Source: Algibacter sp. L1A34 (GTDB lineage: Bacteria > Bacteroidota > Bacteroidia > Flavobacteriales > Flavobacteriaceae). Taken from it: 64,000 nucleotides of DNA. The position numbers and the translations under genes are program-made. Shown here piece by piece: positions 1 through 64,000 of this stretch; within the stretch, counting starts at the first letter, position 1, and every line of letters begins with the position of its first letter. The notes beneath the pieces were generated by a model. The model did no database searches. It worked only from the letters and a program-made list of their open reading frames with translations, and was not told the origin of the DNA. The stretch is from assembly GCF_009796805.1 (NCBI RefSeq), contig NZ_CP047029.1, positions 2,428,501 to 2,492,500 on the forward strand. The letters are read 5' to 3'.

Positions 1-36
1 TTTACTTATCTGCTCACATGGCTTTTCTGTAAGTAT

Positions 37-285
37 ATGCAGCCAGTTGAAATTAATAGTCATAATGTTATTAATAACTTAAAAAATAAAGTTGAACTCG
101 TAATTTTAGAAAGTTCGTTTTCTAGAGAATTAAAGCTTGAGTTCGTAAAAGTCCTAAGCGATATTAATAGATTTCTAGTTGAGTCTAGCTATGAGAACAA
201 ACATTTTGTTTTTTCTATTCCTAATAACCATTTATCATTTAATTACAATATGTTAATGAATGAGGTATGGTCTCATAAATCATAG
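37..285 (+). CDS. Hypothetical protein, 82 aa
   Basis: I do not recognise this family. The product is small, mixed in charge, and has no signal peptide or membrane segment. It ends 5 bp before the helicase-like gene at 291 and probably shares its transcript. Position suggests an accessory protein of the replication module of an integrative element, but that is inference. The window starts just upstream, so the promoter cannot be judged. Confidence 0.5.
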   Translation: MQPVEINSHNVINNLKNKVELVILESSFSRELKLEFVKVLSDINRFLVESSYENKHFVFSIPNNHLSFNYNMLMNEVWSHKS

Positions 286-290
286 ATGTT

Positions 291-1337
291 ATGGCTGTAA
301 AAAATAAACAGAAGTTCTGTGATGAAATTAATAAGGAAATCCAGAAGAGAGAAGTGATATTGAACAATAAAAAAGCAGAAAGCGGGTGTCTTATTGTTAA
401 AACGGCTAATCAATGGATTGATGAAGCCAAAAATCGTCCTATTCCAAATATGCTTTTTAGTCAGTTTTGGCATGAAAACGAACTCTGTATTTTATATGCA
501 GATACTAATATAGGTAAGTCTATTTTGGCAGTGCAAATAGCCGATAGCTTAAGTCAAGGGATTGCAATTCCAGGGTTTATTAATGAATGTCTGCCTAAAA
601 AAGTGTTGTATCTAGATTTTGAGCTTTCAGATAAACAATTTGAGAATCGATGTTCAGAGAACTACCAAAACCATTACAATTTTAATACTAATTTTTTAAG
701 GGCAGAAATAAATACTGAGGTGGATATTCCAAAAGAATACAATGGTATTGAAGATTTTTTGACTAAATCTCTTGAAAGTACAATTCTTAAAAGAGATGCA
801 GGTGTTGTGATCATTGATAATTTAACCTTTTTGAAAAGCGATAACGAGCGAGCAAAAGATGCTTTAGTGCTCATGAAGCTTTTAAAACAACTCACTAAGA
901 AGAGTAATGTGTCAATATTAGTATTGGCACATACACCTAAACGTGATGCCTCAAAACCAATAACTAAAAATGATTTAGCAGGGAGTAAAATGTTAATGAA
1001 TTTTTGTGATAGCTCTTTTGCTATTGGAGGAAGTGCTCTGAGTCCCTCGTTAAGGTACTTATTGCAGGTGAAACAGAGAAATACAGAGCACGTGTTTCAC
1101 AATGAAAATGTGATTGTATGTGAGTTAAAAAAGGAGTATAACTTTTTGTCTTTCGGGTTTGTTGAGTATGGATCAGAAAAAGAGCATTTAAAGCAGTCTG
1201 TTTATAATGATGTATCAGAACGTGATGAGTTAATGAAAGATTTAATTAGTCAAGGTATGTCCAACGTTAAAATTGGAGAAGAGTTTGGTTTGTCTGAAGG
1301 GGCTATTAGAAAACGTAAAAAAGCCTTAGGTCTGTAA
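291..1337 (+). CDS. RecA-like/AAA_25 helicase-type ATPase (RepA-like), 348 aa
   Basis: This is probably a hexameric RecA-fold ATPase used for replication of a mobile element. A Walker A motif ADTNIGKS lies at about residues 70-77, and a Walker B-like stretch ending in IIDN lies near residue 170. A later segment with LVLAHTPKR fits the RecA core. The last ~30 residues (SNVKIGEEFGLSEGAIRKR) look like a helix-turn-helix, which is seen in Bacteroidota AAA_25 proteins. It is followed 3 bp later by a small ORF and then by a zinc-finger/TOPRIM protein, giving a helicase-primase pair. The family call is by motif only; a DnaB-type helicase from a decayed element is the alternative reading. Confidence 0.75.
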   Translation: MAVKNKQKFCDEINKEIQKREVILNNKKAESGCLIVKTANQWIDEAKNRPIPNMLFSQFWHENELCILYADTNIGKSILAVQIADSLSQGIAIPGFINECLPKKVLYLDFELSDKQFENRCSENYQNHYNFNTNFLRAEINTEVDIPKEYNGIEDFLTKSLESTILKRDAGVVIIDNLTFLKSDNERAKDALVLMKLLKQLTKKSNVSILVLAHTPKRDASKPITKNDLAGSKMLMNFCDSSFAIGGSALSPSLRYLLQVKQRNTEHVFHNENVIVCELKKEYNFLSFGFVEYGSEKEHLKQSVYNDVSERDELMKDLISQGMSNVKIGEEFGLSEGAIRKRKKALGL

Positions 1338-1340
1338 TCC

Positions 1341-1538
1341 ATGAATGCTAACGATGTATATAATATAGCAAGTGCGCTTCCTAAAGAGGAGTTAGCAAGG
1401 CTATGTAATATGCTCGAAATTAAAACACAACCTAAAAAAAGTATAAAAAGAAAAGTAAAACCATTACCAAGTTTTACGGAGGAAGATGGTATCAGATATT
1501 TATTAGATAATCATTTTAATAAAATAAGAACCCCGTAA
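1341..1538 (+). CDS. Small hypothetical protein, 65 aa
   Basis: The ORF starts 3 bp after the helicase-like gene and is very likely co-transcribed with it. The product is basic in its middle part (KKSIKRKVK) and has no signal peptide or membrane segment. The N-terminal half (DVYNIASALPKEELARLC) is predicted helical and the C-terminal half has aromatic and basic residues. I do not recognise the family. It precedes the perfect inverted repeat at 1547. Confidence 0.5.
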   Translation: MNANDVYNIASALPKEELARLCNMLEIKTQPKKSIKRKVKPLPSFTEEDGIRYLLDNHFNKIRTP

Positions 1539-1546
1539 ACATACCT

Positions 1547-1584
1547 CGTACCACTCGTACCTAATTATAGGTACGAGTGGTACG
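1547..1584. repeat. Perfect 15-bp inverted repeat between helicase and primase genes
   Basis: The arms CGTACCACTCGTACC and GGTACGAGTGGTACG are exactly complementary, with an 8-bp AT spacer. Each arm also contains CGTACC twice. There is no following T-run, so an intrinsic terminator is unlikely. It ends 17 bp before the ATG of the primase-like gene. It could be an operator, an RNA hairpin covering the next ribosome binding site, or an element origin or transfer site. Confidence 0.8.
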
Positions 1585-1601
1585 AAACATAAAATTTGAA
1601 A

Positions 1602-2462
1602 ATGAATTACAAATACACTTTAGATAAAAGCAGTAAAAAATACAAATGTCCATCTTGCGGCAAGAAAACTTTTGTGCGGTATATAGATGTAGAAACAAAT
1701 AATTATATAAATGAAGATTCAGGTAGATGTGATAGAGAAAGTAAATGCCAATATCATAAGTCACCAAAAGGAAATCAACCTTTAGTTAATTGTAATACAC
1801 ATGTTGTACAGCAACTGCCATCGTCTCACAACGAATCTGTTTTAGGCGCTTATGGTCGAAACTATACTAATAATAACTTTATAAGTTATTTATTAAAGTA
1901 CTTTGCACCTGTAGATGTAAAACATGCGATAAAAAAATATTTTATAGGTACTTCCAGCCATTGGTATGGATCAACCATTTTTTGGCAAGTAGATGAACAA
2001 ATGAATATTTGTGCAGGTAAAGTCATGTTGTATGACAATATTACTGGCAAAAGAGTTAAAAAACCATATCCACACATCAATTGGATGCATAAGGTATTAC
2101 AAGTAAAAGGCTTTGTATTGCAGCAATGTCTGTTTGGATTACATAATTTATGTGATTACGATAACAGTAATACGGTTTGTATTGTAGAGTCCGAGAAAAC
2201 AACCATAATTATGAGTATATTATTTCCTCACTGCCTATGGCTAGCTACAGGGTCTAAAGCTAACTTAAAAGAGGAGCTTCTTAAGCCTATAAAAGATTAT
2301 AATATCGTTGTGTTTCCTGATAAAACGGAATTCCAAGATTGGAATACAAGGGTTTTAAGATTACAGAAATCGGAGTTTGCTATAAGTTGTAGTAATCTAT
2401 TAGAAAATAGAGACCTAGAAGATGGTAGTGATTTAGTAGATGTGTTTCTTACCTCTTTGTAA
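1602..2462 (+). CDS. Zinc-finger/TOPRIM primase-like protein (DUF6371-like), 286 aa
   Basis: This is probably an element-encoded primase-like protein. The N-terminus has a zinc-binding arrangement (CPSCGKK near residue 18, later CDRESKCQYH). The C-terminal half resembles a TOPRIM fold, with VCIVESEKT and, further on, VVFPDK supplying the acidic residues. I prefer the ATG at 1602 to the TTG two codons earlier. It sits directly behind the helicase-like gene, as in many Bacteroidota integrative elements. No mobilisation or conjugation genes are visible inside the window on this side. Confidence 0.7.
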   Translation: MNYKYTLDKSSKKYKCPSCGKKTFVRYIDVETNNYINEDSGRCDRESKCQYHKSPKGNQPLVNCNTHVVQQLPSSHNESVLGAYGRNYTNNNFISYLLKYFAPVDVKHAIKKYFIGTSSHWYGSTIFWQVDEQMNICAGKVMLYDNITGKRVKKPYPHINWMHKVLQVKGFVLQQCLFGLHNLCDYDNSNTVCIVESEKTTIIMSILFPHCLWLATGSKANLKEELLKPIKDYNIVVFPDKTEFQDWNTRVLRLQKSEFAISCSNLLENRDLEDGSDLVDVFLTSL

Positions 2463-2604
2463 ATTAATAATTTTAATTGGTTATAATTACGGAAAACCGT
2501 AGTCGTATATCCAACGGATTTCATATTTTTAACGCTCTCCTAATAATTAATTGATAATATCAAGATTATTAAACACAGTAGCGACTTTTGAATAAGATAA
2601 ATTT

Positions 2605-4977
2605 ATGAATAAGAAAGACCTTTCTGAAAGAGATATTTGTACTAAATTTATAAATCCTGCCATTCAAAAAGCAGGTTGGAATATGAGAACACAAGTAAGA
2701 GAAGAAGTTTCTTTTACGGATGGTCGTATTATTGTACAAGGTAAAATGTACACAAGAGGAAAAAGTAAAAGAGCAGATTATATCCTTTATTACAAGTCCA
2801 ATATTCCCATAGCTATAATTGAGGCAAAAGACAATAAAAAAGCCGTTGGACATGGCATGCAACAAGCTTTAGAGTATTCAGGAATTCTGCAAATTCCATT
2901 CGTATTTACTTCCAATGGAGATTCTTTTGTATTTCATGATAAAACAAGATCAGACGGAACTTTGGAAGAAGAATTAACGTTAGATAATTTTCCGTCTCCA
3001 GAAACTTTATGGAACAAGTACTTAAAGCATACAAATATTGATACTCCTGAGGCAAAAGAAATTGTAGAAAAAGACTATTATGCAGATGATAGTGGTATGA
3101 CGCCAAGATATTACCAACAAAATGCGGTGAATAGAACCTTAGAAGCGGTTGCTAAAGGACAAGATAAAATTATCCTTGTCATGGCAACTGGTACAGGAAA
3201 AACGTATACGGCATTTAATATTATTTGGCGTTTATGGAAAACAGGAATCAAGAAACGTATTTTATTTCTTGCCGATAGAAATGCACTTTTAACCCAAACC
3301 AAAAATGGTGATTTTTCTCCTTTTGGTAATGATATTATGCATATCATTAAAAACAGAAAGATTGATAAATCGTATCAAATATACTTTGCATTATACCAGG
3401 GATTAACAAGCACTGATGAAGATAAAAACGCATACAAAGAGTTTAGTAAGGATTTTTTCGACTTAATAGTCATAGATGAGTGTCATAGAGGTTCTGCATC
3501 CGAAGCTTCTGCTTGGAGAGATGTACTAACATATTTTGATTCTGCAACACAAATAGGTTTAACAGCAACACCTAAAGAAACCAAAGATGTTTCTAATATG
3601 GAATATTTTGGAGAACCTGTATATACCTATTCTTTAAAACAAGGTATTTCTGATGGTTTTTTAGCGCCTTATAAAGTAGTAAGAATTACCACGAATGTAG
3701 ATGAAGGTTGGCGTCCTACTGCTGGGTTAATCGATAAATACGGAAATGAAGTAGAAGACCGTATTTACAATTTAAAAGATTATGACAGAAAACTAGCCAT
3801 AGATGAACGCACAGAAGTTGTTGCAAAGAAAATAACGGAATGCTTAAAAGCGACAGATCGTTTTGCAAAAACCATTGTGTTTTGCGTAGATATAGATCAT
3901 GCCAATAGAATGAGACAAGCATTAATAAATGAAAATGCAGACTTAGTAGCGAAGCATTGGAACTATTGTGTAAAAATAACGGGGGATGATGAAGTAGGAA
4001 AACAAGAATTAGATAATTTTACAGATGTAGAGGAACGCTTCCCTGTAATTGCCACTACTTCTAAAATGTTAACTACAGGTATTGATACCAAAATGGTAAA
4101 GGTTATTGTATTGGAATCTAACATACAATCCGTTACAGAATTTAAACAAATTATTGGTAGAGGAACAAGAATACGAGAAGCAGAAGGCAAAGTGTTTTTT
4201 ACCATAATGGATTTTAGAAAAGCTACTAATATTTTTGCAAGACCCGATTTTGATGGTGATCCTGTTCAAATTTATGAGCCTACACCAGACGAACCTGTGG
4301 TACCGCCAGAGGAAGAAGACAATACACAACCTACAAATGGAGAGGAGCCTTTAAATCCAGACGATTTTAGACCTACTAACCCAAACATTGATATTGAAGG
4401 AGGAGAAACCGAAGTAACAAAATACTATGTAAATAATATTCCTGTTTCTGTAGTAAATGAGCGTGTACAGTATTATGGAAAAGACGGAAAGTTAATTACA
4501 GAATCTTTAAAAGATTATTCTAAAAAGAACATAGAAAAAGAGTTTACTTCGCTTGATGATTTTATCCAAAAATGGAATGACTCTGAAAAGAAAGAAGAAC
4601 TCATAAAAGAATTAGCAGAACACGGAGTGTTATTAGAAGCATTACGTGAAGAAGTAGGTCAGGATTTGGATGATTTCGATTTAATCTGTCACATCGCCTT
4701 CGACCAACCTGCATTAACCAGACAAGAACGTGCAAATAACGTGCGCAAACGTAACTACTTTGCTAAATACAGCGAAACGGCACAAAAAGTATTAAATAGT
4801 CTTTTAGATAAATACGAACAAGAAGGTATAACATCTATAGAACAAGGTTCTATTTTAAAAGTACAACCCTTAAACCAAATGGGTTCTGCTGTAGAATTAG
4901 TACGCGCTTTTGGAAAAAAGAAAGATTTTGAACAAGCCATAAAAGAATTAGAAAACGAAATATACAATATAGCTTAA
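2605..4977 (+). CDS. hsdR: Type I restriction enzyme, R subunit (HsdR, EcoEI-like)
   Basis: This is the ATP-dependent translocase/nuclease subunit of a type I restriction-modification complex. The N-terminal nuclease motif ends in AIIEAKDNK at about residues 69-77. The SF2 helicase core follows: ATGTGKT near 193, the Walker B variant DECH near 291, TATP near 320, and motif VI QIIGRGTRI near 514. The C-terminal ~170 residues match the domain that docks R onto the methylase. At 790 aa it has the usual EcoEI-type length. Its stop overlaps the hsdM start in TAATG, which implies translational coupling. All key motifs appear intact. Confidence 0.96.
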   Translation: MNKKDLSERDICTKFINPAIQKAGWNMRTQVREEVSFTDGRIIVQGKMYTRGKSKRADYILYYKSNIPIAIIEAKDNKKAVGHGMQQALEYSGILQIPFVFTSNGDSFVFHDKTRSDGTLEEELTLDNFPSPETLWNKYLKHTNIDTPEAKEIVEKDYYADDSGMTPRYYQQNAVNRTLEAVAKGQDKIILVMATGTGKTYTAFNIIWRLWKTGIKKRILFLADRNALLTQTKNGDFSPFGNDIMHIIKNRKIDKSYQIYFALYQGLTSTDEDKNAYKEFSKDFFDLIVIDECHRGSASEASAWRDVLTYFDSATQIGLTATPKETKDVSNMEYFGEPVYTYSLKQGISDGFLAPYKVVRITTNVDEGWRPTAGLIDKYGNEVEDRIYNLKDYDRKLAIDERTEVVAKKITECLKATDRFAKTIVFCVDIDHANRMRQALINENADLVAKHWNYCVKITGDDEVGKQELDNFTDVEERFPVIATTSKMLTTGIDTKMVKVIVLESNIQSVTEFKQIIGRGTRIREAEGKVFFTIMDFRKATNIFARPDFDGDPVQIYEPTPDEPVVPPEEEDNTQPTNGEEPLNPDDFRPTNPNIDIEGGETEVTKYYVNNIPVSVVNERVQYYGKDGKLITESLKDYSKKNIEKEFTSLDDFIQKWNDSEKKEELIKELAEHGVLLEALREEVGQDLDDFDLICHIAFDQPALTRQERANNVRKRNYFAKYSETAQKVLNSLLDKYEQEGITSIEQGSILKVQPLNQMGSAVELVRAFGKKKDFEQAIKELENEIYNIA

Positions 4978-6407
4978 TGAGTAACATAACAACCAACATA
5001 AAAGGCATACGCGATATTATGCGTAAAGACACAGGAGTAGATGGAGATGCACAACGTATCTCGCAAATGGTGTGGATGCTGTTTATGAAAATTTTTGCCG
5101 ACAAAGAAGAAGAATGGGAAATTACAATAGATAATTACGAAAGCCCAATTCCTGAACATCTTAAATGGCAAAACTGGGCAGCTGACGATGAAGGCTTAAC
5201 AGGTGATGCCTTGATGGAGTTTATAGAAACCGAATTATTCCCTGCTTTAAAAGAGTTGGATATTACCATAAGTCCACAAGCAAAAATTATACGTTCGGTA
5301 TTTGACGATACCTATAACTTTATGAAAAACGGAACACTCTTCCGTCAAGTCATCAATGTTATCAATGAGATTGATTTTAATAGCACCACAGAACGTCATG
5401 TGTTCAATGATATTTATGAGACCATTTTAAAGGACTTACAATCTGCAGGTTCTTCTGGTGAGTATTACACACCAAGAGCGGTAACGCAGTTTATGGTAGA
5501 TATGATAAATCCACAATTAGGAGAAAGCGTATTAGATCCTGCTTGTGGAACAGGTGGTTTTTTAACCTGTACTATTGATGCGGTTCGTAATCAAGTAAAA
5601 ACACCAAAAGATAGAGACGTATTACAAAAATCCATACGTGGTATTGAGAAAAAACCATTACCACATTTACTATGTACCACTAATTTAATGTTACATGGTT
5701 TTGATTTACCAGCAGTACGTAGAGATAATTTACTAAGCAAACCCTATGCAGATTGGGGAGCAAAAGACAAACTAGATATTATACTCTCTAACCCACCTTT
5801 TGGTGGGGTAGAGGAAGATGGTACCGAAACCAACTTCCCTAAAAAGTTTAGAACCAAAGAAACCGCCGATTTATTCTTAGCCTTAATAATTAAGTTGCTC
5901 AAAACCAATGGGCGTTGCGCTATAGTATTACCAGACGGCACTTTGTTTGGCGAAGGGATGAAAACGCGCCTAAAAGAAGAGTTGTTAGACAAATGCTACC
6001 TGCATACCATAGTACGTTTACCAAATGGAGTATTTAATCCATATACAGGTATTAGAACTAATTTGTTGTTTTTTGAAAAAGGCACACCAACCAAAGACGT
6101 TTGGTATTATGAGCATCCTTATCCAGATGGCGTAAAAAGCTATAATAAAGGAAAGCCTATCCATATTAAAGAGTTTGATACAGAAAAGGCGTGGTGGAAT
6201 AATCGTGAAGAAAACACACAAGCTTGGAAAGTCTCTATTGAAGAGATTAAAAAACGAGGTTATAATTTAGATATTAAAAACCCACACCAAGAGCTAGATA
6301 CATTAGCAAGTCCAGAAGTGTTGTTAGAAAAATTTAGAACTACTGAACAAAAAATTTCTAGCATACAAGACGAAATTATAAATGTATTAACTGAAGCTTT
6401 AAAATAA
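4977..6407 (+). CDS. hsdM: Type I DNA methyltransferase, M subunit (HsdM)
   Basis: This is the N6-adenine methyltransferase subunit of the type I system, which uses S-adenosylmethionine. A helical HsdM N-terminal domain (residues ~1-150) precedes the methylase core. That core has the SAM motif VLDPACGTGGF near residue 184 and the catalytic motif NPPFGG near residue 271. Its start overlaps hsdR by one base, and hsdS follows after one base, so the three genes form one operon. Length (476 aa) and motifs are normal. Confidence 0.96.
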   Translation: MSNITTNIKGIRDIMRKDTGVDGDAQRISQMVWMLFMKIFADKEEEWEITIDNYESPIPEHLKWQNWAADDEGLTGDALMEFIETELFPALKELDITISPQAKIIRSVFDDTYNFMKNGTLFRQVINVINEIDFNSTTERHVFNDIYETILKDLQSAGSSGEYYTPRAVTQFMVDMINPQLGESVLDPACGTGGFLTCTIDAVRNQVKTPKDRDVLQKSIRGIEKKPLPHLLCTTNLMLHGFDLPAVRRDNLLSKPYADWGAKDKLDIILSNPPFGGVEEDGTETNFPKKFRTKETADLFLALIIKLLKTNGRCAIVLPDGTLFGEGMKTRLKEELLDKCYLHTIVRLPNGVFNPYTGIRTNLLFFEKGTPTKDVWYYEHPYPDGVKSYNKGKPIHIKEFDTEKAWWNNREENTQAWKVSIEEIKKRGYNLDIKNPHQELDTLASPEVLLEKFRTTEQKISSIQDEIINVLTEALK

Positions 6408-6408
6408 T

Positions 6409-8148
6409 ATGCAGTTACTACAACATTTTAAAGAACTTACGGTTAGACCCAAAAATGCCCAAGAGTTAAAAGGATTGATTTTACAATTGGCAATTCAAGG
6501 AAAGTTAACAGGTAAATGGAGAAGTGAAAATAAAGATATTAAATCTGCTTCTGAATTATTGAAGGAAATAAGAAAAGAAAGAATTCAATTAATTAAAGAA
6601 AAAAAGGTCCGAAAAGGAAAACCTATTCAACCAATAAAAAAGGAAGAAAAATATTTAGAAATACCACAAAATTGGGTTTGGATAAGGCTAATTGAAACAG
6701 GTAATATATTCAACGGTAATAGTGTTAATAAAGCGATTAAAGAATCAAAGTATGAGGGACTTGAAGAGGGCTTACCTTATTTAGGTACTAAAGATGTTAA
6801 TTATGGTTTTGAAGCTTTAAATTATGATAATGGCGTTAAAATACCATTTGATGAGCCTAAGTTTAAAATTGCTCACAAGAATACAGCCTTAATCTGTTCT
6901 GAAGGTGGTAGTGCTGGTAAAAAATGTGGTATTACAACAGAAGATATTTGTTTTGGAAATAAATTATATGCTTTAGAACAGTATGGAGATATTGAATCTG
7001 TTTATATTTTATCAATTTATAAAGCACCTGTTTTCTTTGAGGTTTTTCTAAGTAAAATGACAGGAATAATTGGAGGTGTTTCCATAAATAGTTTTGGAGA
7101 AATACCAATCCCACTTCCGCCACTAGAAGAACAAAAAGAAATTGTAAAAGTAGTAGAAACCCTTTTTAAAGAAGTAGAACAATTAGAGCAATTAACGGTT
7201 GAGCGTATTAGTTTAAAAGAAGACTTTGTTACTTCTGCTTTAAACCAACTTACCACCAATAATGCCAACCAAGAATGGACTTTTTTACAAGAACATTTTA
7301 AAAGTTTCTTTAATGAAACCACCAACATTAAAAAATTACGAGAAACGGTTTTGCAATTAGCTGTACAAGGTAAGTTAACAGCAGATTGGAGAGTAAATAA
7401 TCCAGATACAGAAGATGCTTCTGTTTTGTTAAAACGCATACAAGAAGAGAAAGCGCAACTCATTAAAGACAAAAAAATAAAAAAGGAAAAGGCGTTGCCG
7501 AAAATTACTAAAGAGGAGATTCCTTATGAGTTACCTGAAGGTTGGGTTTGGTGTAGGATGCAGGATGTTTTTAAAGATTTGCGATATGGCACATCAAAAA
7601 AATGTGACTATAAATTAGGAGTGAATCCAGTTTTAAGAATACCAAATTTAAAATATGGAGGAATAGATGTAACAGATTTAAAAACAACTAATCTTTCAGA
7701 AAGAGAATTAAAAGATTTATCATTAGGCAGAGGAGATTTATTAATAATTAGGTCAAATGGCAGTGAAAATTTAGTAGGAAGAAGTTCTGTCGTAACTAAT
7801 GTTGGTGTAGGTTATTCTTTTGCGGGTTATCTCGTTAGATTACAGGTTTTTACTGATTATGTTGAAAGTAGTTATTTACACACAGTGTTAGAATCAGCAA
7901 TGATAAGAACAGCAATTGAAGGACCATTAAGAACAACAAGTGGTGTTAAAAATATTAATAGTACTGAAATTTCAAGATTAATAATACCAATACCTTCTAA
8001 AGAAGAACAAAAAGCCATCGTAGAAAAAGTAAATGCTTTAATGGGTTTATGTGATAGTTTAGAGCAAGAAGTACAACAAAGCCAAGAGCATAGTGAGCAG
8101 TTAATGCAGAGTTGTTTGCGTGAGGTTTTTGCGGGGGAAAGTAATTAA
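6409..8148 (+). CDS. hsdS: Type I restriction specificity subunit (HsdS)
   Basis: HsdS sets the DNA target of the type I complex. It has two half-repeats. Each half begins with a helix of the form LxxLxLQLAxQGKLT (near residues 20 and 309), continues into a target recognition domain, and ends in a conserved segment with a proline-rich turn and EEQKxIV (about 233 and 526). The two recognition domains differ in sequence, so a bipartite asymmetric target is expected. At 579 aa it is slightly long because of Lys/Glu-rich linkers. No silent hsdS copies or recombinase genes lie alongside, so there is no sign of a shuffling system. Confidence 0.93.
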   Translation: MQLLQHFKELTVRPKNAQELKGLILQLAIQGKLTGKWRSENKDIKSASELLKEIRKERIQLIKEKKVRKGKPIQPIKKEEKYLEIPQNWVWIRLIETGNIFNGNSVNKAIKESKYEGLEEGLPYLGTKDVNYGFEALNYDNGVKIPFDEPKFKIAHKNTALICSEGGSAGKKCGITTEDICFGNKLYALEQYGDIESVYILSIYKAPVFFEVFLSKMTGIIGGVSINSFGEIPIPLPPLEEQKEIVKVVETLFKEVEQLEQLTVERISLKEDFVTSALNQLTTNNANQEWTFLQEHFKSFFNETTNIKKLRETVLQLAVQGKLTADWRVNNPDTEDASVLLKRIQEEKAQLIKDKKIKKEKALPKITKEEIPYELPEGWVWCRMQDVFKDLRYGTSKKCDYKLGVNPVLRIPNLKYGGIDVTDLKTTNLSERELKDLSLGRGDLLIIRSNGSENLVGRSSVVTNVGVGYSFAGYLVRLQVFTDYVESSYLHTVLESAMIRTAIEGPLRTTSGVKNINSTEISRLIIPIPSKEEQKAIVEKVNALMGLCDSLEQEVQQSQEHSEQLMQSCLREVFAGESN

Positions 8149-8166
8149 CAATTAAATTTATTAAAA

Positions 8167-11100
8167 ATGGCAGAAGTAAAGATTTCAACTGTAGACAAAT
8201 ATATATTAAACGCAAAGTCACATAATAAATCTGATATTTTTTTAGATAAATTGTCAAGTCTGATATTTTCTTATTTGAACAAGTCAGAAGAAAAAAGTAC
8301 TTCTAATCGAGAACTTTTTGATAAGGGGTTAAATCAAAAAAATAAAAGATTCATCGCTTATTGTTTACTTCGTGTTTACAGTCTAAATTCTTCTTTACTT
8401 ACAGAGGGATTAGTAAAGCATAAAATATTTAAACTGATTGAAGATTCAACACCTGAAGTTTATAAATATTTAAAAATAGATGATAAGACTGAAAGTTATC
8501 AAAAGGAAAGTCATTTAAGTAGTTATGTGACCACAGTTGAAAATAAAATTAATGAAAGCATCATTAAGGAATTTGATCTTCGATCAGTAAAAACATATAG
8601 AAAATCGATATTAGCTTCTATAAATCAAAGGCCAAATAAATTCTTACTTGATGATTTTGCTGATTTTAGTATTGTTAATAAATATTTGGATTTGCTTTTT
8701 GATTTACTTCTTGAATATGTTGAAGGAGATCCAATCAATAAGTATAAAACATATAATCGTATTATCAAATTATTATACAAGATAATAGACTCTTCTGAAG
8801 AAGTTGACACTAAATATAGTATAGATTATTGTTGTAAGCCATTTAAAAAAATTAAAAATGGGCTAATTCAAGATTTTGCAAGTAATCCTAATTCTAAACC
8901 TGCAGATTTACATGTTTTAAAAACCGAAAAAAAGTACCCAATAATTCCGAATGTTAAACATAAATTACAATTCCGAATTGAAAATAAAAGCACAGGTTTT
9001 GCAAACGATACAAAAATGTATATTAAAGATGTAACAAATATTCAATTAATCGAGAGCAGCCAATTCGTCGGTCAAGTTAAGACTTTCGCTTTGCTGAGTT
9101 TTGACTACATAGGAACTAAGGTATCGGATAGTTTGATTATAGAAGGTTTTGTTGAATGGGTTAATTTTGATGGAAAAAAATGTAAAAATGATTTTTTTAT
9201 TGAACTAGATAGTCAAAATTCAAATATTGAATGGCAGCAAATAGAAAGTATTGAGCCGTATGATCTTGAGGCTGTAACAAATGAAGAAGAGTTTATTGGG
9301 AGAAAGAAAATAATTAATGCCTTAAAAAAAATAGGTAAAAAAGTAGGCTCTTCATATATTTTTGGTCAAAGACGTGTTGGGAAAACATCAATTGTTAAAA
9401 CGATACAGTCAAGTATTAAATCTGATAATCTGCTAATAATTTATTTAGAAGCTGGAGACTGGTGTAGTGCAACAAGTCCTCAAAAAAGCATGAATGATTT
9501 AGGGAGAAAAATTTGTAATAAGATTATCAAATCACATATAAAATATAAATATTTATCGGTCCCAGAATTCAGTGGTTCATTTAATAGTATTACAGATTTT
9601 TTAGATGAAATTTCGGAAATAGATTCTGAATATAAAGTTTTAATTATTTTAGATGAATTTGATAGAATTACAAATAATCTACTTTATCCTGGAGATATTG
9701 CTAAATCCTTTCTTTTAACAATTCGCTCAATTAGTAATAGAGATCAATTTGGTTTTGTGCTAGTTGGTGGAGAAAAGATGGAATATATTTTAAGCCAATG
9801 GCAGGAGTTTAATAAATTCAAGCCTATAAGAATAGATTATTTTGACAAAAAATCTGAATGGGAAGATTTTAAAAATTTAATTAGAATACCAGTAAAAGGC
9901 ATGATAGAGATTTCTGATAAAGCAATTGATTATTTATATAAGCAAACTTCTGGAAATCCTTATTTCACAAAAAAAATATGCATCGAATTATTTCAGTTAA
10001 TGGTTGAAAACAGAGATAGTCATGCAACAGAAGAGGAAACAAAACAAGCGACTCAAAACGCAAGAAGTAGTAATAATATCGCAGCTACTGATTTTTCTCA
10101 TTTTTGGATGGATGGTATAAAAGAAAAGGAAGCAAAGGAAGAGGAGATTTCAATTAATAGACGTAAAGTTTTGTTGGCATTAGGTCAGTTACTAGAAAGT
10201 AAGATAAAAACAACAAAACAATCTGTTATTGATAAATCTATGGCAAGTGGGTTAAACGTTTTAGAGGCTGAAAAAACTTTAGATGAATTTGTTCAAAGAA
10301 AAATAATTAAAATCGATACAAACGAGTATAGTTTTGTTGTCAAGTTTTTTGAAGATTGGTTAATTTCACATGGATTAAACAAAATCATTACTACTTTTGA
10401 AGAAGAGCAAAGGTTAATTCTTAGAAAACAATATGAGGATACAATCAAAGTAAGTTCCAGCGAAATAAATTTATTGGCACAAAGTTGGCCTAACTATAGG
10501 AGTAACAAGGTTTCGAATGATGCAATCAGATCATGGTTAGAACAATTTGGAGGTTTTGAAGAACAACGTAGTGTTTTTGGATTATTGAGTAACCTAAAGG
10601 TTTATGATACAAATGAAGTAAGGGAAAAAATGGAAGACTTATTTCATGAAGTTAGAAAAGAAATTGCAAAAAGCAAAAAAATAGTTTATAAAGAGCAAGG
10701 GAAATTAAAGAGAGATGATATTTTAGTTAGTTATCTTGATAAAAATCCGGCTAAAAGTGGTCCGGAATATGCTAAAATATTTGTTGAAACAAACAATATT
10801 TATAAGGATAATTCTACTAATCCAGATAAGATTGATAGGAAACTTATTGAATTAAAAAATATTAATTCTTTAGTTTTTGTAGATGATTTTGTCGGTAGCG
10901 GTAATAGTATTATTGAAAATTTAAAACCAATTTTACTCGTTAATAAAGATGAAATAAAAAAACGAAATATAATTGTTATAATTGGTGTAATAACAGGATT
11001 TGAAGAAGCGAAACACAAAATATTGAAATTCGCAAAGAAAGAAGAGTTTGCAATTGAAGTTAAATTACTAGATCCATTAAATAATAATGATAAATGTTTT

Positions 11101-11313
11101 GATGACAATTCTTTAATTTATCCTAAACCAATAGAAAGAGAAAAAGCGAAAAGAATATGTGAAAAAATTGGTGTTAAACTTGAAAAAAGACACCCATTGG
11201 GTTATGGTAATTGTCAAGCTACAGTTGTTTTTCCTACAACTTGTCCAAATAATTCGTTACCAATACTGTGGAAAGAAACTACGGATTGGAAACCACTTTT
11301 TAAAAGAGGATAA
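8167..11313 (+). CDS. Large ATPase with phosphoribosyltransferase-like C-terminus, 1048 aa
   Basis: This is probably a conflict or defence protein. The first ~280 residues are helical and unrecognised. Residues ~290-385 look like a beta-rich domain. An AAA/STAND-type ATPase follows, with Walker A GQRRVGKTS near 400-408 and Walker B LIILDEFDR near 489. Helical and winged-helix-like segments follow. The C-terminus (from ~870) has VFVDDFVGSGNS near 903-914, the phosphoribosyl-pyrophosphate-binding signature of PRTases, here of the kind described as PRTase-CE in conflict systems. It lies 18 bp after hsdS, and its stop abuts the next start (TAAATGG), so it appears to be part of the restriction operon. 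The effector activity is inferred, not shown. Confidence 0.75.
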   Translation: MAEVKISTVDKYILNAKSHNKSDIFLDKLSSLIFSYLNKSEEKSTSNRELFDKGLNQKNKRFIAYCLLRVYSLNSSLLTEGLVKHKIFKLIEDSTPEVYKYLKIDDKTESYQKESHLSSYVTTVENKINESIIKEFDLRSVKTYRKSILASINQRPNKFLLDDFADFSIVNKYLDLLFDLLLEYVEGDPINKYKTYNRIIKLLYKIIDSSEEVDTKYSIDYCCKPFKKIKNGLIQDFASNPNSKPADLHVLKTEKKYPIIPNVKHKLQFRIENKSTGFANDTKMYIKDVTNIQLIESSQFVGQVKTFALLSFDYIGTKVSDSLIIEGFVEWVNFDGKKCKNDFFIELDSQNSNIEWQQIESIEPYDLEAVTNEEEFIGRKKIINALKKIGKKVGSSYIFGQRRVGKTSIVKTIQSSIKSDNLLIIYLEAGDWCSATSPQKSMNDLGRKICNKIIKSHIKYKYLSVPEFSGSFNSITDFLDEISEIDSEYKVLIILDEFDRITNNLLYPGDIAKSFLLTIRSISNRDQFGFVLVGGEKMEYILSQWQEFNKFKPIRIDYFDKKSEWEDFKNLIRIPVKGMIEISDKAIDYLYKQTSGNPYFTKKICIELFQLMVENRDSHATEEETKQATQNARSSNNIAATDFSHFWMDGIKEKEAKEEEISINRRKVLLALGQLLESKIKTTKQSVIDKSMASGLNVLEAEKTLDEFVQRKIIKIDTNEYSFVVKFFEDWLISHGLNKIITTFEEEQRLILRKQYEDTIKVSSSEINLLAQSWPNYRSNKVSNDAIRSWLEQFGGFEEQRSVFGLLSNLKVYDTNEVREKMEDLFHEVRKEIAKSKKIVYKEQGKLKRDDILVSYLDKNPAKSGPEYAKIFVETNNIYKDNSTNPDKIDRKLIELKNINSLVFVDDFVGSGNSIIENLKPILLVNKDEIKKRNIIVIIGVITGFEEAKHKILKFAKKEEFAIEVKLLDPLNNNDKCFDDNSLIYPKPIEREKAKRICEKIGVKLEKRHPLGYGNCQATVVFPTTCPNNSLPILWKETTDWKPLFKRG

Positions 11314-12159
11314 ATGGAGATAACAAGACCACAAACCATACAAATTTTTTTACCAGACGGTTCACCAACTAGTATTCGTGAAGCAGAATTAACCAATAGA
11401 TTGGTAAAAGCTATTTTGTTTCCTAGAAATAAAATGCAAGAAGTAGCCAAACGCGAGATGGTACATTTTACTGGTGTTTATTTTTTATTTGGTAGTACAG
11501 ACGATGGTGCAAAACCATTAGTATATATAGGAGAAGGTGAAGATTGTTTTACACGTATACAGTCGCATAACCGTAAAAAAGATTTCTGGACACATTGCGT
11601 CATCATCACAACAAAAACAGACGAGTACACCAAAACAGATGGAAAGTATTTAGAGCATTATTGTTTAGCGAAAGCCAAAGAAATTGGTAGATATATTACA
11701 GATAATGATACAGGCTCAAAAAAGCCTTCTATAAGTGAAAGTAGAGAGTATGATTTGTTAGATAATTTTGATACCGCCAAAATACTATTAGCAACATTAG
11801 GCTATCCAATTTTTGAAGAAAAACGTAAAGCAAAAAGCCCAAAAGAATTATTTTATTGTCAAGGTAAAGAGGCTTCTGCGGTTGGTGAGTTAACGGATGA
11901 TGGTTTCTTAGTTTACAAAGATGGTAAAGCTAATTTGGAAACAACCAAGGGTATGAATAAATGGATTGGAGTTTTACGTAAGCGCTTAATAGAAGAGGAT
12001 ATTCTTAAGAATGAGAATAATACTTATGTTTTTCAGCAAGATTATATATTTAATTCACCAAGTGCAGCAGCAGCTACTGTTTTAGGTCGTTCTGCTAATG
12101 GTTGGACGTCGTGGAAAGATAAAAACGGAGTAACATTAGATGAGTTAAAAAGAAAATAA
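11314..12159 (+). CDS. GIY-YIG nuclease-like protein with DUF4357-type C-terminus, 281 aa
   Basis: Residues ~50-130 form a GIY-YIG-like fold, with GVYFLFG and then LVYIGEGED followed by an Arg/His-containing helix. The C-terminal part ends in a segment (GWTSWKDKNGVTLDEL) typical of DUF4357, often found with type I and other restriction genes. The start codon directly follows the stop of the ATPase-PRTase gene, so translation is probably coupled. DNA cleavage as part of the defence operon is the likely role, but the target and partner are not visible from sequence. Confidence 0.82.
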   Translation: MEITRPQTIQIFLPDGSPTSIREAELTNRLVKAILFPRNKMQEVAKREMVHFTGVYFLFGSTDDGAKPLVYIGEGEDCFTRIQSHNRKKDFWTHCVIITTKTDEYTKTDGKYLEHYCLAKAKEIGRYITDNDTGSKKPSISESREYDLLDNFDTAKILLATLGYPIFEEKRKAKSPKELFYCQGKEASAVGELTDDGFLVYKDGKANLETTKGMNKWIGVLRKRLIEEDILKNENNTYVFQQDYIFNSPSAAAATVLGRSANGWTSWKDKNGVTLDELKRK

Positions 12160-12162
12160 ATA

Positions 12163-12573
12163 ATGGTCAATTATAATCAATACGGAAAAGTAGCTATAAC
12201 AGTCGCGAAAGAAAATGGAAACCCAAAGGATAGCTGGAAAGCTGAAGTAAAAAATACTTTTCCTAATTCCGAAAGTTCTCAGAAAAAAAGTTGTCCGAAA
12301 AGTGCTTTTTTGGGTTTGTGTGAAAAAGGTTTAGTCAAAGGAATAACTGAAGGTAAATATACTAGATCCATTGACAATAAAGCCTATGCTGTAAAAGCTA
12401 TTGATATATTAAGGAGTAATACAAAAATCAATTACACTCCAAAGGAACTTTGGGCAAAAGTAAAAGAAGAATTATTTATTGAAAAAAAAGCTCACAACTC
12501 ACAAATGGATGTTGTTTTGGCTTTATGGAATGAGGGATTGATATTACCCGTGAAATCATCTTTGATTGTTTAG
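12163..12573 (+). CDS. DUF6979-like small protein, 136 aa
   Basis: The ORF starts 3 bp after the GIY-YIG gene and ends the apparent restriction operon. The product has no signal peptide or membrane segment. Repeated short helical segments with conserved-looking motifs (CPKSAFLGLCEKGLVKGI, DVVLALWNEGLI) recall DUF6979, whose function is unknown. The family assignment is from memory of the sequence pattern and is uncertain. Confidence 0.65.
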   Translation: MVNYNQYGKVAITVAKENGNPKDSWKAEVKNTFPNSESSQKKSCPKSAFLGLCEKGLVKGITEGKYTRSIDNKAYAVKAIDILRSNTKINYTPKELWAKVKEELFIEKKAHNSQMDVVLALWNEGLILPVKSSLIV

Positions 12574-12711
12574 TAATGCTTTTCACAATTGAATTTATAA
12601 CGAATTCGATATGTTAGTTGTTGGTTTCTATTTGTTTATATAATATAATTTGAGTGAGATGAAAAAAATAAATAAAAAGATTAAATTAGTATAAGCGTAA
12701 ATGTTTAGCTT

Positions 12712-13818
12712 ATGTCTTCAAAATTCTCAAGAAAAGAGCTTTATGATTTGGTTTGGTCTCAACCAGTATCTCAAATTATAAAAGAATACTCTATATCAAA
12801 TTCAACTTTTAAGGCACTATGTAAGGATAATAATATTCCTCTACCTAAAAACGGGCACTGGCAAAAAATAAAACATAACAAAAAGGTTATTGTTATTCCT
12901 TTACCAGAATTAGATAAAGAACAAGGTGAAATTTGTTTAAAGGAAGATTTAAAGACTTTGTCTAAATTGAATGAGCTTGTTAGAGCAATAAAAAATGATG
13001 AGTCATTACCATTAAAAGTACCTGAAAATTTTAATAAAACTGATGCTATCATAGTTCGAACAAAACGGTATTATAATGCTGTAGCAAAAACGAAATATCC
13101 CAGAGAAGTAGACAAACCAAAAGAATATGTTTTTACTATACAAGTTTCAAAATCACTTGAAAAAAGAGCATATTTATTCGCAGATACTTTGATAAAGTTA
13201 ATGAAAGCAAGAGGTCATGATTTTATAAATGTTACAGATAGTGAATACACTTCTGGTAATGGCGACAAACTTGTAGTATTTGGAGAGTATTATAATATTA
13301 GGATTCGTGAACCAGATTATCGAATTATGGAAGATCACCCAACTTATAGTTGGAAAGAGGCTAAGTATTATCCAACAGGTAAATTAATGCTGAAGTTAGA
13401 TGATTTACATGATTATGCTTGGACAGATACAAAGAATCAACTTTTAGAGTATAAGTTGCCAAATATTTTAGCCTATTTGGAGCTTCGAGCTAAAAGAGAA
13501 ATAAAGGAGCGTATTAAACGTGAAATATGGCATAAAGAATATAAACGAAAGCGGAAGATTGAAGAAGAACTAAAAGCTAAAAGAAACAAGGAATTGGAAG
13601 CTTTTAAGTCTGTAATAAATCATTCTAGTCGTTGGCAGAAAGCAATGGATTTAAGAAACTATATCCAAGTTGTCGAATCTAACGCTATAAAAAATGACAA
13701 GTTAACAAAGGAGTTAAAAGATTGGCTTAAGTGGATAAAAGATAAAGCAGATTGGTATGATCCTTTAGTTGAGAAGGAGGATGAGCTGTTTGATGGTATT
13801 GATAGGGGTACTATTTAA
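12712..13818 (+). CDS. HTH-start hypothetical protein, 368 aa
   Basis: The N-terminal ~50 residues (KFSRKELYDLVWSQPVSQI, then a HxxW-rich turn) resemble a short helix-turn-helix found in uncharacterised proteins of mobile and defence regions. The remainder includes a mixed alpha/beta region and a strongly charged coiled coil (about residues 260-310, rich in K, R and E). A 138-bp gap separates it from the upstream operon, so it may have its own promoter. Its last ~44 bp are duplicated at 14031-14074, on the other side of a fic fragment. No catalytic motif is recognised. Confidence 0.65.
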   Translation: MSSKFSRKELYDLVWSQPVSQIIKEYSISNSTFKALCKDNNIPLPKNGHWQKIKHNKKVIVIPLPELDKEQGEICLKEDLKTLSKLNELVRAIKNDESLPLKVPENFNKTDAIIVRTKRYYNAVAKTKYPREVDKPKEYVFTIQVSKSLEKRAYLFADTLIKLMKARGHDFINVTDSEYTSGNGDKLVVFGEYYNIRIREPDYRIMEDHPTYSWKEAKYYPTGKLMLKLDDLHDYAWTDTKNQLLEYKLPNILAYLELRAKREIKERIKREIWHKEYKRKRKIEEELKAKRNKELEAFKSVINHSSRWQKAMDLRNYIQVVESNAIKNDKLTKELKDWLKWIKDKADWYDPLVEKEDELFDGIDRGTI

Positions 13819-14074
13819 ATTTATAATTGTAGCTTAGTTTTTTATATTCAACCAATATCGAGTCCCCTTCAATTCCCCCGTTTTAATAAACATCTTTTTG
13901 TTTACCATAGTTTTTAAATCACGAGTAGCAGTAGAAGCTGAGGTTTTAGCTATTTTTGTATAGTTATCTGCACTTAGTCCACCATCAAAACCTTGATGTC
14001 CTGCATTAAAAATACGTGTAACTACTTTTAGTTGAGAAGGAAGATGAGTTGTTTGATGGTATTGATAGGGATAC
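13769..14074. repeat. Duplicated gene tail flanking a fic fragment
   Basis: Bases 13769-13812, the end of the preceding ORF, recur at 14031-14074 with about four differences. Between the copies lies the broken fic fragment on the opposite strand. The junction falls at GTTGA, a pentamer present both at the break point of fic and at the start of the duplicated tail. This is a scar of past recombination or insertion. Confidence 0.8.
13834..14035 (-). pseudogene. C-terminal fragment of a Fic-family gene
   Basis: Read on the minus strand, this stretch encodes about 66 codons matching the last part of the intact Fic protein at 16782-17900 (for example RIFNAGHQGFDGG and the terminal GTRYWLNIK). It has no start, no Fic core and no HPFxxGNGR motif. 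It keeps an open frame and differs from the intact copy at roughly one base in ten. The Fic reading stops at GTTGA, where the duplicated tail begins. It is a remnant, not a functional gene. Confidence 0.88.
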
Positions 14075-14078
14075 TTTA

Positions 14079-14501
14079 AGCATAAATGAAAAAAGGAAGT
14101 AGAATTAATGTTTGATAAAAAAAATATTAAGTAATTGATTGTTAGTTGTGTAAAATTTTTATATTTACTTTTTCTCCCTATAAAACTATAATAGCATTAA
14201 GTTTAATATCTAATACTTAATTTAATGCGATACAAAGTTATTTTACAATTATGCTGTATTAATTCATTTTTAATGAATGAGTTTTTATTGGTCATCATTA
14301 AGCGAAGTTGGGAGCCTTAGTGTTCTTTTGAATAGGAATAGAAATTATTATGTTTTGAGAATACCTTTTCTACAAAACTGTTCTTTGCCTATTTATTTCT
14401 ACTTACAAATTTGAAATTTTCCCGATGCTTTAATTAAGTTTTTGACTTCGTTTAAGTGTTTATATACTCTTTAATAGCGACTAACTTAAAACCAATTATT
14501 T
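14079..14501. other. Intergenic region, ~420 bp
   Basis: This AT-rich stretch follows the fic-fragment scar. I see no convincing ORF, tRNA or strong hairpin. It probably holds the promoter for the gene at 14502, but no site can be named with confidence. Confidence 0.5.
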
Positions 14502-16004
14502 ATGACTTGTAAAAATCATTTTTCGTTATTGTTATTATTTTTATTTTCCTGCTATGCATTTTCACAAAAACTTACACCGGATACGGATTTAATTTCCGAA
14601 TTGGTCAGTCAGAAACAAGATGAAGTAAAACAGCGAATATTAAAAAATTTAATAGTTAAGAATATAAAGACCACAAATTATACAACTTATAAAACCATGT
14701 ATGATTTAATGGAGGTTATTACCAATGAGAAGAATAAAACGGTAATGACTAAAAGTATTTTAGCTGAAATTACAGAATATGCAATTTGCTATTCATTAGC
14801 CAATTATTTCAGAGTCAATCTTTCAAATTCTCAGCCTGAATTTGCATTGGATTCTTTGATAGTTAACCCAGATAAAAATGCTTTAAATTTTTTAATAAAT
14901 GACGAGTTTAGTGCTAATAATAATGTTGAAGCTAGAACTAAAGATGAAGATAAATTAGAGGCTGCTTTAATAGCTAATTACATCATGGATGAAATGAATG
15001 ATAAATTATTGTCGAGTGAATTTTCTTTCTTTGAGTCTAATGGGTTATTTGACAAAAAGGATTTAGAAAAAAAATTTACATACGGCTTAGATACAGGTTA
15101 TAAAAAGATAGATTCTGATATTAAACTTGATATAAGCAATAAGATGCAGGTGTTTATAGATGATATTGATTCTATTTCAGACGCTTCTTATGAGGTATTT
15201 AATTTGATTGATTCTTTAAAAAACAATAGTTTACAATTTGATCAATTAAAGAGCGCCAAAGAGGGTGTAATTAAAGTAGTATTTGATCTTTTCTCTATAT
15301 CGTTGTCCGATTTTGAACAAGAAATTGGAAGAAATAGTTTTTTGGCTAAAATAGGAGAAATAATAAACAAATATGTTATTTATGAATCATTTGAAGGTGA
15401 TAATGACATGGTGTTTGAATTTAAAATAGATGTAGAATCTATTATTTTATCTTTTGAAGAAGAGTTTATAAATATTGGTATTTCGAGTATAAAAGAACAT
15501 AAAATAGGAATAAAACCATTTTTTATTATCGGACTCAATTACGGTTCCTTTACAGGTTCTAACTCAACAATATTGAATAATGATAATACAGATAATATTT
15601 CTGATATATCTTATGTGAGTGAAAAGATTGGAGTTAAGTTGATTTTATTCGATTTTGGATATACTCGATCGCAAAAGCCTAAAGAATGGTATAAGTATAG
15701 AGGGAAATACCGTAAATGGAATGTGCCATCCGCAGATCCGTTAATTGATGATGTATATCTTTCAGTTTATGGTTCGGGTATTTTATATAATGTTGTTGAT
15801 TTAAAATCTCAAGATAATTTTGATTTTCCTCTAGTTGGTTTGGGAGGAGGGATAACTTTTTTTAATAATTTAGAATTTAATATATCTTATTCGGTACCAG
15901 TAATAAATAATTCCATGTCTTATGATAATTCAATGGTAAGTTTTGGGTTTGATATACCAATTTTCGAATATTTGGGAGCTTTAAAGAAGAAAAATGCTAA
16001 TTAA
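14502..16004 (+). CDS. Putative exported envelope protein, 500 aa
   Basis: A signal peptide is evident (about residues 1-21, hydrophobic core then YAFSQ). The middle of the protein is helical and acidic. The last ~170 residues alternate hydrophobic and glycine-rich segments (FFIIGLNYGSFTG, PLVGLGGGITFFNNLEFNISYSVP), as in outer-membrane beta strands. This suggests a periplasmic helical domain with a C-terminal beta structure. I do not recognise the family. The gene stands alone and is followed 9 bp later by a (GGTT)8 tract. A defence-linked role is possible from its neighbours but has no direct support. Confidence 0.7.
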   Translation: MTCKNHFSLLLLFLFSCYAFSQKLTPDTDLISELVSQKQDEVKQRILKNLIVKNIKTTNYTTYKTMYDLMEVITNEKNKTVMTKSILAEITEYAICYSLANYFRVNLSNSQPEFALDSLIVNPDKNALNFLINDEFSANNNVEARTKDEDKLEAALIANYIMDEMNDKLLSSEFSFFESNGLFDKKDLEKKFTYGLDTGYKKIDSDIKLDISNKMQVFIDDIDSISDASYEVFNLIDSLKNNSLQFDQLKSAKEGVIKVVFDLFSISLSDFEQEIGRNSFLAKIGEIINKYVIYESFEGDNDMVFEFKIDVESIILSFEEEFINIGISSIKEHKIGIKPFFIIGLNYGSFTGSNSTILNNDNTDNISDISYVSEKIGVKLILFDFGYTRSQKPKEWYKYRGKYRKWNVPSADPLIDDVYLSVYGSGILYNVVDLKSQDNFDFPLVGLGGGITFFNNLEFNISYSVPVINNSMSYDNSMVSFGFDIPIFEYLGALKKKNAN

Positions 16005-16012
16005 AAGTGATG

Positions 16013-16044
16013 GGTTGGTTGGTTGGTTGGTTGGTTGGTTGGTT
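16013..16044. repeat. (GGTT)8 microsatellite
   Basis: Eight perfect GGTT units lie just after the stop of the 500-aa gene. Tetranucleotide tracts of this kind slip during replication. Here it is outside any clear coding frame, so it is not an obvious phase-variation switch for the upstream gene. Confidence 0.95.
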
Positions 16045-16106
16045 TTTATGAGTGCCATGACTTACTTCTTGGTTTTAAATAGGTGAAAAAGTTGTCTTTT
16101 AATCTT

Positions 16107-16165
16107 AACCAATATTTAGTTCCTTTTAATTCAATAGTTTAATAAACATGCTTTTACCAATCATG
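16107..16165 (-). pseudogene. Degenerate third copy of the fic 3' end
   Basis: About 58 bp align to the last codons of the fic gene and of the 13.8-kb fragment at roughly 70% identity (shared blocks include AACCAATA, AATTC and TTTAATAAACAT). It is too short and diverged to encode anything. It shows that fic-associated DNA has been inserted or duplicated more than once here. Confidence 0.5.
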
Positions 16166-16203
16166 ATCATCTCATTGGTTAAGAGTTCGAGGCTCTTTTT
16201 TAT

Positions 16204-16247
16204 AAAAGATAGAATATCATCTATTTATGGATGGTGTTCTATCTTTT
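16204..16247. terminator. Bidirectional hairpin terminator
   Basis: An 11-bp perfect stem (AAAAGATAGAA / TTCTATCTTTT) with an A-rich left and T-rich right flank encloses a loop that can form a second small CATC/GATG stem. It lies between convergent genes (500-aa gene on plus, lipoprotein on minus), as expected for a shared rho-independent terminator. Confidence 0.7.
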
Positions 16248-16310
16248 GCTTTGTAAGCAGTTGTTTTTTTAATTTATTAAGTGACAGGTTTATAAAAAAA
16301 TAGCATTGAA

Positions 16311-16559
16311 TTAGGCAGGGGTTAAGTTGGCTAATGTTACTTCTGTCTCTCCTAATTTTCCTGAATAAGCTGTCCTTAAACTAGAAAGAGAAGACGTTAA
16401 GCTTAATACTTCAAAAGTTTTAACATCAGTATTTTCAATTGATATATTTAACTCTGTTTCTGATTCCTCATTTTGAGTAATACCTTCGTCATCCTTTTTA
16501 CAGGCCATAAGTAGGATTAAGCTTAAAAAAGCAAGAGATTTTAAGTTTATTTTGAACAT
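16311..16559 (-). CDS. Small lipoprotein, 82 aa
   Basis: I take the start at MFKINLKS, ten codons inside the longest frame, because it gives a standard lipoprotein signal: a hydrophobic core followed by the lipobox LLMAC, then KKDDE. The mature part is short, acidic and low in complexity. The CKKDDE start is common among Bacteroidota lipoproteins, although acidic residues after Cys vary in their effect on surface export. Function is unknown. It may belong to the region around the fic gene but is separated from it by ~220 bp. Confidence 0.6.
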   Translation of the reverse strand: MFKINLKSLAFLSLILLMACKKDDEGITQNEESETELNISIENTDVKTFEVLSLTSSLSSLRTAYSGKLGETEVTLANLTPA

Positions 16560-16781
16560 GTTATGAGCGTTAATAGTTTGTTCAAACATTAGGTGCCTAA
16601 TTTAATAAAAAAAATGACAGAAAACTTGAGAAGGGTGTACTTGATTCTTTTAGTAGTAGTAGTAATGTTTTTTTGAGTAAATGTCTAAGTTTAATTCATT
16701 AAAATTGTAAAATACCGAGAAGATGTAAAGTTTATTCGAAATACAAAGTAAGATGTTTTTGAGGTAATGTTTACGGGAATG

Positions 16782-17900
16782 CTATTTAAGGTTTATATTC
16801 AACCAATACCGAGTGCCCTTCAATTCCCCTGTTTTAATAAACATCTTTTTGTCTACCATAGCTTTTAAATCACGAGTAGCAGTAGAAGCTGAGGTTTTAG
16901 CTATTTTGGTATAGTTATCTGCACTTAACCCACCATTAAAACCTTGATGTCCTGCATTAAAAATACGTGTGACCACTTTTAGTTGACGTTTATTCATTTC
17001 GGTATTAAAACGGTCAAAGAATTTTGCTTTTTCAATTAAAAAATCTATAAGTTTTAGAGTGTCTTCTTGCGCATCTAATATAGTTTGTCCAAAATAGAGC
17101 AACCAATCTGTAATGTCTAAATCTTTATTATTGTTTTCAAGAGCGCCATAATATGTTTTCTTGTTGGCTTCAATGGTTTTGGATAAGGATATAAGAGCAG
17201 GTTGTCCTACACTTTGAGCTACACATTTTTCCGTGAGCGCACGTGCAATACGTCCGTTACCATCTTCAAAAGGGTGGATACACACAAAATACAGATGTGT
17301 AATACCAGCTTTAGCAATTGGTAATACATTATTTTCCTTTTTGTAAGACAAGTTGTTGAACCATAAAATAAACTGTTCCATTTCTTTATGCATCTCATGA
17401 GAAGGCGGTGCTTCAAAATGAACGGTTGGTCTATCTAAACGTCCAGAAACAACTTGCATAGGATCTTCATGTGTGCGGTATGTACCAATATCTGTTAAAT
17501 CACGCCTGCCATTAGTAAGCATTTTGTGCCAATTGAATAATTGTTGGTGGGTGAGTGGCGTACTAAAGTTTTTATATAGATCTACCATCATTTCAGAAAT
17601 ACCAAACTCGGCAGGAGTTATCTTTTTATTATCAACTTTTAAACCTAAGTTTCTCTTAATAGAAGATTGGATACTATCTCTATCTAAATATTCACCTTCA
17701 ATTTCGGATGTTTTAAGAGCTTCGTTGGATAGTATTTCAATAATTAACTGTTCCTTTTCGTTCTCATTAACATGTTTAAAAGCACCTAGAACAGTTCCTG
17801 TATTTTGGGAGAATTTCAGTTCTAAAGCGTTTAGAGCATCCTCATTGTATGTAAAATGAGGCCATTTTTTTTGCTGCCAGTTCCAGATATTACGTGCCAT
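16782..17900 (-). CDS. fic: Fic-family adenylyltransferase, class II (inhibitory motif present), 372 aa
   Basis: Fic proteins usually transfer AMP from ATP to hydroxyl groups of target proteins. The catalytic motif HPFEDGNGRIAR lies at residues 209-220, with the His, Asp/Asn and Arg residues intact. The inhibitory helix motif [S/T]xxxE[G/N] is met by TSEIEG at residues 64-69, which places it in the self-inhibited N-terminal class. The N-terminus (WNWQQKKWPHF) matches the DUF4172 start, and the C-terminus looks like a winged helix that may bind DNA. Repeats just upstream of the start suggest autoregulation. Type I restriction loci of Bacteroidota often carry such genes; here it is ~4 kb from the hsd operon. 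Confidence 0.92.
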   Translation of the reverse strand: MARNIWNWQQKKWPHFTYNEDALNALELKFSQNTGTVLGAFKHVNENEKEQLIIEILSNEALKTSEIEGEYLDRDSIQSSIKRNLGLKVDNKKITPAEFGISEMMVDLYKNFSTPLTHQQLFNWHKMLTNGRRDLTDIGTYRTHEDPMQVVSGRLDRPTVHFEAPPSHEMHKEMEQFILWFNNLSYKKENNVLPIAKAGITHLYFVCIHPFEDGNGRIARALTEKCVAQSVGQPALISLSKTIEANKKTYYGALENNNKDLDITDWLLYFGQTILDAQEDTLKLIDFLIEKAKFFDRFNTEMNKRQLKVVTRIFNAGHQGFNGGLSADNYTKIAKTSASTATRDLKAMVDKKMFIKTGELKGTRYWLNINLK

Positions 17901-17974
17901 GAGCTATAAATATGTATTTTATAGCTCAAATATACGTTAATTTTGAGCTATAAAAGTTTAATTTATAGCTCAAA
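17901..17974 (-). promoter_or_regulatory. Repeated palindromic operator upstream of fic
   Basis: The motif TTTATAGCTCAAA occurs at 17918 and 17962, its inverse TTTGAGCTATAAA lies at 17942, and a partial inverse GAGCTATAAA abuts the fic start at 17901. Spaced direct and inverted copies next to the start codon look like binding sites for a dimeric regulator, perhaps the winged-helix end of Fic itself. The regulator identity is inference. Confidence 0.7.
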
Positions 17975-18222
17975 GTAAGGATTGTAATTTAGGTAAAGGT
18001 TTTATTGCAGGTTGTGTTATTATAAAAACTTATGTTATTCGGAATATAACTAGGGGGATTATCTTTTAAGTAAATTGAAACAGTTTATTTAGCGCGTAGT
18101 GGATGTTTTCTAAAATTAATGTTTTGGTTTTCGATTCTTTAAAGTAAAACAAATAATTTTCTTTACAAATACTTTACTTTTTGGTAATCTAGTTTCTTTC
18201 TGTTTTTGTTTGCTTTGTTCAT

Positions 18223-18777
18223 ATGCAACAACAATCTAATGATATTAATTTTTATAAAGAATTAATGAGGAAGATCAAATGTTCTGATGAGCATGCTTTC
18301 TCTATACTTTATGATAAGTTATGGGAGCGTTTGTATGCATTTGCATTTTCATTATTAAAGAAAAAAGAATTATCTAAAGATATTGTACAAGACGTTTTTA
18401 CAGATTTTTGGATTAGAAGATTAGAAATTGAAAACAATAATATTGAAGCTTATCTTGTTAAGGCTATACGTTTTAGAGTTTATAAGGAGTTAAGAGATAC
18501 AAAACTTAATAAAACCAATATAGATTTATTGGATTCTATAAATACTCCACATGCTAGTGGTGTGTTGGATGATTTTCAATTAAATGAAACAAAAAAACAA
18601 ATTGATAAAGTTATTGAGCGTTTACCTAAAAAACGTCAACAGGTTTTTACGTTAAGCAGATATAATGAGCTTTCAAATTATGAGATTTCAAAAAAGCTAG
18701 GTATTTCTAAGCGCACTGTTGAAACTCATATCTCTTTAGCGCTTAAAAGTATTAAAAGAGAAACAAATTTATATTAA
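18223..18777 (+). CDS. ECF RNA polymerase sigma factor (FecI/RpoE-like), 184 aa
   Basis: Sigma region 2 is visible early (HAFSILYDKLWERLYAFA, then KDIVQDVFTDFW). Region 4 follows near residues 125-180 (LPKKRQQVFTLSRYNELSNY, then the helix-turn-helix with KKLGISKRTVETHI). No extra C-terminal domain is present. A FecR-like anti-sigma gene follows after 134 bp, then a SusC with an STN signalling domain, so this is the usual trans-envelope signalling cascade that switches on the downstream SusCD operon when substrate is taken up. Confidence 0.93.
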   Translation: MQQQSNDINFYKELMRKIKCSDEHAFSILYDKLWERLYAFAFSLLKKKELSKDIVQDVFTDFWIRRLEIENNNIEAYLVKAIRFRVYKELRDTKLNKTNIDLLDSINTPHASGVLDDFQLNETKKQIDKVIERLPKKRQQVFTLSRYNELSNYEISKKLGISKRTVETHISLALKSIKRETNLY

Positions 18778-18911
18778 ATTCTTTAAAATATAATATTTAA
18801 GTCTTTGTTTTTTAAGGTGTTAACTTCTCTTAACAATTACTTAACCTAAAGATACACTTTTTCTTTACGTGCACTTTAACTGTTTGGGTATTTACCTATA
18901 GATACTTTATT

Positions 18912-19823
18912 ATGACAGAGAAAGAATTTAAAATCCTACTGGATAAATTTTTAAATAAAGAAATAACTCAAGACGAATTAGATCTTTTAAAAAGATTTGA
19001 AGACCAAGCTATTCAGCAAAGTAAAGAAGAGGTTTTTAGAAGTGATTTAGAAAAAAATCAAATTAAAAAGGGCGTATATAAAAACATTAAAAAGCGTACA
19101 AAACCTAACAACATCTTTAAGGTTTGTATAGCTGCTTCTATTGTTTTGTTAATAGGTTTAGGGAGTATGCTGTTTTTGAACCCACAGGAAGATTCAGAAC
19201 TTATGGTATTCAATACCTCAAATAAAATACAAACAGTCATTTTAGCAGATGGTAGTACCGTTATTTTAAATAAAAATAGTTCTATAGAATACAAGGATAC
19301 TTTTAATGGTACCAGATATTTAGAATTAGAAGGGGAGGCTTTTTTTAAGATATGCCGTAATGAGGAAAAGCCTTTTGTGGTGAAAACAAAAAATGTAACC
19401 ACCAAAGTACTTGGTACTAGTTTTAATGTAGCAGATATAGATTCTATTGTAAATGTTGTAGTTGCTACTGGATTAGTAGAAGTGTCCGATGCCAATAATT
19501 CGGTGTTGCTTAAACCGAATCAGGGTGTACAATACAGTCGAAAAACCCAGTTATTTTCAATAGAACATGTACATCACGAACTTTCAATGGCATGGTTTGA
19601 AGACGCTATTTATTTAGAAAAAATAAGTATGAAGAAATTGGCAGATTTTATGAAAACCAGCTATGGTATAGATTTTTATTTTATATCTAAAGATACCGAA
19701 AACGTTCAGATGTCAATTACTATAAAGAGAAATGAAAGTATAGAAAATATTATAAAAAAGATTAATTACATAAGTGAATTAAAATTAACCTTAAAAGCAA
19801 ATAATATGGTAGAAGTGAAATAG
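18912..19823 (+). CDS. FecR-family anti-sigma factor, 303 aa
   Basis: This is an inner-membrane regulator that holds the ECF sigma factor until signalled. A cytoplasmic N-terminal part (~1-65) is followed by one membrane helix (about 68-90, VCIAASIVLLIGLGSMLF). The periplasmic FecR domain comes next, with DGSTVILNKNSSIEY and TTKVLGTSFNVADI. The C-terminal ~70 residues (MADFMKTSYGID-like) match the DUF4974 domain that contacts the STN domain of the transporter. Gene order sigma, FecR, SusC is standard for Bacteroidota. Confidence 0.92.
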   Translation: MTEKEFKILLDKFLNKEITQDELDLLKRFEDQAIQQSKEEVFRSDLEKNQIKKGVYKNIKKRTKPNNIFKVCIAASIVLLIGLGSMLFLNPQEDSELMVFNTSNKIQTVILADGSTVILNKNSSIEYKDTFNGTRYLELEGEAFFKICRNEEKPFVVKTKNVTTKVLGTSFNVADIDSIVNVVVATGLVEVSDANNSVLLKPNQGVQYSRKTQLFSIEHVHHELSMAWFEDAIYLEKISMKKLADFMKTSYGIDFYFISKDTENVQMSITIKRNESIENIIKKINYISELKLTLKANNMVEVK

Positions 19824-19839
19824 AAATTAAAAAAAAAGA

Positions 19840-19861
19840 AGAATCTGCGGTCACAGATTCT
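19840..19861. promoter_or_regulatory. Small hairpin between anti-sigma and SusC genes
   Basis: AGAATCTG and CAGATTCT form an 8-bp stem with a 6-base loop, preceded by an A-run and not followed by a T-run. It may be a weak terminator or processing site between the regulator genes and the transporter operon. Confidence 0.35.
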
Positions 19862-19906
19862 CCTCTATAGAAAGCGTCGAAATATATAACAAAACAACAC
19901 TTAAAA

Positions 19907-22900
19907 ATGAAATTTAAAAATTACTTAACTAAGTTATTTATACTCCTTATTATAAGTTTAGTTCCAATAACAAGTTTTGGAAAAAACCAAAAAAAAATAA
20001 CGGAGTTAAAAATAAGCATAAAATTAGAAAATGCTAAACTAACAGCCATTTTTTCAAAACTTAAAAATGAATACGATATTAATTTTTCTTATGGGCAAAA
20101 GATTATTGATGACCCTACTACGTACTCTGTTAATTACCAAAACATACTACTTACTAATTTATTAAACGATTTAGCGTCTAAAGGTCATTTTAAATACCAG
20201 GTTGATGAGACTACTGTTTTAGTGAAAAAAACTAAGAAGCTCAATGTTCAACAAACAACTATTGGAACAATTAAAGATAGAAGTGGTCTTCCTCTTATTG
20301 GAGCTACTATTATTGAAAAAGGTACTGTAAACGGAACTACCTCAGATTTTGATGGTAAATTTTCTATCACGACTTCAAGTTCTAATGCGATATTAATTAT
20401 TTCTTTTATAGGCTATCAAAATCAAGAGATTTCAATTAATGATCAAAATAATTTTAATATTACGTTACAAGAAAAAGTAGCAGATTTAAGTGAAGTAGTG
20501 GTTACTGCTTTAGGAATGAAACGCGAAAAGAAAGCCTTAGGGTATTCTGTAGGTGAAATAAATGATGAAAAATTAAACCTTGTTCCTCAAGAGAATGTTT
20601 TAGGAGGGTTATCTAGTAAAATTTCTGGTTTAGATATTCGTCGTGGTGGAAACGATTTAAACAACGAAACTTATGTTTACATTAGAGGTAAAACCTCTTT
20701 AACAGGAAATGATCAACCCCTTGTTGTTATTGATGGTTCACCAGTAGGAGACACTAATGTTATGGGAGATATTAGTGCTATGGATATTGAAAATATATCT
20801 GTTTTAAAAGGAGCAAGTGCTGCAGCTCTTTATGGTTCTAGAGCGGGTAACGGTGTTATTTTAATAACTACAAAATCTGGAAAGAACACTAAAAAAGGCA
20901 TTGGAGTCAATTTTAATACTACTACAACTATTAACACGCCTTATAGATATGTAGAGTTACAAAATCAATTTACTAATGGACAGAAAGGAATTTTTAACGA
21001 AGCGACTTGGCAACATTGGTACGGAGCAGAAGAAGGAACTCCTGCTGTACAGTGGAATAGTAATGGAGAAGAGGTTCCTTTGGAGTTTTATGACAATAGT
21101 TTAAAGGATTATTTTAAAACGGGAGTTACTACCATTAACGATGTAAGTGTTTCTGGAGCTTATGACAAAGGGGACTTTCGTTTGTCAATCTCTCATTTAA
21201 AAGGAGAGGGGTTTACTCCTGGTACAGAATTACAAAAAATTGGAGCTAATCTATCGACTAGTTTTAAAATTACTGATAAAGTAACTGTTTCTACCAGTAT
21301 TAATATTTCTAACCCAAATTCAGACAACTATCCTATTAATTCAATTGGTGGAGATGATCAATATTTTGATATTTATAATATTGCTCCACATATTAATATT
21401 AACGATTTGAAAGACAATTACTGGGAAGTTAATAATGCACAACAACGTAAAATTACGGAAGGCTATAATAATCCATGGTTTTTTGCAAATGAAAGAATTA
21501 ACAAATTTGATAAAGTTAGAGGATTTGGGAATATCAAATTAGATTGGGAAATTAACGATGATTTAAATGCTATGGCAAGAGTTTCTAATAGCAGTAATAG
21601 TAATAGAACAGAAATTATTAGACCTTGGTCTTATGATGGTTTTGGAAGTAGTAAACCATTTGGTTCTTATAATATTAGTGATAGCAATTCTAGAGAAACT
21701 AATATTGACTTCCTTGTTTCTTACAAAAAACAATTGGGAGATTTTAGAATAGACCCATCTGTAGGAGGAAATATTTTAAATACGCTTAGTACTTCTATTA
21801 ATGCAGGAGGAGATAATTTGGTTTTACCTGGGTTATATACTTTGTCTAACGTGGCAAGAGGTGGTTTGTCTTACAATAGTGCGCGTTTCAAAAAATCAAT
21901 CTATAGTGTTTATGGGATGCTTTCTCTTAGTTATAAGGACTACGCTTATATTGATGTCACTGCTCGTAACGATTGGTCTAGTACATTGCCAAAAGAAAAT
22001 AGATCTTATTTTTACCCATCAGTTTCTACAAGTATATTGGTATCTCAATTTGTCGATATGCCAAAATGGGTATCTCTTTTTAAAGTTAGATCAAGTTGGG
22101 CACAAGTAGGTAAGGATACTTCACCTTACTTAATAAACCCTACATTATCTCAAGGATATTGGGGAGATGATTTTACCTATTCCTTGCCTAGTAGCATGCC
22201 AAATACAAACTTAAAGCCAGAAATAGCAACATCTTATGAGTTTGGTACAGATATTAAATTATTTGATGGACGTTTAGGTTTTGATGCTACTTACTACAAA
22301 ACACAAAATAAAAATCAAATTTTAAATGTTGCTGTATCTCCCTTAACAGGTTATACTAGTACAACAATTAATGCTGGTAATGTTGAAAACTATGGTGTTG
22401 AGTTGGGGATGAACATCACCCCAATTAAAACTCAAGATTTGGTGTGGAATATGGACTTTAATTTTACCAAACAGCAAAGTAAATTAGTGGCTTTGGTAGA
22501 TGGTATTGATAGAGTCGATTTTGGAGGTGGAACCGATATGGGATCCTTTACAAGAGTGGGTGGAATTATTGGAGATTTATATGCGCCTTATGTGAAAAAA
22601 GTAGAAGAAGGCGAATACGAAGGTTGGAATTTATTGGATGCCAATGGTAGATGGGATGTAGATAGAACTAAAGAGAACCAGAAAAAAGTTGGAAACTCTA
22701 ATAACGATTTTGCCGTAGGATTTAATACATCTGTTACTTATAAAAACTTTACTTTATCTGCTAGCCTAGATTGGAGACAAGGTGGTGATTTCTTTTCAGA
22801 ATCTATGAAAAGAATGGCGCGTTCTGGTAAAATAGAAAGCTGGAATAATGGTATTAGTACAAGTACTTTTACTGGTGTTTTAAACGCTAATTCTTTTAAT

Positions 22901-23410
22901 GGAGATAGAGCAGCACTTGCTAATGAAATTAAAACAAATCCTATTTATCGAGATAACAATGTATGGGTTGGAGGTAGAAACCAAGAATTAGGTGGTTTTG
23001 ATTACAATGGAAACTACAATGGAGCCTTCTTTCCAGGAGTTATAGATAATGGAGATGGTACCTATACCGAAAATTTTGGGGCAGAAGGAACTCAGTTTTT
23101 TGATGCTTACAGAGTTGTTGAATCTAGTGGTAGTTTCTGGAGAACAGGAGAAACATTTATGTACGATGCTTCTTTTGTGAAATTAAGAGACATTACGCTT
23201 TCTTATAAGTTCTCAAATAAGGTAGCAAAATATATTTCAGCTGAAAACATTTCACTTTCGGTATATGCTAAAAACATCATGTTATGGACAAAAGCCGATA
23301 TTGGTATAGATCCAGAAACAGCATATGATGGAGGAAGTCAAGGTTTTGAAAAATGGAATCTTACACCATGGACCATACCAATGGGGTTAAAATTAAACGT
23401 TAGTTTTTAA
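19907..23410 (+). CDS. SusC/RagA-type TonB-dependent transporter with STN domain, 1167 aa
   Basis: This is an outer-membrane nutrient importer powered by TonB. A signal peptide is followed by an STN (secretin/TonB short N-terminal) domain (about residues 30-100), which links uptake to the FecR/sigma pair. A carboxypeptidase-like beta-sandwich follows (TIKDRSGLPLIGATI to ~195), then the plug (GGLSSKISGLDIRRGGNDL, QPLVVIDGSPVGD, ASAAALYGSRAGNGVILITTK) and a 22-strand type barrel ending in LKLNVSF. The SusD partner starts 21 bp downstream. Neighbouring phosphatases suggest a phosphorylated organic substrate rather than a plain glycan; this is inference. Confidence 0.95.
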   Translation: MKFKNYLTKLFILLIISLVPITSFGKNQKKITELKISIKLENAKLTAIFSKLKNEYDINFSYGQKIIDDPTTYSVNYQNILLTNLLNDLASKGHFKYQVDETTVLVKKTKKLNVQQTTIGTIKDRSGLPLIGATIIEKGTVNGTTSDFDGKFSITTSSSNAILIISFIGYQNQEISINDQNNFNITLQEKVADLSEVVVTALGMKREKKALGYSVGEINDEKLNLVPQENVLGGLSSKISGLDIRRGGNDLNNETYVYIRGKTSLTGNDQPLVVIDGSPVGDTNVMGDISAMDIENISVLKGASAAALYGSRAGNGVILITTKSGKNTKKGIGVNFNTTTTINTPYRYVELQNQFTNGQKGIFNEATWQHWYGAEEGTPAVQWNSNGEEVPLEFYDNSLKDYFKTGVTTINDVSVSGAYDKGDFRLSISHLKGEGFTPGTELQKIGANLSTSFKITDKVTVSTSINISNPNSDNYPINSIGGDDQYFDIYNIAPHININDLKDNYWEVNNAQQRKITEGYNNPWFFANERINKFDKVRGFGNIKLDWEINDDLNAMARVSNSSNSNRTEIIRPWSYDGFGSSKPFGSYNISDSNSRETNIDFLVSYKKQLGDFRIDPSVGGNILNTLSTSINAGGDNLVLPGLYTLSNVARGGLSYNSARFKKSIYSVYGMLSLSYKDYAYIDVTARNDWSSTLPKENRSYFYPSVSTSILVSQFVDMPKWVSLFKVRSSWAQVGKDTSPYLINPTLSQGYWGDDFTYSLPSSMPNTNLKPEIATSYEFGTDIKLFDGRLGFDATYYKTQNKNQILNVAVSPLTGYTSTTINAGNVENYGVELGMNITPIKTQDLVWNMDFNFTKQQSKLVALVDGIDRVDFGGGTDMGSFTRVGGIIGDLYAPYVKKVEEGEYEGWNLLDANGRWDVDRTKENQKKVGNSNNDFAVGFNTSVTYKNFTLSASLDWRQGGDFFSESMKRMARSGKIESWNNGISTSTFTGVLNANSFNGDRAALANEIKTNPIYRDNNVWVGGRNQELGGFDYNGNYNGAFFPGVIDNGDGTYTENFGAEGTQFFDAYRVVESSGSFWRTGETFMYDASFVKLRDITLSYKFSNKVAKYISAENISLSVYAKNIMLWTKADIGIDPETAYDGGSQGFEKWNLTPWTIPMGLKLNVSF

Positions 23411-23430
23411 TTTATAAATACGAAACAAAA

Positions 23431-25158
23431 ATGAAAAATAATATAATATCAATAGCACTATTAATATTTATCCTTTTGGTCTCATCATGTAGTGAGTCTT
23501 TAGACGATATTAACATAAGTCCAAATACGCTTCCAGATACAGAAGTAGATATTAAATTTGTATTAGCTGGAGTTATTTCTGAAACAGCAAAAATAGCAAC
23601 AAATTTAGCTTATAAGTCTGGAGATTTGTCTGCTGCTAATCAATATTTACAAAGAGATTTTACGAGCTACGAAGAAAATAATTACCAATGGGGAGCTAAT
23701 AGTTTTTCTAATTATTATGAGCCTTTAAAAGATAGTGATTACATTTATAAAAGAGCAGAAACAGAAAAAACAGATGAGGTAAAAAATTATTATCAAGCAG
23801 TAGCATTGATCATGAAGTCTTACCAATTTGGGTTTCTTACTTCTGCTTTTGGAGATATTCCTTACAGTAGTGCGTTACAAGCAGAAAAAGGAGGAGATGA
23901 GTTTTTTAAACCTACTTACGATTCACAAAAAGATGTGTTTATTGGTGTTCTTAATGATTTAGAAGAAGCTAACATCTTTTTAAAAAATACAGATATTTGT
24001 ACAGAAGCTATAAGTAGTGATATTTTATATGCTGGTGATGGTCAAAAATGGAGGAAATTAGCCAATTCATTACGTCTTAGGTTTTACATGCGTTTGTCTG
24101 AAAAAAATGATGCAGATTTAAACGTCTCTTCGGAAATTGCGTCTATTGTAAATAACCCTAGTGAGTTTCCTATTATGCAAGATAATAGTGATAATGCTTT
24201 CGTTTCTTATGTAGGGACGGATAGCGATAATAGTTGGCCAGGAGGAGCTTTAAATTATAGCAACCGATCTGAGTTTTATAGAAGAAAGCCATCATCTACC
24301 ATTGTAAATAATTTGATAGATTTAAAAGATCCTCGTTTAACGAAGTGGGTAAAACCTGTAGATGTTCAATTAGCACAAGGACCAACAAACCAAGTAGTAT
24401 TAGAAAACAACAGAGTAAAACGTTATATAGATGTAGATATTAATGCTATTAATACTGATGCTAATTTAGAGAATGACATCAATACAAATTTATTTGTGGG
24501 GTTACCTATTGCTTTAAGTGCTCCAAACGATTTTAATTTAGGTGGTACATTGAGTGATGTGATTACTGATATTGGGAATTTAGATGAAAACATATATTTA
24601 AATGCTGCGGCAAATCCGCATACATCTTATTTAACAGATATGTATTCAGAAAACACCCATGAATTGGTAAATTCTATGTTAATGACTGCCGCAGAAGTAA
24701 AATTTCTATTAGCAGAAGCAAGTTTTCGTGGCTATATTAGTAGCGATGCATATGAGTATTACAAAGAAGGAATAGAATTATCTTTTAATCAATACCAAAT
24801 TACTGACGGAGAATCCGAAGCGGTTTATGATGAAGCAAACAATACATTAGTTGCTTTTAATCAAGCGAATTACATTGCAAACGTAAAACTTATTTATGAC
24901 AATGCTAGTGATAAACTGGAGCCAATCATTCATCAAAAATGGATTGCTTTGTGGTTAACAACAGAATCATGGTTTGACTTTAGAAGAACAGGTTATCCTA
25001 ATTTAAACAGTAATATTATTTCTGGAACAAAAGGGAAACAAACGCCTGTAAGGTTTATTTACACAGATGCTTATAATGAAGAAAACATGTTAAAAGCTAT
25101 AGACAATTTACAACCGTCGGAAAACGATCAGTGGTCCACTATGTGGCTGTTGCAATAA
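23431..25158 (+). CDS. SusD/RagB-family outer-membrane lipoprotein, 575 aa
   Basis: This is the surface substrate-binding lid of the SusC transporter. A lipobox-type signal (LLVSSCSES) marks Cys around residue 21. The helical TPR-like architecture and typical segments (LLAEASFRGYI near the middle, QKWIALWLTTESWFDFRRTGYP near the end) place it in the SusD_like group. It is co-transcribed with SusC. A hairpin terminator follows, which would set expression of the downstream phosphatases below that of the transporter. Confidence 0.93.
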   Translation: MKNNIISIALLIFILLVSSCSESLDDINISPNTLPDTEVDIKFVLAGVISETAKIATNLAYKSGDLSAANQYLQRDFTSYEENNYQWGANSFSNYYEPLKDSDYIYKRAETEKTDEVKNYYQAVALIMKSYQFGFLTSAFGDIPYSSALQAEKGGDEFFKPTYDSQKDVFIGVLNDLEEANIFLKNTDICTEAISSDILYAGDGQKWRKLANSLRLRFYMRLSEKNDADLNVSSEIASIVNNPSEFPIMQDNSDNAFVSYVGTDSDNSWPGGALNYSNRSEFYRRKPSSTIVNNLIDLKDPRLTKWVKPVDVQLAQGPTNQVVLENNRVKRYIDVDINAINTDANLENDINTNLFVGLPIALSAPNDFNLGGTLSDVITDIGNLDENIYLNAAANPHTSYLTDMYSENTHELVNSMLMTAAEVKFLLAEASFRGYISSDAYEYYKEGIELSFNQYQITDGESEAVYDEANNTLVAFNQANYIANVKLIYDNASDKLEPIIHQKWIALWLTTESWFDFRRTGYPNLNSNIISGTKGKQTPVRFIYTDAYNEENMLKAIDNLQPSENDQWSTMWLLQ

Positions 25159-25164
25159 TTAACT

Positions 25165-25198
25165 AAAAACCAGGGGTATTTTTATACTTCTGGTTTTT
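25165..25198 (+). terminator. Rho-independent terminator or attenuator after SusD
   Basis: A perfect 9-bp stem AAAAACCAG / CTGGTTTTT with a 16-base loop runs into T-rich DNA. It sits 6 bp after the SusD stop and 22 bp before the next start, a common place for partial termination in Sus-like operons. Confidence 0.8.
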
Positions 25199-25219
25199 AT
25201 TATTAAATAAACATAAATC

Positions 25220-26641
25220 ATGAAAAAAATAATAATTGTGCTTTTAAGTCTTGTCATTTTAGCAGCATGTAAAACAGCCGTAAAAGAAGGTCACCATCAT
25301 GATGATGAATACCCTCATTCACATTCACATTATTCAGAAATGTTTGGTATAGATGCACATAAACTTATATTTCCATCTAAAGTTCCCGATAGAATTATTG
25401 TGAGTTTAACAGAGGATGCTAATCATAGTTTTGCTGTTAATTGGAGAACAAATCAAGAAGTTGAATCGGCTTATGTTGAAATAGCAGAAGAAACACATGG
25501 TCCAGATTTTTTATTGGATAACAACAAACAACAGTTTACTGCAAAAACAGAACTAATAACATTAGAAAACACAAGAGATCAAGAACCTTTAGTGAATGCA
25601 GCGTTTCATTCAGCAATTGTAAAAAACTTAAAAGAGGGAACTAACTATGTTTATAGAGTTGGAGATGGGAATAAAAACGATGATACTTGGAGTGAATGGT
25701 TTCAAATAAAAACACCTCCATCTAACCAAAACGAGCCTTTTAGCTTTATCTATTTTGGAGATGCACAAAACGATGTGAAATCTATGTGGTCTAGAGTGAT
25801 TCGTAAATCGTACAAAATGATGCCAGAGGTAGATTTTATGTTACATGCTGGAGATTTAATCAATCATAGCGAATCTGACAAAGAATGGGGAGAATGGTTT
25901 TATGCAGGAAGTTTTATACACGCAACCGTACCCAGTATTATGACTCCAGGAAATCATGAATATGATAAAAGTGTAGATCGTAAAAATTTATCAGCCTTAT
26001 GGAGGCCACAATTTACATTGCCAGAGAATGGGCCTTTAGATGAGTTAAAAGAAACTTGCTACGCTTTAGATTATCAAAATATGAAAGTTGTTTCTATTGA
26101 TGCTCAAAGTTTTTATAACAGTGAATATTCTGCAAAAGCACAAACAAAATGGTTAGATTCTGTTTTAGCTAGTAATACAAAGAAATGGGTAACCATTACC
26201 ATGCACTATCCTATTTACTCAACCAAAAAAGGTAGAGATAATAAAGAATTACGTGAAAATTTGAAACCTTTAATAGATAAATATAATGTTGATTTAGTTT
26301 TGCAAGGTCACGATCATACATATGCTAGAGGATACGCTTCTAATGAAGGCTTGGGGAAAACTATTGTAAAAGATGCTGGTACTGTTTACGCAGTATCTGT
26401 TAGTGGTCCAAAAATGTACGAATCTCAAGATCAAGAATGGATGGTTAAAAGAGGTGAGTTCACACAGCTTTTTCAAATTATAACAGTTGAAAATGATACG
26501 ATTAAATACAATTCGTATACCACAAAAGGAAAGGTTTATGATAGTTTTGATTTGGTGAAAAATGACAAAGGAGAAAAAACGCTTACAAATAATAAACCCG
26601 AAGTAAATTTAAGACTTAAAAAAGATTTTGTAAAAGAATAA
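25220..26641 (+). CDS. Purple-acid-phosphatase-like metallophosphoesterase lipoprotein, 473 aa
   Basis: This is probably a surface or periplasmic phosphomonoesterase. The signal ends in a lipobox (LAAC). A His/Asp-rich stretch (HHHDDEYPHSHSH) lies just after it and may bind metal. An N-terminal fibronectin-like domain (~50-170) precedes the metallophosphatase core, which carries the five metal-site motifs in order: GDAQND, GDLINH, GNHEYD, MHYP and GHDHTYARG. Domain order and motifs fit the purple acid phosphatase family. With the SusCD pair upstream and a glycerophosphodiesterase downstream it suggests use of organic phosphate esters. Confidence 0.9.
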   Translation: MKKIIIVLLSLVILAACKTAVKEGHHHDDEYPHSHSHYSEMFGIDAHKLIFPSKVPDRIIVSLTEDANHSFAVNWRTNQEVESAYVEIAEETHGPDFLLDNNKQQFTAKTELITLENTRDQEPLVNAAFHSAIVKNLKEGTNYVYRVGDGNKNDDTWSEWFQIKTPPSNQNEPFSFIYFGDAQNDVKSMWSRVIRKSYKMMPEVDFMLHAGDLINHSESDKEWGEWFYAGSFIHATVPSIMTPGNHEYDKSVDRKNLSALWRPQFTLPENGPLDELKETCYALDYQNMKVVSIDAQSFYNSEYSAKAQTKWLDSVLASNTKKWVTITMHYPIYSTKKGRDNKELRENLKPLIDKYNVDLVLQGHDHTYARGYASNEGLGKTIVKDAGTVYAVSVSGPKMYESQDQEWMVKRGEFTQLFQIITVENDTIKYNSYTTKGKVYDSFDLVKNDKGEKTLTNNKPEVNLRLKKDFVKE

Positions 26642-26690
26642 GATGGAGTCATTATTATAGTTATTAGATAGATACTTAAAAGTAACAACT

Positions 26691-27515
26691 ATGAAAAGAA
26701 TACTATTTTTAAAAAAATATTTATTTTTAATTCCTCTTCTTTTTTTTAACTTTTTACTTTTTGGGCAATTAGAAATGTTGCCGTCCCAAGGGGTTTGTGC
26801 TCATCGTGGAGCAAAAGCCACTCACCCTGAAAATACTATTTCAGCTTTTAAAGAAGCTATTCGTTTGGGTGCTCATATGATAGAGTTTGATGTGCAACTC
26901 ACAAAAGATAACATACTTATCATTATGCATGATGATACAGTTGATAGAACAACAAATGGGCATGGTTTGGTGTCTAAGTTAACTTTTGAAGAAATTAGAA
27001 AGCTAGATGCAGGTTCTTGGAAATCTGTAAAGTATGTGGGTGAAAAAATACCGACTCTTCATGATGTTTTACAAATAATGCCGAATAATATATGGTTAAA
27101 CATTCATTTAAAGGGGGATAAGAAAACAGGTGTAGAAGTCGCTAAAATGGTGACTGCTGAAAATAAAGTAAGTCAATCTATAATTGCTTGTGGAAAAAAG
27201 GCATCGAAAGGTGTAAATCGGATAAATTCAAGTATAAAAATTTGTAATATGGAAAGGTTGTCTTCTCGAACCGATTATATAAATGAAACTATAAAAAAAG
27301 GTTTTCCTTTTCTTCAAGTAAAAAGTAATAGAAATGACGAGAATATGTTATCGGATATTAAAAAGCTTAAAAAAAATGGAATTAAAGTTAATTACTTCCA
27401 TTCAGAAAAAAAAGAGGAGCTAAAAGAGTTATTGGATGCTGGAGTTAATTTTATTTTGACCGATAATTTAGCAGAAATGTTAGTTGCTTTTCAACAAGAA
27501 ATTATAAAAGATTGA
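26691..27515 (+). CDS. Glycerophosphodiester phosphodiesterase (GDPD family), 274 aa
   Basis: The enzyme hydrolyses glycerophosphodiesters to glycerol-3-phosphate and an alcohol. A signal peptide (ending near LLFGQ) indicates export. The GDPD signature is intact near the N-terminus: CAHRGAKATHPENTISAF, then EFDVQLTKD and MHDDTVDRTT, which give the catalytic His pair and metal ligands. It is shorter than the longest exported members but complete. It lies 49 bp after the phosphatase gene, and the two enzymes could act in sequence to release phosphate from lipid-derived diesters. Confidence 0.93.
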   Translation: MKRILFLKKYLFLIPLLFFNFLLFGQLEMLPSQGVCAHRGAKATHPENTISAFKEAIRLGAHMIEFDVQLTKDNILIIMHDDTVDRTTNGHGLVSKLTFEEIRKLDAGSWKSVKYVGEKIPTLHDVLQIMPNNIWLNIHLKGDKKTGVEVAKMVTAENKVSQSIIACGKKASKGVNRINSSIKICNMERLSSRTDYINETIKKGFPFLQVKSNRNDENMLSDIKKLKKNGIKVNYFHSEKKEELKELLDAGVNFILTDNLAEMLVAFQQEIIKD

Positions 27516-27731
27516 ATACTCTGCCGAATATGTTATTTTGTTGTGATAAGATTAAATAGTGTTTTTTAGTCAAAAGAGAATTATTCTGTTTTGTGAAAAC
27601 TTTATTTGTAATACGTTATTATATAATGTGTATATTTGAATAGAAATTAATTATAAATCAGAGTACACAATTCGGTACACGGTTTTATTAAAATATAGCA
27701 AAATAGCACGGAAAATGGGTTTTTTTTCAAA
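27516..27731. other. Intergenic DNA left of the island end
   Basis: This AT-rich stretch between the phosphodiesterase gene and the tRNA fragment shows no gene. A full tRNA 5' half was looked for and not found, so the island end here carries only the 3' portion. Confidence 0.5.
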
Positions 27732-27774
27732 CTCATAACCCGAAGGTCACTGGTTCGAGTCCAGTTCCCGCTAC
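27732..27774 (+). repeat. tRNA 3'-half fragment: putative left attachment site of the island
   Basis: The sequence runs from CTCATAACCCGAAGG through the T-arm CTGGTTCGAGTCCAG to CCCGCTAC, resembling the anticodon loop to 3' end of a Met/initiator-type tRNA (CAT anticodon). No 5' half is present. A related copy lies at 52074-52110. The integrase gene starts 54 bp away, reading inward. Such displaced tRNA ends mark att sites of tyrosine-recombinase elements. Confidence 0.8.
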
Positions 27775-27827
27775 AAAGTATAAATTATTTAAAAACAACG
27801 GTTTAGTTTTCACTAAGCCGTTTTTTT

Positions 27828-29147
27828 ATGCATAGTTTAAAAGAATTAATTACCTTAGATGCACAAAATGAATACGAAAGTGCATACGATTTGTCAGTAA
27901 ACAAAAAATTTTCAACCCCAAAAATCTATTCAGCGAGCGGCGATTTAAAAAAGCGCTGGTATCTCTATTTCTCTTACCGACACCCAAAAACCGGTAAGTT
28001 AAAACGGGTAACCCCATTTTATGGCAATGCCAATAAATATAAAACGAAGGAAGAAAGACTCTCCGTTCTGGTTACTTATAGAAAAGTGTTATTAAAGCTC
28101 TTAAAACAGGGGTATAACCCATATGATAACAATACGGAGCTCTATTTACGTTTAAAGACCAAGGAAAACCTTAAAGAGCAACACGTTTTAGATCATGCAG
28201 AAAACAAAAGCTTGACTACTGTTGACGATAAACCAGCAATGACTTTGCAAGATGCTTTTGATTTTGGATTGAAACAAAAAGAAAAGATCGTAAATTCAAC
28301 TACCAAAAGAAGTTATGACAATCGTGTAAAGAATTTTTTAGTGTGGCTGAATGAAAACCATTCAGAGCTTAAGACTATCAACAACTTAAACAAACGAGTA
28401 GTTTCAGGCTTTTTAAACGAGATATTGGGGAAAACAAGTGCACGGAATAGGAATAATTTTCGAACGGATTTAAGTAGTATCATGCAAGTCCTAGAAGACA
28501 ATGATATTGTAAAATTAAATTTTATTAAAAAAATACCAGTTCTAAAATCCATACCAGAAAGAAACAAAACCTATACAACCGAAATTCAAGAAGATATTTT
28601 TGAATACTTGGAAAAGAAAGACCCTATACTTTTGCTTTACATCAAGTTTATCTCCTATAATTTTCTGCGTCCCATAGAGGTATCTAGGCTAACTGTAGGT
28701 GACATAAACACGAAAGATAGGACCATACAGTTTAAGGCAAAGAATAGCCCGTTAAAAACAAAAATTATTCCAGAAATTTTATGGGATGATTTGCCGGATT
28801 TATCTGAATTAAATAAAGAATGGGTTTTATTTACACCTCTGCAAATTGGAGGTGTCTGGGAAACGCAAATTAACAACAAAAGGGACTACTTTTCAAAGCG
28901 CTTTAAAAAGGTTGTAAAAGACCATTTTGAGTTGAATAAAGATTACGGACTGTATAGTTTTAGGCACACCTATATAACTAAACTATACCGTGCACTAATG
29001 AATGATTCGTCACCATTTGAGGCAAAAAGTAAATTGATGTTGATAACTGGTCATTCTTCAATGAGCGCATTAGAAAAATATTTACGAGATATTGACGCTG
29101 AATTGCCAGCCGATTATTCCGAAATGCTAAAGAATACTCATGGGTAA
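27828..29147 (+). CDS. Tyrosine recombinase/integrase of the island, 439 aa
   Basis: This is probably the integrase that inserts the island at a tRNA 3' end. A SAM-like N-terminal domain (about 130-230) precedes the catalytic domain. Catalytic residues are in order: Arg in RPIEVSRL (~281), HxxR-type FRHTYITKLY (~377), TGHSS (~406) and the nucleophile Tyr in KYLRDID (~417). It starts 54 bp from the tRNA fragment, the usual place for an integrase gene. It overlaps the next ORF by 8 bp. It is unrelated in length and detail to the recombinase at 50.3-51.5 kb. Confidence 0.92.
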   Translation: MHSLKELITLDAQNEYESAYDLSVNKKFSTPKIYSASGDLKKRWYLYFSYRHPKTGKLKRVTPFYGNANKYKTKEERLSVLVTYRKVLLKLLKQGYNPYDNNTELYLRLKTKENLKEQHVLDHAENKSLTTVDDKPAMTLQDAFDFGLKQKEKIVNSTTKRSYDNRVKNFLVWLNENHSELKTINNLNKRVVSGFLNEILGKTSARNRNNFRTDLSSIMQVLEDNDIVKLNFIKKIPVLKSIPERNKTYTTEIQEDIFEYLEKKDPILLLYIKFISYNFLRPIEVSRLTVGDINTKDRTIQFKAKNSPLKTKIIPEILWDDLPDLSELNKEWVLFTPLQIGGVWETQINNKRDYFSKRFKKVVKDHFELNKDYGLYSFRHTYITKLYRALMNDSSPFEAKSKLMLITGHSSMSALEKYLRDIDAELPADYSEMLKNTHG

Positions 29148-29859
29148 ACCTATTTTACATCAGTTTTATTTAAGCCTGATTCCGAATTTATTGACGGAAT
29201 TATTTTTCTTCATACCTAAAAATGAAATCAGTCAAGATATTATTGAAAAGTTTGAATTTTTTAAAACAACAAACATTTTCAATAAAATATATGTCATGGA
29301 TTATAACCAAGGTCCAATGGAATATAAAAATACAAGGAGTAATAAGCACCTTTTGTTAAAAACAAGTGATCTGGACAAAAATTTATTTAGCTTATTGGAA
29401 AAGAAGAGCGAAGTAAAGGAATATGAATTTGATTATATTCTGGAGAAGTATTTTGAATTAGCGGAATGTTTGTTTTATATAACGAATTGGATGAAAGACA
29501 ACATGGCTCAAATGGATCAATATAGCGATGGCGTTTTGGGTATATTCCATATCCAGTCCCTAAATTATAAAAAACATTTCGAGAGTTTGGTCAAGAACTT
29601 TTATCCAAGCAGGGCTATTCTTCCTAAGGGAAACTTTAATGCCCAACATTTAATAGAGACCTATTTTCCAGATATTGAAAGTGGATATAACAACTCAAAG
29701 AAAAGAACGGTTACCGCACCAATAGTTCAAATAGATAACCAATCGGAAAAGAAGCCACAACAAAAAAAACTACACAAAACACTATTGGTTACAGATTTAG
29801 AGGCAGAAACAGTGCTATTAAAGCATGTATTTAATTTAGATATTAAACAGCTAGAATAA
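29140..29859 (+). CDS. Hypothetical protein, 239 aa, coupled to the integrase
   Basis: The start lies within the end of the integrase gene (8-bp overlap), so translation is probably coupled. The product is soluble, largely helical with a basic C-terminal linker (NNSKKRTVTAPIVQ, KKPQQKKLHK). I do not recognise the family. An accessory role in integration or excision is suggested only by position. Confidence 0.6.
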   Translation: MGKPILHQFYLSLIPNLLTELFFFIPKNEISQDIIEKFEFFKTTNIFNKIYVMDYNQGPMEYKNTRSNKHLLLKTSDLDKNLFSLLEKKSEVKEYEFDYILEKYFELAECLFYITNWMKDNMAQMDQYSDGVLGIFHIQSLNYKKHFESLVKNFYPSRAILPKGNFNAQHLIETYFPDIESGYNNSKKRTVTAPIVQIDNQSEKKPQQKKLHKTLLVTDLEAETVLLKHVFNLDIKQLE

Positions 29860-29861
29860 AA

Positions 29862-29886
29862 ATTATACGTAAATTACACGTATAAT
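29862..29886. promoter_or_regulatory. Palindrome upstream of zinc-finger gene
   Basis: ATTATACGT and ACGTATAAT form 9-bp perfect arms around a 7-bp spacer, 12 bp before the ATG of the zinc-finger gene. It looks like an operator. A different short palindrome lies in the same place before the related gene at 51563. Confidence 0.55.
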
Positions 29887-29898
29887 TGACTCATAAAT

Positions 29899-30318
29899 AT
29901 GAAAAAAACTGAAATTTGTCTGCATTGCAACGACGATTATATCCCAACCCGCAGAGGTGTGCAGAAATTTTGTTCCAAATCCTGTAAGTCCAGATATTGG
30001 TATCTGAAACAAAATTACACAAAAGATGTTGTAAAAGATTCTACTGAAGAAAAAGTTGAAAAGCAAAAAACAAAAGTTGAAACAATGAGTCTAGCAGGTA
30101 TTGGAAATGCTGTTGTAGGAACAGTAGTCGTAGAAGGAGTAAAACATATACTCACTACGCCTGAAAACAAACCAGCCACAAAAAAAGATATTCAAGACCT
30201 CAGAGCTCTTATATTCGGTCGCTATTTACCCGTTAACAATACGGGCAAAGATTCAATGGGAAGATCTCCATTCTATGATGTTGAAACTGGGGATGTGGTG
30301 TTTTTGTTTCATTCATAA
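29899..30318 (+). CDS. Zinc-finger-type small protein, 139 aa
   Basis: The N-terminus has a four-cysteine zinc-ribbon arrangement: CLHCNDDY at about 7-10 and KFCSKSCKSRYWY at about 24-28. A middle glycine/valine-rich segment (GIGNAVVGTVVVEGV) could be a short membrane or amphipathic region. The Cys arrangement and the following aromatic/basic residues match the N-terminus of the protein at 51563-51943. Both lie next to tyrosine-recombinase genes, so these proteins appear to travel with recombinases. Function is unknown; DNA binding is possible. Confidence 0.65.
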   Translation: MKKTEICLHCNDDYIPTRRGVQKFCSKSCKSRYWYLKQNYTKDVVKDSTEEKVEKQKTKVETMSLAGIGNAVVGTVVVEGVKHILTTPENKPATKKDIQDLRALIFGRYLPVNNTGKDSMGRSPFYDVETGDVVFLFHS

Positions 30319-30618
30319 ATTTGTTATTTGGGTTCTATACCAAATCTTTTAATTGTGATTTATCCATTCGATAAACCAATATTATGGAATGTACTATAAT
30401 GTTCTGCGTTATATAACTTGAACTTTGGTTAAAAGCGAAAGTTTAAACTACTACATTTTGTTATTTTTTCCTTCTAAAACTTTCTCTATGATATTAATGG
30501 GACACGCTTTTACGAAACGACGATAGGAGATAAGTGAAATTTGTGTGGAGTGGATAAATGTGTTAATAATTCTATAAGAAAATATTGCGCAAATTTATAT
30601 TATTAGTATATTCACATT
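30319..30618. other. Intergenic region with weak hairpin
   Basis: ATTTGG and CCAAAT (30326-30345) can pair and are followed by CTTTT, a possible weak terminator for the zinc-finger gene. The rest is AT-rich and holds the promoter region of the methyltransferase fragment. No ORF is convincing. Confidence 0.4.
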
Positions 30619-31208
30619 ATGAATTTTATTGACTTATTTTCAGGTGCAGGTGGACTTTCCGAAGGCTTTATAAAAGCTGGGTTCAATCCTATTGCTCATG
30701 TTGAGATAGACTCTCATGCTTGTAATACTTTAGAAACCAGATTAGTTTATCACAAACTAAAAAACGAAAATAATCTAGACCATTACAACGATTACCTAAA
30801 CGAGAAATTTTCACGTGAAAACTTCATATCTAAATTTGGCGATAAATCTTTATCAGATACTATTTTAAATATTGGTATTGGAGGCAAAAATAATGACCAT
30901 ATTTTCAAGAAAATTGATGACTTGGCTGGAAATAACGAAATTGATTTAGTTATTGGCGGACCACCTTGTCAAGCATATTCATTAGTTGGAAGAGCTAGAG
31001 ATGAAAAAGGAATGAAAGATGACCCTAGAAATTTCCTTTATAAAGAATATGCTAAATTTTTAAAAAACTATAGACCAAAAGCATTTGTTTTTGAAAATGT
31101 ATTAGGTCTTATTTCGGCTGAAAAAGGTTTGTATTTTAAAAACATGCAAAAATATTTTCGCTCTATTGGTTATAATTTAGATTATAAAATTCAACACTCA
31201 GAAGATTT
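30619..31208 (+). pseudogene. C5-cytosine DNA methyltransferase, truncated by IS3-family element
   Basis: The N-terminal part of a Dcm-type enzyme is present: SAM motif DLFSGAGGLSEGF near residue 4, the catalytic Pro-Cys in GGPPCQAYS near 115, and the ENV motif near 158. The gene then runs into the IS end at 31209. The target recognition domain and C-terminal motifs IX-X are missing, so it cannot be active as it stands. The lost half is not found on the other side of the IS, where cassette-array DNA begins. No cognate restriction gene remains. Confidence 0.9.
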
Positions 31209-31242
31209 TGAAGTGCACCCAAATGTTTAGACAAATTTATAA

Positions 31243-32025
31243 TTAATTTTGATAATAATTAGCTCGATATTCAATCGGGCTCATACCATTTAAATTTTGT
31301 TTAATTCTCTCATTATTATAATATTTTATATAGACTTTAATCTCTTTTTTTAACTGAGATATCGACTTATATTTATTTATATAAAACAATTCAGATTTTA
31401 GAATACCGAAGAAATTTTCTATCACAGCGTTATCTAAACAATTTCCTTTACGAGACATACTCTGAGTAATTCCTTTTTCTGTTAATAATCTTCGATACTG
31501 TTTCATTTGATACTGCCATCCTTGATCTGAATGTAATATTAAATTTGTTTGATCTGGTATTTTCTTAAAAGACTTTTTCAGCATAATAGCTACTTGTTTA
31601 AAATCAGGTTTTTCAGATAATTGATAACTTATTATTTCTCTATTAAAGAGATCAATTATTGGAGATAGATATAGTTTTTTTCCTAAAACTTTAAATTCTG
31701 TAATATCGGTAGCCCATTTTTTATTTGGCCTAATAGCTTTAAAATTTCGTTGTAATATATTAGGAGCTGTTTCTCCTATTCGCCCTTTATAAGACTTGTA
31801 TCTTTTAGCTCTGACTAAACTTTTTAAACCTAATTCACGCATTAACTTGAGTACTGTTTTATGATTTATTAGAGTGCCTATTTTGTTGATTTCTAAAGAG
31901 ATTCTTCTATAGCCATATCTTCCTTTGTGACGATGATATATTTGATGAATCAATAGTTTTATCTCTTTATATTTATCAACTAAAAGACTTCTTTTATGAT
32001 GATAATAATAACTACTTCTTGCCAT
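31243..32025 (-). CDS. IS3-family transposase OrfB (DDE integrase core)
   Basis: A DDE transposase with an rve-type core: WATDITEF carries the first Asp, LILHSDQGWQYQ the second, and DNAVIENFFGILKSE the Glu, all intact. An HTH_21-like N-terminus (IYHRHKGRYGYRRI) precedes the core. The ATG at 32025 is internal to a longer open frame. That frame reads upstream through KAKAITELRHKYDLDIL and joins orfA by a -1 shift at a CTTTTTG (plus strand, ~32088) run, so the active product is probably an OrfAB fusion. Confidence 0.93.
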   Translation of the reverse strand: MARSSYYYHHKRSLLVDKYKEIKLLIHQIYHRHKGRYGYRRISLEINKIGTLINHKTVLKLMRELGLKSLVRAKRYKSYKGRIGETAPNILQRNFKAIRPNKKWATDITEFKVLGKKLYLSPIIDLFNREIISYQLSEKPDFKQVAIMLKKSFKKIPDQTNLILHSDQGWQYQMKQYRRLLTEKGITQSMSRKGNCLDNAVIENFFGILKSELFYINKYKSISQLKKEIKVYIKYYNNERIKQNLNGMSPIEYRANYYQN

Positions 32026-32075
32026 GTTCGTATGATATAATAAAATATCTAAATCATACTTATGCCTTAATTCTG

Positions 32076-32597
32076 TTATGGCTTTTGCTTTTTGTTTTGC
32101 TCTTGTTGAATTAAGGCCTGTAACTTTTTTAGCAAGTCCAGTTCTGCACGTAATGATTCATTTTCTAATAAAAGTTCCTCTTCTCTTGTTAAAGGTTTAT
32201 TAGACTTTTTTTTAGCTCTCTTAAATTGCATAGATTTTGGTTTACCTCTAGGTTTAATGTTTAAGCCTACAATACCCTCTTTTTTATAATTACGTTGCCA
32301 CTTCATAATTACAGATTTAGTAGGAATATTAAATTCTAAACAAGCTTGACTGAAAGATAATGAATCTTTGTCAATAGCTTTTAAAACTTTAAGTTTAAAA
32401 GGAATGCTATACACTTTGGTTTTTCTTGGTAATAGTGCTTTTTTACCATATTTTTCATAAAATCGAATCCAATCATGAAGGGTTGTATGATGACAACCAT
32501 ATAACTTAGACACATCTTCAACTGTTTGGTGATTTTTTAAAACTTGCTTTACACATCGAAGTTTAAATGCGTAATCATACTTGACTTTTCTTCCCAT
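32076..32597 (-). CDS. IS3-family transposase OrfA (HTH protein)
   Basis: A 173-aa DNA-binding subunit with two helix-turn-helix units (AFKLRCVKQVLKNHQTVEDV and the later SFSQACLEFNIPTKSV) and a C-terminal leucine-zipper-like helix (EEELLLENESLRAELDLLKK). It begins 43 bp inside the right IS end. It ends in a run of Lys/Gln codons that includes the probable -1 frameshift site used to make OrfAB. Confidence 0.92.
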   Translation of the reverse strand: MGRKVKYDYAFKLRCVKQVLKNHQTVEDVSKLYGCHHTTLHDWIRFYEKYGKKALLPRKTKVYSIPFKLKVLKAIDKDSLSFSQACLEFNIPTKSVIMKWQRNYKKEGIVGLNIKPRGKPKSMQFKRAKKKSNKPLTREEELLLENESLRAELDLLKKLQALIQQEQNKKQKP

Positions 32598-32640
32598 AAT
32601 AATACCCTCAAATAGTGTCTAACTTTTTGGGGGCAGTTCA

Positions 32641-32702
32641 AAATCCGCGAGGATTTTCGCAAGTAGGCAAAAAGCCAGCAATAAATTATATATGTTGTTG
32701 GC
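32641..32702. repeat. attC-like repeat, right half only (cut by the IS)
   Basis: The remnant keeps the hairpin half and outer right arm, ending TATATATGTTGTTGGC. It aligns with the right halves of the full repeats (AGGATTTTCGCAAGTAGGC-type segment, AGCAATAAATTATA). Its left half and the cassette before it are gone, so the array once extended further left. Its GTTGGCAGTA end pairs with TACTGCCAAC at 33411. Confidence 0.85.
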
Positions 32703-32730
32703 AGTAGTTTTTATACCTCATTAATGAGTC

Positions 32731-33198
32731 TTATTCCGTTTGTGTTAATTGTTCATTTTTATTTATAGAAGATTTGGCAGTATTTTTATCTTTTCTATGA
32801 TTTTCAAAAATTTCCATTCCTGTCTTTAGCATTCCAATTAATCCAACTCCAAAAATGATAATTCCAAATGAAACTTCTTTTATATTTTGATTCTCTGAAA
32901 TAAAATATCCAAAAACTCCAAAAGCCAAAACTAAAAGAGTTGATATCGTAAGATAACGAATAAATATTTTTCCAAATTTTGGATTTTCCCAAAGTTTTTT
33001 TTCAAATTTAATAGAAACTTTATTTGTATCTTGAAGAGAAGCAAAACTAATTGCAAGTCCCAGAAAAATCAACATATTATTAAGGGCTTTCAGGAAATTA
33101 AATTCACTTGAGTTTAATTTAAATGTAAAATACATACCACCTATTAAAAAAGGGTATTGTAAATAACTTAAATAATGAAAGAATAATTTATTGTTCAT
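32731..33198 (-). CDS. Cassette A: membrane protein, 155 aa
   Basis: The product has about four hydrophobic helices: YPFLIGGMYFTF, NNMLIFLGLAISFA, ISTLLVLAFGVFGYF and IIIFGVGLIGML. A charged C-terminal tail (ENHRKDKNTAKSSINKNEQ) is probably cytoplasmic. The start overlaps the end of the 66-aa ORF by 11 bp, so both are translated from one message. I do not recognise the family. It lies inside a cassette bounded by GTTGGCAGTA (32697) and its complement (33411-33420). Confidence 0.75.
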   Translation of the reverse strand: MNNKLFFHYLSYLQYPFLIGGMYFTFKLNSSEFNFLKALNNMLIFLGLAISFASLQDTNKVSIKFEKKLWENPKFGKIFIRYLTISTLLVLAFGVFGYFISENQNIKEVSFGIIIFGVGLIGMLKTGMEIFENHRKDKNTAKSSINKNEQLTQTE

Positions 33199-33388
33199 TT
33201 TTTTTATTTGACTTTATAGTTACTGTTCTCATAATGCCATAAAACGCAATTAATATTCCAATAATTATTAAAATTAAAGCAGTTTTGTCATACTTTTTTA
33301 AGGATATAAGTATTATTCCTGCAAATGTAAATAGCATTCCTATTGCTGAATAAATTAATACACTCTTTTTATTTCTTAATTTTTCCAT
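33188..33388 (-). CDS. Cassette A: small membrane protein, 66 aa
   Basis: Two hydrophobic helices (VLIYSAIGMLFTFAGIILI and ALILIIIGILIAFYGIM) are joined by a short basic loop, with a basic C-terminus. It is the first gene of a two-gene cassette; its start lies ~23 bp from the cassette end, as is usual for integron cassette genes. Function is unknown; the overlap with the 155-aa membrane protein suggests they work together. Confidence 0.7.
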   Translation of the reverse strand: MEKLRNKKSVLIYSAIGMLFTFAGIILISLKKYDKTALILIIIGILIAFYGIMRTVTIKSNKKNEQ

Positions 33389-33410
33389 TTAGATTTCGTC
33401 TGTCTTAAAT

Positions 33411-33547
33411 TACTGCCAACGTTTACGTATAAGAATAGTGCGTAGTTTGTGTGCGAGGATTTTCCGAAGGAAAATCAGATGCAAGCAAACGCGCATTAAC
33501 TCTTGGTTAGGCACTAAACTAAGCATTATTTTTATACAATGTTAGCA
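33411..33547. repeat. attC-like site 1
   Basis: R''-like TACTGCCAAC is followed by outer arm GTATAAGAATAGTGCG, inner hairpin GATTTTCC-GAA-GGAAAATC, outer arm GCATTATTTTTATAC and GTTAGC. The outer arms pair with G.T wobbles on the plus strand. Confidence 0.88.
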
Positions 33548-33815
33548 TGCGTGTTTATTTTTGTCGGACTTATTTTACGAAATAGTTGCGTTTAATTTTT
33601 TAGAACCTCGAATTTTTTGAGCATGAGTAAAGTCAGTTGCTCGTTAACTTTGCGTAATGTTTGTTAAAAGTCAGATGTTTTTGCGCAAGAGTAAAGTCAG
33701 TCGCACGCAACAGTTGCGTTTTGAATGGTCAGAAGTCGGTTGAGTGAGATTTTAAGGAATCTATTTTAAACTACTTTTGAGTGATTTTTATTTTCCAGAG
33801 CTGAGTGAGACATGA
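33548..33815. other. Cassette B: ORF-less cassette
   Basis: The unit is bounded by GTTAGCAT (33541) and ATGCTAAC (33816-33823). No ORF of note is present. It contains repeated GAGTAAAGTCAGT motifs, a short perfect palindrome GCAACAGTTGC (33707) and a GTCGGTTGAGTGAG block, all shared with the units at 37.3, 39.9 and 44.0 kb. It may encode a structured RNA or be a decayed gene. Confidence 0.65.
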
Positions 33816-33948
33816 ATGCTAACGTTTATGTATAAGATTAGTTGCGGGTTTGTATGCGAGGGTTTTCCGAAGGAAAATCAGACGTTACTAACATGCAAAT
33901 ACCTTTGATTAAGCACTAAACCGCAATTATTTTTATACGGTGTTGTAA
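33816..33948. repeat. attC-like site 2
   Basis: R'' ATGCTAAC, outer arms GTATAAGATTAGTTGCGG / CCGCAATTATTTTTATAC, inner hairpin TTTTCC-GAA-GGAAAA, R' GTTGTA. This sequence class recurs at sites 11, 17 and 19. Confidence 0.88.
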
Positions 33949-34122
33949 ATAGTGATTTCTATACCATTTTAACTTATAAATCTCCATATTTATTTCATGA
34001 TGTTTTTCATTTTTAGATTTAAAAGTTACATTTTTATTCATGTTACGAGTAGTATATAATAAGTAACTTTCTTATGATTTTGTATAGAAAAGCATAAAAA
34101 AAAAGTTGTTTTAAAATGTTTT

Positions 34123-35103
34123 TTAAATTTCTTTGTTTAGGTCACTAATATCTTTAGAATTAATATTGTAAGATGTTTTTGAAGTTTTTCTAAATATTAT
34201 GTTCCCAGTTTTACCATTAATAACTGATATAATTTTATTTTCATTTACCTGAGTATGCATTAAATAGTAAAAATTTTCTTTCGAATTTAATATTTTATTA
34301 TTTAAATCTTCATTAGAAATTAGAGCATAATTATGATTATATTTCGAAAAATATTTTTCAGGTTTCTCTATTTTTTTAATTGTAGATGAAAAAGGGTCAT
34401 ACCTTTTCATCATCCAATGAGGAGCAAATAAAGTTGATTTTTTTAAATTTTTAATTTCATGTTTATCAATATAGAGGTCTCTCAATTTAGCATTAATATT
34501 TTTGTCTAAATGACTGTTTAAAAATTGAAAATAATTTTTAATATACCCTAACTCGAAATTGTAAAAACCTGCAATTTCTTTATTTTTTTTCTGCTTTTTC
34601 TTAATTATAGCTTTCTCAAGTATAGATTTTCTGTTAGAAGAATTGGTTATAACCTCCCTCTTTTTAATGTTTGGAGTGAAAAATATTTGGGCGACTGCAT
34701 TACTTTGACTTGGAGTAAAAAGACTAAAATTAAATATAATATATTCTTTTACTGTTTTATCAGGAACAGCACTATCGAATGTTACTTTGTCTTTGCGTCC
34801 TTCTTTATTTATTAATTTAATAATTACATTCTTGGAGAACTTATTATAATCAAAATTATCTTCGGAAATGAACTCAATATCATTTATTGTCCAAACATTA
34901 TTAATTATTTGCTTGAAACTATTTTCATCTAATTCATTGGGAATTACAAATATTGTTTTTGAATTTTTAATTTCATCAAATACATCTTGTTTTAATTCAG
35001 AAACGTAAATGTTTGCCCATGATTTACTTATTCCGATATTTACTTGTCCATAAGAACTTAACGCTAATAGTATTAGTAAAAAAGCGAGATTGTGTTTTTT
35101 CAT
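34123..35103 (-). CDS. Cassette C: exported protein, 326 aa
   Basis: A signal peptide is clear (MKKHNLAFLLILLALSSYGQ). The mature protein is mixed alpha/beta and basic in the middle (KKREVITNSSNRKS, KKKQKKNKE). Near the C-terminus IISVINGKTGNIIFRK looks like a short beta repeat. I do not recognise the family. It is the largest coding cassette on the minus strand. The start is 117 bp from the cassette end, farther than in its neighbours, leaving room for its own promoter. Confidence 0.75.
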   Translation of the reverse strand: MKKHNLAFLLILLALSSYGQVNIGISKSWANIYVSELKQDVFDEIKNSKTIFVIPNELDENSFKQIINNVWTINDIEFISEDNFDYNKFSKNVIIKLINKEGRKDKVTFDSAVPDKTVKEYIIFNFSLFTPSQSNAVAQIFFTPNIKKREVITNSSNRKSILEKAIIKKKQKKNKEIAGFYNFELGYIKNYFQFLNSHLDKNINAKLRDLYIDKHEIKNLKKSTLFAPHWMMKRYDPFSSTIKKIEKPEKYFSKYNHNYALISNEDLNNKILNSKENFYYLMHTQVNENKIISVINGKTGNIIFRKTSKTSYNINSKDISDLNKEI

Positions 35104-35389
35104 ATTTTTTTATTTAATCTTTAAAGGATATTTAGAGGTTACAAGCTTAATGAAAAGTATGAGATTTTTGAATTCACTCATTCCATAACATCTTCTTCAT
35201 TTTTTAGCATTATTTACAACGTGATTGTGTATGGTTAGTTGCGTGGTTAAGCAACTAAGTTAGCAAACTTTTACGAACCCGTGAATATTCCGCAGGAATA
35301 TTCGCAAGTAGAGAATAATACAGCCATTAATTATACACGTCTTAAGTTAGCATTTTAATAAAAACACTAAATTAAGGCCTAAAAATAAG

Positions 35390-35545
35390 AAAGCACAAAA
35401 GAGAGGAGTAAGGTTAATATACACGCAGAAGCTTTAGACTTCGTCAACATTGAAAATCCCCTCTCTTTTCTACACAGATTTCGTACAGTTCTATGAGGCT
35501 TTTAGACCTCGATTTTAAGTCGTTGAAACTCGCGTAGATCGTCCT
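35390..35545 (+). ncRNA. Candidate IS110 bridge RNA, copy 1
   Basis: A 10-bp stem AAAAGAGAGG / CCTCTCTTTT (35397-35406, 35460-35469) encloses a loop with AATATACACG (35416), the sequence left of the insertion point in the attC-like targets, and CAACA (35445), complementary to TGTTG on the right side. A second stem-loop (35487-35530) contains TTTTAAGT, similar to the IS left end CTTAAGT. This is the target-loop and donor-loop layout known for IS110 bridge RNAs; the RNA itself is inferred. Confidence 0.6.
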
Positions 35546-35564
35546 TTCAAAAAAACATTTTCTT

Positions 35565-36536
35565 ATGAATAAAGATATTAAATATTTTGGAATAGACATT
35601 AGTCATTTGGTGTTCGATGTCACGGACTCTGATGGTAATTACTATCAGTTTAAAAACAATGAACTTGGCTTTAAAAAGTTCACGAAACTTTTAAATAATA
35701 AGAGTCATTGCGTTATGGAAGCCACAGGCTATTATCATTATCAGTTAGCGTATCATTTGCTAGAATCTGGTATCAAAGTATCGGTTGAAAATCCATTGTC
35801 AGTAAAACGCTTTATACAGATGGGACTATCAAAAGTTAAGACAGATAAGAGCGATTCAAAACTTATTTGTGCTTACTCAGAGCAAGTAGAATTAAAGCTA
35901 TGGAAAGGAAATTCTAAGGAAGAAATAGAATGTCTTCAAATCGTTAGAACCCTTTCTGTATATACAAAACAAAGCACTATGCTAAAAAACAAACTACATG
36001 GAGAAGCGGTTTTGGGAAATCCAAGTAAGCTTGTTGTAACGTCTTTAAAACGTAGTTTAAGACAACTAACAAAAGAGATGAAAACTTTGGAGGATAAGCT
36101 GTTAATATTAGTAAAACAATCACATCAAGATTTATTTACCCGTTTAAAAACCATTCCAGGTATAGGACCAAAAATAGCCATTATGTTAGTGGTATTAACA
36201 GGTGGATTTGATCGTTTTACGAGCGCAAGTGAACTTTGTAGTTACGCTGGCCTTACACCTATGATCCGGCAAAGTGGAAGTAGTGTAAAAGGGAGGCCAC
36301 GAATAAGTAAAATGGGGAATCAAAAGCTTCGGAATTTATTATTTATGTGCAGTTTTAATGCGTGTAAATACAACAAAGCTTGCCGCGATCTTTATGAGCG
36401 AATCGTAGCGAAAGGAAAGAGCAAAAAATTAGCATTAATTGCCGTGTGTAATAAGCTACTAAAACAGGCTTTTGCACTAGCTAAATCAGGATTAATATAT
36501 GATGGAAACTATAAAAGTACTTTAGTGAAAAATTAA
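35565..36536 (+). CDS. IS110-family transposase, copy 1, 323 aa
   Basis: The N-terminal RuvC-like DEDD domain starts YFGIDISHLVFDV and includes CVMEATGYYH and the later KTDKSDSKLI. The C-terminal IS116/IS110/IS902 domain has TIPGIGPKIA, CSYAGLTP and the QSGSSVKGRPRISKMGN segment with the catalytic serine region. Length is slightly below the family norm but nothing appears missing. It differs from copy 2 by one residue (Ile for Thr in GPKxAIM). Confidence 0.95.
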   Translation: MNKDIKYFGIDISHLVFDVTDSDGNYYQFKNNELGFKKFTKLLNNKSHCVMEATGYYHYQLAYHLLESGIKVSVENPLSVKRFIQMGLSKVKTDKSDSKLICAYSEQVELKLWKGNSKEEIECLQIVRTLSVYTKQSTMLKNKLHGEAVLGNPSKLVVTSLKRSLRQLTKEMKTLEDKLLILVKQSHQDLFTRLKTIPGIGPKIAIMLVVLTGGFDRFTSASELCSYAGLTPMIRQSGSSVKGRPRISKMGNQKLRNLLFMCSFNACKYNKACRDLYERIVAKGKSKKLALIAVCNKLLKQAFALAKSGLIYDGNYKSTLVKN

Positions 36537-36587
36537 TACATTTTTACTTGTTTTTTACCACAGTACTTTGTTGGCAAATCGTATTTT

Positions 36588-37145
36588 TTAGTCTACCCAA
36601 CCTTGATAGTCTATTGTTTTCAGCGTGTCATTCTCAAAAGTAAAAATGAAAACAGATGTGTTCTCTAAATCTCCAATTTTGACTAAATCAGTTTCTAATT
36701 CCGATTTTAATATATTTTCAAGAGTTTTTTTATTAACTCCAATTTTGATAAATTCTAAAAACTTAAATTCCGAACTTCTTATTTTCGCAGCATAAATCCA
36801 TTCTTTGTCTTTAGCTCGATAAGAGTAAATTTTTGTTTTGTCAAATGTCTGTGTTTTAACAGTATCAGTTATTGTTTCGTTATGTGTATTTATTCTTGGT
36901 TCAGTTTTTAAATCAAACTTTGGGTTTAGAGCAAGTTTTTCCAAATCAGATTCCAGTAGAATTCGTAAACTATCGTTTTCAAAATATTGTTCAGGAATAG
37001 GAATTTCCTCAACTATTTTTTCCGTTTCTGCTTTTAATTCAGTTGTTGGTTTTTGTTCGTGAATTTCAATCTTTTGAGTTTCTTTTTGTTTGCAAGAAAT
37101 CAATAAAATTAGAATTCCGATTGAAGTTAGTAAGTGTCTTTTCAT
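36588..37145 (-). CDS. Cassette D: lipoprotein, 185 aa
   Basis: A lipoprotein signal ends in LLISC, followed by a Lys/Glu/Thr-rich linker to about residue 60. The C-terminal half (FDKTKIYSYRAKDKEWIYA, ENTSVFIFTFENDTLKTIDY) looks like a small beta-rich domain. The family is not recognised. The start is 12 bp from the R'' end (37157), and the cassette's other end lies beyond the IS110 element. Confidence 0.75.
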   Translation of the reverse strand: MKRHLLTSIGILILLISCKQKETQKIEIHEQKPTTELKAETEKIVEEIPIPEQYFENDSLRILLESDLEKLALNPKFDLKTEPRINTHNETITDTVKTQTFDKTKIYSYRAKDKEWIYAAKIRSSEFKFLEFIKIGVNKKTLENILKSELETDLVKIGDLENTSVFIFTFENDTLKTIDYQGWVD

Positions 37146-37148
37146 ATG

Positions 37149-37287
37149 TTTGCCAACGTTTACGTATAAGAATAGTGCGTAGTTTGTGTGCGAGGATTTT
37201 CCGAAGGAAAATCAGATGCATGCAAACACGCATTTAGTCTTGATTAGGCACTAAATTACGCATTATTTTTATACAATGTTAGCGCAC
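37149..37287. repeat. attC-like site 4
   Basis: R'' TTTGCCAAC, outer arms GTATAAGAATAGTGCG / CGCATTATTTTTATAC, inner hairpin GATTTTCC-GAA-GGAAAATC, R' GTTAGCGCAC. Class of site 1. Confidence 0.88.
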
Positions 37288-37607
37288 GTTGTTATGTTTT
37301 TCTCACAAGAGTATTTAAATATGATTTTTTCACGCAACAAAGAAAAGTCCGAAGCAACAGTTTCGTATTGTTTGGCAAGAGTCAGAATTTTTTAAACACA
37401 AGAGTTAAGTCAGTTGCGCGTAAACTTTACGTATTGCTTTGTCAGAAGTCGGTTTAATTTTTTATTTAATTTTAGTTTGCGAGAGTAAAATCAGACTTAG
37501 GTAACAGTTGCGTTTTGATTTGACAAAAATCAATTGAGTAAGTTTTAGTAATTGTTTTTAAAATACTTTGAGAAGGTTTATTGTTTTTTTTGAGCTGAGT
37601 GAGCAAT
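37288..37607. other. Cassette E: ORF-less cassette
   Basis: Bounded by GTTAGCGCAC (37278) and its exact complement GTGCGCTAAC (37608). It shares with cassette B the GAGTTAAGTCAGTTGCGCG-like repeats, AACAGTTGCGTTTTGA and the terminal GAGCTGAGTGAG block. The short palindrome is degenerate here (GTAACAGTTGC at 37501). No ORF is convincing on either strand. Confidence 0.65.
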
Positions 37608-37745
37608 GTGCGCTAACGTTTACGTATAAGAATAGTGCGGTTTTGTGTGCGAGGATTTTCCGAAGGAAAATCAGACGTAACAAAAGTGCACTAACCTTTG
37701 ATTAAGCAACTAATTTAGCATTATTTTTATACATTGTTGGCAATA
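37608..37745. repeat. attC-like site 5
   Basis: R'' GTGCGCTAAC, outer arms GTATAAGAATAGTGCGG / GCATTATTTTTATAC, inner hairpin GATTTTCC-GAA-GGAAAATC, R' GTTGGCAATA. Confidence 0.88.
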
Positions 37746-37750
37746 GTTTT

Positions 37751-38359
37751 TTAATCCGAAATAACATCTCTTAATTCCAAAATATCTTCTCTAACTTTTT
37801 TGTCTTTTACCAAATTTAATGCCTTATTATTATACTTGTTGGAATTATTAAAATCATTCATTTTGTAATAAACATTAGCTATGTTGTAAAAAAAATATCC
37901 TTTTCGTTCAGAGTCCTGTTCATAATTCAATCCACTATTGTAAATAGCAATTGCTTTGTCAAATTCCTTATCCTTATTCAAAGCAACTCCATAATTCAAG
38001 TAAGTAAGTGAATATGTACTATCAATTTTAAGTGATTTTTCAAAATATTCAGAAGACTTTTTAAATTGAGATAATTCCGCTGTTTCATTTCCTAAAGCGT
38101 TAAGTATTATTTTATTATTTGGTTCGATAATATTTGCCTTTTTATATAAACTTTTAGCTTTTAAATGGTCGTTTTTTGCGCTTTTAGCAGATGCTAGGTC
38201 AAAAGTCAGAGAAGCGATTGAGTCTTTGATTTCGCCACTTTTAAATAGGTTCAAATAGTAGATTTCTGAATCTCCAGAATTTTTAGAAATTATTTTGTCA
38301 GTTTCGGTTTTGCAACTCAAAAATGTCAGAATTATAAATGCTAAGATTAGGTTTCTCAT
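37751..38359 (-). CDS. Cassette F: TPR-repeat lipoprotein, 202 aa
   Basis: I use the ATG at 38359; a TTG four codons earlier lies within the cassette end itself. The lipobox TFLSC follows a short hydrophobic core. About three tetratricopeptide repeats are visible: ALGNETAELSQFKKSSEYFE, LNYGVALNKDKEFDKAIAIY and YNIANVYYKMNDFNNSNKY. Such proteins act as docking modules. A paralogue with a frameshift lies in the cassette at 48.2-48.8 kb, so the same gene type entered the array twice or was duplicated and diverged. Confidence 0.82.
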   Translation of the reverse strand: MRNLILAFIILTFLSCKTETDKIISKNSGDSEIYYLNLFKSGEIKDSIASLTFDLASAKSAKNDHLKAKSLYKKANIIEPNNKIILNALGNETAELSQFKKSSEYFEKSLKIDSTYSLTYLNYGVALNKDKEFDKAIAIYNSGLNYEQDSERKGYFFYNIANVYYKMNDFNNSNKYNNKALNLVKDKKVREDILELRDVISD

Positions 38360-38362
38360 AAT

Positions 38363-38503
38363 TATTGCCAACGGTTACGTATAAGAATAGTGCGTAGTTT
38401 GAGTGCGAGGATTTTCCGAAGGAAAATCAGATGCAAGCTAACAAGCACTAACTTTAGATTGAGGAATAAACTTACGCATTATTTTTATACATTGTTGGCA
38501 TTT
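38363..38503. repeat. attC-like site 6
   Basis: R'' TATTGCCAAC, outer arms GTATAAGAATAGTGCG / CGCATTATTTTTATAC, inner hairpin GATTTTCC-GAA-GGAAAATC, R' GTTGGCATTT. Confidence 0.88.
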
Positions 38504-38509
38504 CGTTTT

Positions 38510-39028
38510 TTATTCTTTTTTTAAACTCCAATCTAAATCAAAATATTTCATTGTCGAATTCACATAGTTTTCAGGAACATATTTTGAAACATAGTTTTTA
38601 AAATATCTTTCCCTAAATCCTAATGCAAAAGAGTCTACAGATTGGTTTTCATAGAATTCAAAAGGTTTTACATTCGGAATTTTAATCCATTTCGAATTAG
38701 ATTTTCCGTTTATTAAATTCACCATTTTGAATGAATCCTTTTTTTGTTCCACTTGAAATTTCAGAGTGTCAATTATCTTTCGGTTAGAGAAAGGGTCTCT
38801 CAAATATTGAATCAGTGTGTCAGATTTGAATTCATAAGATGATAAATAGCTCAATCCACTTTGATAAACAACCACGAATCCTGTGTCAGTTATATGAGCT
38901 TCGTAGTATCTTTCTTTTTCCGTTGAGTCCAAATTGTACCAAACTCCGTTTAATTCAGATGTTCTCTTTTTAGAGCACCCAATTATGAGTGAAATCAGAA
39001 TTAGTAAATATGTTTGCGGTTTTGTCAT
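38510..39028 (-). CDS. Cassette G: lipoprotein, 172 aa
   Basis: The frame is open into the attC-like repeat, but MTKPQTYL at 39028 is the right start because it gives a lipoprotein signal with lipobox LIIGC directly after the cassette boundary. The mature part contains NGVWYNLDSTEKERYYEAHI, suggestive of a small beta-barrel or lipocalin-like start, and ends in an aromatic-rich helix (YFKNYVSKYVPENYV). Function is unknown. Confidence 0.75.
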   Translation of the reverse strand: MTKPQTYLLILISLIIGCSKKRTSELNGVWYNLDSTEKERYYEAHITDTGFVVVYQSGLSYLSSYEFKSDTLIQYLRDPFSNRKIIDTLKFQVEQKKDSFKMVNLINGKSNSKWIKIPNVKPFEFYENQSVDSFALGFRERYFKNYVSKYVPENYVNSTMKYFDLDWSLKKE

Positions 39029-39033
39029 AAATG

Positions 39034-39171
39034 AATGCCAACGTTTATGTATATGGAAAGTTGCGTGTTTGTGTGCGAGGATTTTCCGAAGGAAAATCAG
39101 ACGTAACAAACGTGCAACGACCTTTTGATTTAGCTAAAAATAGCAATTTTTTATATACGGTGTTACCTACA
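39034..39171. repeat. attC-like site 7
   Basis: R'' AATGCCAAC, outer arms GTATATGGAAAGTTGC / GCAATTTTTTATATAC (three G.T wobbles on the plus strand), inner hairpin GATTTTCC-GAA-GGAAAATC, R' GTTACCTACA. Confidence 0.88.
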
Positions 39172-39177
39172 GTATTT

Positions 39178-39753
39178 TTAATTCAGATTCGTGTATATTA
39201 AATCCAAGAATAATTTCCGATACATTATTTTTTGAAATTTATCTTCTGGAATTTTATTCAGCGCGTCAATTAAATATTCGCTATCAGTTTTTAAATCTCC
39301 GTAAGCCTCAAATTTGTTATAAGCTAATCCAAATTCAAATTGCCAACTTGACTTGTCTAAAATTTTTAGTTGTTCAAATAAATAACCATAGCAAGATAAA
39401 TGGGAATTAATCGGAAATAACAAATATGGGTCAAATCCTAAATCCGATTTAAGTTTCTCAAAAAACTCAGGCTCTATTTCTTTGCGACTTGCCTTTTTTA
39501 ATAATTCCGTATATCCGTTTTTGCTTATTTCAATCAGATATTTTTCTTGAATTAGTGAATTTTCTAATAAACTATGAATATTTTGTTTGTAAATCAGCTT
39601 TCCCTCAATCGGTCCAACTTCCGTAACGAGTCGATTATATTTGATTTCAGAGCATAATTCAAACTTTTCGTCCGCAATTAGGTCAGTCGTATTTTTAGTT
39701 GAACCACAAGCTGTGATTAAAGTCAGAATTATTATTTGAAGCAGTTTTTTCAA
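39178..39753 (-). CDS. Cassette H: lipoprotein, 191 aa, TTG start
   Basis: The signal MKKLLQIIILTLITAC ends in a lipobox. The start codon must be TTG, because no in-frame ATG exists between it and the attC-like repeat; the TTG lies 13 bp from the cassette end. The mature part is helical and acidic (LLENSLIQEKYLIEIS, KLKSDLGFDPYLLFP), with no recognised domain. The compact fit to the cassette end is typical of integron genes. Confidence 0.72.
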   Translation of the reverse strand: MKKLLQIIILTLITACGSTKNTTDLIADEKFELCSEIKYNRLVTEVGPIEGKLIYKQNIHSLLENSLIQEKYLIEISKNGYTELLKKASRKEIEPEFFEKLKSDLGFDPYLLFPINSHLSCYGYLFEQLKILDKSSWQFEFGLAYNKFEAYGDLKTDSEYLIDALNKIPEDKFQKIMYRKLFLDLIYTNLN

Positions 39754-39756
39754 TAT

Positions 39757-39895
39757 TGTAGGTAACGTTGCATGTATGGAAAGTTGCGTTTTCGAGTGCG
39801 AGGATTTTCCGCAGGAAAATCAGCCGCTATCGAAAAAAGCACTAACCAAAGTGTTTGCCTAAAATAGCAATTTTTTATACATATTGTTAGCGTGC
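39757..39895. repeat. attC-like site 8
   Basis: R'' TGTAGGTAAC, outer arms TGTATGGAAAGTTGC / GCAATTTTTTATACA, inner hairpin GATTTTCC-GCA-GGAAAATC, R' GTTAGCGTGC. Confidence 0.85.
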
Positions 39896-40219
39896 GTTTA
39901 CATATTTCACAAAAATACTTATCCGTTCTTGTTAAGTAATTTTTAAAACGTCCAGAAATTCAATCCGCCGTACAAGTTGCGCTTTGCTTTGATCAGAAAT
40001 TATAGATTTAGCTTTGCCGTGTAGAAAGTTAGTCCACCGCAACAGTTGCGTATTTAATGGTCAGAAATCGGTTGAGTGAGTTGTCCGTTGCGTAATCTAT
40101 TAAACATCTGTTTTCGCTTCGATTCCAAGAGCTAATAGTTCTTTAATTTTTTTGTTAAAATTAAATTTTTGCGAAAGAAAATAGGGGATAAGGAATTGCT
40201 TTTCAGAGTAGAGTGGAAT
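39896..40219. other. Cassette I: ORF-less cassette
   Basis: Bounded by GTTAGCGTGC (39886) and GCACGCTAA(T) (40220); the last base of the R'' box is T instead of C. It contains the extended palindrome CGCAACAGTTGCG (40038-40050) followed by ATGGTCAGAAATCGG and TTGAGTGAG, as in cassette B. The remaining sequence is diverged. No ORF is convincing. Confidence 0.65.
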
Positions 40220-40356
40220 GCACGCTAATGTTGTTGTATAAGCTTTGTTGCGTGGTTTAAGCAGTTAATTTAGTAAATAAAACACGAACGGCGAAATTCC
40301 GGAGGAATTTCCCAAGTGAGCCAAAACTAGCAATAAAGTTTATACGGTGTTAGCCA
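40220..40356. repeat. attC-like site 9
   Basis: R'' GCACGCTAAT (variant), outer arms TGTATAAGCTTTGTTGC / GCAATAAAGTTTATAC, inner hairpin GAAATTCC-GGA-GGAATTTC, R' GTTAGCCA. The changed AAC box may weaken this site. Confidence 0.82.
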
Positions 40357-40901
40357 TTGGCTTTTTCCGTTTCTATTTTATGTCCGATTTCAATTAAGAA
40401 TTCACGCATTAATTCATAAGTTTTGAAATCAGCATTGATATGATTAAACAATTCAGTTTCCATATATTCACAGCTTAAACAAATATTCAATTGTTGAACA
40501 AGATTTTCATTTTTGTCATAAAATAAAATTGCATCTCGATAAATTGGCGCACACATCCAATTCGGAATATCTTTTATTTCTGTTTTCAGAATCTCAATCA
40601 AGCGTTTTGATTTAGAATCTGTTTTTTCAATTCGGTTTATCTTTTCTGCTGAAAAATGAAATTGTCCTTTTTTATTGATAATTACTTGAGTGAAATTCAA
40701 TAATTCATTTAATTCAGACAAGCGATTTTTCTGCGTTTCATTTCCGCCATTTTTGGATTTTATATTAGCAAATTCAGATTCTAAAGATTTTATTTTTTCC
40801 TCAAACTTTTCTCCTCGCTGAAGAGAATAAGTTTCAAAGTATTCAAAATCTATATTTTCAATAAATTCCGATGATTTTTTATATGTGTAGTTCGGTTTCA
40901 T
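40350..40901 (-). CDS. Cassette J: hypothetical soluble protein, 183 aa
   Basis: No signal peptide or membrane segment. The N-terminal half is a charged helical region (EKFEEKIKSLESEFANIKS), and the C-terminal half has a CxxC motif in LNICLSCEYM and a conserved-looking WMCAPIYRDA. The stop codon TAA lies inside the cassette end itself (GGCTAAC), and the start is 7 bp before the other pairing box, so the gene fills its cassette completely. The family is not recognised. Confidence 0.7.
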   Translation of the reverse strand: MKPNYTYKKSSEFIENIDFEYFETYSLQRGEKFEEKIKSLESEFANIKSKNGGNETQKNRLSELNELLNFTQVIINKKGQFHFSAEKINRIEKTDSKSKRLIEILKTEIKDIPNWMCAPIYRDAILFYDKNENLVQQLNICLSCEYMETELFNHINADFKTYELMREFLIEIGHKIETEKANG

Positions 40902-40907
40902 TGCTTG

Positions 40908-41044
40908 TGGCTAACGGTCACGGCTATGGTTTCGTTGCGCGAAACATAGACGGTTTTTTTGTTAAGGCACTAAGATAGTAAAAATGGGAGGAATTTTCCA
41001 GCGGAAAATTCCAGCGCAATGAACTATAGGCAATGTTAGCGACA
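40908..41044. repeat. attC-like site 10 (divergent)
   Basis: R'' TGGCTAAC, outer arms CTATGGTTTCGTTGCGC / GCGCAATGAACTATAG with one unpaired T and G.T wobbles, inner hairpin GAATTTTCC-AGC-GGAAAATTC, R' GTTAGCGACA. Sequence differs from the other classes but the fold is the same. Confidence 0.82.
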
Positions 41045-41382
41045 GTTTATTGATTTAAGAATCAGAGAATCACGTTCAGCTTATCAGTCCGACATTGTTA
41101 AGCTGATTGACTGCGACAATCTCTAAGGCTCTAATTTGGCGGATTAGAAACAAGTCCAGCGTAATAGTTGGGTATTATAACTCCAGATTGGCCGTTCAGC
41201 TTGTCAGTCCGACGCAGTAGAGTAGGTGAGCGAGGCAGATCACTACGGAACTGAATTTGGCTGATGAGAAACGAGTCCGACGTCAAAGTTGTTTTTTAGG
41301 AGTTGAGTTTTTTGTTTTATTTGGCTTAAAATTCTAAAAAAAATCGCGAGAAAAGAAGCTGGCAAAAATTTGCGAAGTGGAT
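41045..41382. other. Cassette K: ORF-less cassette with internal repeats
   Basis: Bounded by GTTAGCGACA (41035) and TGTCGCTAAC (41383), a 10-bp perfect complement. Two imperfect ~90-bp direct repeats (41073-41162 and 41193-41283) each start CGTTCAGCTT and contain CAGTCCGAC and later GAAACxAGTCC. No ORF is convincing on either strand. A structured RNA is possible. Confidence 0.65.
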
Positions 41383-41519
41383 TGTCGCTAACGTTTATGT
41401 ATAAGAATAGTTGCGGGTTTGTATGCGAGGAATTTCCGAAGGAAATTCAGACGTTACAAACACGCAACGACCTTTGATTAAGCACTAAACCGCAATTATT
41501 TTTATACGGTGTTGCCATT
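41383..41519. repeat. attC-like site 11
   Basis: R'' TGTCGCTAAC, outer arms GTATAAGAATAGTTGCGG / CCGCAATTATTTTTATAC, inner hairpin GAATTTCC-GAA-GGAAATTC. The hairpin has base-pair changes that keep the stem (A-T for T-A). R' GTTGCCATT. Confidence 0.88.
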
Positions 41520-41682
41520 TCGTTGTTTTTCAGAGTTCAAATTATCCGATTAAACTCCGTTTTCCACTTTTCAGCGATTGAGTAAATTCATTCAGCGTTT
41601 TATTCCGCAATATTTTCAATTCCGAAACTAGCTAAATTCTACTCAAAATTCATTCAGCGTTTGAGCGATAATACAGTGTCTT

Positions 41683-41871
41683 TTATTCAGCCGTTTGCTT
41701 TTTATTCCTGAAAATTTTAAAAATTAATGAAGCATTAATAATAAATGCAGGAATTATAAAAACATCTTTAACTGTGTTTATTCCCAGAACGTCATATTGT
41801 AAAAATATCATCGAAAGGAAAATAATAATTGTCGAAATTATTAATCCAGTTTTTATGTAATTCATATTCAA
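41683..41871 (-). CDS. Cassette L: small membrane protein, 62 aa (duplicated)
   Basis: Two hydrophobic helices (GLIISTIIIFLSMIFL and DVFIIPAFIINASLIF) and a basic tail. The identical protein is encoded at 49088-49276, and the whole ~490-bp cassette is repeated there with only a few base changes. The cassette has non-coding flanks of ~170 bp on the 3' side and ~120 bp on the 5' side, so it may also hold a promoter. Function is unknown; small two-helix proteins include toxins, but no partner is visible. Confidence 0.7.
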   Translation of the reverse strand: MNMNYIKTGLIISTIIIFLSMIFLQYDVLGINTVKDVFIIPAFIINASLIFKIFRNKKQTAE

Positions 41872-42166
41872 TTTGTTTTAGTTAGATTTTCGTAAAGTTA
41901 TTCAATTCAGTTTTTTATTCAACGTTTTATTTGTCAAAAATTAGCTTTTTCTAAATTCAGATTTCCCTTTTCGAGTGCGTTACGCAATGAATGGCAACGT
42001 GTTTGTGTATGGTTAGTTGCGTGGTTAAGCAACTAAGTTAGTAAACTTTAACGAACCCGTGAATATTCCGCAGGAATATTCGCAAGTAAGCTCAATGAAG
42101 CAATTAAATATACACGGCTTAAGTTAGCATTTTAATAAAAACACTAAATTAAGGCCTAAAAATAAG

Positions 42167-42322
42167 AAAGCACAAAAGAGAGGAGTAAGGTTAATATACA
42201 CGCAGAAGCTTTAGACTTCGTCAACATTGAAAATCCCCTCTCTTTTCTACACAGATTTCGTACAGTTCTATGAGGCTTTTAGACCTCGATTTTAAGTCGT
42301 TGAAACTCGCGTAGATCGTCCT
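42167..42322 (+). ncRNA. Candidate IS110 bridge RNA, copy 2
   Basis: Same sequence as the copy 1 candidate. The loop sequence AATATACACG (42193) is identical over 10 bases to the target just left of this insertion (AATATACACG in 42108-42117), a longer match than at copy 1. CAACA at 42222 can pair with TGTTG on the right. Inferred from position and fold. Confidence 0.6.
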
Positions 42323-42341
42323 TTCAAAAAAACATTTTCTT

Positions 42342-43313
42342 ATGAATAAAGATATTAAATATTTTGGAATAGACATTAGTCATTTGGTGTTCGATGTCAC
42401 GGACTCTGATGGTAATTACTATCAGTTTAAAAACAATGAACTTGGCTTTAAAAAGTTCACGAAACTTTTAAATAATAAGAGTCATTGCGTTATGGAAGCC
42501 ACAGGCTATTATCATTATCAGTTAGCGTATCATTTGCTAGAATCTGGTATCAAAGTATCGGTTGAAAATCCATTGTCAGTAAAACGCTTTATACAGATGG
42601 GACTATCAAAAGTTAAGACAGATAAGAGCGATTCAAAACTTATTTGTGCTTACTCAGAGCAAGTAGAATTAAAGCTATGGAAAGGAAATTCTAAGGAAGA
42701 AATAGAATGTCTTCAAATCGTTAGAACCCTTTCTGTATATACAAAACAAAGCACTATGCTAAAAAACAAACTACATGGAGAAGCGGTTTTGGGAAATCCA
42801 AGTAAGCTTGTTGTAACGTCTTTAAAACGTAGTTTAAGACAACTAACAAAAGAGATGAAAACTTTGGAGGATAAGCTGTTAATATTAGTAAAACAATCAC
42901 ATCAAGATTTATTTACCCGTTTAAAAACCATTCCAGGTATAGGACCAAAAACAGCCATTATGTTAGTGGTATTAACAGGTGGATTTGATCGTTTTACGAG
43001 CGCAAGTGAACTTTGTAGTTACGCTGGCCTTACACCTATGATCCGGCAAAGTGGAAGTAGTGTAAAAGGGAGGCCACGAATAAGTAAAATGGGGAATCAA
43101 AAGCTTCGGAATTTATTATTTATGTGCAGTTTTAATGCGTGTAAATACAACAAAGCTTGCCGCGATCTTTATGAGCGAATCGTAGCGAAAGGAAAGAGCA
43201 AAAAATTAGCATTAATTGCCGTGTGTAATAAGCTACTAAAACAGGCTTTTGCACTAGCTAAATCAGGATTAATATATGATGGAAACTATAAAAGTACTTT
43301 AGTGAAAAATTAA
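42342..43313 (+). CDS. IS110-family transposase, copy 2, 323 aa
   Basis: Same protein as copy 1 except Thr in GPKTAIM, which is the more usual residue in this helix-hairpin-helix segment of the family. DEDD N-terminal and serine-containing C-terminal domains are intact. The gene begins 224 bp from the left end of the element. Confidence 0.95.
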   Translation: MNKDIKYFGIDISHLVFDVTDSDGNYYQFKNNELGFKKFTKLLNNKSHCVMEATGYYHYQLAYHLLESGIKVSVENPLSVKRFIQMGLSKVKTDKSDSKLICAYSEQVELKLWKGNSKEEIECLQIVRTLSVYTKQSTMLKNKLHGEAVLGNPSKLVVTSLKRSLRQLTKEMKTLEDKLLILVKQSHQDLFTRLKTIPGIGPKTAIMLVVLTGGFDRFTSASELCSYAGLTPMIRQSGSSVKGRPRISKMGNQKLRNLLFMCSFNACKYNKACRDLYERIVAKGKSKKLALIAVCNKLLKQAFALAKSGLIYDGNYKSTLVKN

Positions 43314-43362
43314 TACATTTTTACTTGTTTTTTACCACAGTACTTTGTTGTACGTAGTGTTT

Positions 43363-43827
43363 TTAAAATCCATCAAATACTTTGTCAACAGCATCACTTA
43401 TAACTTTTTCTTGACTTATCATATTTATATAGGTTTTATCCGATTTCAATTTTAATGTTTTTTCTATATTCGAAAAGCTCCAATCATAAGTTCCGCTAAA
43501 AATTTTATTTGTCAATTCAGATTCAGAGTTTGAGTGATTAGAGTTAATTTTCAATTTCCCTTTATCAAAAGTGAATTCTGTTTTTAATTTCTCTGATTCA
43601 AATCCAGGAAGAGTTATAGTTGAGTCAGCAACTTTAAAAGTCAAACTTTCAGAGTTTTCATATCCAGCATAAATAATTCGGATTGTTTGATTCAGAGTTT
43701 TTGGAAATACACTTTTTCCATCATAAGTCATTTCAGTTATAATCCAATTCCCATCCAGTTCGATTTGATTATTCGTATCACACGATAAAAAAGTCAAAAT
43801 CATTAATATAAGAATGAAGTTTCTCAT
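43363..43827 (-). CDS. Cassette M: lipocalin-like lipoprotein, 154 aa
   Basis: I use the ATG at 43827 (MRNFILIL) rather than an upstream GTG. The lipobox TFLSC follows the hydrophobic core. The mature start IELDGNWIITEMTYDGKSVFP resembles small lipocalin-like proteins of Bacteroidota, in which a GxW motif opens the barrel; later strands alternate hydrophobic residues (SLTFKVADSTITL, LKTEFTFDKGKLKI). Ligand and role are unknown. Confidence 0.75.
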   Translation of the reverse strand: MRNFILILMILTFLSCDTNNQIELDGNWIITEMTYDGKSVFPKTLNQTIRIIYAGYENSESLTFKVADSTITLPGFESEKLKTEFTFDKGKLKINSNHSNSESELTNKIFSGTYDWSFSNIEKTLKLKSDKTYINMISQEKVISDAVDKVFDGF

Positions 43828-43848
43828 TTGGTTCACATTACGTACAAC

Positions 43849-43976
43849 GGTTACGTATAAGAATAGTGCGTAGTTTGTGTGCGAGGATTTTCCGAAGGAA
43901 AATCAGATGCAACCAAACGCGCATTTACTCTTGGTTAGGTACTAAACTAAGCATTATTTTTATACAATGTTGGCAT
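43849..43976. repeat. attC-like site 13
   Basis: R'' TACGTACAAC, outer arms GTATAAGAATAGTGCG / GCATTATTTTTATAC, inner hairpin GATTTTCC-GAA-GGAAAATC, R' GTTGGCAT. Class of site 1. Confidence 0.88.
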
Positions 43977-44231
43977 GCGTGTTTTTTTTGTTGGACTTAT
44001 TTTACGACAGATATGCGTTTGAATTTAGAAAAGTGAGAGTTTTTTTGAGCATGAGTAAAGTCAGTCGCGCGTAATCTTTGAGTTTCGTTTGTCAAAAGTC
44101 AGATGTTTTGCGCAAGAGTAAAGTCAGTCGTAAGCAACAGTTGCGCTTTAAATGGTCAGAAGTCGGTTGAGTGAGTTTTTTAACAACTTTTAAGCTCGTT
44201 TATATATTTTTTTGAGCTGAGTGAGACATGA
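43977..44231. other. Cassette N: ORF-less cassette, close relative of cassette B
   Basis: Bounded by GTTGGCAT (43969) and ATGCCAAC (44232). The body follows cassette B closely (CGTG, TTGGACTTATTTTACGA, GAGCATGAGTAAAGTCAG, GCAACAGTTGC at 44134, GTCAGAAGTCGGTTGAG). The end boxes differ from B at one base, and both ends changed together (GTTAGC/GCTAAC against GTTGGC/GCCAAC). Confidence 0.7.
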
Positions 44232-44369
44232 ATGCCAACGTGATTGTGTATGGTTAGTTGCGTGATTTAAGGAACTAAGTTAGCAAATAAATCACAGATA
44301 GAATATTCCGCAGGAATGTTCGTAAGTAGGCTTAAAATAAGCAATTAATTATACACGGTGTTGTGGTGT
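44232..44369. repeat. attC-like site 14
   Basis: R'' ATGCCAAC, outer arms GTGTATGGTTAGTTGC / GCAATTAATTATACAC (three G.T wobbles), inner hairpin GAATATTCC-GCA-GGAATGTTC, R' GTTGTGGTG. Confidence 0.88.
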
Positions 44370-44387
44370 CGTTTTTTATTACTTCTA

Positions 44388-44945
44388 TTAATAATCAAAT
44401 TTATACGAATTAGTTGTATGTCCTTTTTTCCAATTTTTAAATTCAACGTTCACAATTACTTCTTGTGTTCCGTGAATTTTTTCTTTAAAATCAAAGTTTT
44501 CTTGATATGAAATTCCATATTTATTTAGGACTTCATCAATTTTGTTTTTTTCCAATTCCGCTTTTTTATATTCTCCTCTATATTTATTCAGTTTAGAGTA
44601 AGCAGCTGCCAGAAATGAAAATCCAGCTGCAATCATTCCAATTTTCACATACCATAAATACAAGCTAAATATTTTCCAGTCAGATAAAAAGTACCCAAGA
44701 AGTATTAAAAGAAAACCAATAATTATTGTGCCGTAAAAAGTCAGATGTGTTGACTTTTGGTTTCTGCGGATTATTTCCAATTCGAGATTTGCAATTTCTA
44801 ATTTTTCTTGAAATTTTTTGTCAAGTGTAATTTTTGAGCAAATATTATTAAAATCAGGTCTTTTATTGGTCAAATTACAAGTCAATCCTTTTTCAAGACT
44901 CGTTATTTGGTTTTCGCATAAATCACAATGTCGTGAAAAATTCAT
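44388..44945 (-). CDS. Cassette O: zinc-ribbon membrane protein, 185 aa
   Basis: The N-terminus has a Cys cluster (CDLCENQ near 8-11, C23, C36) typical of a small zinc ribbon. A helical segment leads to two membrane helices (FYGTIIIGFLLILLGYFL and VKIGMIAAGFSFLAAAY), then a charged coiled coil (YKKAELEKNKIDEVLNKYG). The C-terminus is beta-rich. The family is not recognised. The start is ~58 bp from the pairing box. Confidence 0.72.
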   Translation of the reverse strand: MNFSRHCDLCENQITSLEKGLTCNLTNKRPDFNNICSKITLDKKFQEKLEIANLELEIIRRNQKSTHLTFYGTIIIGFLLILLGYFLSDWKIFSLYLWYVKIGMIAAGFSFLAAAYSKLNKYRGEYKKAELEKNKIDEVLNKYGISYQENFDFKEKIHGTQEVIVNVEFKNWKKGHTTNSYKFDY

Positions 44946-45002
44946 TAAAATGTCAGTTCGGTTTTAGTCAGTTTTTGATTCCAGCGTTCGTTTTGGTAAA
45001 TG

Positions 45003-45142
45003 CACCACAACGTTTATGTATATAATTCAGTAAGGAATTTAAAATTAACTGATTTTCAGATGTTTAACTGTCTTTTTTAAACGCGCGATTTACTCAAATT
45101 GATTACTTAACTCCTTATTGATTATATACTGTGTTGTATGTC
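45003..45142. repeat. attC-like site 15 (divergent, no central TTCC hairpin)
   Basis: R'' CACCACAAC, outer arms GTATATAATTCAGTAAGGA / TCCTTATTGATTATATAC with one unpaired T, R' GTTGTATG. The usual TTCC/GGAA hairpin is absent, but the outer stem is among the longest in the array. Confidence 0.78.
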
Positions 45143-45205
45143 AGGTGTTTTTATTTTCAGATTGTAAGTTAATTCTTTTTTATAACTTGTTCAAAAATAT
45201 AATTT

Positions 45206-45580
45206 ATGTCAGGTATTAAAAAAGATAAAATTCTAAAACTGCTTTTAAAAGTCTATGATGACAATAGTTATACAACGTCAAGAACAACAGATGGTGGTAA
45301 AACATTAAGTGTTGAGGATATCCATCGAAAAACTAATTATAGTTTAGATTCAGTTAATTTACTCATAGGTGCTCTCCACTATAACGACTATATTAAAAAA
45401 TTCCGATTACACGGTAAAGGCGAAACTGATTTTTGGGGAATAACTGATAAAGGACGAAATGCTATATCCGAAAACAACTTCGTTTGGTATTATAAGACTG
45501 ATAACATATTCAAAGTTATTGGGTTAGCACTCGCTTTATTTGGAACTCTAAATTCCATATTTCATTTTACAGATAGATAG
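45206..45580 (+). CDS. Cassette P: winged-helix protein with one membrane helix, 124 aa (reverse orientation)
   Basis: Unlike almost all cassette genes this one reads on the plus strand. Residues ~1-90 look like a winged helix (DKILKLLLKVYDD, VEDIHRKTNYSLDSVNLLIG, FWGITDKGRNAISEN), followed by one hydrophobic segment (VIGLALALFGTLNSIF) at the C-terminus. A membrane-tethered DNA-binding protein is possible. Its 3' end overlaps a short minus-strand ORF by 14 bp. Confidence 0.72.
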   Translation: MSGIKKDKILKLLLKVYDDNSYTTSRTTDGGKTLSVEDIHRKTNYSLDSVNLLIGALHYNDYIKKFRLHGKGETDFWGITDKGRNAISENNFVWYYKTDNIFKVIGLALALFGTLNSIFHFTDR

Positions 45581-45701
45581 AGAGTATAACTGAAATTACT
45601 ATAAATATTGGTATAGCTATATCTGTTATTTTTCCAATTAATACCATTCTCTTTTCTGTTCGTTCTTCCTTTTCTATAAACTGTTTTAATTCTTCTGTCA
45701 T
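45567..45701 (-). CDS. Possible small membrane protein, 44 aa
   Basis: An ORF from ATG at 45701 encodes a charged start (MTEELKQFIEKEERTEKR) and one hydrophobic helix (ITDIAIPIFIVISVIL). It converges with the plus-strand gene and overlaps its end. It has the orientation of most cassette genes. The ribosome site is weak, so expression is uncertain. Confidence 0.4.
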   Translation of the reverse strand: MTEELKQFIEKEERTEKRMVLIGKITDIAIPIFIVISVILSIYL

Positions 45702-45851
45702 ATTCTTATTTCATTTCGTGCGTTATATGCCGCACAGTTAGTAATTCCGATTGAGTGAGCTTTTCACGTACTACTTGTCAGTCATACGTAACAGTTGCGT
45801 TGTGCTTTGGTCAGTCAGATTTTTATTATATTAGTAAAAAATATATTTTCA

Positions 45852-46298
45852 ATGTCAATCAATCATAATTTAGAAAACTTAACTAGCGAACAAAACCAAA
45901 ACTTAGGGTTAGCTAATACTCTTTTGGATAATCTTAATACCATCAAACCTTCTAATTTGAGAAAGTCTTCATTAAAATATGACGGTAATAAGTTTACTAT
46001 TGTGCAGACAGGTTTTAACCATAAGTTTTTAATAGATGATATTCATTTAGCTATAAAAGGTGATTATCAAGCTCATAAAGACTTTATTTTAAATTCTGTA
46101 CTAAAAGAGATAGACGATTATAATTTCAGTGATAAGAGTATGTCAAAGTATGGTAATATGAAAGTTATGTTAGAATCTATTATGAAATATTACGGTTTTG
46201 ACTGTAGTGTTAGATACCCTTTATATTCTAATAATGAAGATTTTAAAGGCTTTTTAAAAACCCTGAACATTTCTATAGAAAAAGTAACTCTTAATTAA
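45852..46298 (+). CDS. Cassette P: hypothetical protein, 148 aa (reverse orientation)
   Basis: I use the ATG at 45852 (MSINHNLENL) instead of an upstream TTG. The product is soluble, with an N-terminal helix and a mixed alpha/beta body (YDGNKFTIVQTGFNHKFLIDD). No domain is recognised. The frame ends at TTAATTAAGG. GTTATATGC at 45722 is complementary at 8 of 9 bases to GCATACAAC at 46526, so this gene could be a separate cassette fused to the previous one after loss of the repeat between them. Confidence 0.65.
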   Translation: MSINHNLENLTSEQNQNLGLANTLLDNLNTIKPSNLRKSSLKYDGNKFTIVQTGFNHKFLIDDIHLAIKGDYQAHKDFILNSVLKEIDDYNFSDKSMSKYGNMKVMLESIMKYYGFDCSVRYPLYSNNEDFKGFLKTLNISIEKVTLN

Positions 46299-46526
46299 GG
46301 CTCTGTATTTATTTGTTTCAAAGTATTTATGTAGATACACTTATAATCTACTTCACATACACCTTTTTCTGGATGTTCAATATATACTAATTTTCCAAGC
46401 ATAAATCTTGATAAATCATCTCCAGTTATTTTTACAAGGCTTGGTCCAAGTTCAGTATTCATAAGTCATTGTTATTTCAACAACTCTTTTATATACTTCT
46501 ATACTGTATGAGTGGGTTAGTACTTG
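46299..46526. other. Remainder of cassette P, possible broken minus-strand ORF
   Basis: On the minus strand a frame ending at 46295 reads MLGKLVYIEHPEKGVCEVDY and onward for about 35 codons. An apparent better start ~20 codons earlier is in another frame, as if one base had been added. It may be a decayed small gene. Nothing else is recognised. Confidence 0.35.
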
Positions 46527-46666
46527 CATACAACGGTTTTGTGTATGGTTAGTTGCGTGTTTAAGCAACTAATTTAGTAAACAAAAACGAACGCGAGAAA
46601 ATTCCGAAGGAATTTTCCAAATAAGCACTTGCCAAAGCAATTAATTATACACGGTGTTGCCAGTAG
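46526..46666. repeat. attC-like site 16
   Basis: R'' GCATACAAC, outer arms GTGTATGGTTAGTTGCG / GCAATTAATTATACAC, inner hairpin GAAAATTCC-GAA-GGAATTTTC, R' GTTGCCAGTA. CATACAAC pairs with GTTGTATG at 45133. Confidence 0.88.
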
Positions 46667-46669
46667 TTT

Positions 46670-47260
46670 TTATTCCTTTTCGGTCAGTTTTATTTCAATC
46701 GAACTTTCGGGAAAACCTATCAGTTTATTTTCAAAGATATACATTACTCTATCTCTCATTATTAAACTATCCTTTTCTATTTTATAATCATAGTTATTTA
46801 GAAACCGTAATGATAATTTCAGACTGTCTCCAAGTTTTTCATATTCTCCATAATATAGAGTCAAAATAGAATCTTTAGAATGTTTCTTTATTTCTCTTAA
46901 ACTTACTCCATCAGGATTTTTTTCAATGTGTATTATAAAACTTCTGTTATCGTTCGTGAAACTAAATTCCGAATAATCGAATGGATGATTTTCCAACCAA
47001 GAATTCCAAAAGAAAGTAAAAAGTAGGGGACAAATAATTCCGTTAATAAGGAACAAAGCTGAATATCCTTTTTTTATGAAGTATAGAATTATTGCAATCA
47101 ATAAGTTTATTCCGATAGTTATAAATCTAGGGAATGTAATTCCATTAGACATAAATATATTCGGCTCAATATCAGCAACCCATATTTTCAGTAGAAATAT
47201 GTCAATTAATAAAATCAGAACTCCAATTCCGATAAATAATTTTTTTTCTGATTTCGTCAT
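46670..47260 (-). CDS. Cassette Q: membrane protein, 196 aa
   Basis: I use the ATG giving MTKSEKKL rather than the TTG two codons upstream. Three hydrophobic helices fill the N-terminal half (LFIGIGVLILLIDIFLLKIW, FITIGINLLIAIILYFI, ALFLINGIICPLLFTFFW). A soluble beta-rich tail follows (FSFTNDNRSFIIHIEKN, DSLKLSLRFLNNYDYKIEKD). The family is not recognised. The start is close to the pairing box at 47270. Confidence 0.75.
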   Translation of the reverse strand: MTKSEKKLFIGIGVLILLIDIFLLKIWVADIEPNIFMSNGITFPRFITIGINLLIAIILYFIKKGYSALFLINGIICPLLFTFFWNSWLENHPFDYSEFSFTNDNRSFIIHIEKNPDGVSLREIKKHSKDSILTLYYGEYEKLGDSLKLSLRFLNNYDYKIEKDSLIMRDRVMYIFENKLIGFPESSIEIKLTEKE

Positions 47261-47269
47261 TCTCAAATT

Positions 47270-47406
47270 ACTGGCAACGTTGATGTATAAGAATAGTTGC
47301 GGGTTTGTATGCGAGGATTTTCCGAAGGAAAATCAGATGTAGCAAACACGCAACTACCTTTTTTTTAGCACTAAACCGCAATTATTTTTATACGGTGTTA
47401 GGCACA
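47270..47406. repeat. attC-like site 17
   Basis: R'' TACTGGCAAC, outer arms GTATAAGAATAGTTGCGG / CCGCAATTATTTTTATAC, inner hairpin GATTTTCC-GAA-GGAAAATC, R' GTTAGGCACA. Confidence 0.88.
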
Positions 47407-47410
47407 GTTT

Positions 47411-48004
47411 TTATTCTTTTTTTATTTCTCCATTTTCGTTAAACAGAGTTGTTTTTATTAAAATTCCGTCATTGTCATAAACAGAAACTTCTTTAATTTT
47501 TCCGTTTTGATAATATCTTTTTAATTCTCCGATTACAAGTCCGTTTTTAAATTCCGCTTTCAGCCGAATTTTTCCGTTTGAGTAATAATCAGTTTCAATT
47601 CCGTCACAAACCTTTTCGCAATTCATAAACTTATAGTTAGGAATTATTCCAAGTTTTTTAAGTTGTTCCCGACTTGTGCCTTTTTTATAGGAAACATTTG
47701 TCTTTTTTATATATTCTTCGATTCTCGGTTTAACTAAAGTGTCTGAATTTATTAGTTTGTCAATTACAATTTTACGTACTTCTCCAATTTCGGTTGCGAC
47801 AAGTTTATACTCTCCTTTAGTCAGAAGAATTATTGTTCCGTCAAAGTCCGATATATTATACTTGGTTCCGTCCTTTTCAAGATGATAGTAATCACTTCTT
47901 TCAATTTCGTTTGAGCAAGAATCTTTCAAAAATAGATTGAATTTAATTTCTTGACTAAATCCAGAAATGGTAGAAAAAAGTAATATTAAAATCGTTAATT
48001 TCAT
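47411..48004 (-). CDS. Cassette R: exported MORN/YwqK-like repeat protein, 197 aa
   Basis: The signal peptide MKLTILILLFSTISGFSQ is clear. The C-terminal third has MORN/YwqK-type repeats (GIETDYYSNGKIRLKAEF, GELKRYYQNGKIKEVSVY, DGILIKTTLFNENG). The N-terminal part looks like a small carboxypeptidase-regulatory-like beta sandwich (FDGTIILLTKGEYKLVATE). Databases often label such repeats as antitoxin of a YwqK family, but no toxin partner lies in this cassette. The role is more likely in the envelope. Confidence 0.75.
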   Translation of the reverse strand: MKLTILILLFSTISGFSQEIKFNLFLKDSCSNEIERSDYYHLEKDGTKYNISDFDGTIILLTKGEYKLVATEIGEVRKIVIDKLINSDTLVKPRIEEYIKKTNVSYKKGTSREQLKKLGIIPNYKFMNCEKVCDGIETDYYSNGKIRLKAEFKNGLVIGELKRYYQNGKIKEVSVYDNDGILIKTTLFNENGEIKKE

Positions 48005-48017
48005 TGGTCTGTCAAAT

Positions 48018-48157
48018 TGTGCCTAACGGTTACGTATATGGAAAGTTGCGTGTTTGTATGCGAGGATTTTCCGAAGGAAAATCAGCAGCTAGCAAACAAA
48101 GCAACTAAGATTGGTTAAGCTAAAAATAGCAATTTTTTATATACAATGTTGGCAGTA
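48018..48157. repeat. attC-like site 18
   Basis: R'' TGTGCCTAAC, outer arms GTATATGGAAAGTTGC / GCAATTTTTTATATAC, inner hairpin GATTTTCC-GAA-GGAAAATC, R' GTTGGCAGTA. Same boxes as the cassette A start, although the cassettes are unrelated. Confidence 0.88.
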
Positions 48158-48158
48158 G

Positions 48159-48784
48159 TTATTTTTCATTTATTGTTTCTCTAAATTTCAGAATCTCTTT
48201 TTTCAAAACTTCGTCGTTAACCAATTGAATTGATTTATTGATGTTAATTTTAGCATTGCTATCGTCATACAGTTGATAATATGCTCGTGACATATTATAA
48301 TGAAAATAACCTCTTTTTTCTCCACTTCTTTTCAAGACTAATTCCTTTGTTGTATAGGTTCGATTGCTTTATTAAATTCATCGTTTCTTGCTCTTGAAAA
48401 GCCATAATTCAAATAGGTTATTGCATCAAGGCTATCAATCCGCAAAGATTGTTCAAAGTATTCATAGGACTTATCAAAGTCTTTAAGGTCAGCACTTACA
48501 TTCCCTAAAGCATTAATTATAATTGTATTATTAGGTTCTAGTTTATTTGCGGATTCATAAAATCCTCTAGAGCTTTTAAAGTTCAGTTGGGAACTTTGCT
48601 CAATACCTTTGTCAAAGTCAAAAGCAGCTATTGAGTCTTTAATCAGTCCATTTTCAAACGAGTTTTTATAAAACACATTTGTATTTCCGTCTTTTGTTGT
48701 AACAATTTTTTCTTTGTCAGAATAGATATCATTCTTACAGCTCAAAATGAAAATAAAAATTATTAATATGTACAGGTGTTTCAT
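48159..48784 (-). pseudogene. TPR lipoprotein, frameshifted paralogue of cassette F
   Basis: From the ATG at 48784 (MKHLYILI, lipobox ILSC) the frame runs through TPR-like repeats similar to the 37.8-kb protein (LNYGFSRARNDEFNKAIEP), then stops at ~48338. In another frame the match continues: KRSGEKRGYFHYNMSRAYYQ, then a helix ending INEK with a stop at 48159. One base has been gained or lost near 48350. A truncated 148-aa product remains possible. A sequencing error would look the same. Confidence 0.8.
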
Positions 48785-48787
48785 AAT

Positions 48788-48924
48788 TACTGCCAACGTT
48801 TATGTATAAGAATAGTTGCGGGTTTGTATGCGAAGATTTTCCGAAGGAAAATCAGACGTTACAAACACGCAACGACCTTTGATTAAGCACTAAACCGCAA
48901 TTATTTTTATACGGTGTTGCCATT
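48788..48924. repeat. attC-like site 19
   Basis: R'' TACTGCCAAC, outer arms GTATAAGAATAGTTGCGG / CCGCAATTATTTTTATAC, inner hairpin GATTTTCC-GAA-GGAAAATC, R' GTTGCCATT. Nearly the same as site 11, which precedes the other copy of this cassette. Confidence 0.88.
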
Positions 48925-49087
48925 TCGTTGTTTTTCAGAGTTCAAATTATCCGATTAAACTCCGTTTTCCACTTTTCAGCGATTGAGTAAATTCATTCAG
49001 CGTTTTATTCCGCAATATTTTCAATTCCGAAACTAGCTAAATTCTACTCAAAATTCATTCAGCGTTTGAGTGATTATACAGAGTCTT

Positions 49088-49276
49088 TTATTCAGCCGTT
49101 TGCTTTTTATTCCTGAAAATTTTAAAAATTAATGAAGCATTAATAATAAATGCAGGAATTATAAAAACATCTTTAACTGTGTTTATTCCCAGAACGTCAT
49201 ATTGTAAAAATATCATCGAAAGGAAAATAATAATTGTCGAAATTATTAATCCAGTTTTTATGTAATTCATATTCAA
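49088..49276 (-). CDS. Cassette S: small membrane protein, 62 aa (second copy)
   Basis: The protein is identical to that at 41683-41871, with two membrane helices and a basic tail. The surrounding cassette (48916-49403) matches 41511-41998 apart from a few substitutions and a small length change near the gene end. Identical coding sequence with slightly changed flanks suggests recent duplication, possibly by cassette excision and re-insertion near the recombinase. Confidence 0.7.
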   Translation of the reverse strand: MNMNYIKTGLIISTIIIFLSMIFLQYDVLGINTVKDVFIIPAFIINASLIFKIFRNKKQTAE

Positions 49277-49394
49277 TTTGTTTTAGTTAGATTTTCGTAA
49301 AGTTATTCAATTCAGTTTTTTATTCAACGTTTTATTTGTCAAAAATTAGCTTTTTCTAAATTCAGCTTTCCCTTTTCGAGTGCGTTACGCAATG

Positions 49395-49533
49395 AATGGC
49401 AACGTGATTGTGTATGGTTAGTTGCGTGGTTAAGCAACTAATTTAGTAAATAAATCACAGATAGAATATTCCGCAGGAATGTTCGTAAGTCGGCAGTGAA
49501 CCAAGCAATTAATTATACACGGTGTTACCAACT
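49395..49533. repeat. attC-like site 20 (closest to the recombinase)
   Basis: R'' AATGGCAAC, outer arms GTGTATGGTTAGTTGC / GCAATTAATTATACAC, inner hairpin GAATATTCC-GCA-GGAATGTTC, R' GTTACCAAC. Confidence 0.88.
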
Positions 49534-50181
49534 GTGTTTTCTATCTGGGATTCTATAATTTATCGAAATCCTATCTTCAATTTTGACTAACTTCGTTTTT
49601 GCAGGTTTTGGTGTTTGGTTATCCTCTTTTTGATGCGGTTCTGATTCATCAAATTCAATCAGTTCAATATTGGTCTCTGGAATTATATAAACTTGCGAAT
49701 AATCTGTATCGATATCTAATCGACCAAATCTTTTTATATTTTTAAAATAAATAGTCAATTGTTGAATACCATTGTGTCTCATTAAAGTTCCTATTTCAAA
49801 TGTTTTTGAGCTACTTGGATGGTCATTAATTACATAACCATATTTATCAGATTGTTTACTCAAGTCTTTAGTCAGATATAGAGTATCACTAATTTTAATT
49901 TCAATATTTTCCTTTATTCCATAATATAGAAGTTGAATAACATTTGATGTGTCATTTTTAATCGCTATTTGCTTTTCTAATGCATTCAGTTTTATTTTTT
50001 CTTTTCTTTTTTGAGTGAAACTTTCCCATTTTTTAGAGTTAATAGTATCTGAGAGGCTAACAATTCGAGCTGGTTTAAAATCCTCTATTCTAGTTATTTC
50101 TTTATATTCTTTATATTCTTTATTCTGTCCAAATAAATTAATTTGAACAAGAACAATCGATATAAATATAAGTTTTTTCAT
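49525..50181 (-). CDS. Cassette T: exported protein, 218 aa (first cassette)
   Basis: I use the ATG at 50181 (MKKLIFISIVLVQINLFGQ, a clear signal peptide). An open frame runs 31 codons further upstream into the candidate attI but has no such signal. The body has basic and helical parts (ESFTQKRKEKIKLNALEKQ) and beta strands (RHNGIQQLTIYFKNIKRFG). The stop TAA lies inside the cassette end (TTGGTAAC). It is the cassette nearest the recombinase, hence the latest one in an integron model. The family is not recognised. Confidence 0.75.
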   Translation of the reverse strand: MKKLIFISIVLVQINLFGQNKEYKEYKEITRIEDFKPARIVSLSDTINSKKWESFTQKRKEKIKLNALEKQIAIKNDTSNVIQLLYYGIKENIEIKISDTLYLTKDLSKQSDKYGYVINDHPSSSKTFEIGTLMRHNGIQQLTIYFKNIKRFGRLDIDTDYSQVYIIPETNIELIEFDESEPHQKEDNQTPKPAKTKLVKIEDRISINYRIPDRKHSW

Positions 50182-50183
50182 TT

Positions 50184-50343
50184 TTGGTAACGTATTTTTC
50201 TTAAAATTCAGAAAGCGATAAATTCGGATTCGGAACAGGTTTTTGCTTTTCACGAACCACATTGTTGGTAACAATTGTATATAGTTAGTACTAACTATAT
50301 ATCTATTATATGTAGTACTAACTATATATCTATTATATGCGCA
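50184..50343. other. Candidate attI region with tandem 27-bp repeat
   Basis: The region lies between the first cassette and the recombinase stop. A 27-bp unit starting TAGTACTAACTATATATC occurs twice in perfect tandem (50286-50312, 50313-50339). TTGGTAAC occurs at the cassette boundary (50184-50191) and again at 50265-50272 inside a short palindrome. There is no hairpin of the attC-like type. Direct repeats beside an insertion point resemble the accessory recombinase sites of attI. Confidence 0.65.
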
Positions 50344-51471
50344 CTAAGATAGTAAATCTTTAATTTCTGTAAAGGAACTTGTAGCAACATGTGTATAAAT
50401 TTCTGTAGTTTTAGTAGAGTTATGTCCTAAAAGTAATTGAATGTAGCGAATATCTGTACCACTTTCCAGTAAATGCGTGGCAAAACTATGTCTTAACATA
50501 TGGGGAGTAACTCTTTGTTTAATACCTGCATTTTTGGCAGATTTAACAACAATTTGTAATACACTAGAGCTACTGTATGGATTGCCAGGAATGGGATTTT
50601 CAAACAAATATGTTTTAGGTCTGTAAATTTTAAAATACGTTCTCATGTCTTCCAGAACACTTTTGTTGAGAACTGTATAGCGGTCTTTATTACCTTTAGC
50701 TTGTTCAACTCTAATAACCATTCTTTTACTATCAATGTCTTTTATTTTTAATTGTAAGAGTTCATTTCTTCGTAAGCCAGAAGAGTACAATAAGCTTATA
50801 ATACATTTATGTTTTATGTTGTTCGTAAAGTTAATTATTGTAATTATTTCTTCTTTCGATAATACTTTTGGCAATTTAGATTCTTTTCTAGGTCTTTCAA
50901 TAGAGTAGAACCGGTTAGGCATTCCTAAAACCATTTCGTAATAAAATTTAATAGCATTGATAGACATATTAATATATGAATTAGACTTGTCTTCTTTAAT
51001 TAGTTTTTGAAGATAGAGCCTAATATCATTTTCGTTAATACTAAATAATTCCCTTTGTTTATAATGATTAATAAATTTCTCAAAACTATGAACATAGTTT
51101 TTTACTGTGCTATTCGAATATTTTTTTAGTTCTAATTTTTGTAGAAATTCATCAGGACATGTTCTAAAATTTTTTTTTATAGATCGTTCTCTAAACCAAG
51201 ATACATCCGTAGTTTTGTTATCACTATTAAGTTTTCTGTCTTTAAAAAAGTAGTTGCAATTAACCCAGGCAACACCCTTAAATTTTTCAAAAACCAAACT
51301 GACATTAGATTTGTTGTTTAGAATATATACCATATTAAACTCTTTACTCCATTTAGGGTTTGGTAATTCTTTAATTAGAGCTTGAATGACTTTATCTGAG
51401 TTGAATTGTAAGCCAATACATTGTTTTTCTTTAATAAAAAGATGTTTCAATGTGATATGTTTATTTAGCAT
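50344..51471 (-). CDS. Xer/IntI-like tyrosine recombinase at the array end, 375 aa
   Basis: This is probably the recombinase that moves the cassettes. A ~100-residue N-terminal extension is followed by a SAM-like core-binding domain (~103-190). The catalytic domain has R234 (SGLRRNEL), K259 (QAKGNKDR), H324 and R327 (PHMLRHSF), H350 (LLGHNS) and nucleophile Y359 (TEIYTHV). Only ~58 residues separate GNKDR from PHMLRH, against about 100 in IntI1, so the extra IntI segment that clamps unpaired attC bases is missing. It reads in the same direction as the cassettes. A plain Xer-type integrase of the island is the alternative. Confidence 0.88.
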   Translation of the reverse strand: MLNKHITLKHLFIKEKQCIGLQFNSDKVIQALIKELPNPKWSKEFNMVYILNNKSNVSLVFEKFKGVAWVNCNYFFKDRKLNSDNKTTDVSWFRERSIKKNFRTCPDEFLQKLELKKYSNSTVKNYVHSFEKFINHYKQRELFSINENDIRLYLQKLIKEDKSNSYINMSINAIKFYYEMVLGMPNRFYSIERPRKESKLPKVLSKEEIITIINFTNNIKHKCIISLLYSSGLRRNELLQLKIKDIDSKRMVIRVEQAKGNKDRYTVLNKSVLEDMRTYFKIYRPKTYLFENPIPGNPYSSSSVLQIVVKSAKNAGIKQRVTPHMLRHSFATHLLESGTDIRYIQLLLGHNSTKTTEIYTHVATSSFTEIKDLLS

Positions 51472-51562
51472 ATAAATATTTTGAATACAAGGTATTTATA
51501 TGAAACGAAATAGTCGTATCTTAAACGAATAGTATTCGTGTAATACACACTTAAATTTATTT
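51472..51562. promoter_or_regulatory. Divergent promoter region with palindrome
   Basis: This short region serves the recombinase (minus) and the zinc-finger gene (plus). The palindrome ACGAATA-G-TATTCGT lies at 51525-51539, 24 bp before the plus-strand ATG. It may be an operator shared by both genes. Confidence 0.5.
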
Positions 51563-51943
51563 ATGAAATTAAAGAAAAAAGAATGTTTAGCTTGTGGAAA
51601 AGAATTGATTGGACGTTCGGATAAAAGGTTTTGTGATTTGCATTGCAAAAGTTCTTATCATTATCGTAAATCTTTAGAAGAAACTCCTAGGTTTTATAGT
51701 AAAGTAGATAATCAGTTAAAACTGAATCGAAAAATTCTTAAGAACTACAATAAATCTGGAAAAGCAACTATACGAGCATTGACAGTTTTAGGTTTAGGTT
51801 TTAATCCTAGCTTTTTTACACATTATTGGAAAAATGCAAAAGGGGATGTTTATCTTTTTGTTTATGAATTTGGCTTTTTGAAAAAGAAAGAAAATAATGT
51901 TGAAAAATACATTTTAATAAAATGGCAGGAGTATATGGAGTAA
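51563..51943 (+). CDS. Zinc-finger-type small protein, 126 aa
   Basis: The N-terminus carries CLACGKEL and RFCDLHCKSSYHYRK, a four-cysteine/His zinc ribbon like that of the protein at 29899. The rest is basic and helical, with RALTVLGLGFNPSFFTHYW and a C-terminal beta segment (GDVYLFVYEFGFLKK). It is divergent from the recombinase gene and shares its promoter region. Similar small proteins beside both tyrosine recombinases of this island suggest an accessory or regulatory role; the function is unknown. Confidence 0.65.
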   Translation: MKLKKKECLACGKELIGRSDKRFCDLHCKSSYHYRKSLEETPRFYSKVDNQLKLNRKILKNYNKSGKATIRALTVLGLGFNPSFFTHYWKNAKGDVYLFVYEFGFLKKKENNVEKYILIKWQEYME

Positions 51944-52073
51944 TAAAATAATCTATTATATTTTATTCAAATATTTATACAACAAGTGAACATAAAGTTG
52001 AACACAATTCTACAAAACAATAGCACTAAACACCAGTAAAATGGTTTAAAAAATGAAGGTCTCGGAGATCATC

Positions 52074-52110
52074 ACCCAAAGGTCACTGGTTCGATTCCAG
52101 TTCCCGCTAC
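52074..52110 (+). repeat. tRNA 3'-half fragment: putative right attachment site of the island
   Basis: ACCCAAAGGTCACTGG, TTCGATTCCAG and TTCCCGCTAC match the left copy at 27738-27774 with two differences. The anticodon part is diverged. Together the two copies define a ~24.3-kb island with an integrase gene beside the left copy. Neither end has a full tRNA gene. Confidence 0.78.
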
Positions 52111-52210
52111 TAGAAAAATTAAGCCTTTACAGGAATTTGAGAGCTTTTTTATGCCTTGGGCACAACATTTCAAGGATCAAGTAATGTTATAGGAGGCAAC
52201 TCAATTTATG

Positions 52211-52380
52211 CATATAATTTAGTTAGTCTAAAGAAGACGAATTCTACACCTCTTACGCCTCTGAACTGAGTTCTAAATTCTTTAAATTTGGCATTAAAAG
52301 ATTCGGCAGAGACATTGGTACTTCTGTTATTAAAATAGTTCAACATAGAATTATTGTGCATCTGTAATGATTTAGATTTT
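52211..52380 (-). pseudogene. Transposase C-terminal fragment (ISAon1-like DDE)
   Basis: The minus strand reads MLNYFNNRSTNVSAESFNAK, continues FKEFRTQFRGVRGVEFVFFR and ends LTKLYA, then a stop. This is the typical C-terminus of ISAon1-type transposases of Bacteroidota. Only ~55 codons remain, and the rest of the element is absent. It sits between the island end and the acylation operon, so this border has been a target of insertion. Confidence 0.82.
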
Positions 52381-52382
52381 TT

Positions 52383-53327
52383 TTAATTTGTAAGTTTTTT
52401 AATATCTTGAGCTAGTATTTTTGTAAATAACTCAGCTCCTTTTTTATTTAAATGTTGTGAATCATAGAAGTATTCTTTTGAAAGTGAAAGTGAATTATTT
52501 GAATAATTAAGAAAGGGAACTTGATATTTTTTAGATATTTTAGTGTAGTATGAGATAATCTGATCTTGGTTTTTTATATATTGGTTGTATTCGTAGTAGT
52601 TTGGAGGATAAACAAAAAAGATATTTATTTTACTTTTTTTACACTTTGCAATATAAATCTCAAATAATTTCATTGATTCAGGATCCATTTTTATAAATCT
52701 ACCGTCCTTATAGTTTTTTTTGAATTTATCAAAAGCACTATTCCATTCCAAGTTCTGTTCAAAATAGCCTTTATATCCAGTGGGTTTTCTTAATTCTAAA
52801 CCGAAAAAACTGAAAAATCCATCTATAATATCTAAAGGACTTCCATAATATCTAATAAACGGAATATAATAATCTAAAACTGAAAACCCTTTATACATTT
52901 TGGTTACTTTTTTAACCTCATTCGTATCTAAATAAGGAGAGAATTGCATATAACCAATTAATTTTTCTCTTTTAAATAATTCAAGGTCACCTAATATTTG
53001 AAGTACTATTTTTGGCTTTTTATTATATTTTAAATAGAGATCACTTTGTAAGTTTTGAGGGATAAATCCTATTCCTTCCATACCAAGATTATAGGAGTTT
53101 AGCTCCAAAATAGAATCAAGTAAGTATGGTGATATTTGAAATTTAGCTGCAGAGCTACCGTTAATTATTAAATCAGAATTTAACTCACTATTGTATATTT
53201 TTGTTAAATTATTAAATGTATGAAAATGCGTTTTTCTTAAACCTTTTGTAACAGTATAATCTAATAAATATAAAATGGAGATTATAATTGAGCAAAATAA
53301 AATTATATTTCCAATAAATTTTTTCAT
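52383..53327 (-). CDS. SGNH/DltD-like protein, 314 aa
   Basis: An N-terminal membrane anchor (NIILFCSIIISILYLLDYTV) precedes an SGNH-like fold. The nucleophile block is IINGSSAAKFQISP near residue 60, and the C-terminal block is DSQHLNKKGAEL near residue 290, giving Ser and Asp-His. It is the last gene of the MBOAT operon, in the place of DltD, and probably acts with the MBOAT protein to pass an acyl group to an extracytoplasmic glycan or polymer. All catalytic blocks seem present. Confidence 0.78.
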   Translation of the reverse strand: MKKFIGNIILFCSIIISILYLLDYTVTKGLRKTHFHTFNNLTKIYNSELNSDLIINGSSAAKFQISPYLLDSILELNSYNLGMEGIGFIPQNLQSDLYLKYNKKPKIVLQILGDLELFKREKLIGYMQFSPYLDTNEVKKVTKMYKGFSVLDYYIPFIRYYGSPLDIIDGFFSFFGLELRKPTGYKGYFEQNLEWNSAFDKFKKNYKDGRFIKMDPESMKLFEIYIAKCKKSKINIFFVYPPNYYEYNQYIKNQDQIISYYTKISKKYQVPFLNYSNNSLSLSKEYFYDSQHLNKKGAELFTKILAQDIKKLTN

Positions 53328-53340
53328 TTAATTTTTTCAT

Positions 53341-54804
53341 TTAAAATTGAACATAAATAAAGACTTGTTTTCCTCCAGTAAATATTATTGTTGATAATAA
53401 AATAAGAATATAGATAACCCAACGGCTATATTTATTTTTCATTTTATCTAGTTGGAATAATGGACATTCTGTTTCTTTACCATACCATTCAATCAGCATA
53501 AAAATAATTATAAAAATAATAATTATAAAAATTAATGCTAAATTGTGACTTGTGAATTTTGGAGCATTAAGAATGGAGGGAGAAAAAATGTTTAAGAAAT
53601 AATTCCAAGCCTGAAGAATATTATCAGCTCTAAAAATGATTAAACTTAATGTCCAAATTGAAAATGTACCAATAATTCTAAAAAAATCGTTTATCGATGG
53701 TAGCCCATACTTGTTTACATTTAGTTCCTTCTTTTTAAAAATTGTTCCTGTAAGAATCAGAGGAATAAAAAGTAACCCATGAAAAAGACCATAAATAACA
53801 AAGGTCCAATTTGCTCCATGCCATAGCCCAACTAATATGAAATTAATAATTATAGCCAAAATTAAACCCCAATTACCAAAAGATCGAAACTTGAAACTTA
53901 ATGGCATAAAAATATAATCTGTTAACCAAGATGTTAAAGATATATGCCAGTTTCGCCAGAATTCTGCTATATTTCGCGAAAAATATGGGTAATTAAAGTT
54001 TTTAGTAATATGGAAACCAAGAATTTTACCAACACCAATTGCCATATGCGAATATCCAGAAAAGTCGGTGTATAGTTGAAAGCTATAAAGAATTGCAATA
54101 AGGAGTAATTTACTCGCTGATTGGTTTGGGATATCATCCCAAACTTCATTAATAATCGTAGCTAAATTATCTGCAATTACTGCTTTTTGAAATAAACCCC
54201 ACAGAATTTGTCTACAACCATTTACGGTCAAATCATATTTGAATGATCGTTTGCTTAAAAGTTGAGGAATAAAATTATTTGGTCTATCTATTGGGCCAGA
54301 CATAATTGTAGGGAAAAAAGCTATATACGTTGCAAAGACTCCAAAATCTTTAGATGGTTCAATTTGGCCACTATGAACTTCAATAATATAACTAATTAGT
54401 TTAAAAGTAAAAAAACTTATACCAATAGGCATAATAATATTGAAGGTTCCTATATTTGATTTTAATCCTAACGTGTTTAAAACGGATGAAAATGAATCAA
54501 TAAAAAAATTGAAATACTTGAAATAAACTAATAAACCAACTCCTAGCAGTATACCTAGGGTTGCTAACCAAGAAGATTTCTTTTCATTTTCTTCAGTTGA
54601 ATGAATTGCAATACCTAAAGTAAATATTATAACAGTAGCAATTAAGAGTATTGGGATAATTTTCCAATTTACATATCCATAAAAGAAATAACTTGAAAGA
54701 AGTAATATCCAATTTTGGTACTTGGTATTTTCTTTAAATAAGAAATAATATAAAAAGAATACAATAACAAAAAATATTAAAAAACTGAGAGAGTTAAAAA
54801 TCAT
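53341..54804 (-). CDS. MBOAT-family O-acyltransferase (AlgI/DltB-like), 487 aa
   Basis: A polytopic membrane protein with about ten hydrophobic segments. The MBOAT signature with the key His is GLWHGANWTFVIYGLFHG near residue 325, and the earlier YTDFSGYSHMAIG motif is intact. AlgI/DltB-type proteins transfer an acyl group across the membrane. With the adenylating ligase and carrier protein upstream this looks like a Dlt-type system, but the substrate cannot be read from sequence. Confidence 0.9.
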   Translation of the reverse strand: MIFNSLSFLIFFVIVFFLYYFLFKENTKYQNWILLLSSYFFYGYVNWKIIPILLIATVIIFTLGIAIHSTEENEKKSSWLATLGILLGVGLLVYFKYFNFFIDSFSSVLNTLGLKSNIGTFNIIMPIGISFFTFKLISYIIEVHSGQIEPSKDFGVFATYIAFFPTIMSGPIDRPNNFIPQLLSKRSFKYDLTVNGCRQILWGLFQKAVIADNLATIINEVWDDIPNQSASKLLLIAILYSFQLYTDFSGYSHMAIGVGKILGFHITKNFNYPYFSRNIAEFWRNWHISLTSWLTDYIFMPLSFKFRSFGNWGLILAIIINFILVGLWHGANWTFVIYGLFHGLLFIPLILTGTIFKKKELNVNKYGLPSINDFFRIIGTFSIWTLSLIIFRADNILQAWNYFLNIFSPSILNAPKFTSHNLALIFIIIIFIIIFMLIEWYGKETECPLFQLDKMKNKYSRWVIYILILLSTIIFTGGKQVFIYVQF

Positions 54805-54810
54805 GATTGG

Positions 54811-55053
54811 TTATTCTGTTTTTAATACTAAAAGATCAATCATATCTCCAACATTTTTCATTTTATTCAAATCTCTTAATTTAAACTTTATATTAAAAGT
54901 ATTCTCCACTTCTACAATTAGTAACATGTGGGTTAAAGAATCCCAATTATCAACATCGTTTGCAGTCATTGTCATGTTAATTACTAATTTATCGTCATCA
55001 AAAACTTTTCTGAAGATATCTTCAACTTCTTGTGTTATTTTAGTCTTATTCAT
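54811..55053 (-). CDS. Acyl/peptidyl carrier protein (DltC-like), 80 aa
   Basis: A small acidic helical carrier with the phosphopantetheine Ser in NWDSLTHM at residue 39. Such proteins hold an activated acyl or amino-acyl group as a thioester. It is 6 bp from the MBOAT gene, so the pair is translationally linked, and it is presumably loaded by the ligase encoded upstream. A 253-bp gap separates it from the VOC gene. Confidence 0.9.
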   Translation of the reverse strand: MNKTKITQEVEDIFRKVFDDDKLVINMTMTANDVDNWDSLTHMLLIVEVENTFNIKFKLRDLNKMKNVGDMIDLLVLKTE

Positions 55054-55306
55054 ATTAATTATTTTATGGTTAGTAATATTTTTCTATGATCTATTAATAG
55101 CTAAGGTATAGAGTATGTATTAAACTTTATTTTATGAGATTTAATTAATCTTTTTTTTTTAACATATTTAGTTTTAAAATACTGACCTTAAACTGAATAG
55201 GCTGAAAATTTATTTTATAGCTCTTTTTTATATTTTAAATTTAAATGCAAGAATAAAAGAATGAATTCCTATTAGTATTATTATATAAATATAATTAACG
55301 AGTATC

Positions 55307-55714
55307 TTAAATTTGTTTTTGATATAATTCTATAAATCCACAATTAACAGAATATAGGTAGCAAAATAAACCATTATCCATTGTGTCTGAAATTTTAGGT
55401 TCAAATAACAATCTAAACCCACTATCTTCTAATTCGTCTGCTGCGGCAACAATATCAGTTACCTCATAACAAGTGTGATATACTGTTGATCCCATTTTCT
55501 TCAGTATTAAGGATATGGCTGAATCTTCATTTAATTCTTCAATTATCTCAATTATTGGATTATCTTCTTTTTTTAAGAAACAAATTCGTACATTTTGGGA
55601 AGGTTCGATTTTAATGTCAGACGGTGAATACCCCAGCTTCTCATAAAATGTTATGCATTTATTAATGCTCTTTGTTGCAATCCCTATATGATGAAATTTA
55701 TAGTTAATGTTCAT
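55307..55714 (-). CDS. VOC-superfamily protein (methylmalonyl-CoA epimerase-like), 135 aa
   Basis: A vicinal-oxygen-chelate fold with a pair of beta-alpha-beta modules. The first has HHIGIATKSINKCITFYEKL, and the second has YHTCYEVTDIVAAADEL and ends NCGFIELYQ, supplying His, His and Glu metal ligands. The family includes epimerases and lyases. It lies 8 bp after the ligase gene, so it may supply or modify the acid that is activated. That role is inference; standard dlt operons have no such gene. Confidence 0.82.
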   Translation of the reverse strand: MNINYKFHHIGIATKSINKCITFYEKLGYSPSDIKIEPSQNVRICFLKKEDNPIIEIIEELNEDSAISLILKKMGSTVYHTCYEVTDIVAAADELEDSGFRLLFEPKISDTMDNGLFCYLYSVNCGFIELYQKQI

Positions 55715-55722
55715 AATACACC

Positions 55723-57240
55723 TTATTTTATTAATGATTTTAGTTCTAGTCGATTAATTTTTCCACTCGTATTTAATGGAAATTCATTTAAAAAATATAG
55801 TTTAGAAGGAAGCATGTATGGAGGTAACTGTGTTGATAAATAATTTTTAATGTCATCGCCAGAAACCTCTTTGCTTTCTACAAATAATGCTAGTTCAGTA
55901 TTACCGGTATTGTTAGTAAAAGCGATTGATATAGCATTTACACCATTAAGATAATCTCTAACTTTATATTCTATTTCTCCAAGCTCTATTCTATACCCTT
56001 GTATTTTTACTTGGTAATCAATTCTCCCGTACAATAAAATGTCTCCATCATTATCAAAATTACATGAATCGCCAGTTCTGTAAAACCTTAGCTCTTTATT
56101 ATTAATTATTTTAGTGATAAACGAGTCTTTATTCTTGCTATCATTTTTCCAATAACCAGGAGTAACTTGGTCTCCAGCAACACATAATTCTCCTTTAATT
56201 CCTGGCGCTTTCGTAATATCACCATCAATAAGAATAACAGCCTCTAAACCTTCCATTGCTTTACCAATAGAAAACATGCCGTTTAATGATTTATTTTTAG
56301 AATCTCTAAGAATCTCATAATATGTACAATATATTGTAGCTTCAGTTGGTCCATAAAAATTAAATAATCGTGCATTTGGCAGGCATGTTTTCCATTCATC
56401 AACCAATTCAATAGGAGAGGCTTCGGCTGTAAGAATATTATACCTCATGCTAGGAATATTAATTTCATCAAAATAAGGACGAAGATATCTTAACATAGAC
56501 GGTGCCATAGCTCCAAAAGTAATTTCATGATCTTCTAAAAGGCCAAATACATAACTAAATTTTATTTGGTCGTGGGGTATTGTAAATGTGCATGCTCCTC
56601 TAGTTAGTGGGACTAAGTATGATTGAACAGAAACATCAAACGTTAAATCGAAAACCTGTAAACACCTGTCTTTTTCGGTAATATCAAATCCTATTTCAAA
56701 AAAAGATTTGATAAATGTTCCAACATTTCCTCTTGTAATCGACACACCTTTTGGTTTTCCTGTGCTTCCTGAAGTAAATAATATATAAGCGAGTTCGCTA
56801 TCTGCTATTTCCTTTATTTCTAAATTGAATTTATTAAAGACTAATTCGTTTGTAGCTATTTTTTCGAATTTTTCATATTTGCTAACCAATGACGAGTCTA
56901 ATATTAAACTCACCTCTGCTTGATCGATTATTTCAATATTTCTTTCAATTGGCTGTAGCGGATGCAGAGGTACATAGGCTAAACCTTCTAACCAAATAGC
57001 AAATATTGAGGCGTAAGTTTCTAAATCGTCATTTACAACTAAGCCTACATTTTTAGAAACAACTTTTTGTAGTTGTAAACAATCTCTAATTTTAGAAATA
57101 CTTTTAGTAAAGTCTTTATATGTAAAAAATGTTTCATTTATACAGAAAGCATTTAAATCTTTATTAATCTGATTAATGAATGGTTTTAATATATGATCGT
57201 TAAAAACGATGGGTTTTAGTTCTTTTCTGTGTTTTTGCAT
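55723..57240 (-). CDS. AMP-forming acyl/amino-acid ligase (DltA-like adenylation enzyme), 505 aa
   Basis: This enzyme activates an acid with ATP and transfers it to a carrier protein. Adenylation motifs are in order: A3 ILFTSGSTGKPKG (153-165), A5 NFYGPTEATIYCTYYE (~294), A7/A8 RTGDSCNF then GRIDYQVKIQGYRIELGEIE (~410-425), and the A10 Lys in NTSGKINRLEL near the C-terminus. It has the length and layout of a stand-alone DltA-like domain. It is the first gene of the operon. Substrate choice (D-Ala, lactate or another acid) is not resolved. Confidence 0.88.
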   Translation of the reverse strand: MQKHRKELKPIVFNDHILKPFINQINKDLNAFCINETFFTYKDFTKSISKIRDCLQLQKVVSKNVGLVVNDDLETYASIFAIWLEGLAYVPLHPLQPIERNIEIIDQAEVSLILDSSLVSKYEKFEKIATNELVFNKFNLEIKEIADSELAYILFTSGSTGKPKGVSITRGNVGTFIKSFFEIGFDITEKDRCLQVFDLTFDVSVQSYLVPLTRGACTFTIPHDQIKFSYVFGLLEDHEITFGAMAPSMLRYLRPYFDEINIPSMRYNILTAEASPIELVDEWKTCLPNARLFNFYGPTEATIYCTYYEILRDSKNKSLNGMFSIGKAMEGLEAVILIDGDITKAPGIKGELCVAGDQVTPGYWKNDSKNKDSFITKIINNKELRFYRTGDSCNFDNDGDILLYGRIDYQVKIQGYRIELGEIEYKVRDYLNGVNAISIAFTNNTGNTELALFVESKEVSGDDIKNYLSTQLPPYMLPSKLYFLNEFPLNTSGKINRLELKSLIK

Positions 57241-57623
57241 AGATTCTATTTTTTAGTTTAGCATATTACTAGTAATATGCTATTAAAAAAGTTAGAACTA
57301 TTAATAATAATGAAGGGAGCTTTATTATTTAATATGGTTGAAAAATAATAATTAAAAATGTAAATATTGTAAATAAAGATAATTAATTTGAATATTTAAA
57401 AATAAAAACACCTTTAAAGGTACTATTTTATCAACCTTCCTTCAGGAAAGTAGTTAATTCATAAGAAGTTATGAGTATCAAAAAAAAAATAAAGAAAGCT
57501 TAAGCATAATTATGAAGTATATCTATTTAAATTCATCTCTATTTTGAAAGTAGAAAATTTGAGGGAAAATAAATTAACGCCAATCTTTAAAAAGAAACCT
57601 GATAAATAAAATATAGACGAACA
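57241..57623. other. Intergenic region upstream of the acylation operon
   Basis: An AT-rich stretch of ~380 bp holding the promoter of the minus-strand operon. A hairpin CACCTTTAAAGGTA-like palindrome (about 57410-57422) is present but short. No ORF is convincing. Confidence 0.4.
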
Positions 57624-57839
57624 TTGGGGATCGCAATGCTAAAACGAGAAAATAACAATATAATACTACCTGTAATTTCTTTTGAAATTAATTATAAGAA
57701 ACCTGCCCGCTATTATGAGTTTATCACGCTAAAAACAATAATTAAAGAAATGCCAAAAGTTCTAATTTTTATTAATCTGAATATAATCGCACAATTTGTT
57801 TTCATAAAAGATTATTTAGTTTTTATTATTCAGGAATAA
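57624..57839 (+). pseudogene. Possible fragment of a 4HBT-type acyl-CoA thioesterase
   Basis: The frame reads LPVISFEINYKKPARYYEFI then TLKTIIKEMPKV, which resembles the central hotdog segment of YbgC/FadM-like thioesterases (a KPAxYxExxTIKT pattern). The preceding residues GIAMLKR and the later LNIIAQFVFIKDYLVFI are degenerate, and neither the N-terminal nor the C-terminal part is complete. It is probably a remnant. The family call rests on one motif. Confidence 0.4.
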
Positions 57840-57864
57840 GATACTGCCAAAAAAAGCCAACCAA

Positions 57865-60800
57865 TTAATGGCTGGCTTTTATAAATTGTAAAAAGTCGTT
57901 ATTTTTTGCAACAACAATATATTTTACACCTTGCACTTCAATTTCTGCTAGATCTTTTGTGTCGCCTTTAATAAAGAAACCACTTTTACTTGGGGTAATT
58001 GCTTTAAAATCACCTTTTCCATTTCCTTTTAAAAAGTTACCAAAACTGCCGTCATTTCGTGGAGTTTCAACTTCCGAAACATATAAGTTGCCAGCAATTA
58101 AAGCATCTAAATTGCCGTCTTTATCATAATCATCCACCAATATCTTATTAATACTTGAAAACTGTGCTTCAACTGGTAGTTTATGAGATACAAATTGAGT
58201 GCCTTTATTTTCTAAATAAATACTTGCAAACGATTTTACTTGATAATGCAACGACGATTCTAATCCTTTTTTAGTATAAACATCTACTAGTGTAGCTTCA
58301 GAAAAAGTATTGTAATCTTTAAATTTTTGTTTAATACCAGGTATTTGTTGAGAAGAGCACGAACGCCCTCTTACAGGAACTTGGTTGCCTTCACTATAAT
58401 AACTTAATACTATATCTTCTTGATTGTTGTGATCAAAATCATTAAAATAAATATCGAAAGTTTCATTCTCTGTAGCTTTGTATTTATAGTTTAAGCCATT
58501 ATTTCCTAAGAGATAATCCATATCACCATCACCATCAAAATCACCTTGATTAATACTCCACCACCAACCGGCAGTATCAGGGCCTAAACCCATTTTTTTA
58601 GATACATCTTTAAAACCGGTCTTAATGTTTTTAAATACTTTTATCGGCATCCATTCACCAACAATTATAATATCTAACCAACTATCATTATCAAAATCGG
58701 AAATAATAGCACTTGTTGCCATTCCTAAATTTAAAAATTCTTTCGCTAATTTATCCGTTTCATTTACAAAAAGAACTCCTTTTTCCGAACTTCTGTTCAT
58801 TAATAAATAACTACTAGCAGGAGTAGGGTAGTGTCCAGGAATTTGCCTTCCAAGGACTAATAAATCTTCTTTTCCATCTTTATCAAAATCGGCATGATAT
58901 ACCTTGGAACCACTAGTTTTCATTTCTGGAAGTGGTGTTTTTAAGAATTCACCCTTTCCATTATTTAAATACAATCTGTCTTGACATAATTTAGATTCTT
59001 TTGCAAACTCATAACCTCCACTTACTACGTATAAATCGTTATCTCCGTCGGCATCAGCATCAAATATCAAGGCACCAACATCTTCACTTAAATTATCTTG
59101 TTTTAAAAAGTTTACTGTAGCTTCATTAAAACCTTTATTATTTTGAAAATAAATACTTCCCGTATTCCCGTATGCGCCTCCAATAAAAATATCCTCTAGA
59201 CCATCATTATTTAAATCTTCTATGGCTAGAGCTGGTCCAAATGCAGACATTTTATGTGGTAGTAATATTTGTGTTGAAAAATCGTCATATTGATTTTCAA
59301 TGTGTTTATGTTTTGGAAAAAAACTTGTAGTATCTGTTTTAAACAATGTCGCTGTTTTATTGATTTTATTAGCGGAAATCTCCAAATCTTTATGATTTAA
59401 AACAAGGTTTTGGTTTGCTTTTACATTATCCATAGTCTGTACTTGCCCATCTGCCCATACAATCTTTAGTTTATCTATGTTTTTATAAGTTCCTAAACCG
59501 AAATGAAGTCTTGTGGATACAGACGATTGAAAGCCTCTACTCAAGGTTAATTCTTGCATTTGGGTTTCGTTTTCTGTGGTAACATAAACTCTATTGCCTA
59601 TTCCGAATTTATTCTGAGATTCATCTTCAAAACGTATGCTTAAATAGTTATTCGTTTCCGAGCTATTGTTTTTGTACACAGAAGCAAAATCGTCAATATT
59701 ATTCGTGATTATTTCTAAATCGCCATCATTATCTAAATCGGCATAAGCAACACCATTAGAAAACCCTTTGTATTCAATACCCCATTCTTGATTCGCTTTT
59801 TCAAAGTCTAAGTTTGCTTTATTTTTAAAGATAAAATTATCAGTTTTTTCTGAAGGAATTTTTAAACTCTTTTCAAGTTTAGTATAATTGGTTGTATCGT
59901 TCTTTGAATAAGTATTAAAGAAATCGGTGTTATTAATTTCCCTTCGTATGCCATTAGTAATAAATAAATCTTTATTTCCATCGTTATCAAAATCGGCAAA
60001 GAGAGGTCCCCAACTCCAATCGGTTGAAGAGGTTCCTGTTAATCTTGAAATATTTGAAAACTGCGGAACACTATCTACTAATATACCGCTATTTAACTGC
60101 ATGCAATTATGCATGTATTGATAATGAAAACCCATAAAAATGATCTCTTTAAATACGCTAGGGTTCATGCTAGACATATTGGCTTTTTGTCTGCGGTTAC
60201 TATTAGCATCCATATCTGCTTGAAAAATATCTAAATTCCCATCGTTATTAAAATCGGCAATATCGAGACCCATACCATAAAAGGCGGTCTGGCTTGTGGC
60301 TTGTTTTAAAACTTCTTTAAATGTGCCATCCCTATTATTGAGATAGAAGTAATCTGGAACGCTGTAATCACTAGAAATATATAAATCTTGCCATCCATCA
60401 TTATTTAAATCACCAGCTGTTACACCTAAAGAAAACCCGTAGCTTTTTACCCCAGATATTTCTGAAACGTTTGTAAATATATCTCCATCATTTCTGAAAA
60501 GTTTATCGGACTCCTTATCTGTAACCGTTTTCATTCTATTTAAATAAGTAAAGTTTGAAGTATTTACATTAGAAATTGGATAATTAGCAACATATAAATC
60601 TAAATCGCCATCCTTGTCATAATCAAAAAAAGTGCCTTGTACAGAGTTCGCGGCATCATCAATACCAAGTTTTCCTGCCATTTCAATGAAAGTACCATCT
60701 CTATTATTCATAAAAAGTTGATTTCTTTTTTCATTCGAAATTCCTGCTACCGAGCAGTAAATGTCTAAAAAGCCATCACCGTTAACGTCTGCCATTGTAG

Positions 60801-61152
60801 AGCCTGTATACCAACGTTTATCTCCTGCTACGTTTGCTTTTTTAGTAATGTCTTCAAAATGTAGACCTCCTTTGTTTAGAAATAATTTATTTTCAACTTG
60901 GTTTCCTGTAAAAAACACATCGATTAAACCATCATTATTAATATCTCCAGTAGAAACACCTCCTCCGAAATAAATAGAGGTGTAGTTGAAGTAATTCATA
61001 GAATCATTTTCAATTAAAATGTTTTTAAAATTAATTCCTGTAGAATTAGCCTTTAAGCTTGTAAATATTTTGCCAGTAAGTTTGTTCTCCTCTTTTTTAC
61101 AACTAGATAAAACCAATAAAGTTATTAGAAAAAATATGTTTTTATATGGCAT
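57865..61152 (-). CDS. FG-GAP/VCBS repeat lipoprotein with ASPIC/UnbV domain, 1095 aa
   Basis: A lipoprotein signal (LLVLSSCKKEENK) precedes many FG-GAP-type repeats with calcium-binding loops of the form DxNxDGxxD (DINNDGLIDVFF, DVNGDGFLDIYC, DFDNDGNKDLFI). These repeats build a beta-propeller. An ASPIC/UnbV domain lies near the middle (NNYLSIRF to IDKLKIVWADGQVQTM), followed by a second propeller. This CRTAC1-like family is common beside SusCD pairs and probably binds substrate at the cell surface. It lies ~120 bp downstream of the SusD gene. Confidence 0.9.
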   Translation of the reverse strand: MPYKNIFFLITLLVLSSCKKEENKLTGKIFTSLKANSTGINFKNILIENDSMNYFNYTSIYFGGGVSTGDINNDGLIDVFFTGNQVENKLFLNKGGLHFEDITKKANVAGDKRWYTGSTMADVNGDGFLDIYCSVAGISNEKRNQLFMNNRDGTFIEMAGKLGIDDAANSVQGTFFDYDKDGDLDLYVANYPISNVNTSNFTYLNRMKTVTDKESDKLFRNDGDIFTNVSEISGVKSYGFSLGVTAGDLNNDGWQDLYISSDYSVPDYFYLNNRDGTFKEVLKQATSQTAFYGMGLDIADFNNDGNLDIFQADMDANSNRRQKANMSSMNPSVFKEIIFMGFHYQYMHNCMQLNSGILVDSVPQFSNISRLTGTSSTDWSWGPLFADFDNDGNKDLFITNGIRREINNTDFFNTYSKNDTTNYTKLEKSLKIPSEKTDNFIFKNKANLDFEKANQEWGIEYKGFSNGVAYADLDNDGDLEIITNNIDDFASVYKNNSSETNNYLSIRFEDESQNKFGIGNRVYVTTENETQMQELTLSRGFQSSVSTRLHFGLGTYKNIDKLKIVWADGQVQTMDNVKANQNLVLNHKDLEISANKINKTATLFKTDTTSFFPKHKHIENQYDDFSTQILLPHKMSAFGPALAIEDLNNDGLEDIFIGGAYGNTGSIYFQNNKGFNEATVNFLKQDNLSEDVGALIFDADADGDNDLYVVSGGYEFAKESKLCQDRLYLNNGKGEFLKTPLPEMKTSGSKVYHADFDKDGKEDLLVLGRQIPGHYPTPASSYLLMNRSSEKGVLFVNETDKLAKEFLNLGMATSAIISDFDNDSWLDIIIVGEWMPIKVFKNIKTGFKDVSKKMGLGPDTAGWWWSINQGDFDGDGDMDYLLGNNGLNYKYKATENETFDIYFNDFDHNNQEDIVLSYYSEGNQVPVRGRSCSSQQIPGIKQKFKDYNTFSEATLVDVYTKKGLESSLHYQVKSFASIYLENKGTQFVSHKLPVEAQFSSINKILVDDYDKDGNLDALIAGNLYVSEVETPRNDGSFGNFLKGNGKGDFKAITPSKSGFFIKGDTKDLAEIEVQGVKYIVVAKNNDFLQFIKASH

Positions 61153-61270
61153 CTTTACTCTTTTTTATGTTTTAATATAGATATACAAGCTTTCTTAAAT
61201 AGAAAAACAACGTGAATTACCACGCTGCTTTTCAAAACTAAACAAACTCAAACTATGAAATTCTTTTTTA

Positions 61271-62797
61271 TTAATATCCAGAGTTTTGATCTGCAATGGT
61301 TAGTGCGTCATTTTTATCAATTTCTGATGCTGGAATTGGAAATAAATCATTTTTTGATGTATAACCAGCAGAAGATAATTCTTCGTTTGCTTTTCCCCAT
61401 CTCACTAAATCCCAAAAACGTTGACCTTCATGTGCTAACTCTAAATATTTTTCATTTACAATAGCATCAAATAAAGCATCATCTGCTAAGGTTGCATCTA
61501 CATCATCTAACCCTGCTCGATCTCTTACTTTATTTAACTCTGTTCTCGCATTATCATCTTGTCCTTCTGCATTATAGGCCTCTGCTGCTAAAAGTAATAC
61601 TTCCGCATACCTAAACACTCTCCAGTTTGTGGTGTAATTTAGTTCTGCAACACCATCACTAACTGTTTGTGACGAACGTGTAGCATACTTGGTTCTAAAT
61701 GCGCCTTCGTAATCCCAAGGCGTACCTGTAAGACTTCCACCTACGGCAACAAGTTCGGCTTCCGTCATTAGGGTAGCGGCTTTGCGATCTACATCTCCAG
61801 CTGCTTCAAATGCACTTACTAATTTAGCTGTTGGTAAATTAAATCCCCAACCATTTATAAGTCCTGTTCCTGTTAAATCGAAGAAACCATCACCACGAGG
61901 TCCCATTAATTGGATGTGTAAATTACTTTCCATTCTACCTCCCCAAGCTACATTACCCCAATCGACACCATTAGTTGATATATAACCTAATTCGAATAAT
62001 GATTCAACTCCAAACTCTGTGCTTTCTAACCAAATATCTGCTACGTTTGGTTCTAAATCGTGAGCTGGATTAGCTATTACAGCTGCCAAAAACGGAATCG
62101 CTTCATCATTTCTTCCTTGAAAGACTAATACTTTTCCTAAAAATGCTTGAGCTGCACCTTTTGATACTCTAAAGTTATGACTTACGGCGCTTTTATCTGG
62201 CAAACCAGCTATGGCATCAACTAAATCTAATTCTACTTGTGTATAAATTTGTGCTCTTGTACTCTTTGGTATTGCAAACGCTTCTGGACTAATTGCTGTA
62301 GGATTTACTAATCTTAATGGTACATCTCCCCACATGGTTGTTAATTCAAAATAGCACCAAGCTCTCATAAATTTAGCTTCTGCAAGAACAAATTCTTTGT
62401 TACTTAACGTACCTGTTTCAACTTCATTTATAATAGTATTAGCTAAAGCAATAGTTTTATAATATCCAGACCAAACACTTTCTATGGAAGGGTTTGATAT
62501 TGAGATGCTTGTATAATCATCGATGTCTTGTAATTGAGTTTGATCTGTTGAGCTTCCTCCGCCTGCATTTGCTGCATCACCTGGTAATTGTTTTAAAAAG
62601 AAGGCACTACTCCAATCCTTAGAATAGTTATATTGCATGATATCATACAAACCTATTAAGGCTTCTTCCGCATTACTTTCACTTTGAAAGAATGTAGAAC
62701 TCTCTAGAACACCTACAGGTGCTACTTCTGTAAAATCTTCGCTACACGATACACCTGCAAAAAATACAAGTACAACGCTATATAATATTTTTTTCAT
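61271..62797 (-). CDS. SusD/RagB-family outer-membrane lipoprotein, 508 aa
   Basis: I use the ATG at 62797 (MKKILYSVVLVFFAGVSC), which gives a lipobox directly. Typical SusD segments are present: FFQSESNAEEALIGLYDIMQ, LAEAKFMRAWCYFELTTMWG, RVSKGAAQAFLGKVLVFQG and FRYAEVLLLAAEAYN, plus the C-terminal GQRFWDLVRWG. It starts 16 bp after the SusC stop and is co-transcribed with it. The substrate is unknown; no glycosidase is visible in the window. Confidence 0.94.
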   Translation of the reverse strand: MKKILYSVVLVFFAGVSCSEDFTEVAPVGVLESSTFFQSESNAEEALIGLYDIMQYNYSKDWSSAFFLKQLPGDAANAGGGSSTDQTQLQDIDDYTSISISNPSIESVWSGYYKTIALANTIINEVETGTLSNKEFVLAEAKFMRAWCYFELTTMWGDVPLRLVNPTAISPEAFAIPKSTRAQIYTQVELDLVDAIAGLPDKSAVSHNFRVSKGAAQAFLGKVLVFQGRNDEAIPFLAAVIANPAHDLEPNVADIWLESTEFGVESLFELGYISTNGVDWGNVAWGGRMESNLHIQLMGPRGDGFFDLTGTGLINGWGFNLPTAKLVSAFEAAGDVDRKAATLMTEAELVAVGGSLTGTPWDYEGAFRTKYATRSSQTVSDGVAELNYTTNWRVFRYAEVLLLAAEAYNAEGQDDNARTELNKVRDRAGLDDVDATLADDALFDAIVNEKYLELAHEGQRFWDLVRWGKANEELSSAGYTSKNDLFPIPASEIDKNDALTIADQNSGY

Positions 62798-62813
62798 ATT
62801 TATTATTTTTTTA

Positions 62814-64000
62814 TTAAAATTCAATTGATAACCCTAACAATATTTTTGAAGGTATTGGATAAAATCCTCTATCTACACCAATACTATTATCAGAAAAACT
62901 TCCTGCTTCTGGATCTAAACCGTTGTATTTTGTAAAGGTGAAATAGTCATCTAAAGAAATATAAGTTCTTAACTTTTTAAGCTTAATTTTTTCAACTAAA
63001 TTTAAAGGAAAATTAAAGCCTAATTGAATTTGTTTAATTCTCATATAGGATCCATCTTCAACCATTAAATCTGTGTCGTATGCTGTAGTAGCATTCGCTG
63101 CAGATGGGTATGTTGCATTGTCTCCTGCTTGTTGCCATCTCCCTGTGAAAAACTCAACAGGTTTGTTAGTAATTGGTCTTGAAGGTTGATGGTAAGCTGC
63201 AAAAATATCGTTGCCTTGTGTACCTTGAAATCTAACATTTAAATCTAAGTTTTTATATCCTAAATTTATACTACCTCCATAAAGTACATCTGGATGTGGA
63301 GAACCTATATTAGTTTTATCATTAGATGTTATTCCTGCTACACCATCGGTATCTACAATAATAATTTCGCCTGTGGCAGGATCTATACCATCTGTTTTAT
63401 ATCCATGAAAATACCAAAGCGGTAATCCTTTTTTAAAGCGTGTAACACCATCATTATTTTGAGGCGCACCAGCACCAACAATAAATCCATCATCACCTAC
63501 AAAATTAATTTCGGTAACTTCATTTTTAAGGGTAGATAAATTTAAGTTAATACCATAAGTAAAGCCACTTTCTGTGGTGTCTCCATAGCCAATTTCGAAT
63601 TCAAGTCCTTTATTTTCTACGGTTCCTGCGTTAATTGAAGGTACACCTACTCCTAAAGAAGGTGGAGCAATAATGTTTCCATCAACAAGAAGTAAGTCTT
63701 TGGTTGTTTTAATATAATAATCTACAGAGAAGTTTAGTTTACTATTAAAAGCTCTAAAATCTACACCAAGATCTAATTGCTCAGAACGTTCCCAACCTAA
63801 ATCTGGATTTGGTAAATTACCTGGTGTAATCCCTGTAACACCCTCATAAACAACAGGTACAACACCGCTTTCGCGAGCTACTGTTTGAAATATTAAACTG
63901 TTAATATAAGTTCCTAAATTATTATCACTACCATTTTGTCCCCAACTAGCACGAAACTTAGCATAGTTTAATTTAGAATTTTCATTCCAAAAACTCTCTT
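62814..64000 (-). CDS. SusC/RagA-type TonB-dependent transporter, C-terminal part (cut by window end)
   Basis: The reading frame is open from the stop at 62814 to the window edge, about 395 codons, covering the barrel's C-terminal part. It includes a TFTKYNGLDPEAG segment and a final aromatic strand ending LGLSIEF, both typical of SusC. Upstream codons GNDIFAAYHQPSRP and FTGRWQQAGDNA are also characteristic. The plug and N-terminal domains lie outside the window. It pairs with the SusD gene that follows it. Confidence 0.92.
   Translation of the reverse strand, partial: ESFWNENSKLNYAKFRASWGQNGSDNNLGTYINSLIFQTVARESGVVPVVYEGVTGITPGNLPNPDLGWERSEQLDLGVDFRAFNSKLNFSVDYYIKTTKDLLLVDGNIIAPPSLGVGVPSINAGTVENKGLEFEIGYGDTTESGFTYGINLNLSTLKNEVTEINFVGDDGFIVGAGAPQNNDGVTRFKKGLPLWYFHGYKTDGIDPATGEIIIVDTDGVAGITSNDKTNIGSPHPDVLYGGSINLGYKNLDLNVRFQGTQGNDIFAAYHQPSRPITNKPVEFFTGRWQQAGDNATYPSAANATTAYDTDLMVEDGSYMRIKQIQLGFNFPLNLVEKIKLKKLRTYISLDDYFTFTKYNGLDPEAGSFSDNSIGVDRGFYPIPSKILLGLSIEF

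What the first reader, a model, noticed from the sequence alone, without database searches (positions are those of the whole stretch)
35390..35545. Readable bridge-RNA guide for the attC-like target in the IS110 5' region
The IS 5' non-coding DNA forms a stem (AAAAGAGAGG/CCTCTCTTTT) whose loop contains AATATACACG, identical to the target left of copy 2, and CAACA, complementary to the TGTTG right of both insertions. A second stem-loop contains TTTTAAGT, near the element's own left end CTTAAGT. This fits the target and donor loops of IS110 bridge RNAs and explains targeting of integron-like repeats by a programmable guide.
Basis: partly seen in the sequence, partly recalled or inferred. Interest (0 to 1): 0.8.

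Follow-up and report, generated by a model that had tools for sequence, protein, structure and literature searches.

The report
RNA-guided jumping gene targeting cassette ends
A small mobile DNA element carries, just before its own gene, a guide RNA whose short guide stretches spell out the ends of gene cassettes in an integron-like array, and across many relatives the guide and the insertion site change together, so evolution can be seen re-aiming it.

Summary
The 5' non-coding DNA of this IS110 element (copy 1 35341-36568, copy 2 42118-43345) looks like an IS110-type bridge RNA. Its target loop holds a left guide (AATATACACG, 35416-35425) and a right guide (CAACA, 35445-35449). All 7 genome copies sit at the same point of one subtype of a ~125-bp repeat: 7 of 21 repeats matching guide positions 3-10 are occupied, 0 of 45 others. 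Over 73 distinct guide/target pairs from relatives, identity at positions 2-10 is 76% against 62% shuffled (0 of 10,000 as high). Right guides switch with their targets in three relatives. Stems show compensatory changes. The repeats behave as integron-type cassette ends. Guide RNAs aiming IS1111 elements at attC are already known; new here is an IS110-type clade in Flavobacteriaceae doing it. The arrays lie beside Xer-like integrases lacking the IntI-specific domain, which may be the larger novelty. No RNA or activity was measured.

The parts
35341..36568 (+). IS110 element, copy 1 (CTTAAGTTAG ... ACAGTACTT)
   Evidence: ends read from 7 genome copies with different flanks
42118..43345 (+). 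IS110 element, copy 2
   Evidence: 99% identical to copy 1; junctions
35565..36536 (+). IS110 DEDD recombinase, 323 aa
   Evidence: Pfam DEDD_Tnp_IS110 and Transposase_20; NF033542 IS110 family RNA-guided transposase, 198 bits over cut-off 140; matches solved ISCro4 and IS621 proteins
42342..43313 (+). IS110 recombinase of copy 2, 323 aa
35341..35564 (+). long left-end non-coding region, candidate bridge RNA
   Evidence: two conserved stem-loops with guides; stem pairs kept with compensatory changes in 75 distinct relatives
35397..35469 (+). target-binding loop with its closing stem (35397-35406 / 35460-35469) and inner hairpin (35428-35431 / 35439-35442)
35416..35425 (+). left target guide AATATACACG
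   Evidence: covaries with left flank in relatives
35445..35449 (+). right target guide CAACA
   Evidence: complementary to TGTTG; switches with the target in L079, L045, L062
35485..35492 (+). left donor guide ACAGTTCT
   Evidence: matches right end ACAGTACT in 7 of 8; its A/T position agrees with the right end in 87 of 88 relatives
35495..35510 (+). donor-loop hairpin GAGG...CCTC
   Evidence: pairs kept in 73-75 of 75, GC/AU exchange at one pair
35513..35520 (+). right donor guide TTTTAAGT (inferred)
   Evidence: its reverse complement shares CTTAA with the left end CTTAAGTT; weak because CTTAAG is a palindrome
35330..35339 (+). left target of copy 1 ATTATACACG
36569..36573 (+). right target of copy 1 TGTTG
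42107..42116 (+). left target of copy 2 AATATACACG
43346..43350 (+). right target of copy 2 TGTTG
35217..35339 (+). attC-like cassette-end repeat interrupted by copy 1
   Evidence: profile hit; its right arm after the IS, GTTGGCAAA, has its exact partner TTTGCCAAC at the next repeat
41993..42117 (+). attC-like cassette-end repeat interrupted by copy 2
   Evidence: profile hit; right arm after the IS complementary to the next left arm, 6 of 6
49392..49526 (+). uninterrupted paralogue of the repeat that holds copy 2 (natural empty site, TATACACGGTGTTA)
   Evidence: 48792-49522 is 95.9% identical to 41387-42117
50344..51471 (-). Xer-like tyrosine recombinase beside the array, candidate cassette integrase
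   Evidence: Phage_integrase; NF040815 over cut-off, TIGR02249 integron integrase below cut-off; lacks the IntI extra segment
50264..50343 (-). attI-like site: first cassette arm plus palindromes abutting the integrase stop
   Evidence: same layout in 20 of 31 integrase loci

Best explanation
The 5' non-coding region of this IS110 element is transcribed into a bridge RNA with a target-binding and a donor-binding loop. The recombinase uses the donor loop to recognise the joined ends of the excised element and the target loop to recognise TATACACG(G)|TGTTR. That sequence lies at one end of one subtype of the ~125-bp cassette-end (attC-like) repeats of an integron-like array, so the element inserts in one orientation between the TATACACG box and the GTT arm. 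Over evolution guides change and insertion sites change with them, mostly following repeat subtypes and sometimes reaching different DNA. Shown here: complementarity, site preference within this genome, covariation, conserved stems. Inferred: transcription, binding, strand exchange through a circle.
For: 7 of 7 genome copies at the same point of the same repeat subtype. 7 of 21 guide-matching repeats occupied against 0 of 45 others (Fisher 1.5e-4). 73 distinct guide/target pairs from 93 elements: 76.1% identity at positions 2-10 against 62.0% shuffled, maximum 67.3%, 0 of 10,000; one pair per distinct guide (34): 74.5% against 56.3%, 0 of 10,000; position 7 86% against 33% expected, position 8 92% against 59%; all shifts of 1-3 are lower. 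Right guide switches matched by the target: L079 CACCA/TGGTG, L045 AAACA/TGTTT (5 of 5 each), L062 GAACT/AGTTA (4 of 5). Donor guide and right end agree at the A/T position in 87 of 88. Stems with compensatory changes in 75 sequences. Right end abutting left end in L074 and L085, as expected of a tandem from a circle. Close relatives of IS621 and ISCro4 recombinases. Layout as described for IS110 bridge RNAs (PMC11208160, passages).
Against: No RNA or activity was measured. Some left flanks fit poorly: L115 4 of 10; L117, L119, L121, L129, L133, L134, L140 5 of 10 (the first four of these share a run AACCG with the guide). L071 and L091 have a replaced right guide yet sit before TGTTG/TGTTA. 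L053 has RT TTTTG. The core is unresolved: IS621 uses the same CT in target and donor (PMC11208160), but here the target reads G-T and the joined ends T-C at the crossover; the left junction carries T in 53, G in 26, A in 8 and C in 6 of 93, while right junctions keep T. In this genome 3 of 7 occupied sites have T there and 0 of 15 empty ones. Related elements are not independent samples; the within-genome test is the control for that.
Confidence: 0.92

Rival explanations
1. The recombinase protein itself, or the hairpin shape of the attC-like repeat, sets the target; the matches in the loop are coincidence or leftovers of past recombination.
For: Targets are mostly folded cassette ends, and IS1111 elements at attC were first described that way (recalled). 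A 10-nt match by chance is not very rare (36 of 5000 shuffles).
Against: Repeats of other subtypes in the same arrays with the same overall fold are not hit (0 of 45). Flanks change position by position with the guide in relatives, and both arms switch together in L079.
Confidence: 0.04
2. The element is a dead remnant: the RNA and its target matches are fossils and no longer work.
For: No activity data; several relatives carry stops or are truncated.
Against: Seven copies 99-100% identical, the five scored with open frames, at seven different cassette sites, point to recent movement.
Confidence: 0.04
3. The copies spread by cassette shuffling or duplication rather than by RNA-guided insertion, so the shared site reflects one ancestral insertion.
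For: Cassette duplications exist in the window (41387-42117 and 48792-49522), and cassettes are mobile in principle.
Against: The seven copies have different repeat bodies and different right-hand arms and genes, and the paralogue of the copy-2 cassette is empty. Guides of distant relatives match other sites.
Confidence: 0.05

Closest known systems
IS621 / IS110-group bridge RNA (PMC11208160; passages read)
   Same: IS110 recombinase, long left non-coding end, target loop then donor loop, left guide reading as the left target, right guide complementary to the right target, natural covariation of guide and target.
   Different: Target is a cassette end instead of a REP element; the target and donor core bases are not identical as far as junctions show.
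IS1111 elements that target attC: ISKpn4, ISPst6, ISPa25 (PMC11187229; passages read; Post & Hall 2009 and Tetu & Holmes 2008 seen only as references)
   Same: DEDD recombinase with a guide RNA aimed at one end of integron cassette recombination sites.
   Different: There the RNA is downstream of the gene and the elements are IS1111-type; here it is upstream, IS110-type, in Flavobacteriaceae, aimed at attC-like repeats of arrays without a recognisable IntI.
Integrons / cassette arrays (PMC9668308, PMC9024848; passages read)
   Same: Arrays of small cassettes with complementary end arms meeting at GTT, an integrase gene at one end, and an attI-like site carrying the first cassette's arm.
   Different: The integrase lacks the IntI additional domain, the array lies at its 3' end in the same reading direction, and arms are complementary over about 9 nt.

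Membership tests
IS110 group (bridge-RNA elements) | DEDD_Tnp_IS110 plus Transposase_20 recombinase | tested here: met
   Pfam over cut-off; NF033542 over cut-off
IS110 group (bridge-RNA elements) | long non-coding left end upstream of the gene (short right end) | tested here: met
   224 nt upstream against about 32 nt downstream of the gene
IS110 group (bridge-RNA elements) | target loop with left and right guides that covary with target | tested here: met
   left guide; right guide only three switches
IS110 group (bridge-RNA elements) | donor loop with guides matching the element's ends | tested here: met
   left donor guide 87 of 88 agree at the A/T position; right donor guide only a 5-nt match
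IS110 group (bridge-RNA elements) | same core dinucleotide in target and donor | tested here: inconclusive
   target G-T, joined ends T-C at the crossover; left junction T or G
IS110 group (bridge-RNA elements) | RNA expressed and bound by the recombinase | not testable with these tools
   no RNA data
IS1111-attC group | guide RNA downstream of the gene | tested here: not met
   guides are upstream
IS1111-attC group | insertion at one end of an integron cassette recombination site | tested here: met
   works like, but is not, a member
IS1111-attC group | long subterminal inverted repeats | not tested
   -
Integron | cassettes whose two ends are complementary arms | tested here: met
   60 neighbour pairs, 42 perfect over 6 nt; same-repeat arms 2.2 of 6 on average; 0 of 10,000 shuffles
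Integron | integrase gene with adjacent attI | tested here: met
   arm next to the integrase stop pairs with the first cassette's far end in 20 of 31 loci, 0 of 31 on the 5' side; position only, not activity
Integron | IntI-specific additional domain | tested here: not met
   20 residues where VchIntI4 has 61; arginine spacing 92-93 in 27 of 31 loci, 4 not read by the motif, against 135 in 2a3v as I counted it from the alignment; no own-genome match over the TIGR02249 cut-off

The most novel reading that the evidence does not exclude
Flavobacteriaceae carry a widespread cassette-capture system built like an integron but run by a Xer-like recombinase without the IntI additional domain, so that integron finders keyed on that domain would overlook it. 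It supports its own clade of RNA-guided IS110 parasites whose guides track the subtypes of its cassette ends. It would be either an independent invention of cassette capture or a descendant of the state before IntI gained its extra helix.
Probability: 0.5. Interest if true: 0.85.

Novelty: new variant of a known kind. Interest (0 to 1): 0.62.

Why it matters
Bridge RNAs are studied mainly for programmable recombination. This clade is a natural series of re-aimed guides, at targets that exist in dozens of near-identical copies in one genome, so mismatch tolerance can be read from nature. It shows attC-like targeting in IS110-type as well as IS1111-type elements. It also exposes cassette arrays beside integrases without the IntI-specific domain, which makes a question about how integrons evolved testable in culturable marine bacteria.

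Tried and rejected
Rfam at gathering threshold on the window and permissive on the element: nothing relevant. Ten relatives with unusual guides gave only a tRNA. L079 (Zobellia) looked to me like an insertion in group II intron domain V: Rfam gave only a sub-threshold group-II-D1D4-1 match upstream (21.3 bits, gathering 35) and no protein evidence; domain V was recognised by recall, so it is kept as a lead only. Assigning the core dinucleotide failed (see evidence against). The right donor guide is not claimed as independent evidence because CTTAAG is a palindrome. Paper searches for such arrays or for IS110 at attC in Flavobacteriaceae listed none that I recognised as such from titles and abstract openings; the library lacks most subscription journals, and Tetu & Holmes 2008 was not held. 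Structure prediction was not run.

Rows dropped: one search parsed 90 of 109 loci; 4 of the 19 failures were added by hand, L085 (tandem junction) was left out, 93 used. In one search the left end of L100 was re-read because the automatic rule had picked a wrong place. One search used 66 of 70 repeats (4 whose profile match stops before the right end). One search used 92 of 109 loci. One search compared 88 of 90. One search looked at 94, 2 without a right end. In some searches the right end of L067 was misread; one search used a better rule. One search used 75 distinct sequences out of the 90. In one search, 31 loci were looked at (20 new and 11 earlier); no guide was read for L184 and no left flank for L201 and L187.

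Full report
OBSERVATION. The element runs 35341-36568 and again 42118-43345, 99% identical. The recombinase belongs to the IS110 family and matches the solved ISCro4 and IS621 proteins over nearly its whole length. The genome holds 7 full copies. All 7 left flanks end in TATACACG plus G (4 copies) or T (3 copies), and all 7 right flanks begin TGTT. The pattern TATACACGNTGTTR is present 15 times uninterrupted, 14 of them with G. A natural empty site lies in the window: 48792-49522 is 95.9% identical to 41387-42117, whose repeat holds copy 2.

GUIDE AND TARGET IN THIS GENOME. A profile of the ~130-bp repeat finds 70 copies in three arrays, one orientation per array; only the window, its neighbours and the regions around the other IS copies were scanned, not the whole genome. 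Of 66 with a readable right end, 21 match the left guide at positions 3-10 and 7 of these hold the IS; of the other 45, none does (Fisher 1.5e-4). Because the regions were chosen around IS copies, the share of occupied repeats is not a genome-wide rate; the contrast between subtypes inside the arrays is the point.

GUIDE AND TARGET IN RELATIVES. Searches gave 109 loci, those with names mostly Flavobacteriaceae (the host family of the window is inferred from them). Parsing and its losses are given in Tried and rejected. The left guide matches the left flank at 76.1% of positions 2-10 over 73 distinct pairs against 62.0% shuffled. The signal is sharpest at positions 7 and 8. Examples: L051 guide ACTATAGCCG at ACTATAGCCG; L044 ATTAACCG at ATTAACCG; L132 TATATGCA at TATATGCA. 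Three copies of genome G021 with guide TCTACCG sit at TCTACCA. Right guides are nearly invariant because GTT belongs to every cassette end, but three switches are matched by the target: L079, L045 and L062. All three copies read in genome G393, with guide AAACA, are followed by TGTTTTTAT. The base before CAG or TAG in the donor guide and in the element's right end agree in 87 of 88 (51 A, 36 T); the one exception is a misread end (L067).

RNA STRUCTURE. In 75 distinct sequences the outer target-loop stem (9 pairs), the inner hairpin (4 pairs) and the donor hairpin (4 pairs) are kept in 73-75 of 75 at every pair. Several pairs occur as different base pairs; one outer pair is AU in 67, CG in 3, UA in 3 and GU in 2. 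The consensus also placed a weak 2-pair helix (61 and 73 of 75) that I do not count. No control for shared ancestry was made on this count.

WHAT THE TARGET IS. In an integron, the two ends of one cassette are complementary, so the right arm of one attC matches the left arm of the next rather than its own (established knowledge, recalled). That holds here: 60 neighbouring pairs average 4.9 of 6, 42 are perfect, while arms of the same repeat average 2.2 (61 repeats); 0 of 10,000 shuffles reach the sum. Of relatives with a readable right arm, 48 of 92 have the exact 9-nt partner downstream, against 1.3 expected from shuffled arms. So this IS110 clade lives largely in cassette ends. On the strand that reads the cassette genes, the IS goes in beside the arm on the gene side of the repeat, away from the GTT that meets attI (inference).

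THE INTEGRASE. The gene at 50344-51471 is a tyrosine recombinase closest to XerA-type proteins. Its 3' end abuts palindromes and the first cassette arm. The same layout is seen in 20 of 31 related integrase loci and on the 5' side of none; five of the eleven misses have under 400 nt of flank. A second such integrase, 44% identical, lies about 1.4 kb from the second array. The part that marks IntI proteins is absent: 20 residues stand where VchIntI4 has 61, and the spacing of the two arginines is 92-93 in the 27 of 31 loci that the motif could read. One paper defines IntI by that domain (PMC9668308, passages) and one survey reports very few integrons in Bacteroidetes (PMC9024848, passages); a review lists Bacteroidota among phyla with integrons (PMC8618304, passage). 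I did not show that the integrase acts on these sites.

COMPARISON. IS110 bridge RNAs and their covariation with targets are known (PMC11208160; passages), as is attC targeting by IS1111 elements through a downstream guide RNA (PMC11187229; passages). This element fits the first kind on the features tested, with the shared core unresolved and RNA expression untested, and it works like the second without being one. VERDICT: the finding is right; the element is a new variant of a known kind; the array it feeds on may be the more novel part.

Noticed in passing
window 33400-50343; G000:C1 3.904-3.943 Mb and 4.288-4.332 Mb: Three arrays of ~125-130-bp attC-like repeats (70 found) with complementary cassette arms; an integron-like system in a genome with no integrase over the TIGR02249 cut-off.
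   Followed up: partly
window 50264-51471; L146, L147, L155-L183: Xer-like integrase without the IntI extra segment, abutting palindromic attI-like sites; same layout in 20 of 31 loci. Residues 1-105 form an N-terminal part with no Pfam match.
   Followed up: partly
L079 1240-1295 and 2505-2560: Zobellia relative with both target guides switched; its site resembles a group II intron domain V by recall, with a sub-threshold Rfam group-II-D1D4-1 match upstream.
   Followed up: partly
L044, L045, L187, L188: IS110 relatives whose guides read TTAACCG or TTAAGCA with TGTTTTTAT on the right: possibly another repeated target, not a cassette end.
   Followed up: no
window 35340, 42117 and relatives: The base between left target and CTTAAG is T in 53 of 93 although empty sites here have G (14 of 15) or C: unexplained strand-exchange or repair effect.
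   Followed up: partly
window 41387-42117 and 48792-49522; 33417-33846 and 43845-44262: Duplicated cassettes (95.9% and 86% identical), one pair with and without the IS in its repeat.
   Followed up: no
window 13841-14035 and 16792-16986: 195-bp direct repeat, 94% identical; the second copy lies inside the Fic-domain gene 16782-17900.
   Followed up: no
window 30619-32025: Open frame matching part of a C-5 cytosine methylase next to an rve-type transposase gene at the left edge of the array: a possible broken gene.
   Followed up: no

Follow-up and report, generated by a model that had tools for sequence, protein, structure and literature searches.

A probable chromosomal integron beside a tyrosine recombinase without the IntI additional domain

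In the 64,000-nucleotide stretch of DNA analysed here (the window), a tyrosine recombinase gene lies beside a long array of hairpin repeats, raising the question of whether a locus of this kind can be an integron when its recombinase is not a canonical integron integrase. The I2 part of IntI has been called necessary for cassette capture and single-strand recombination, and the innovation that created integrons (PMC7790495), and surveys recognise IntI by this I2 or additional domain (PMC2426708, PMC9668308). Because detection relies on that domain, surveys report almost no integrons in Bacteroidetes; IntegronFinder 2 found one complete example among 22,301 chromosomes, in Salinibacter ruber (PMC9024848). 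A search of open-access PMC returned no paper describing integrons in Flavobacteriaceae, nor one on any integron whose integrase is domain-less. The locus described here is very probably a chromosomal integron, with the recombinase as integrase, a G|TTRRRY site as attI and repeats of about 137 nt as attC. This reading is based on the matching of cassette ends, the covariation of the sites with its bottom-strand bias, the strand and 3′ position of the sites, and their co-occurrence with the recombinase across genomes.

The recombinase and its position are as follows.

50344–51471, minus strand: tyrosine recombinase (integrase) without the IntI additional domain, 375 aa (from the ORF, domain matches, residue conservation and an AlphaFold2 model)

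The protein carries a SAM-like core-binding domain (residues 107–183) and a Phage_integrase domain (residues 202–364). All of its catalytic residues had been predicted to be present, and the R-K-H-R-H-Y set of tyrosine recombinases is indeed complete: R234, K259, R327, H350 and Y359 are invariant among 69 relatives, and H324 is kept in at least 90% of them. The original prediction also held that the segment preceding the HxLRH motif is too short for the IntI domain, and HMLRH (H324) follows KGNKDR (R264) at a distance of 59 residues. The spacing between the KG..R and HxLRH motifs is 64–65 residues in nearly all measurable relatives. It is longer in E. coli XerC (68) and XerD (72) and reaches 106 in both IntI1 and the seven measurable Bacteroidota IntI, which puts the shortfall relative to IntI at about 42 residues. 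In the AlphaFold2 model (pLDDT 88.9), no additional helix is seen between patch II and patch III, the location of the additional domain (I2 helix) in IntI. In keeping with its description as not a canonical IntI, the recombinase scores 207 bits with the integron-integrase model TIGR02249, below the cut-off of 265. It is also under the cut-offs of the XerC and XerD models. The best-scoring named model, and the only Xer model whose cut-off (220) is exceeded, is NF040815 (XerA; 231 bits), which NCBI names 'site-specific tyrosine recombinase/integron integrase'.

As a statement of lineage, the earlier label 'Xer-like' did not survive phylogenetic analysis. In two trees the Xer proteins (XerC/XerD/XerA) separate strongly from the recombinase, with support of 100/96 and 100/99 for the split from XerA, and the grouping with ordinary XerC/D that had been named as a possible refutation was not found. 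IntI is monophyletic (100/100) on a long branch, with the window enzyme outside. The array recombinases adjoin IntI, their nearest group, along with IS91-linked and solitary enzymes, and a single clade of array-linked, domain-less enzymes apart from IntI gave an AU p value of 0.135. Foldseek with the recombinase model returned the IntI4-attC complex 2a3v first and XerA next, while the highest VIA-align scores were for a XerA chain (Z 24.5) and IntI4 (Z 22.0). XerC-like and XerD-like proteins are encoded by other genes of the host (L004, L001).

The recombinase does lie next to the array, as predicted, although the arrangement needs correcting: the array is on its 3′ side and has the same reading direction, i.e., the minus strand. 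A covariance model of the sites (R1, from 48 sites of many genera) finds 21 of them in the window; they span 32615 to 49532, without exception on the minus strand, and are accompanied by about 20 cassettes. Read on that strand, the sites are hairpin repeats of about 137 nt with the form RYYYAAC...G|TTRRRY. Rfam, at its gathering threshold, gave no match in the whole window. The sites found by R1, and the cassette features that accompany them, are given below.

49395–49532, minus strand: attC-like site 1, adjoining attI (106.2 bits)
48789–48924, minus strand: attC-like site 2
48019–48156, minus strand: attC-like site 3
47270–47405, minus strand: attC-like site 4
46526–46664, minus strand: attC-like site 5
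45003–45141, minus strand: attC-like site 6, divergent (62 bits)
44231–44368, minus strand: attC-like site 7
43840–43977, minus strand: attC-like site 8
41990–42131, minus strand: attC-like site 9, then an IS110-type insertion
41384–41519, minus strand: attC-like site 10
40907–41043, minus strand: attC-like site 11
40221–40357, minus strand: attC-like site 12
39758–39894, minus strand: attC-like site 13
39034–39170, minus strand: attC-like site 14
38364–38502, minus strand: attC-like site 15
37609–37744, minus strand: attC-like site 16
37149–37286, minus strand: attC-like site 17
35212–35354, minus strand: attC-like site 18, with a second IS110-type insertion
33815–33950, minus strand: attC-like site 19
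33412–33549, minus strand: attC-like site 20
32615–32705, minus strand: attC-like site 21, truncated by an adjoining IS3-type element
49525–50274, minus strand: first-cassette ORF, without a Pfam match
48338–48796, minus strand: cassette ORF with TPR repeats
47411–48004, minus strand: cassette ORF with MORN repeats
41384–41990, minus strand: cassette with a second copy at 48789–49394 (98% identity in the first 300 nt, followed by shorter exact repeats)

The duplicated cassette fixes the side of exchange, since the repeated unit consists of a site and the region to its right on the plus-strand map; this gives the gene-then-site order of canonical cassettes. Two IS110-type elements (323 aa transposase; 35355–36536 and 42132–43313), with 98% identity over their first 300 nt, have the same insertion point inside two of the attC-like sites, suggesting that this type of element targets the folded site. 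The IS3-type element (31243–32597) has two ORFs and cuts off the last site of the array.

Between the recombinase gene and the first cassette lies the predicted attI.

50260–50301, minus strand: attI, identified by sequence; 24-bp palindrome (50278–50301), CAATT, G|TTACC, with the exchange point between plus-strand positions 50271 and 50272
50305–50328, minus strand: second, imperfect copy of the attI palindrome

The palindrome directly follows the recombinase stop codon, placing a candidate attI with a G|TTRRRY junction beside the integrase gene. The first cassette begins at the G|TTACC, with which its R′′ box (TTGGTAAC) pairs. Palindromes with arms of at least 10 nt occur 3′ of the recombinase in 70 of 114 clade A loci, against 2 of 137 shuffled sequences. 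They comprise 86 distinct sequences overall, usually with GTT[AG] 3–7 nt after.

R1 sites number 96 in the whole genome, and two further clusters stand out. The one at about 3.90–3.94 Mb (G000:C1:3898297-3917061, L172) has more than 30 sites beside a second recombinase (L003/L172), which shares 44% identity with the window enzyme and has a different N-terminal extension; its attI core, TATACAATT|GTTGTGG, is without a palindrome. This region is a second integron of the genome. The third cluster, at about 4.29–4.32 Mb (G000:C1:4288134-4323258), has around 28 sites with no close recombinase seen nearby, and is a CALIN of the same site type. A different kind of repeat was seen at L113:14425-16441, where at least 12 tandem 141-bp repeats lie downstream of an integrase of the same family; no R1-type sites were found there.

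If the units of the array are cassettes, then the two ends of each should match. Because they belong to one cassette, the hexamer that follows GTT in one site and the hexamer that precedes AAC in the next are complementary. Across the 51 contributing loci this match is perfect (6/6) in 204 of 252 consecutive site pairs, compared to 1.9% of 2527 non-consecutive pairs. For pairing within sites, each of 250 sites was joined to the start of its own cassette, as in the circular form; these sites are related by descent, and the counts are not independent events. R positions 4–9 pair in 219–229 of the 250, and in 71–126 when partners are dealt anew. At R8 the figure is 227, with 72 expected, and all four pair types are represented. 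The L arms covary as well. Descent alone is insufficient to produce this pattern, since the perfectly matching hexamers include 91 distinct sequences.

The same 250 sites have a strong preference for one strand, the bottom strand folding better in 237 and the top strand in one. This is because A.C combinations on the gene strand at L07, L08 and L12 become G.T pairs on the bottom strand, while G.T on the gene strand is nearly absent at these positions. In bottom-strand folds, about 10 bp form the R stem and 16 bp the L stem, and the spacer is asymmetric, its 5′ arm having 2–3 more unpaired nt. The sites therefore have the features of attC arrays, i.e., RYYYAAC...GTTRRRY ends, imperfect inverted repeats and a favoured bottom strand, and the units have those of cassettes: one gene with a 3′ attC, a single direction, and ends that are complementary in the circular form. 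The longest ORF is on the recombinase strand in 207 of the 250 cassettes and on the opposite strand in 3, while 40 have none of at least 80 aa. Cassettes are not shared between relatives, even at 93% integrase identity, and the platform is conserved. Selection for a folded bottom strand would produce this site pattern, from which we infer that the enzyme uses the folded form.

An alternative, which we consider unlikely, is that the enzyme carries out Xer-like recombination of double-stranded core sites and that the hairpins serve another purpose, e.g., termination or expression control. In its favour, the enzyme is without the I2 helix with which IntI acts on folded attC, attI in clade A has the perfect palindrome expected of a duplex core site, and XerA (NF040815) is the best named match; such a scheme, however, leaves unexplained both the complementarity over about 9 nt of cassette ends lying some 500–700 bp apart, in 91 different hexamers, and the 237:1 strand bias in folding. 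Sites of this kind also have a bearing on published work. IntI1 was able to recombine the bottom strand of one attC (attC2) of Polaribacter phage P12002L but not the top strand (PMC9892861). This lytic phage carries eight R1-type sites (L220, 30904–39715), several with matching cassette ends, in a region with methyltransferase genes, and the attC recombined by IntI1 is probably of the R1 type. Phages may spread these cassettes; no relatives of the recombinase were found in viral contigs.

If the recombinase acts as the integrase, it should be linked to the sites in related genomes. A survey of 136 loci (80 from named genomes, all Bacteroidota, plus loci from whole genomes) gave 475 sites, of which 467 are on the recombinase strand; 469 lie downstream of the gene and 6 upstream, over search lengths of 855 and 830 kb, respectively. 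Sites were present in 64 of the 70 loci having at least 4 kb downstream: 43/47 at 55% or more identity to the window recombinase (P0001), 9/9 at 40–55% and 12/14 below 40%. Contigs ended within 600 nt of the gene on its 3′ side in 23 of the 80 loci, and on its 5′ side in two. In other classes, relatives L199-L203, L213 and L216 have sites with matching cassette ends. Some relatives outside the window's family are solitary recombinases, so linkage to arrays is not universal in the wider clade.

Co-occurrence was assessed in 199 genomes of the window's own family (probably Flavobacteriaceae, judging from named relatives), nearly all of different genera. Relatives of the recombinase (E<1e-40) occur in 126 and attC-like sites in 175; both are found in 124, the recombinase only in 2, sites only in 51 and neither in 22 (Fisher p = 3.7e-9). 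The predicted tie between recombinase and array is upheld by these surveys, and the contrary outcome, a family found mainly without arrays, does not apply within the window's own family. Canonical IntI (TIGR02249) was found in 0 of the 199 genomes; across the phylum, matches to the IntI model occur in 84 of 296 genomes.

That the recombinase is an unrelated neighbour, with a canonical integrase or host Xer moving the cassettes in trans, is quite improbable. The 51 genomes with sites but no relative at E<1e-40 would be compatible with it, as would the ability of IntI1 to recombine a phage attC that is probably of R1 type (PMC9892861). Against this stand the absence of TIGR02249 IntI from all 199 genomes, the tight 3′ linkage on the same strand in dozens of genera, and the conserved attI at the recombinase stop codon. 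In the site-only genomes themselves, the lack of a close recombinase makes it possible that an enzyme acts in trans. The idea that the array represents dispersed repeats or tandem gene duplications instead of recombined cassettes can be dismissed, for although the sites are repetitive and have IS110-type elements inserted in them, each unit has different genes, close relatives have no cassettes in common, and cassette ends match far more often than those of non-neighbours, which contradicts it.

Two further features distinguish the recombinase and its surroundings.

51232–51471, minus strand: N-terminal extension of the recombinase, residues 1–80, a beta-beta-alpha-beta-beta-alpha-beta domain (predicted structure, pLDDT 94)
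51563–51943, plus strand: divergent partner gene P0002, 126 aa, treble-clef-like (CxxC...CxxxC), conserved upstream of the recombinase

The predicted N-terminal extension of about 100 residues is real, consisting of a compact folded domain (residues 1–73; pLDDT 94 when folded alone) and a linker, with the core-binding domain starting at residue 107. It had been proposed as a possible way of recognising folded sites. As a general requirement for reading the folded site it is ruled out, since array-linked relatives of 305 aa lack it: L186, L187 and L188, with arrays of 15, 8 and 5 sites. The best structural likeness of the extension is to the XPB damage-recognition domain, which occupies the top seven rows at Z 5.7–6.7, below a trustworthy level, as is the SMARCAL1 HARP domain (Z 4.0). 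Foldseek and VIA-align together gave weak likeness to XPB and HARP domains and nothing stronger. Because of the weak XPB likeness, an auxiliary role is possible for the modelled domain.

P0002 lies upstream of the recombinase in 114/121 close, 8/10 intermediate and 1/14 distant relatives, mostly at a distance of 90–120 nt. No family name was found for it, and our guess is that it is a regulator or accessory factor. The short intergenic region between the two genes has repeated CGTAT/ATACG-type motifs in many relatives, perhaps operators. Further along the window, the sequence at 52060–52115 (GGTTCGATTCC...) is similar to a tRNA gene in its 3′ part, and may mark where an integrated island ends; ARAGORN did not find a full tRNA.

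Taken as an integron, the locus would work as follows. A free circular cassette would bring both ends of the site together, with R′′ and R′ pairing over about 9–10 bp. In its folded state the bottom strand would have a small asymmetric spacer between an R-box stem and a 16-bp L-box stem, and the enzyme would join it to attI at G|TT in the manner of IntI. Judged from the sequences, recombination of the cassettes is probably carried out by the window recombinase, on a substrate that would be single-stranded. Recognition without the I2 helix would then use other features, such as the conserved bottom-strand G.T pairs, the spacer and further protein contacts, perhaps with the N-terminal domain where present.

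The locus is very probably an integron by its working but is not an IntI integron by membership, as it has neither the defining domain nor a place in the IntI clade. It appears that an integron-type element run by a recombinase without the supposedly essential I2 part is present in most of the marine flavobacterial genera sampled. If this is true, it may be necessary to revise the rule for integron recognition of folded DNA. Should the enzyme work on these sites, integrons would be much more common than has been thought, living relatives could be used to test the origin of folded-site recombination, and there would be a new pool of cassette genes. One tentative scenario, to which we give the lesser weight, is that cassette capture on folded single-stranded sites did not need I2 and predates it, with the domain-less array integrases being older and widespread in Bacteroidota, and IntI a lineage from within them that later gained I2.

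With class 1 and sedentary chromosomal integrons the locus shares the G|TTRRRY exchange point, the RYYYAAC...GTTRRRY sites, the cassette anatomy, the gene orientation, the integrase-attI-array order as a unit and the bottom-strand folding. It differs from them in that the integrase is without the I2/additional domain (64–65 versus 106 residues between patches) and its gene points towards the array, and in the palindromic attI, seen in most close relatives, and the conserved divergent P0002. In the Treponema denticola integron, intI is upstream of attI and reads towards it. The same holds for archaeal integrons (PMC9668308). In both, as in the window, attI directly follows the integrase gene and shares its direction, but their integrases have the additional domain, unlike the window enzyme. 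Archaeal XerA (NF040815) shares the compact catalytic domain and is the best named model, but is separated from the window enzyme by tree. We know of no XerA that runs cassette arrays. CALINs, including that of Polaribacter phage P12002L (PMC9892861), have sites that match R1, with bottom-strand IntI1 activity on one P12002L site; no integrase has been identified for them, and an enzyme of the window type is the likely one.
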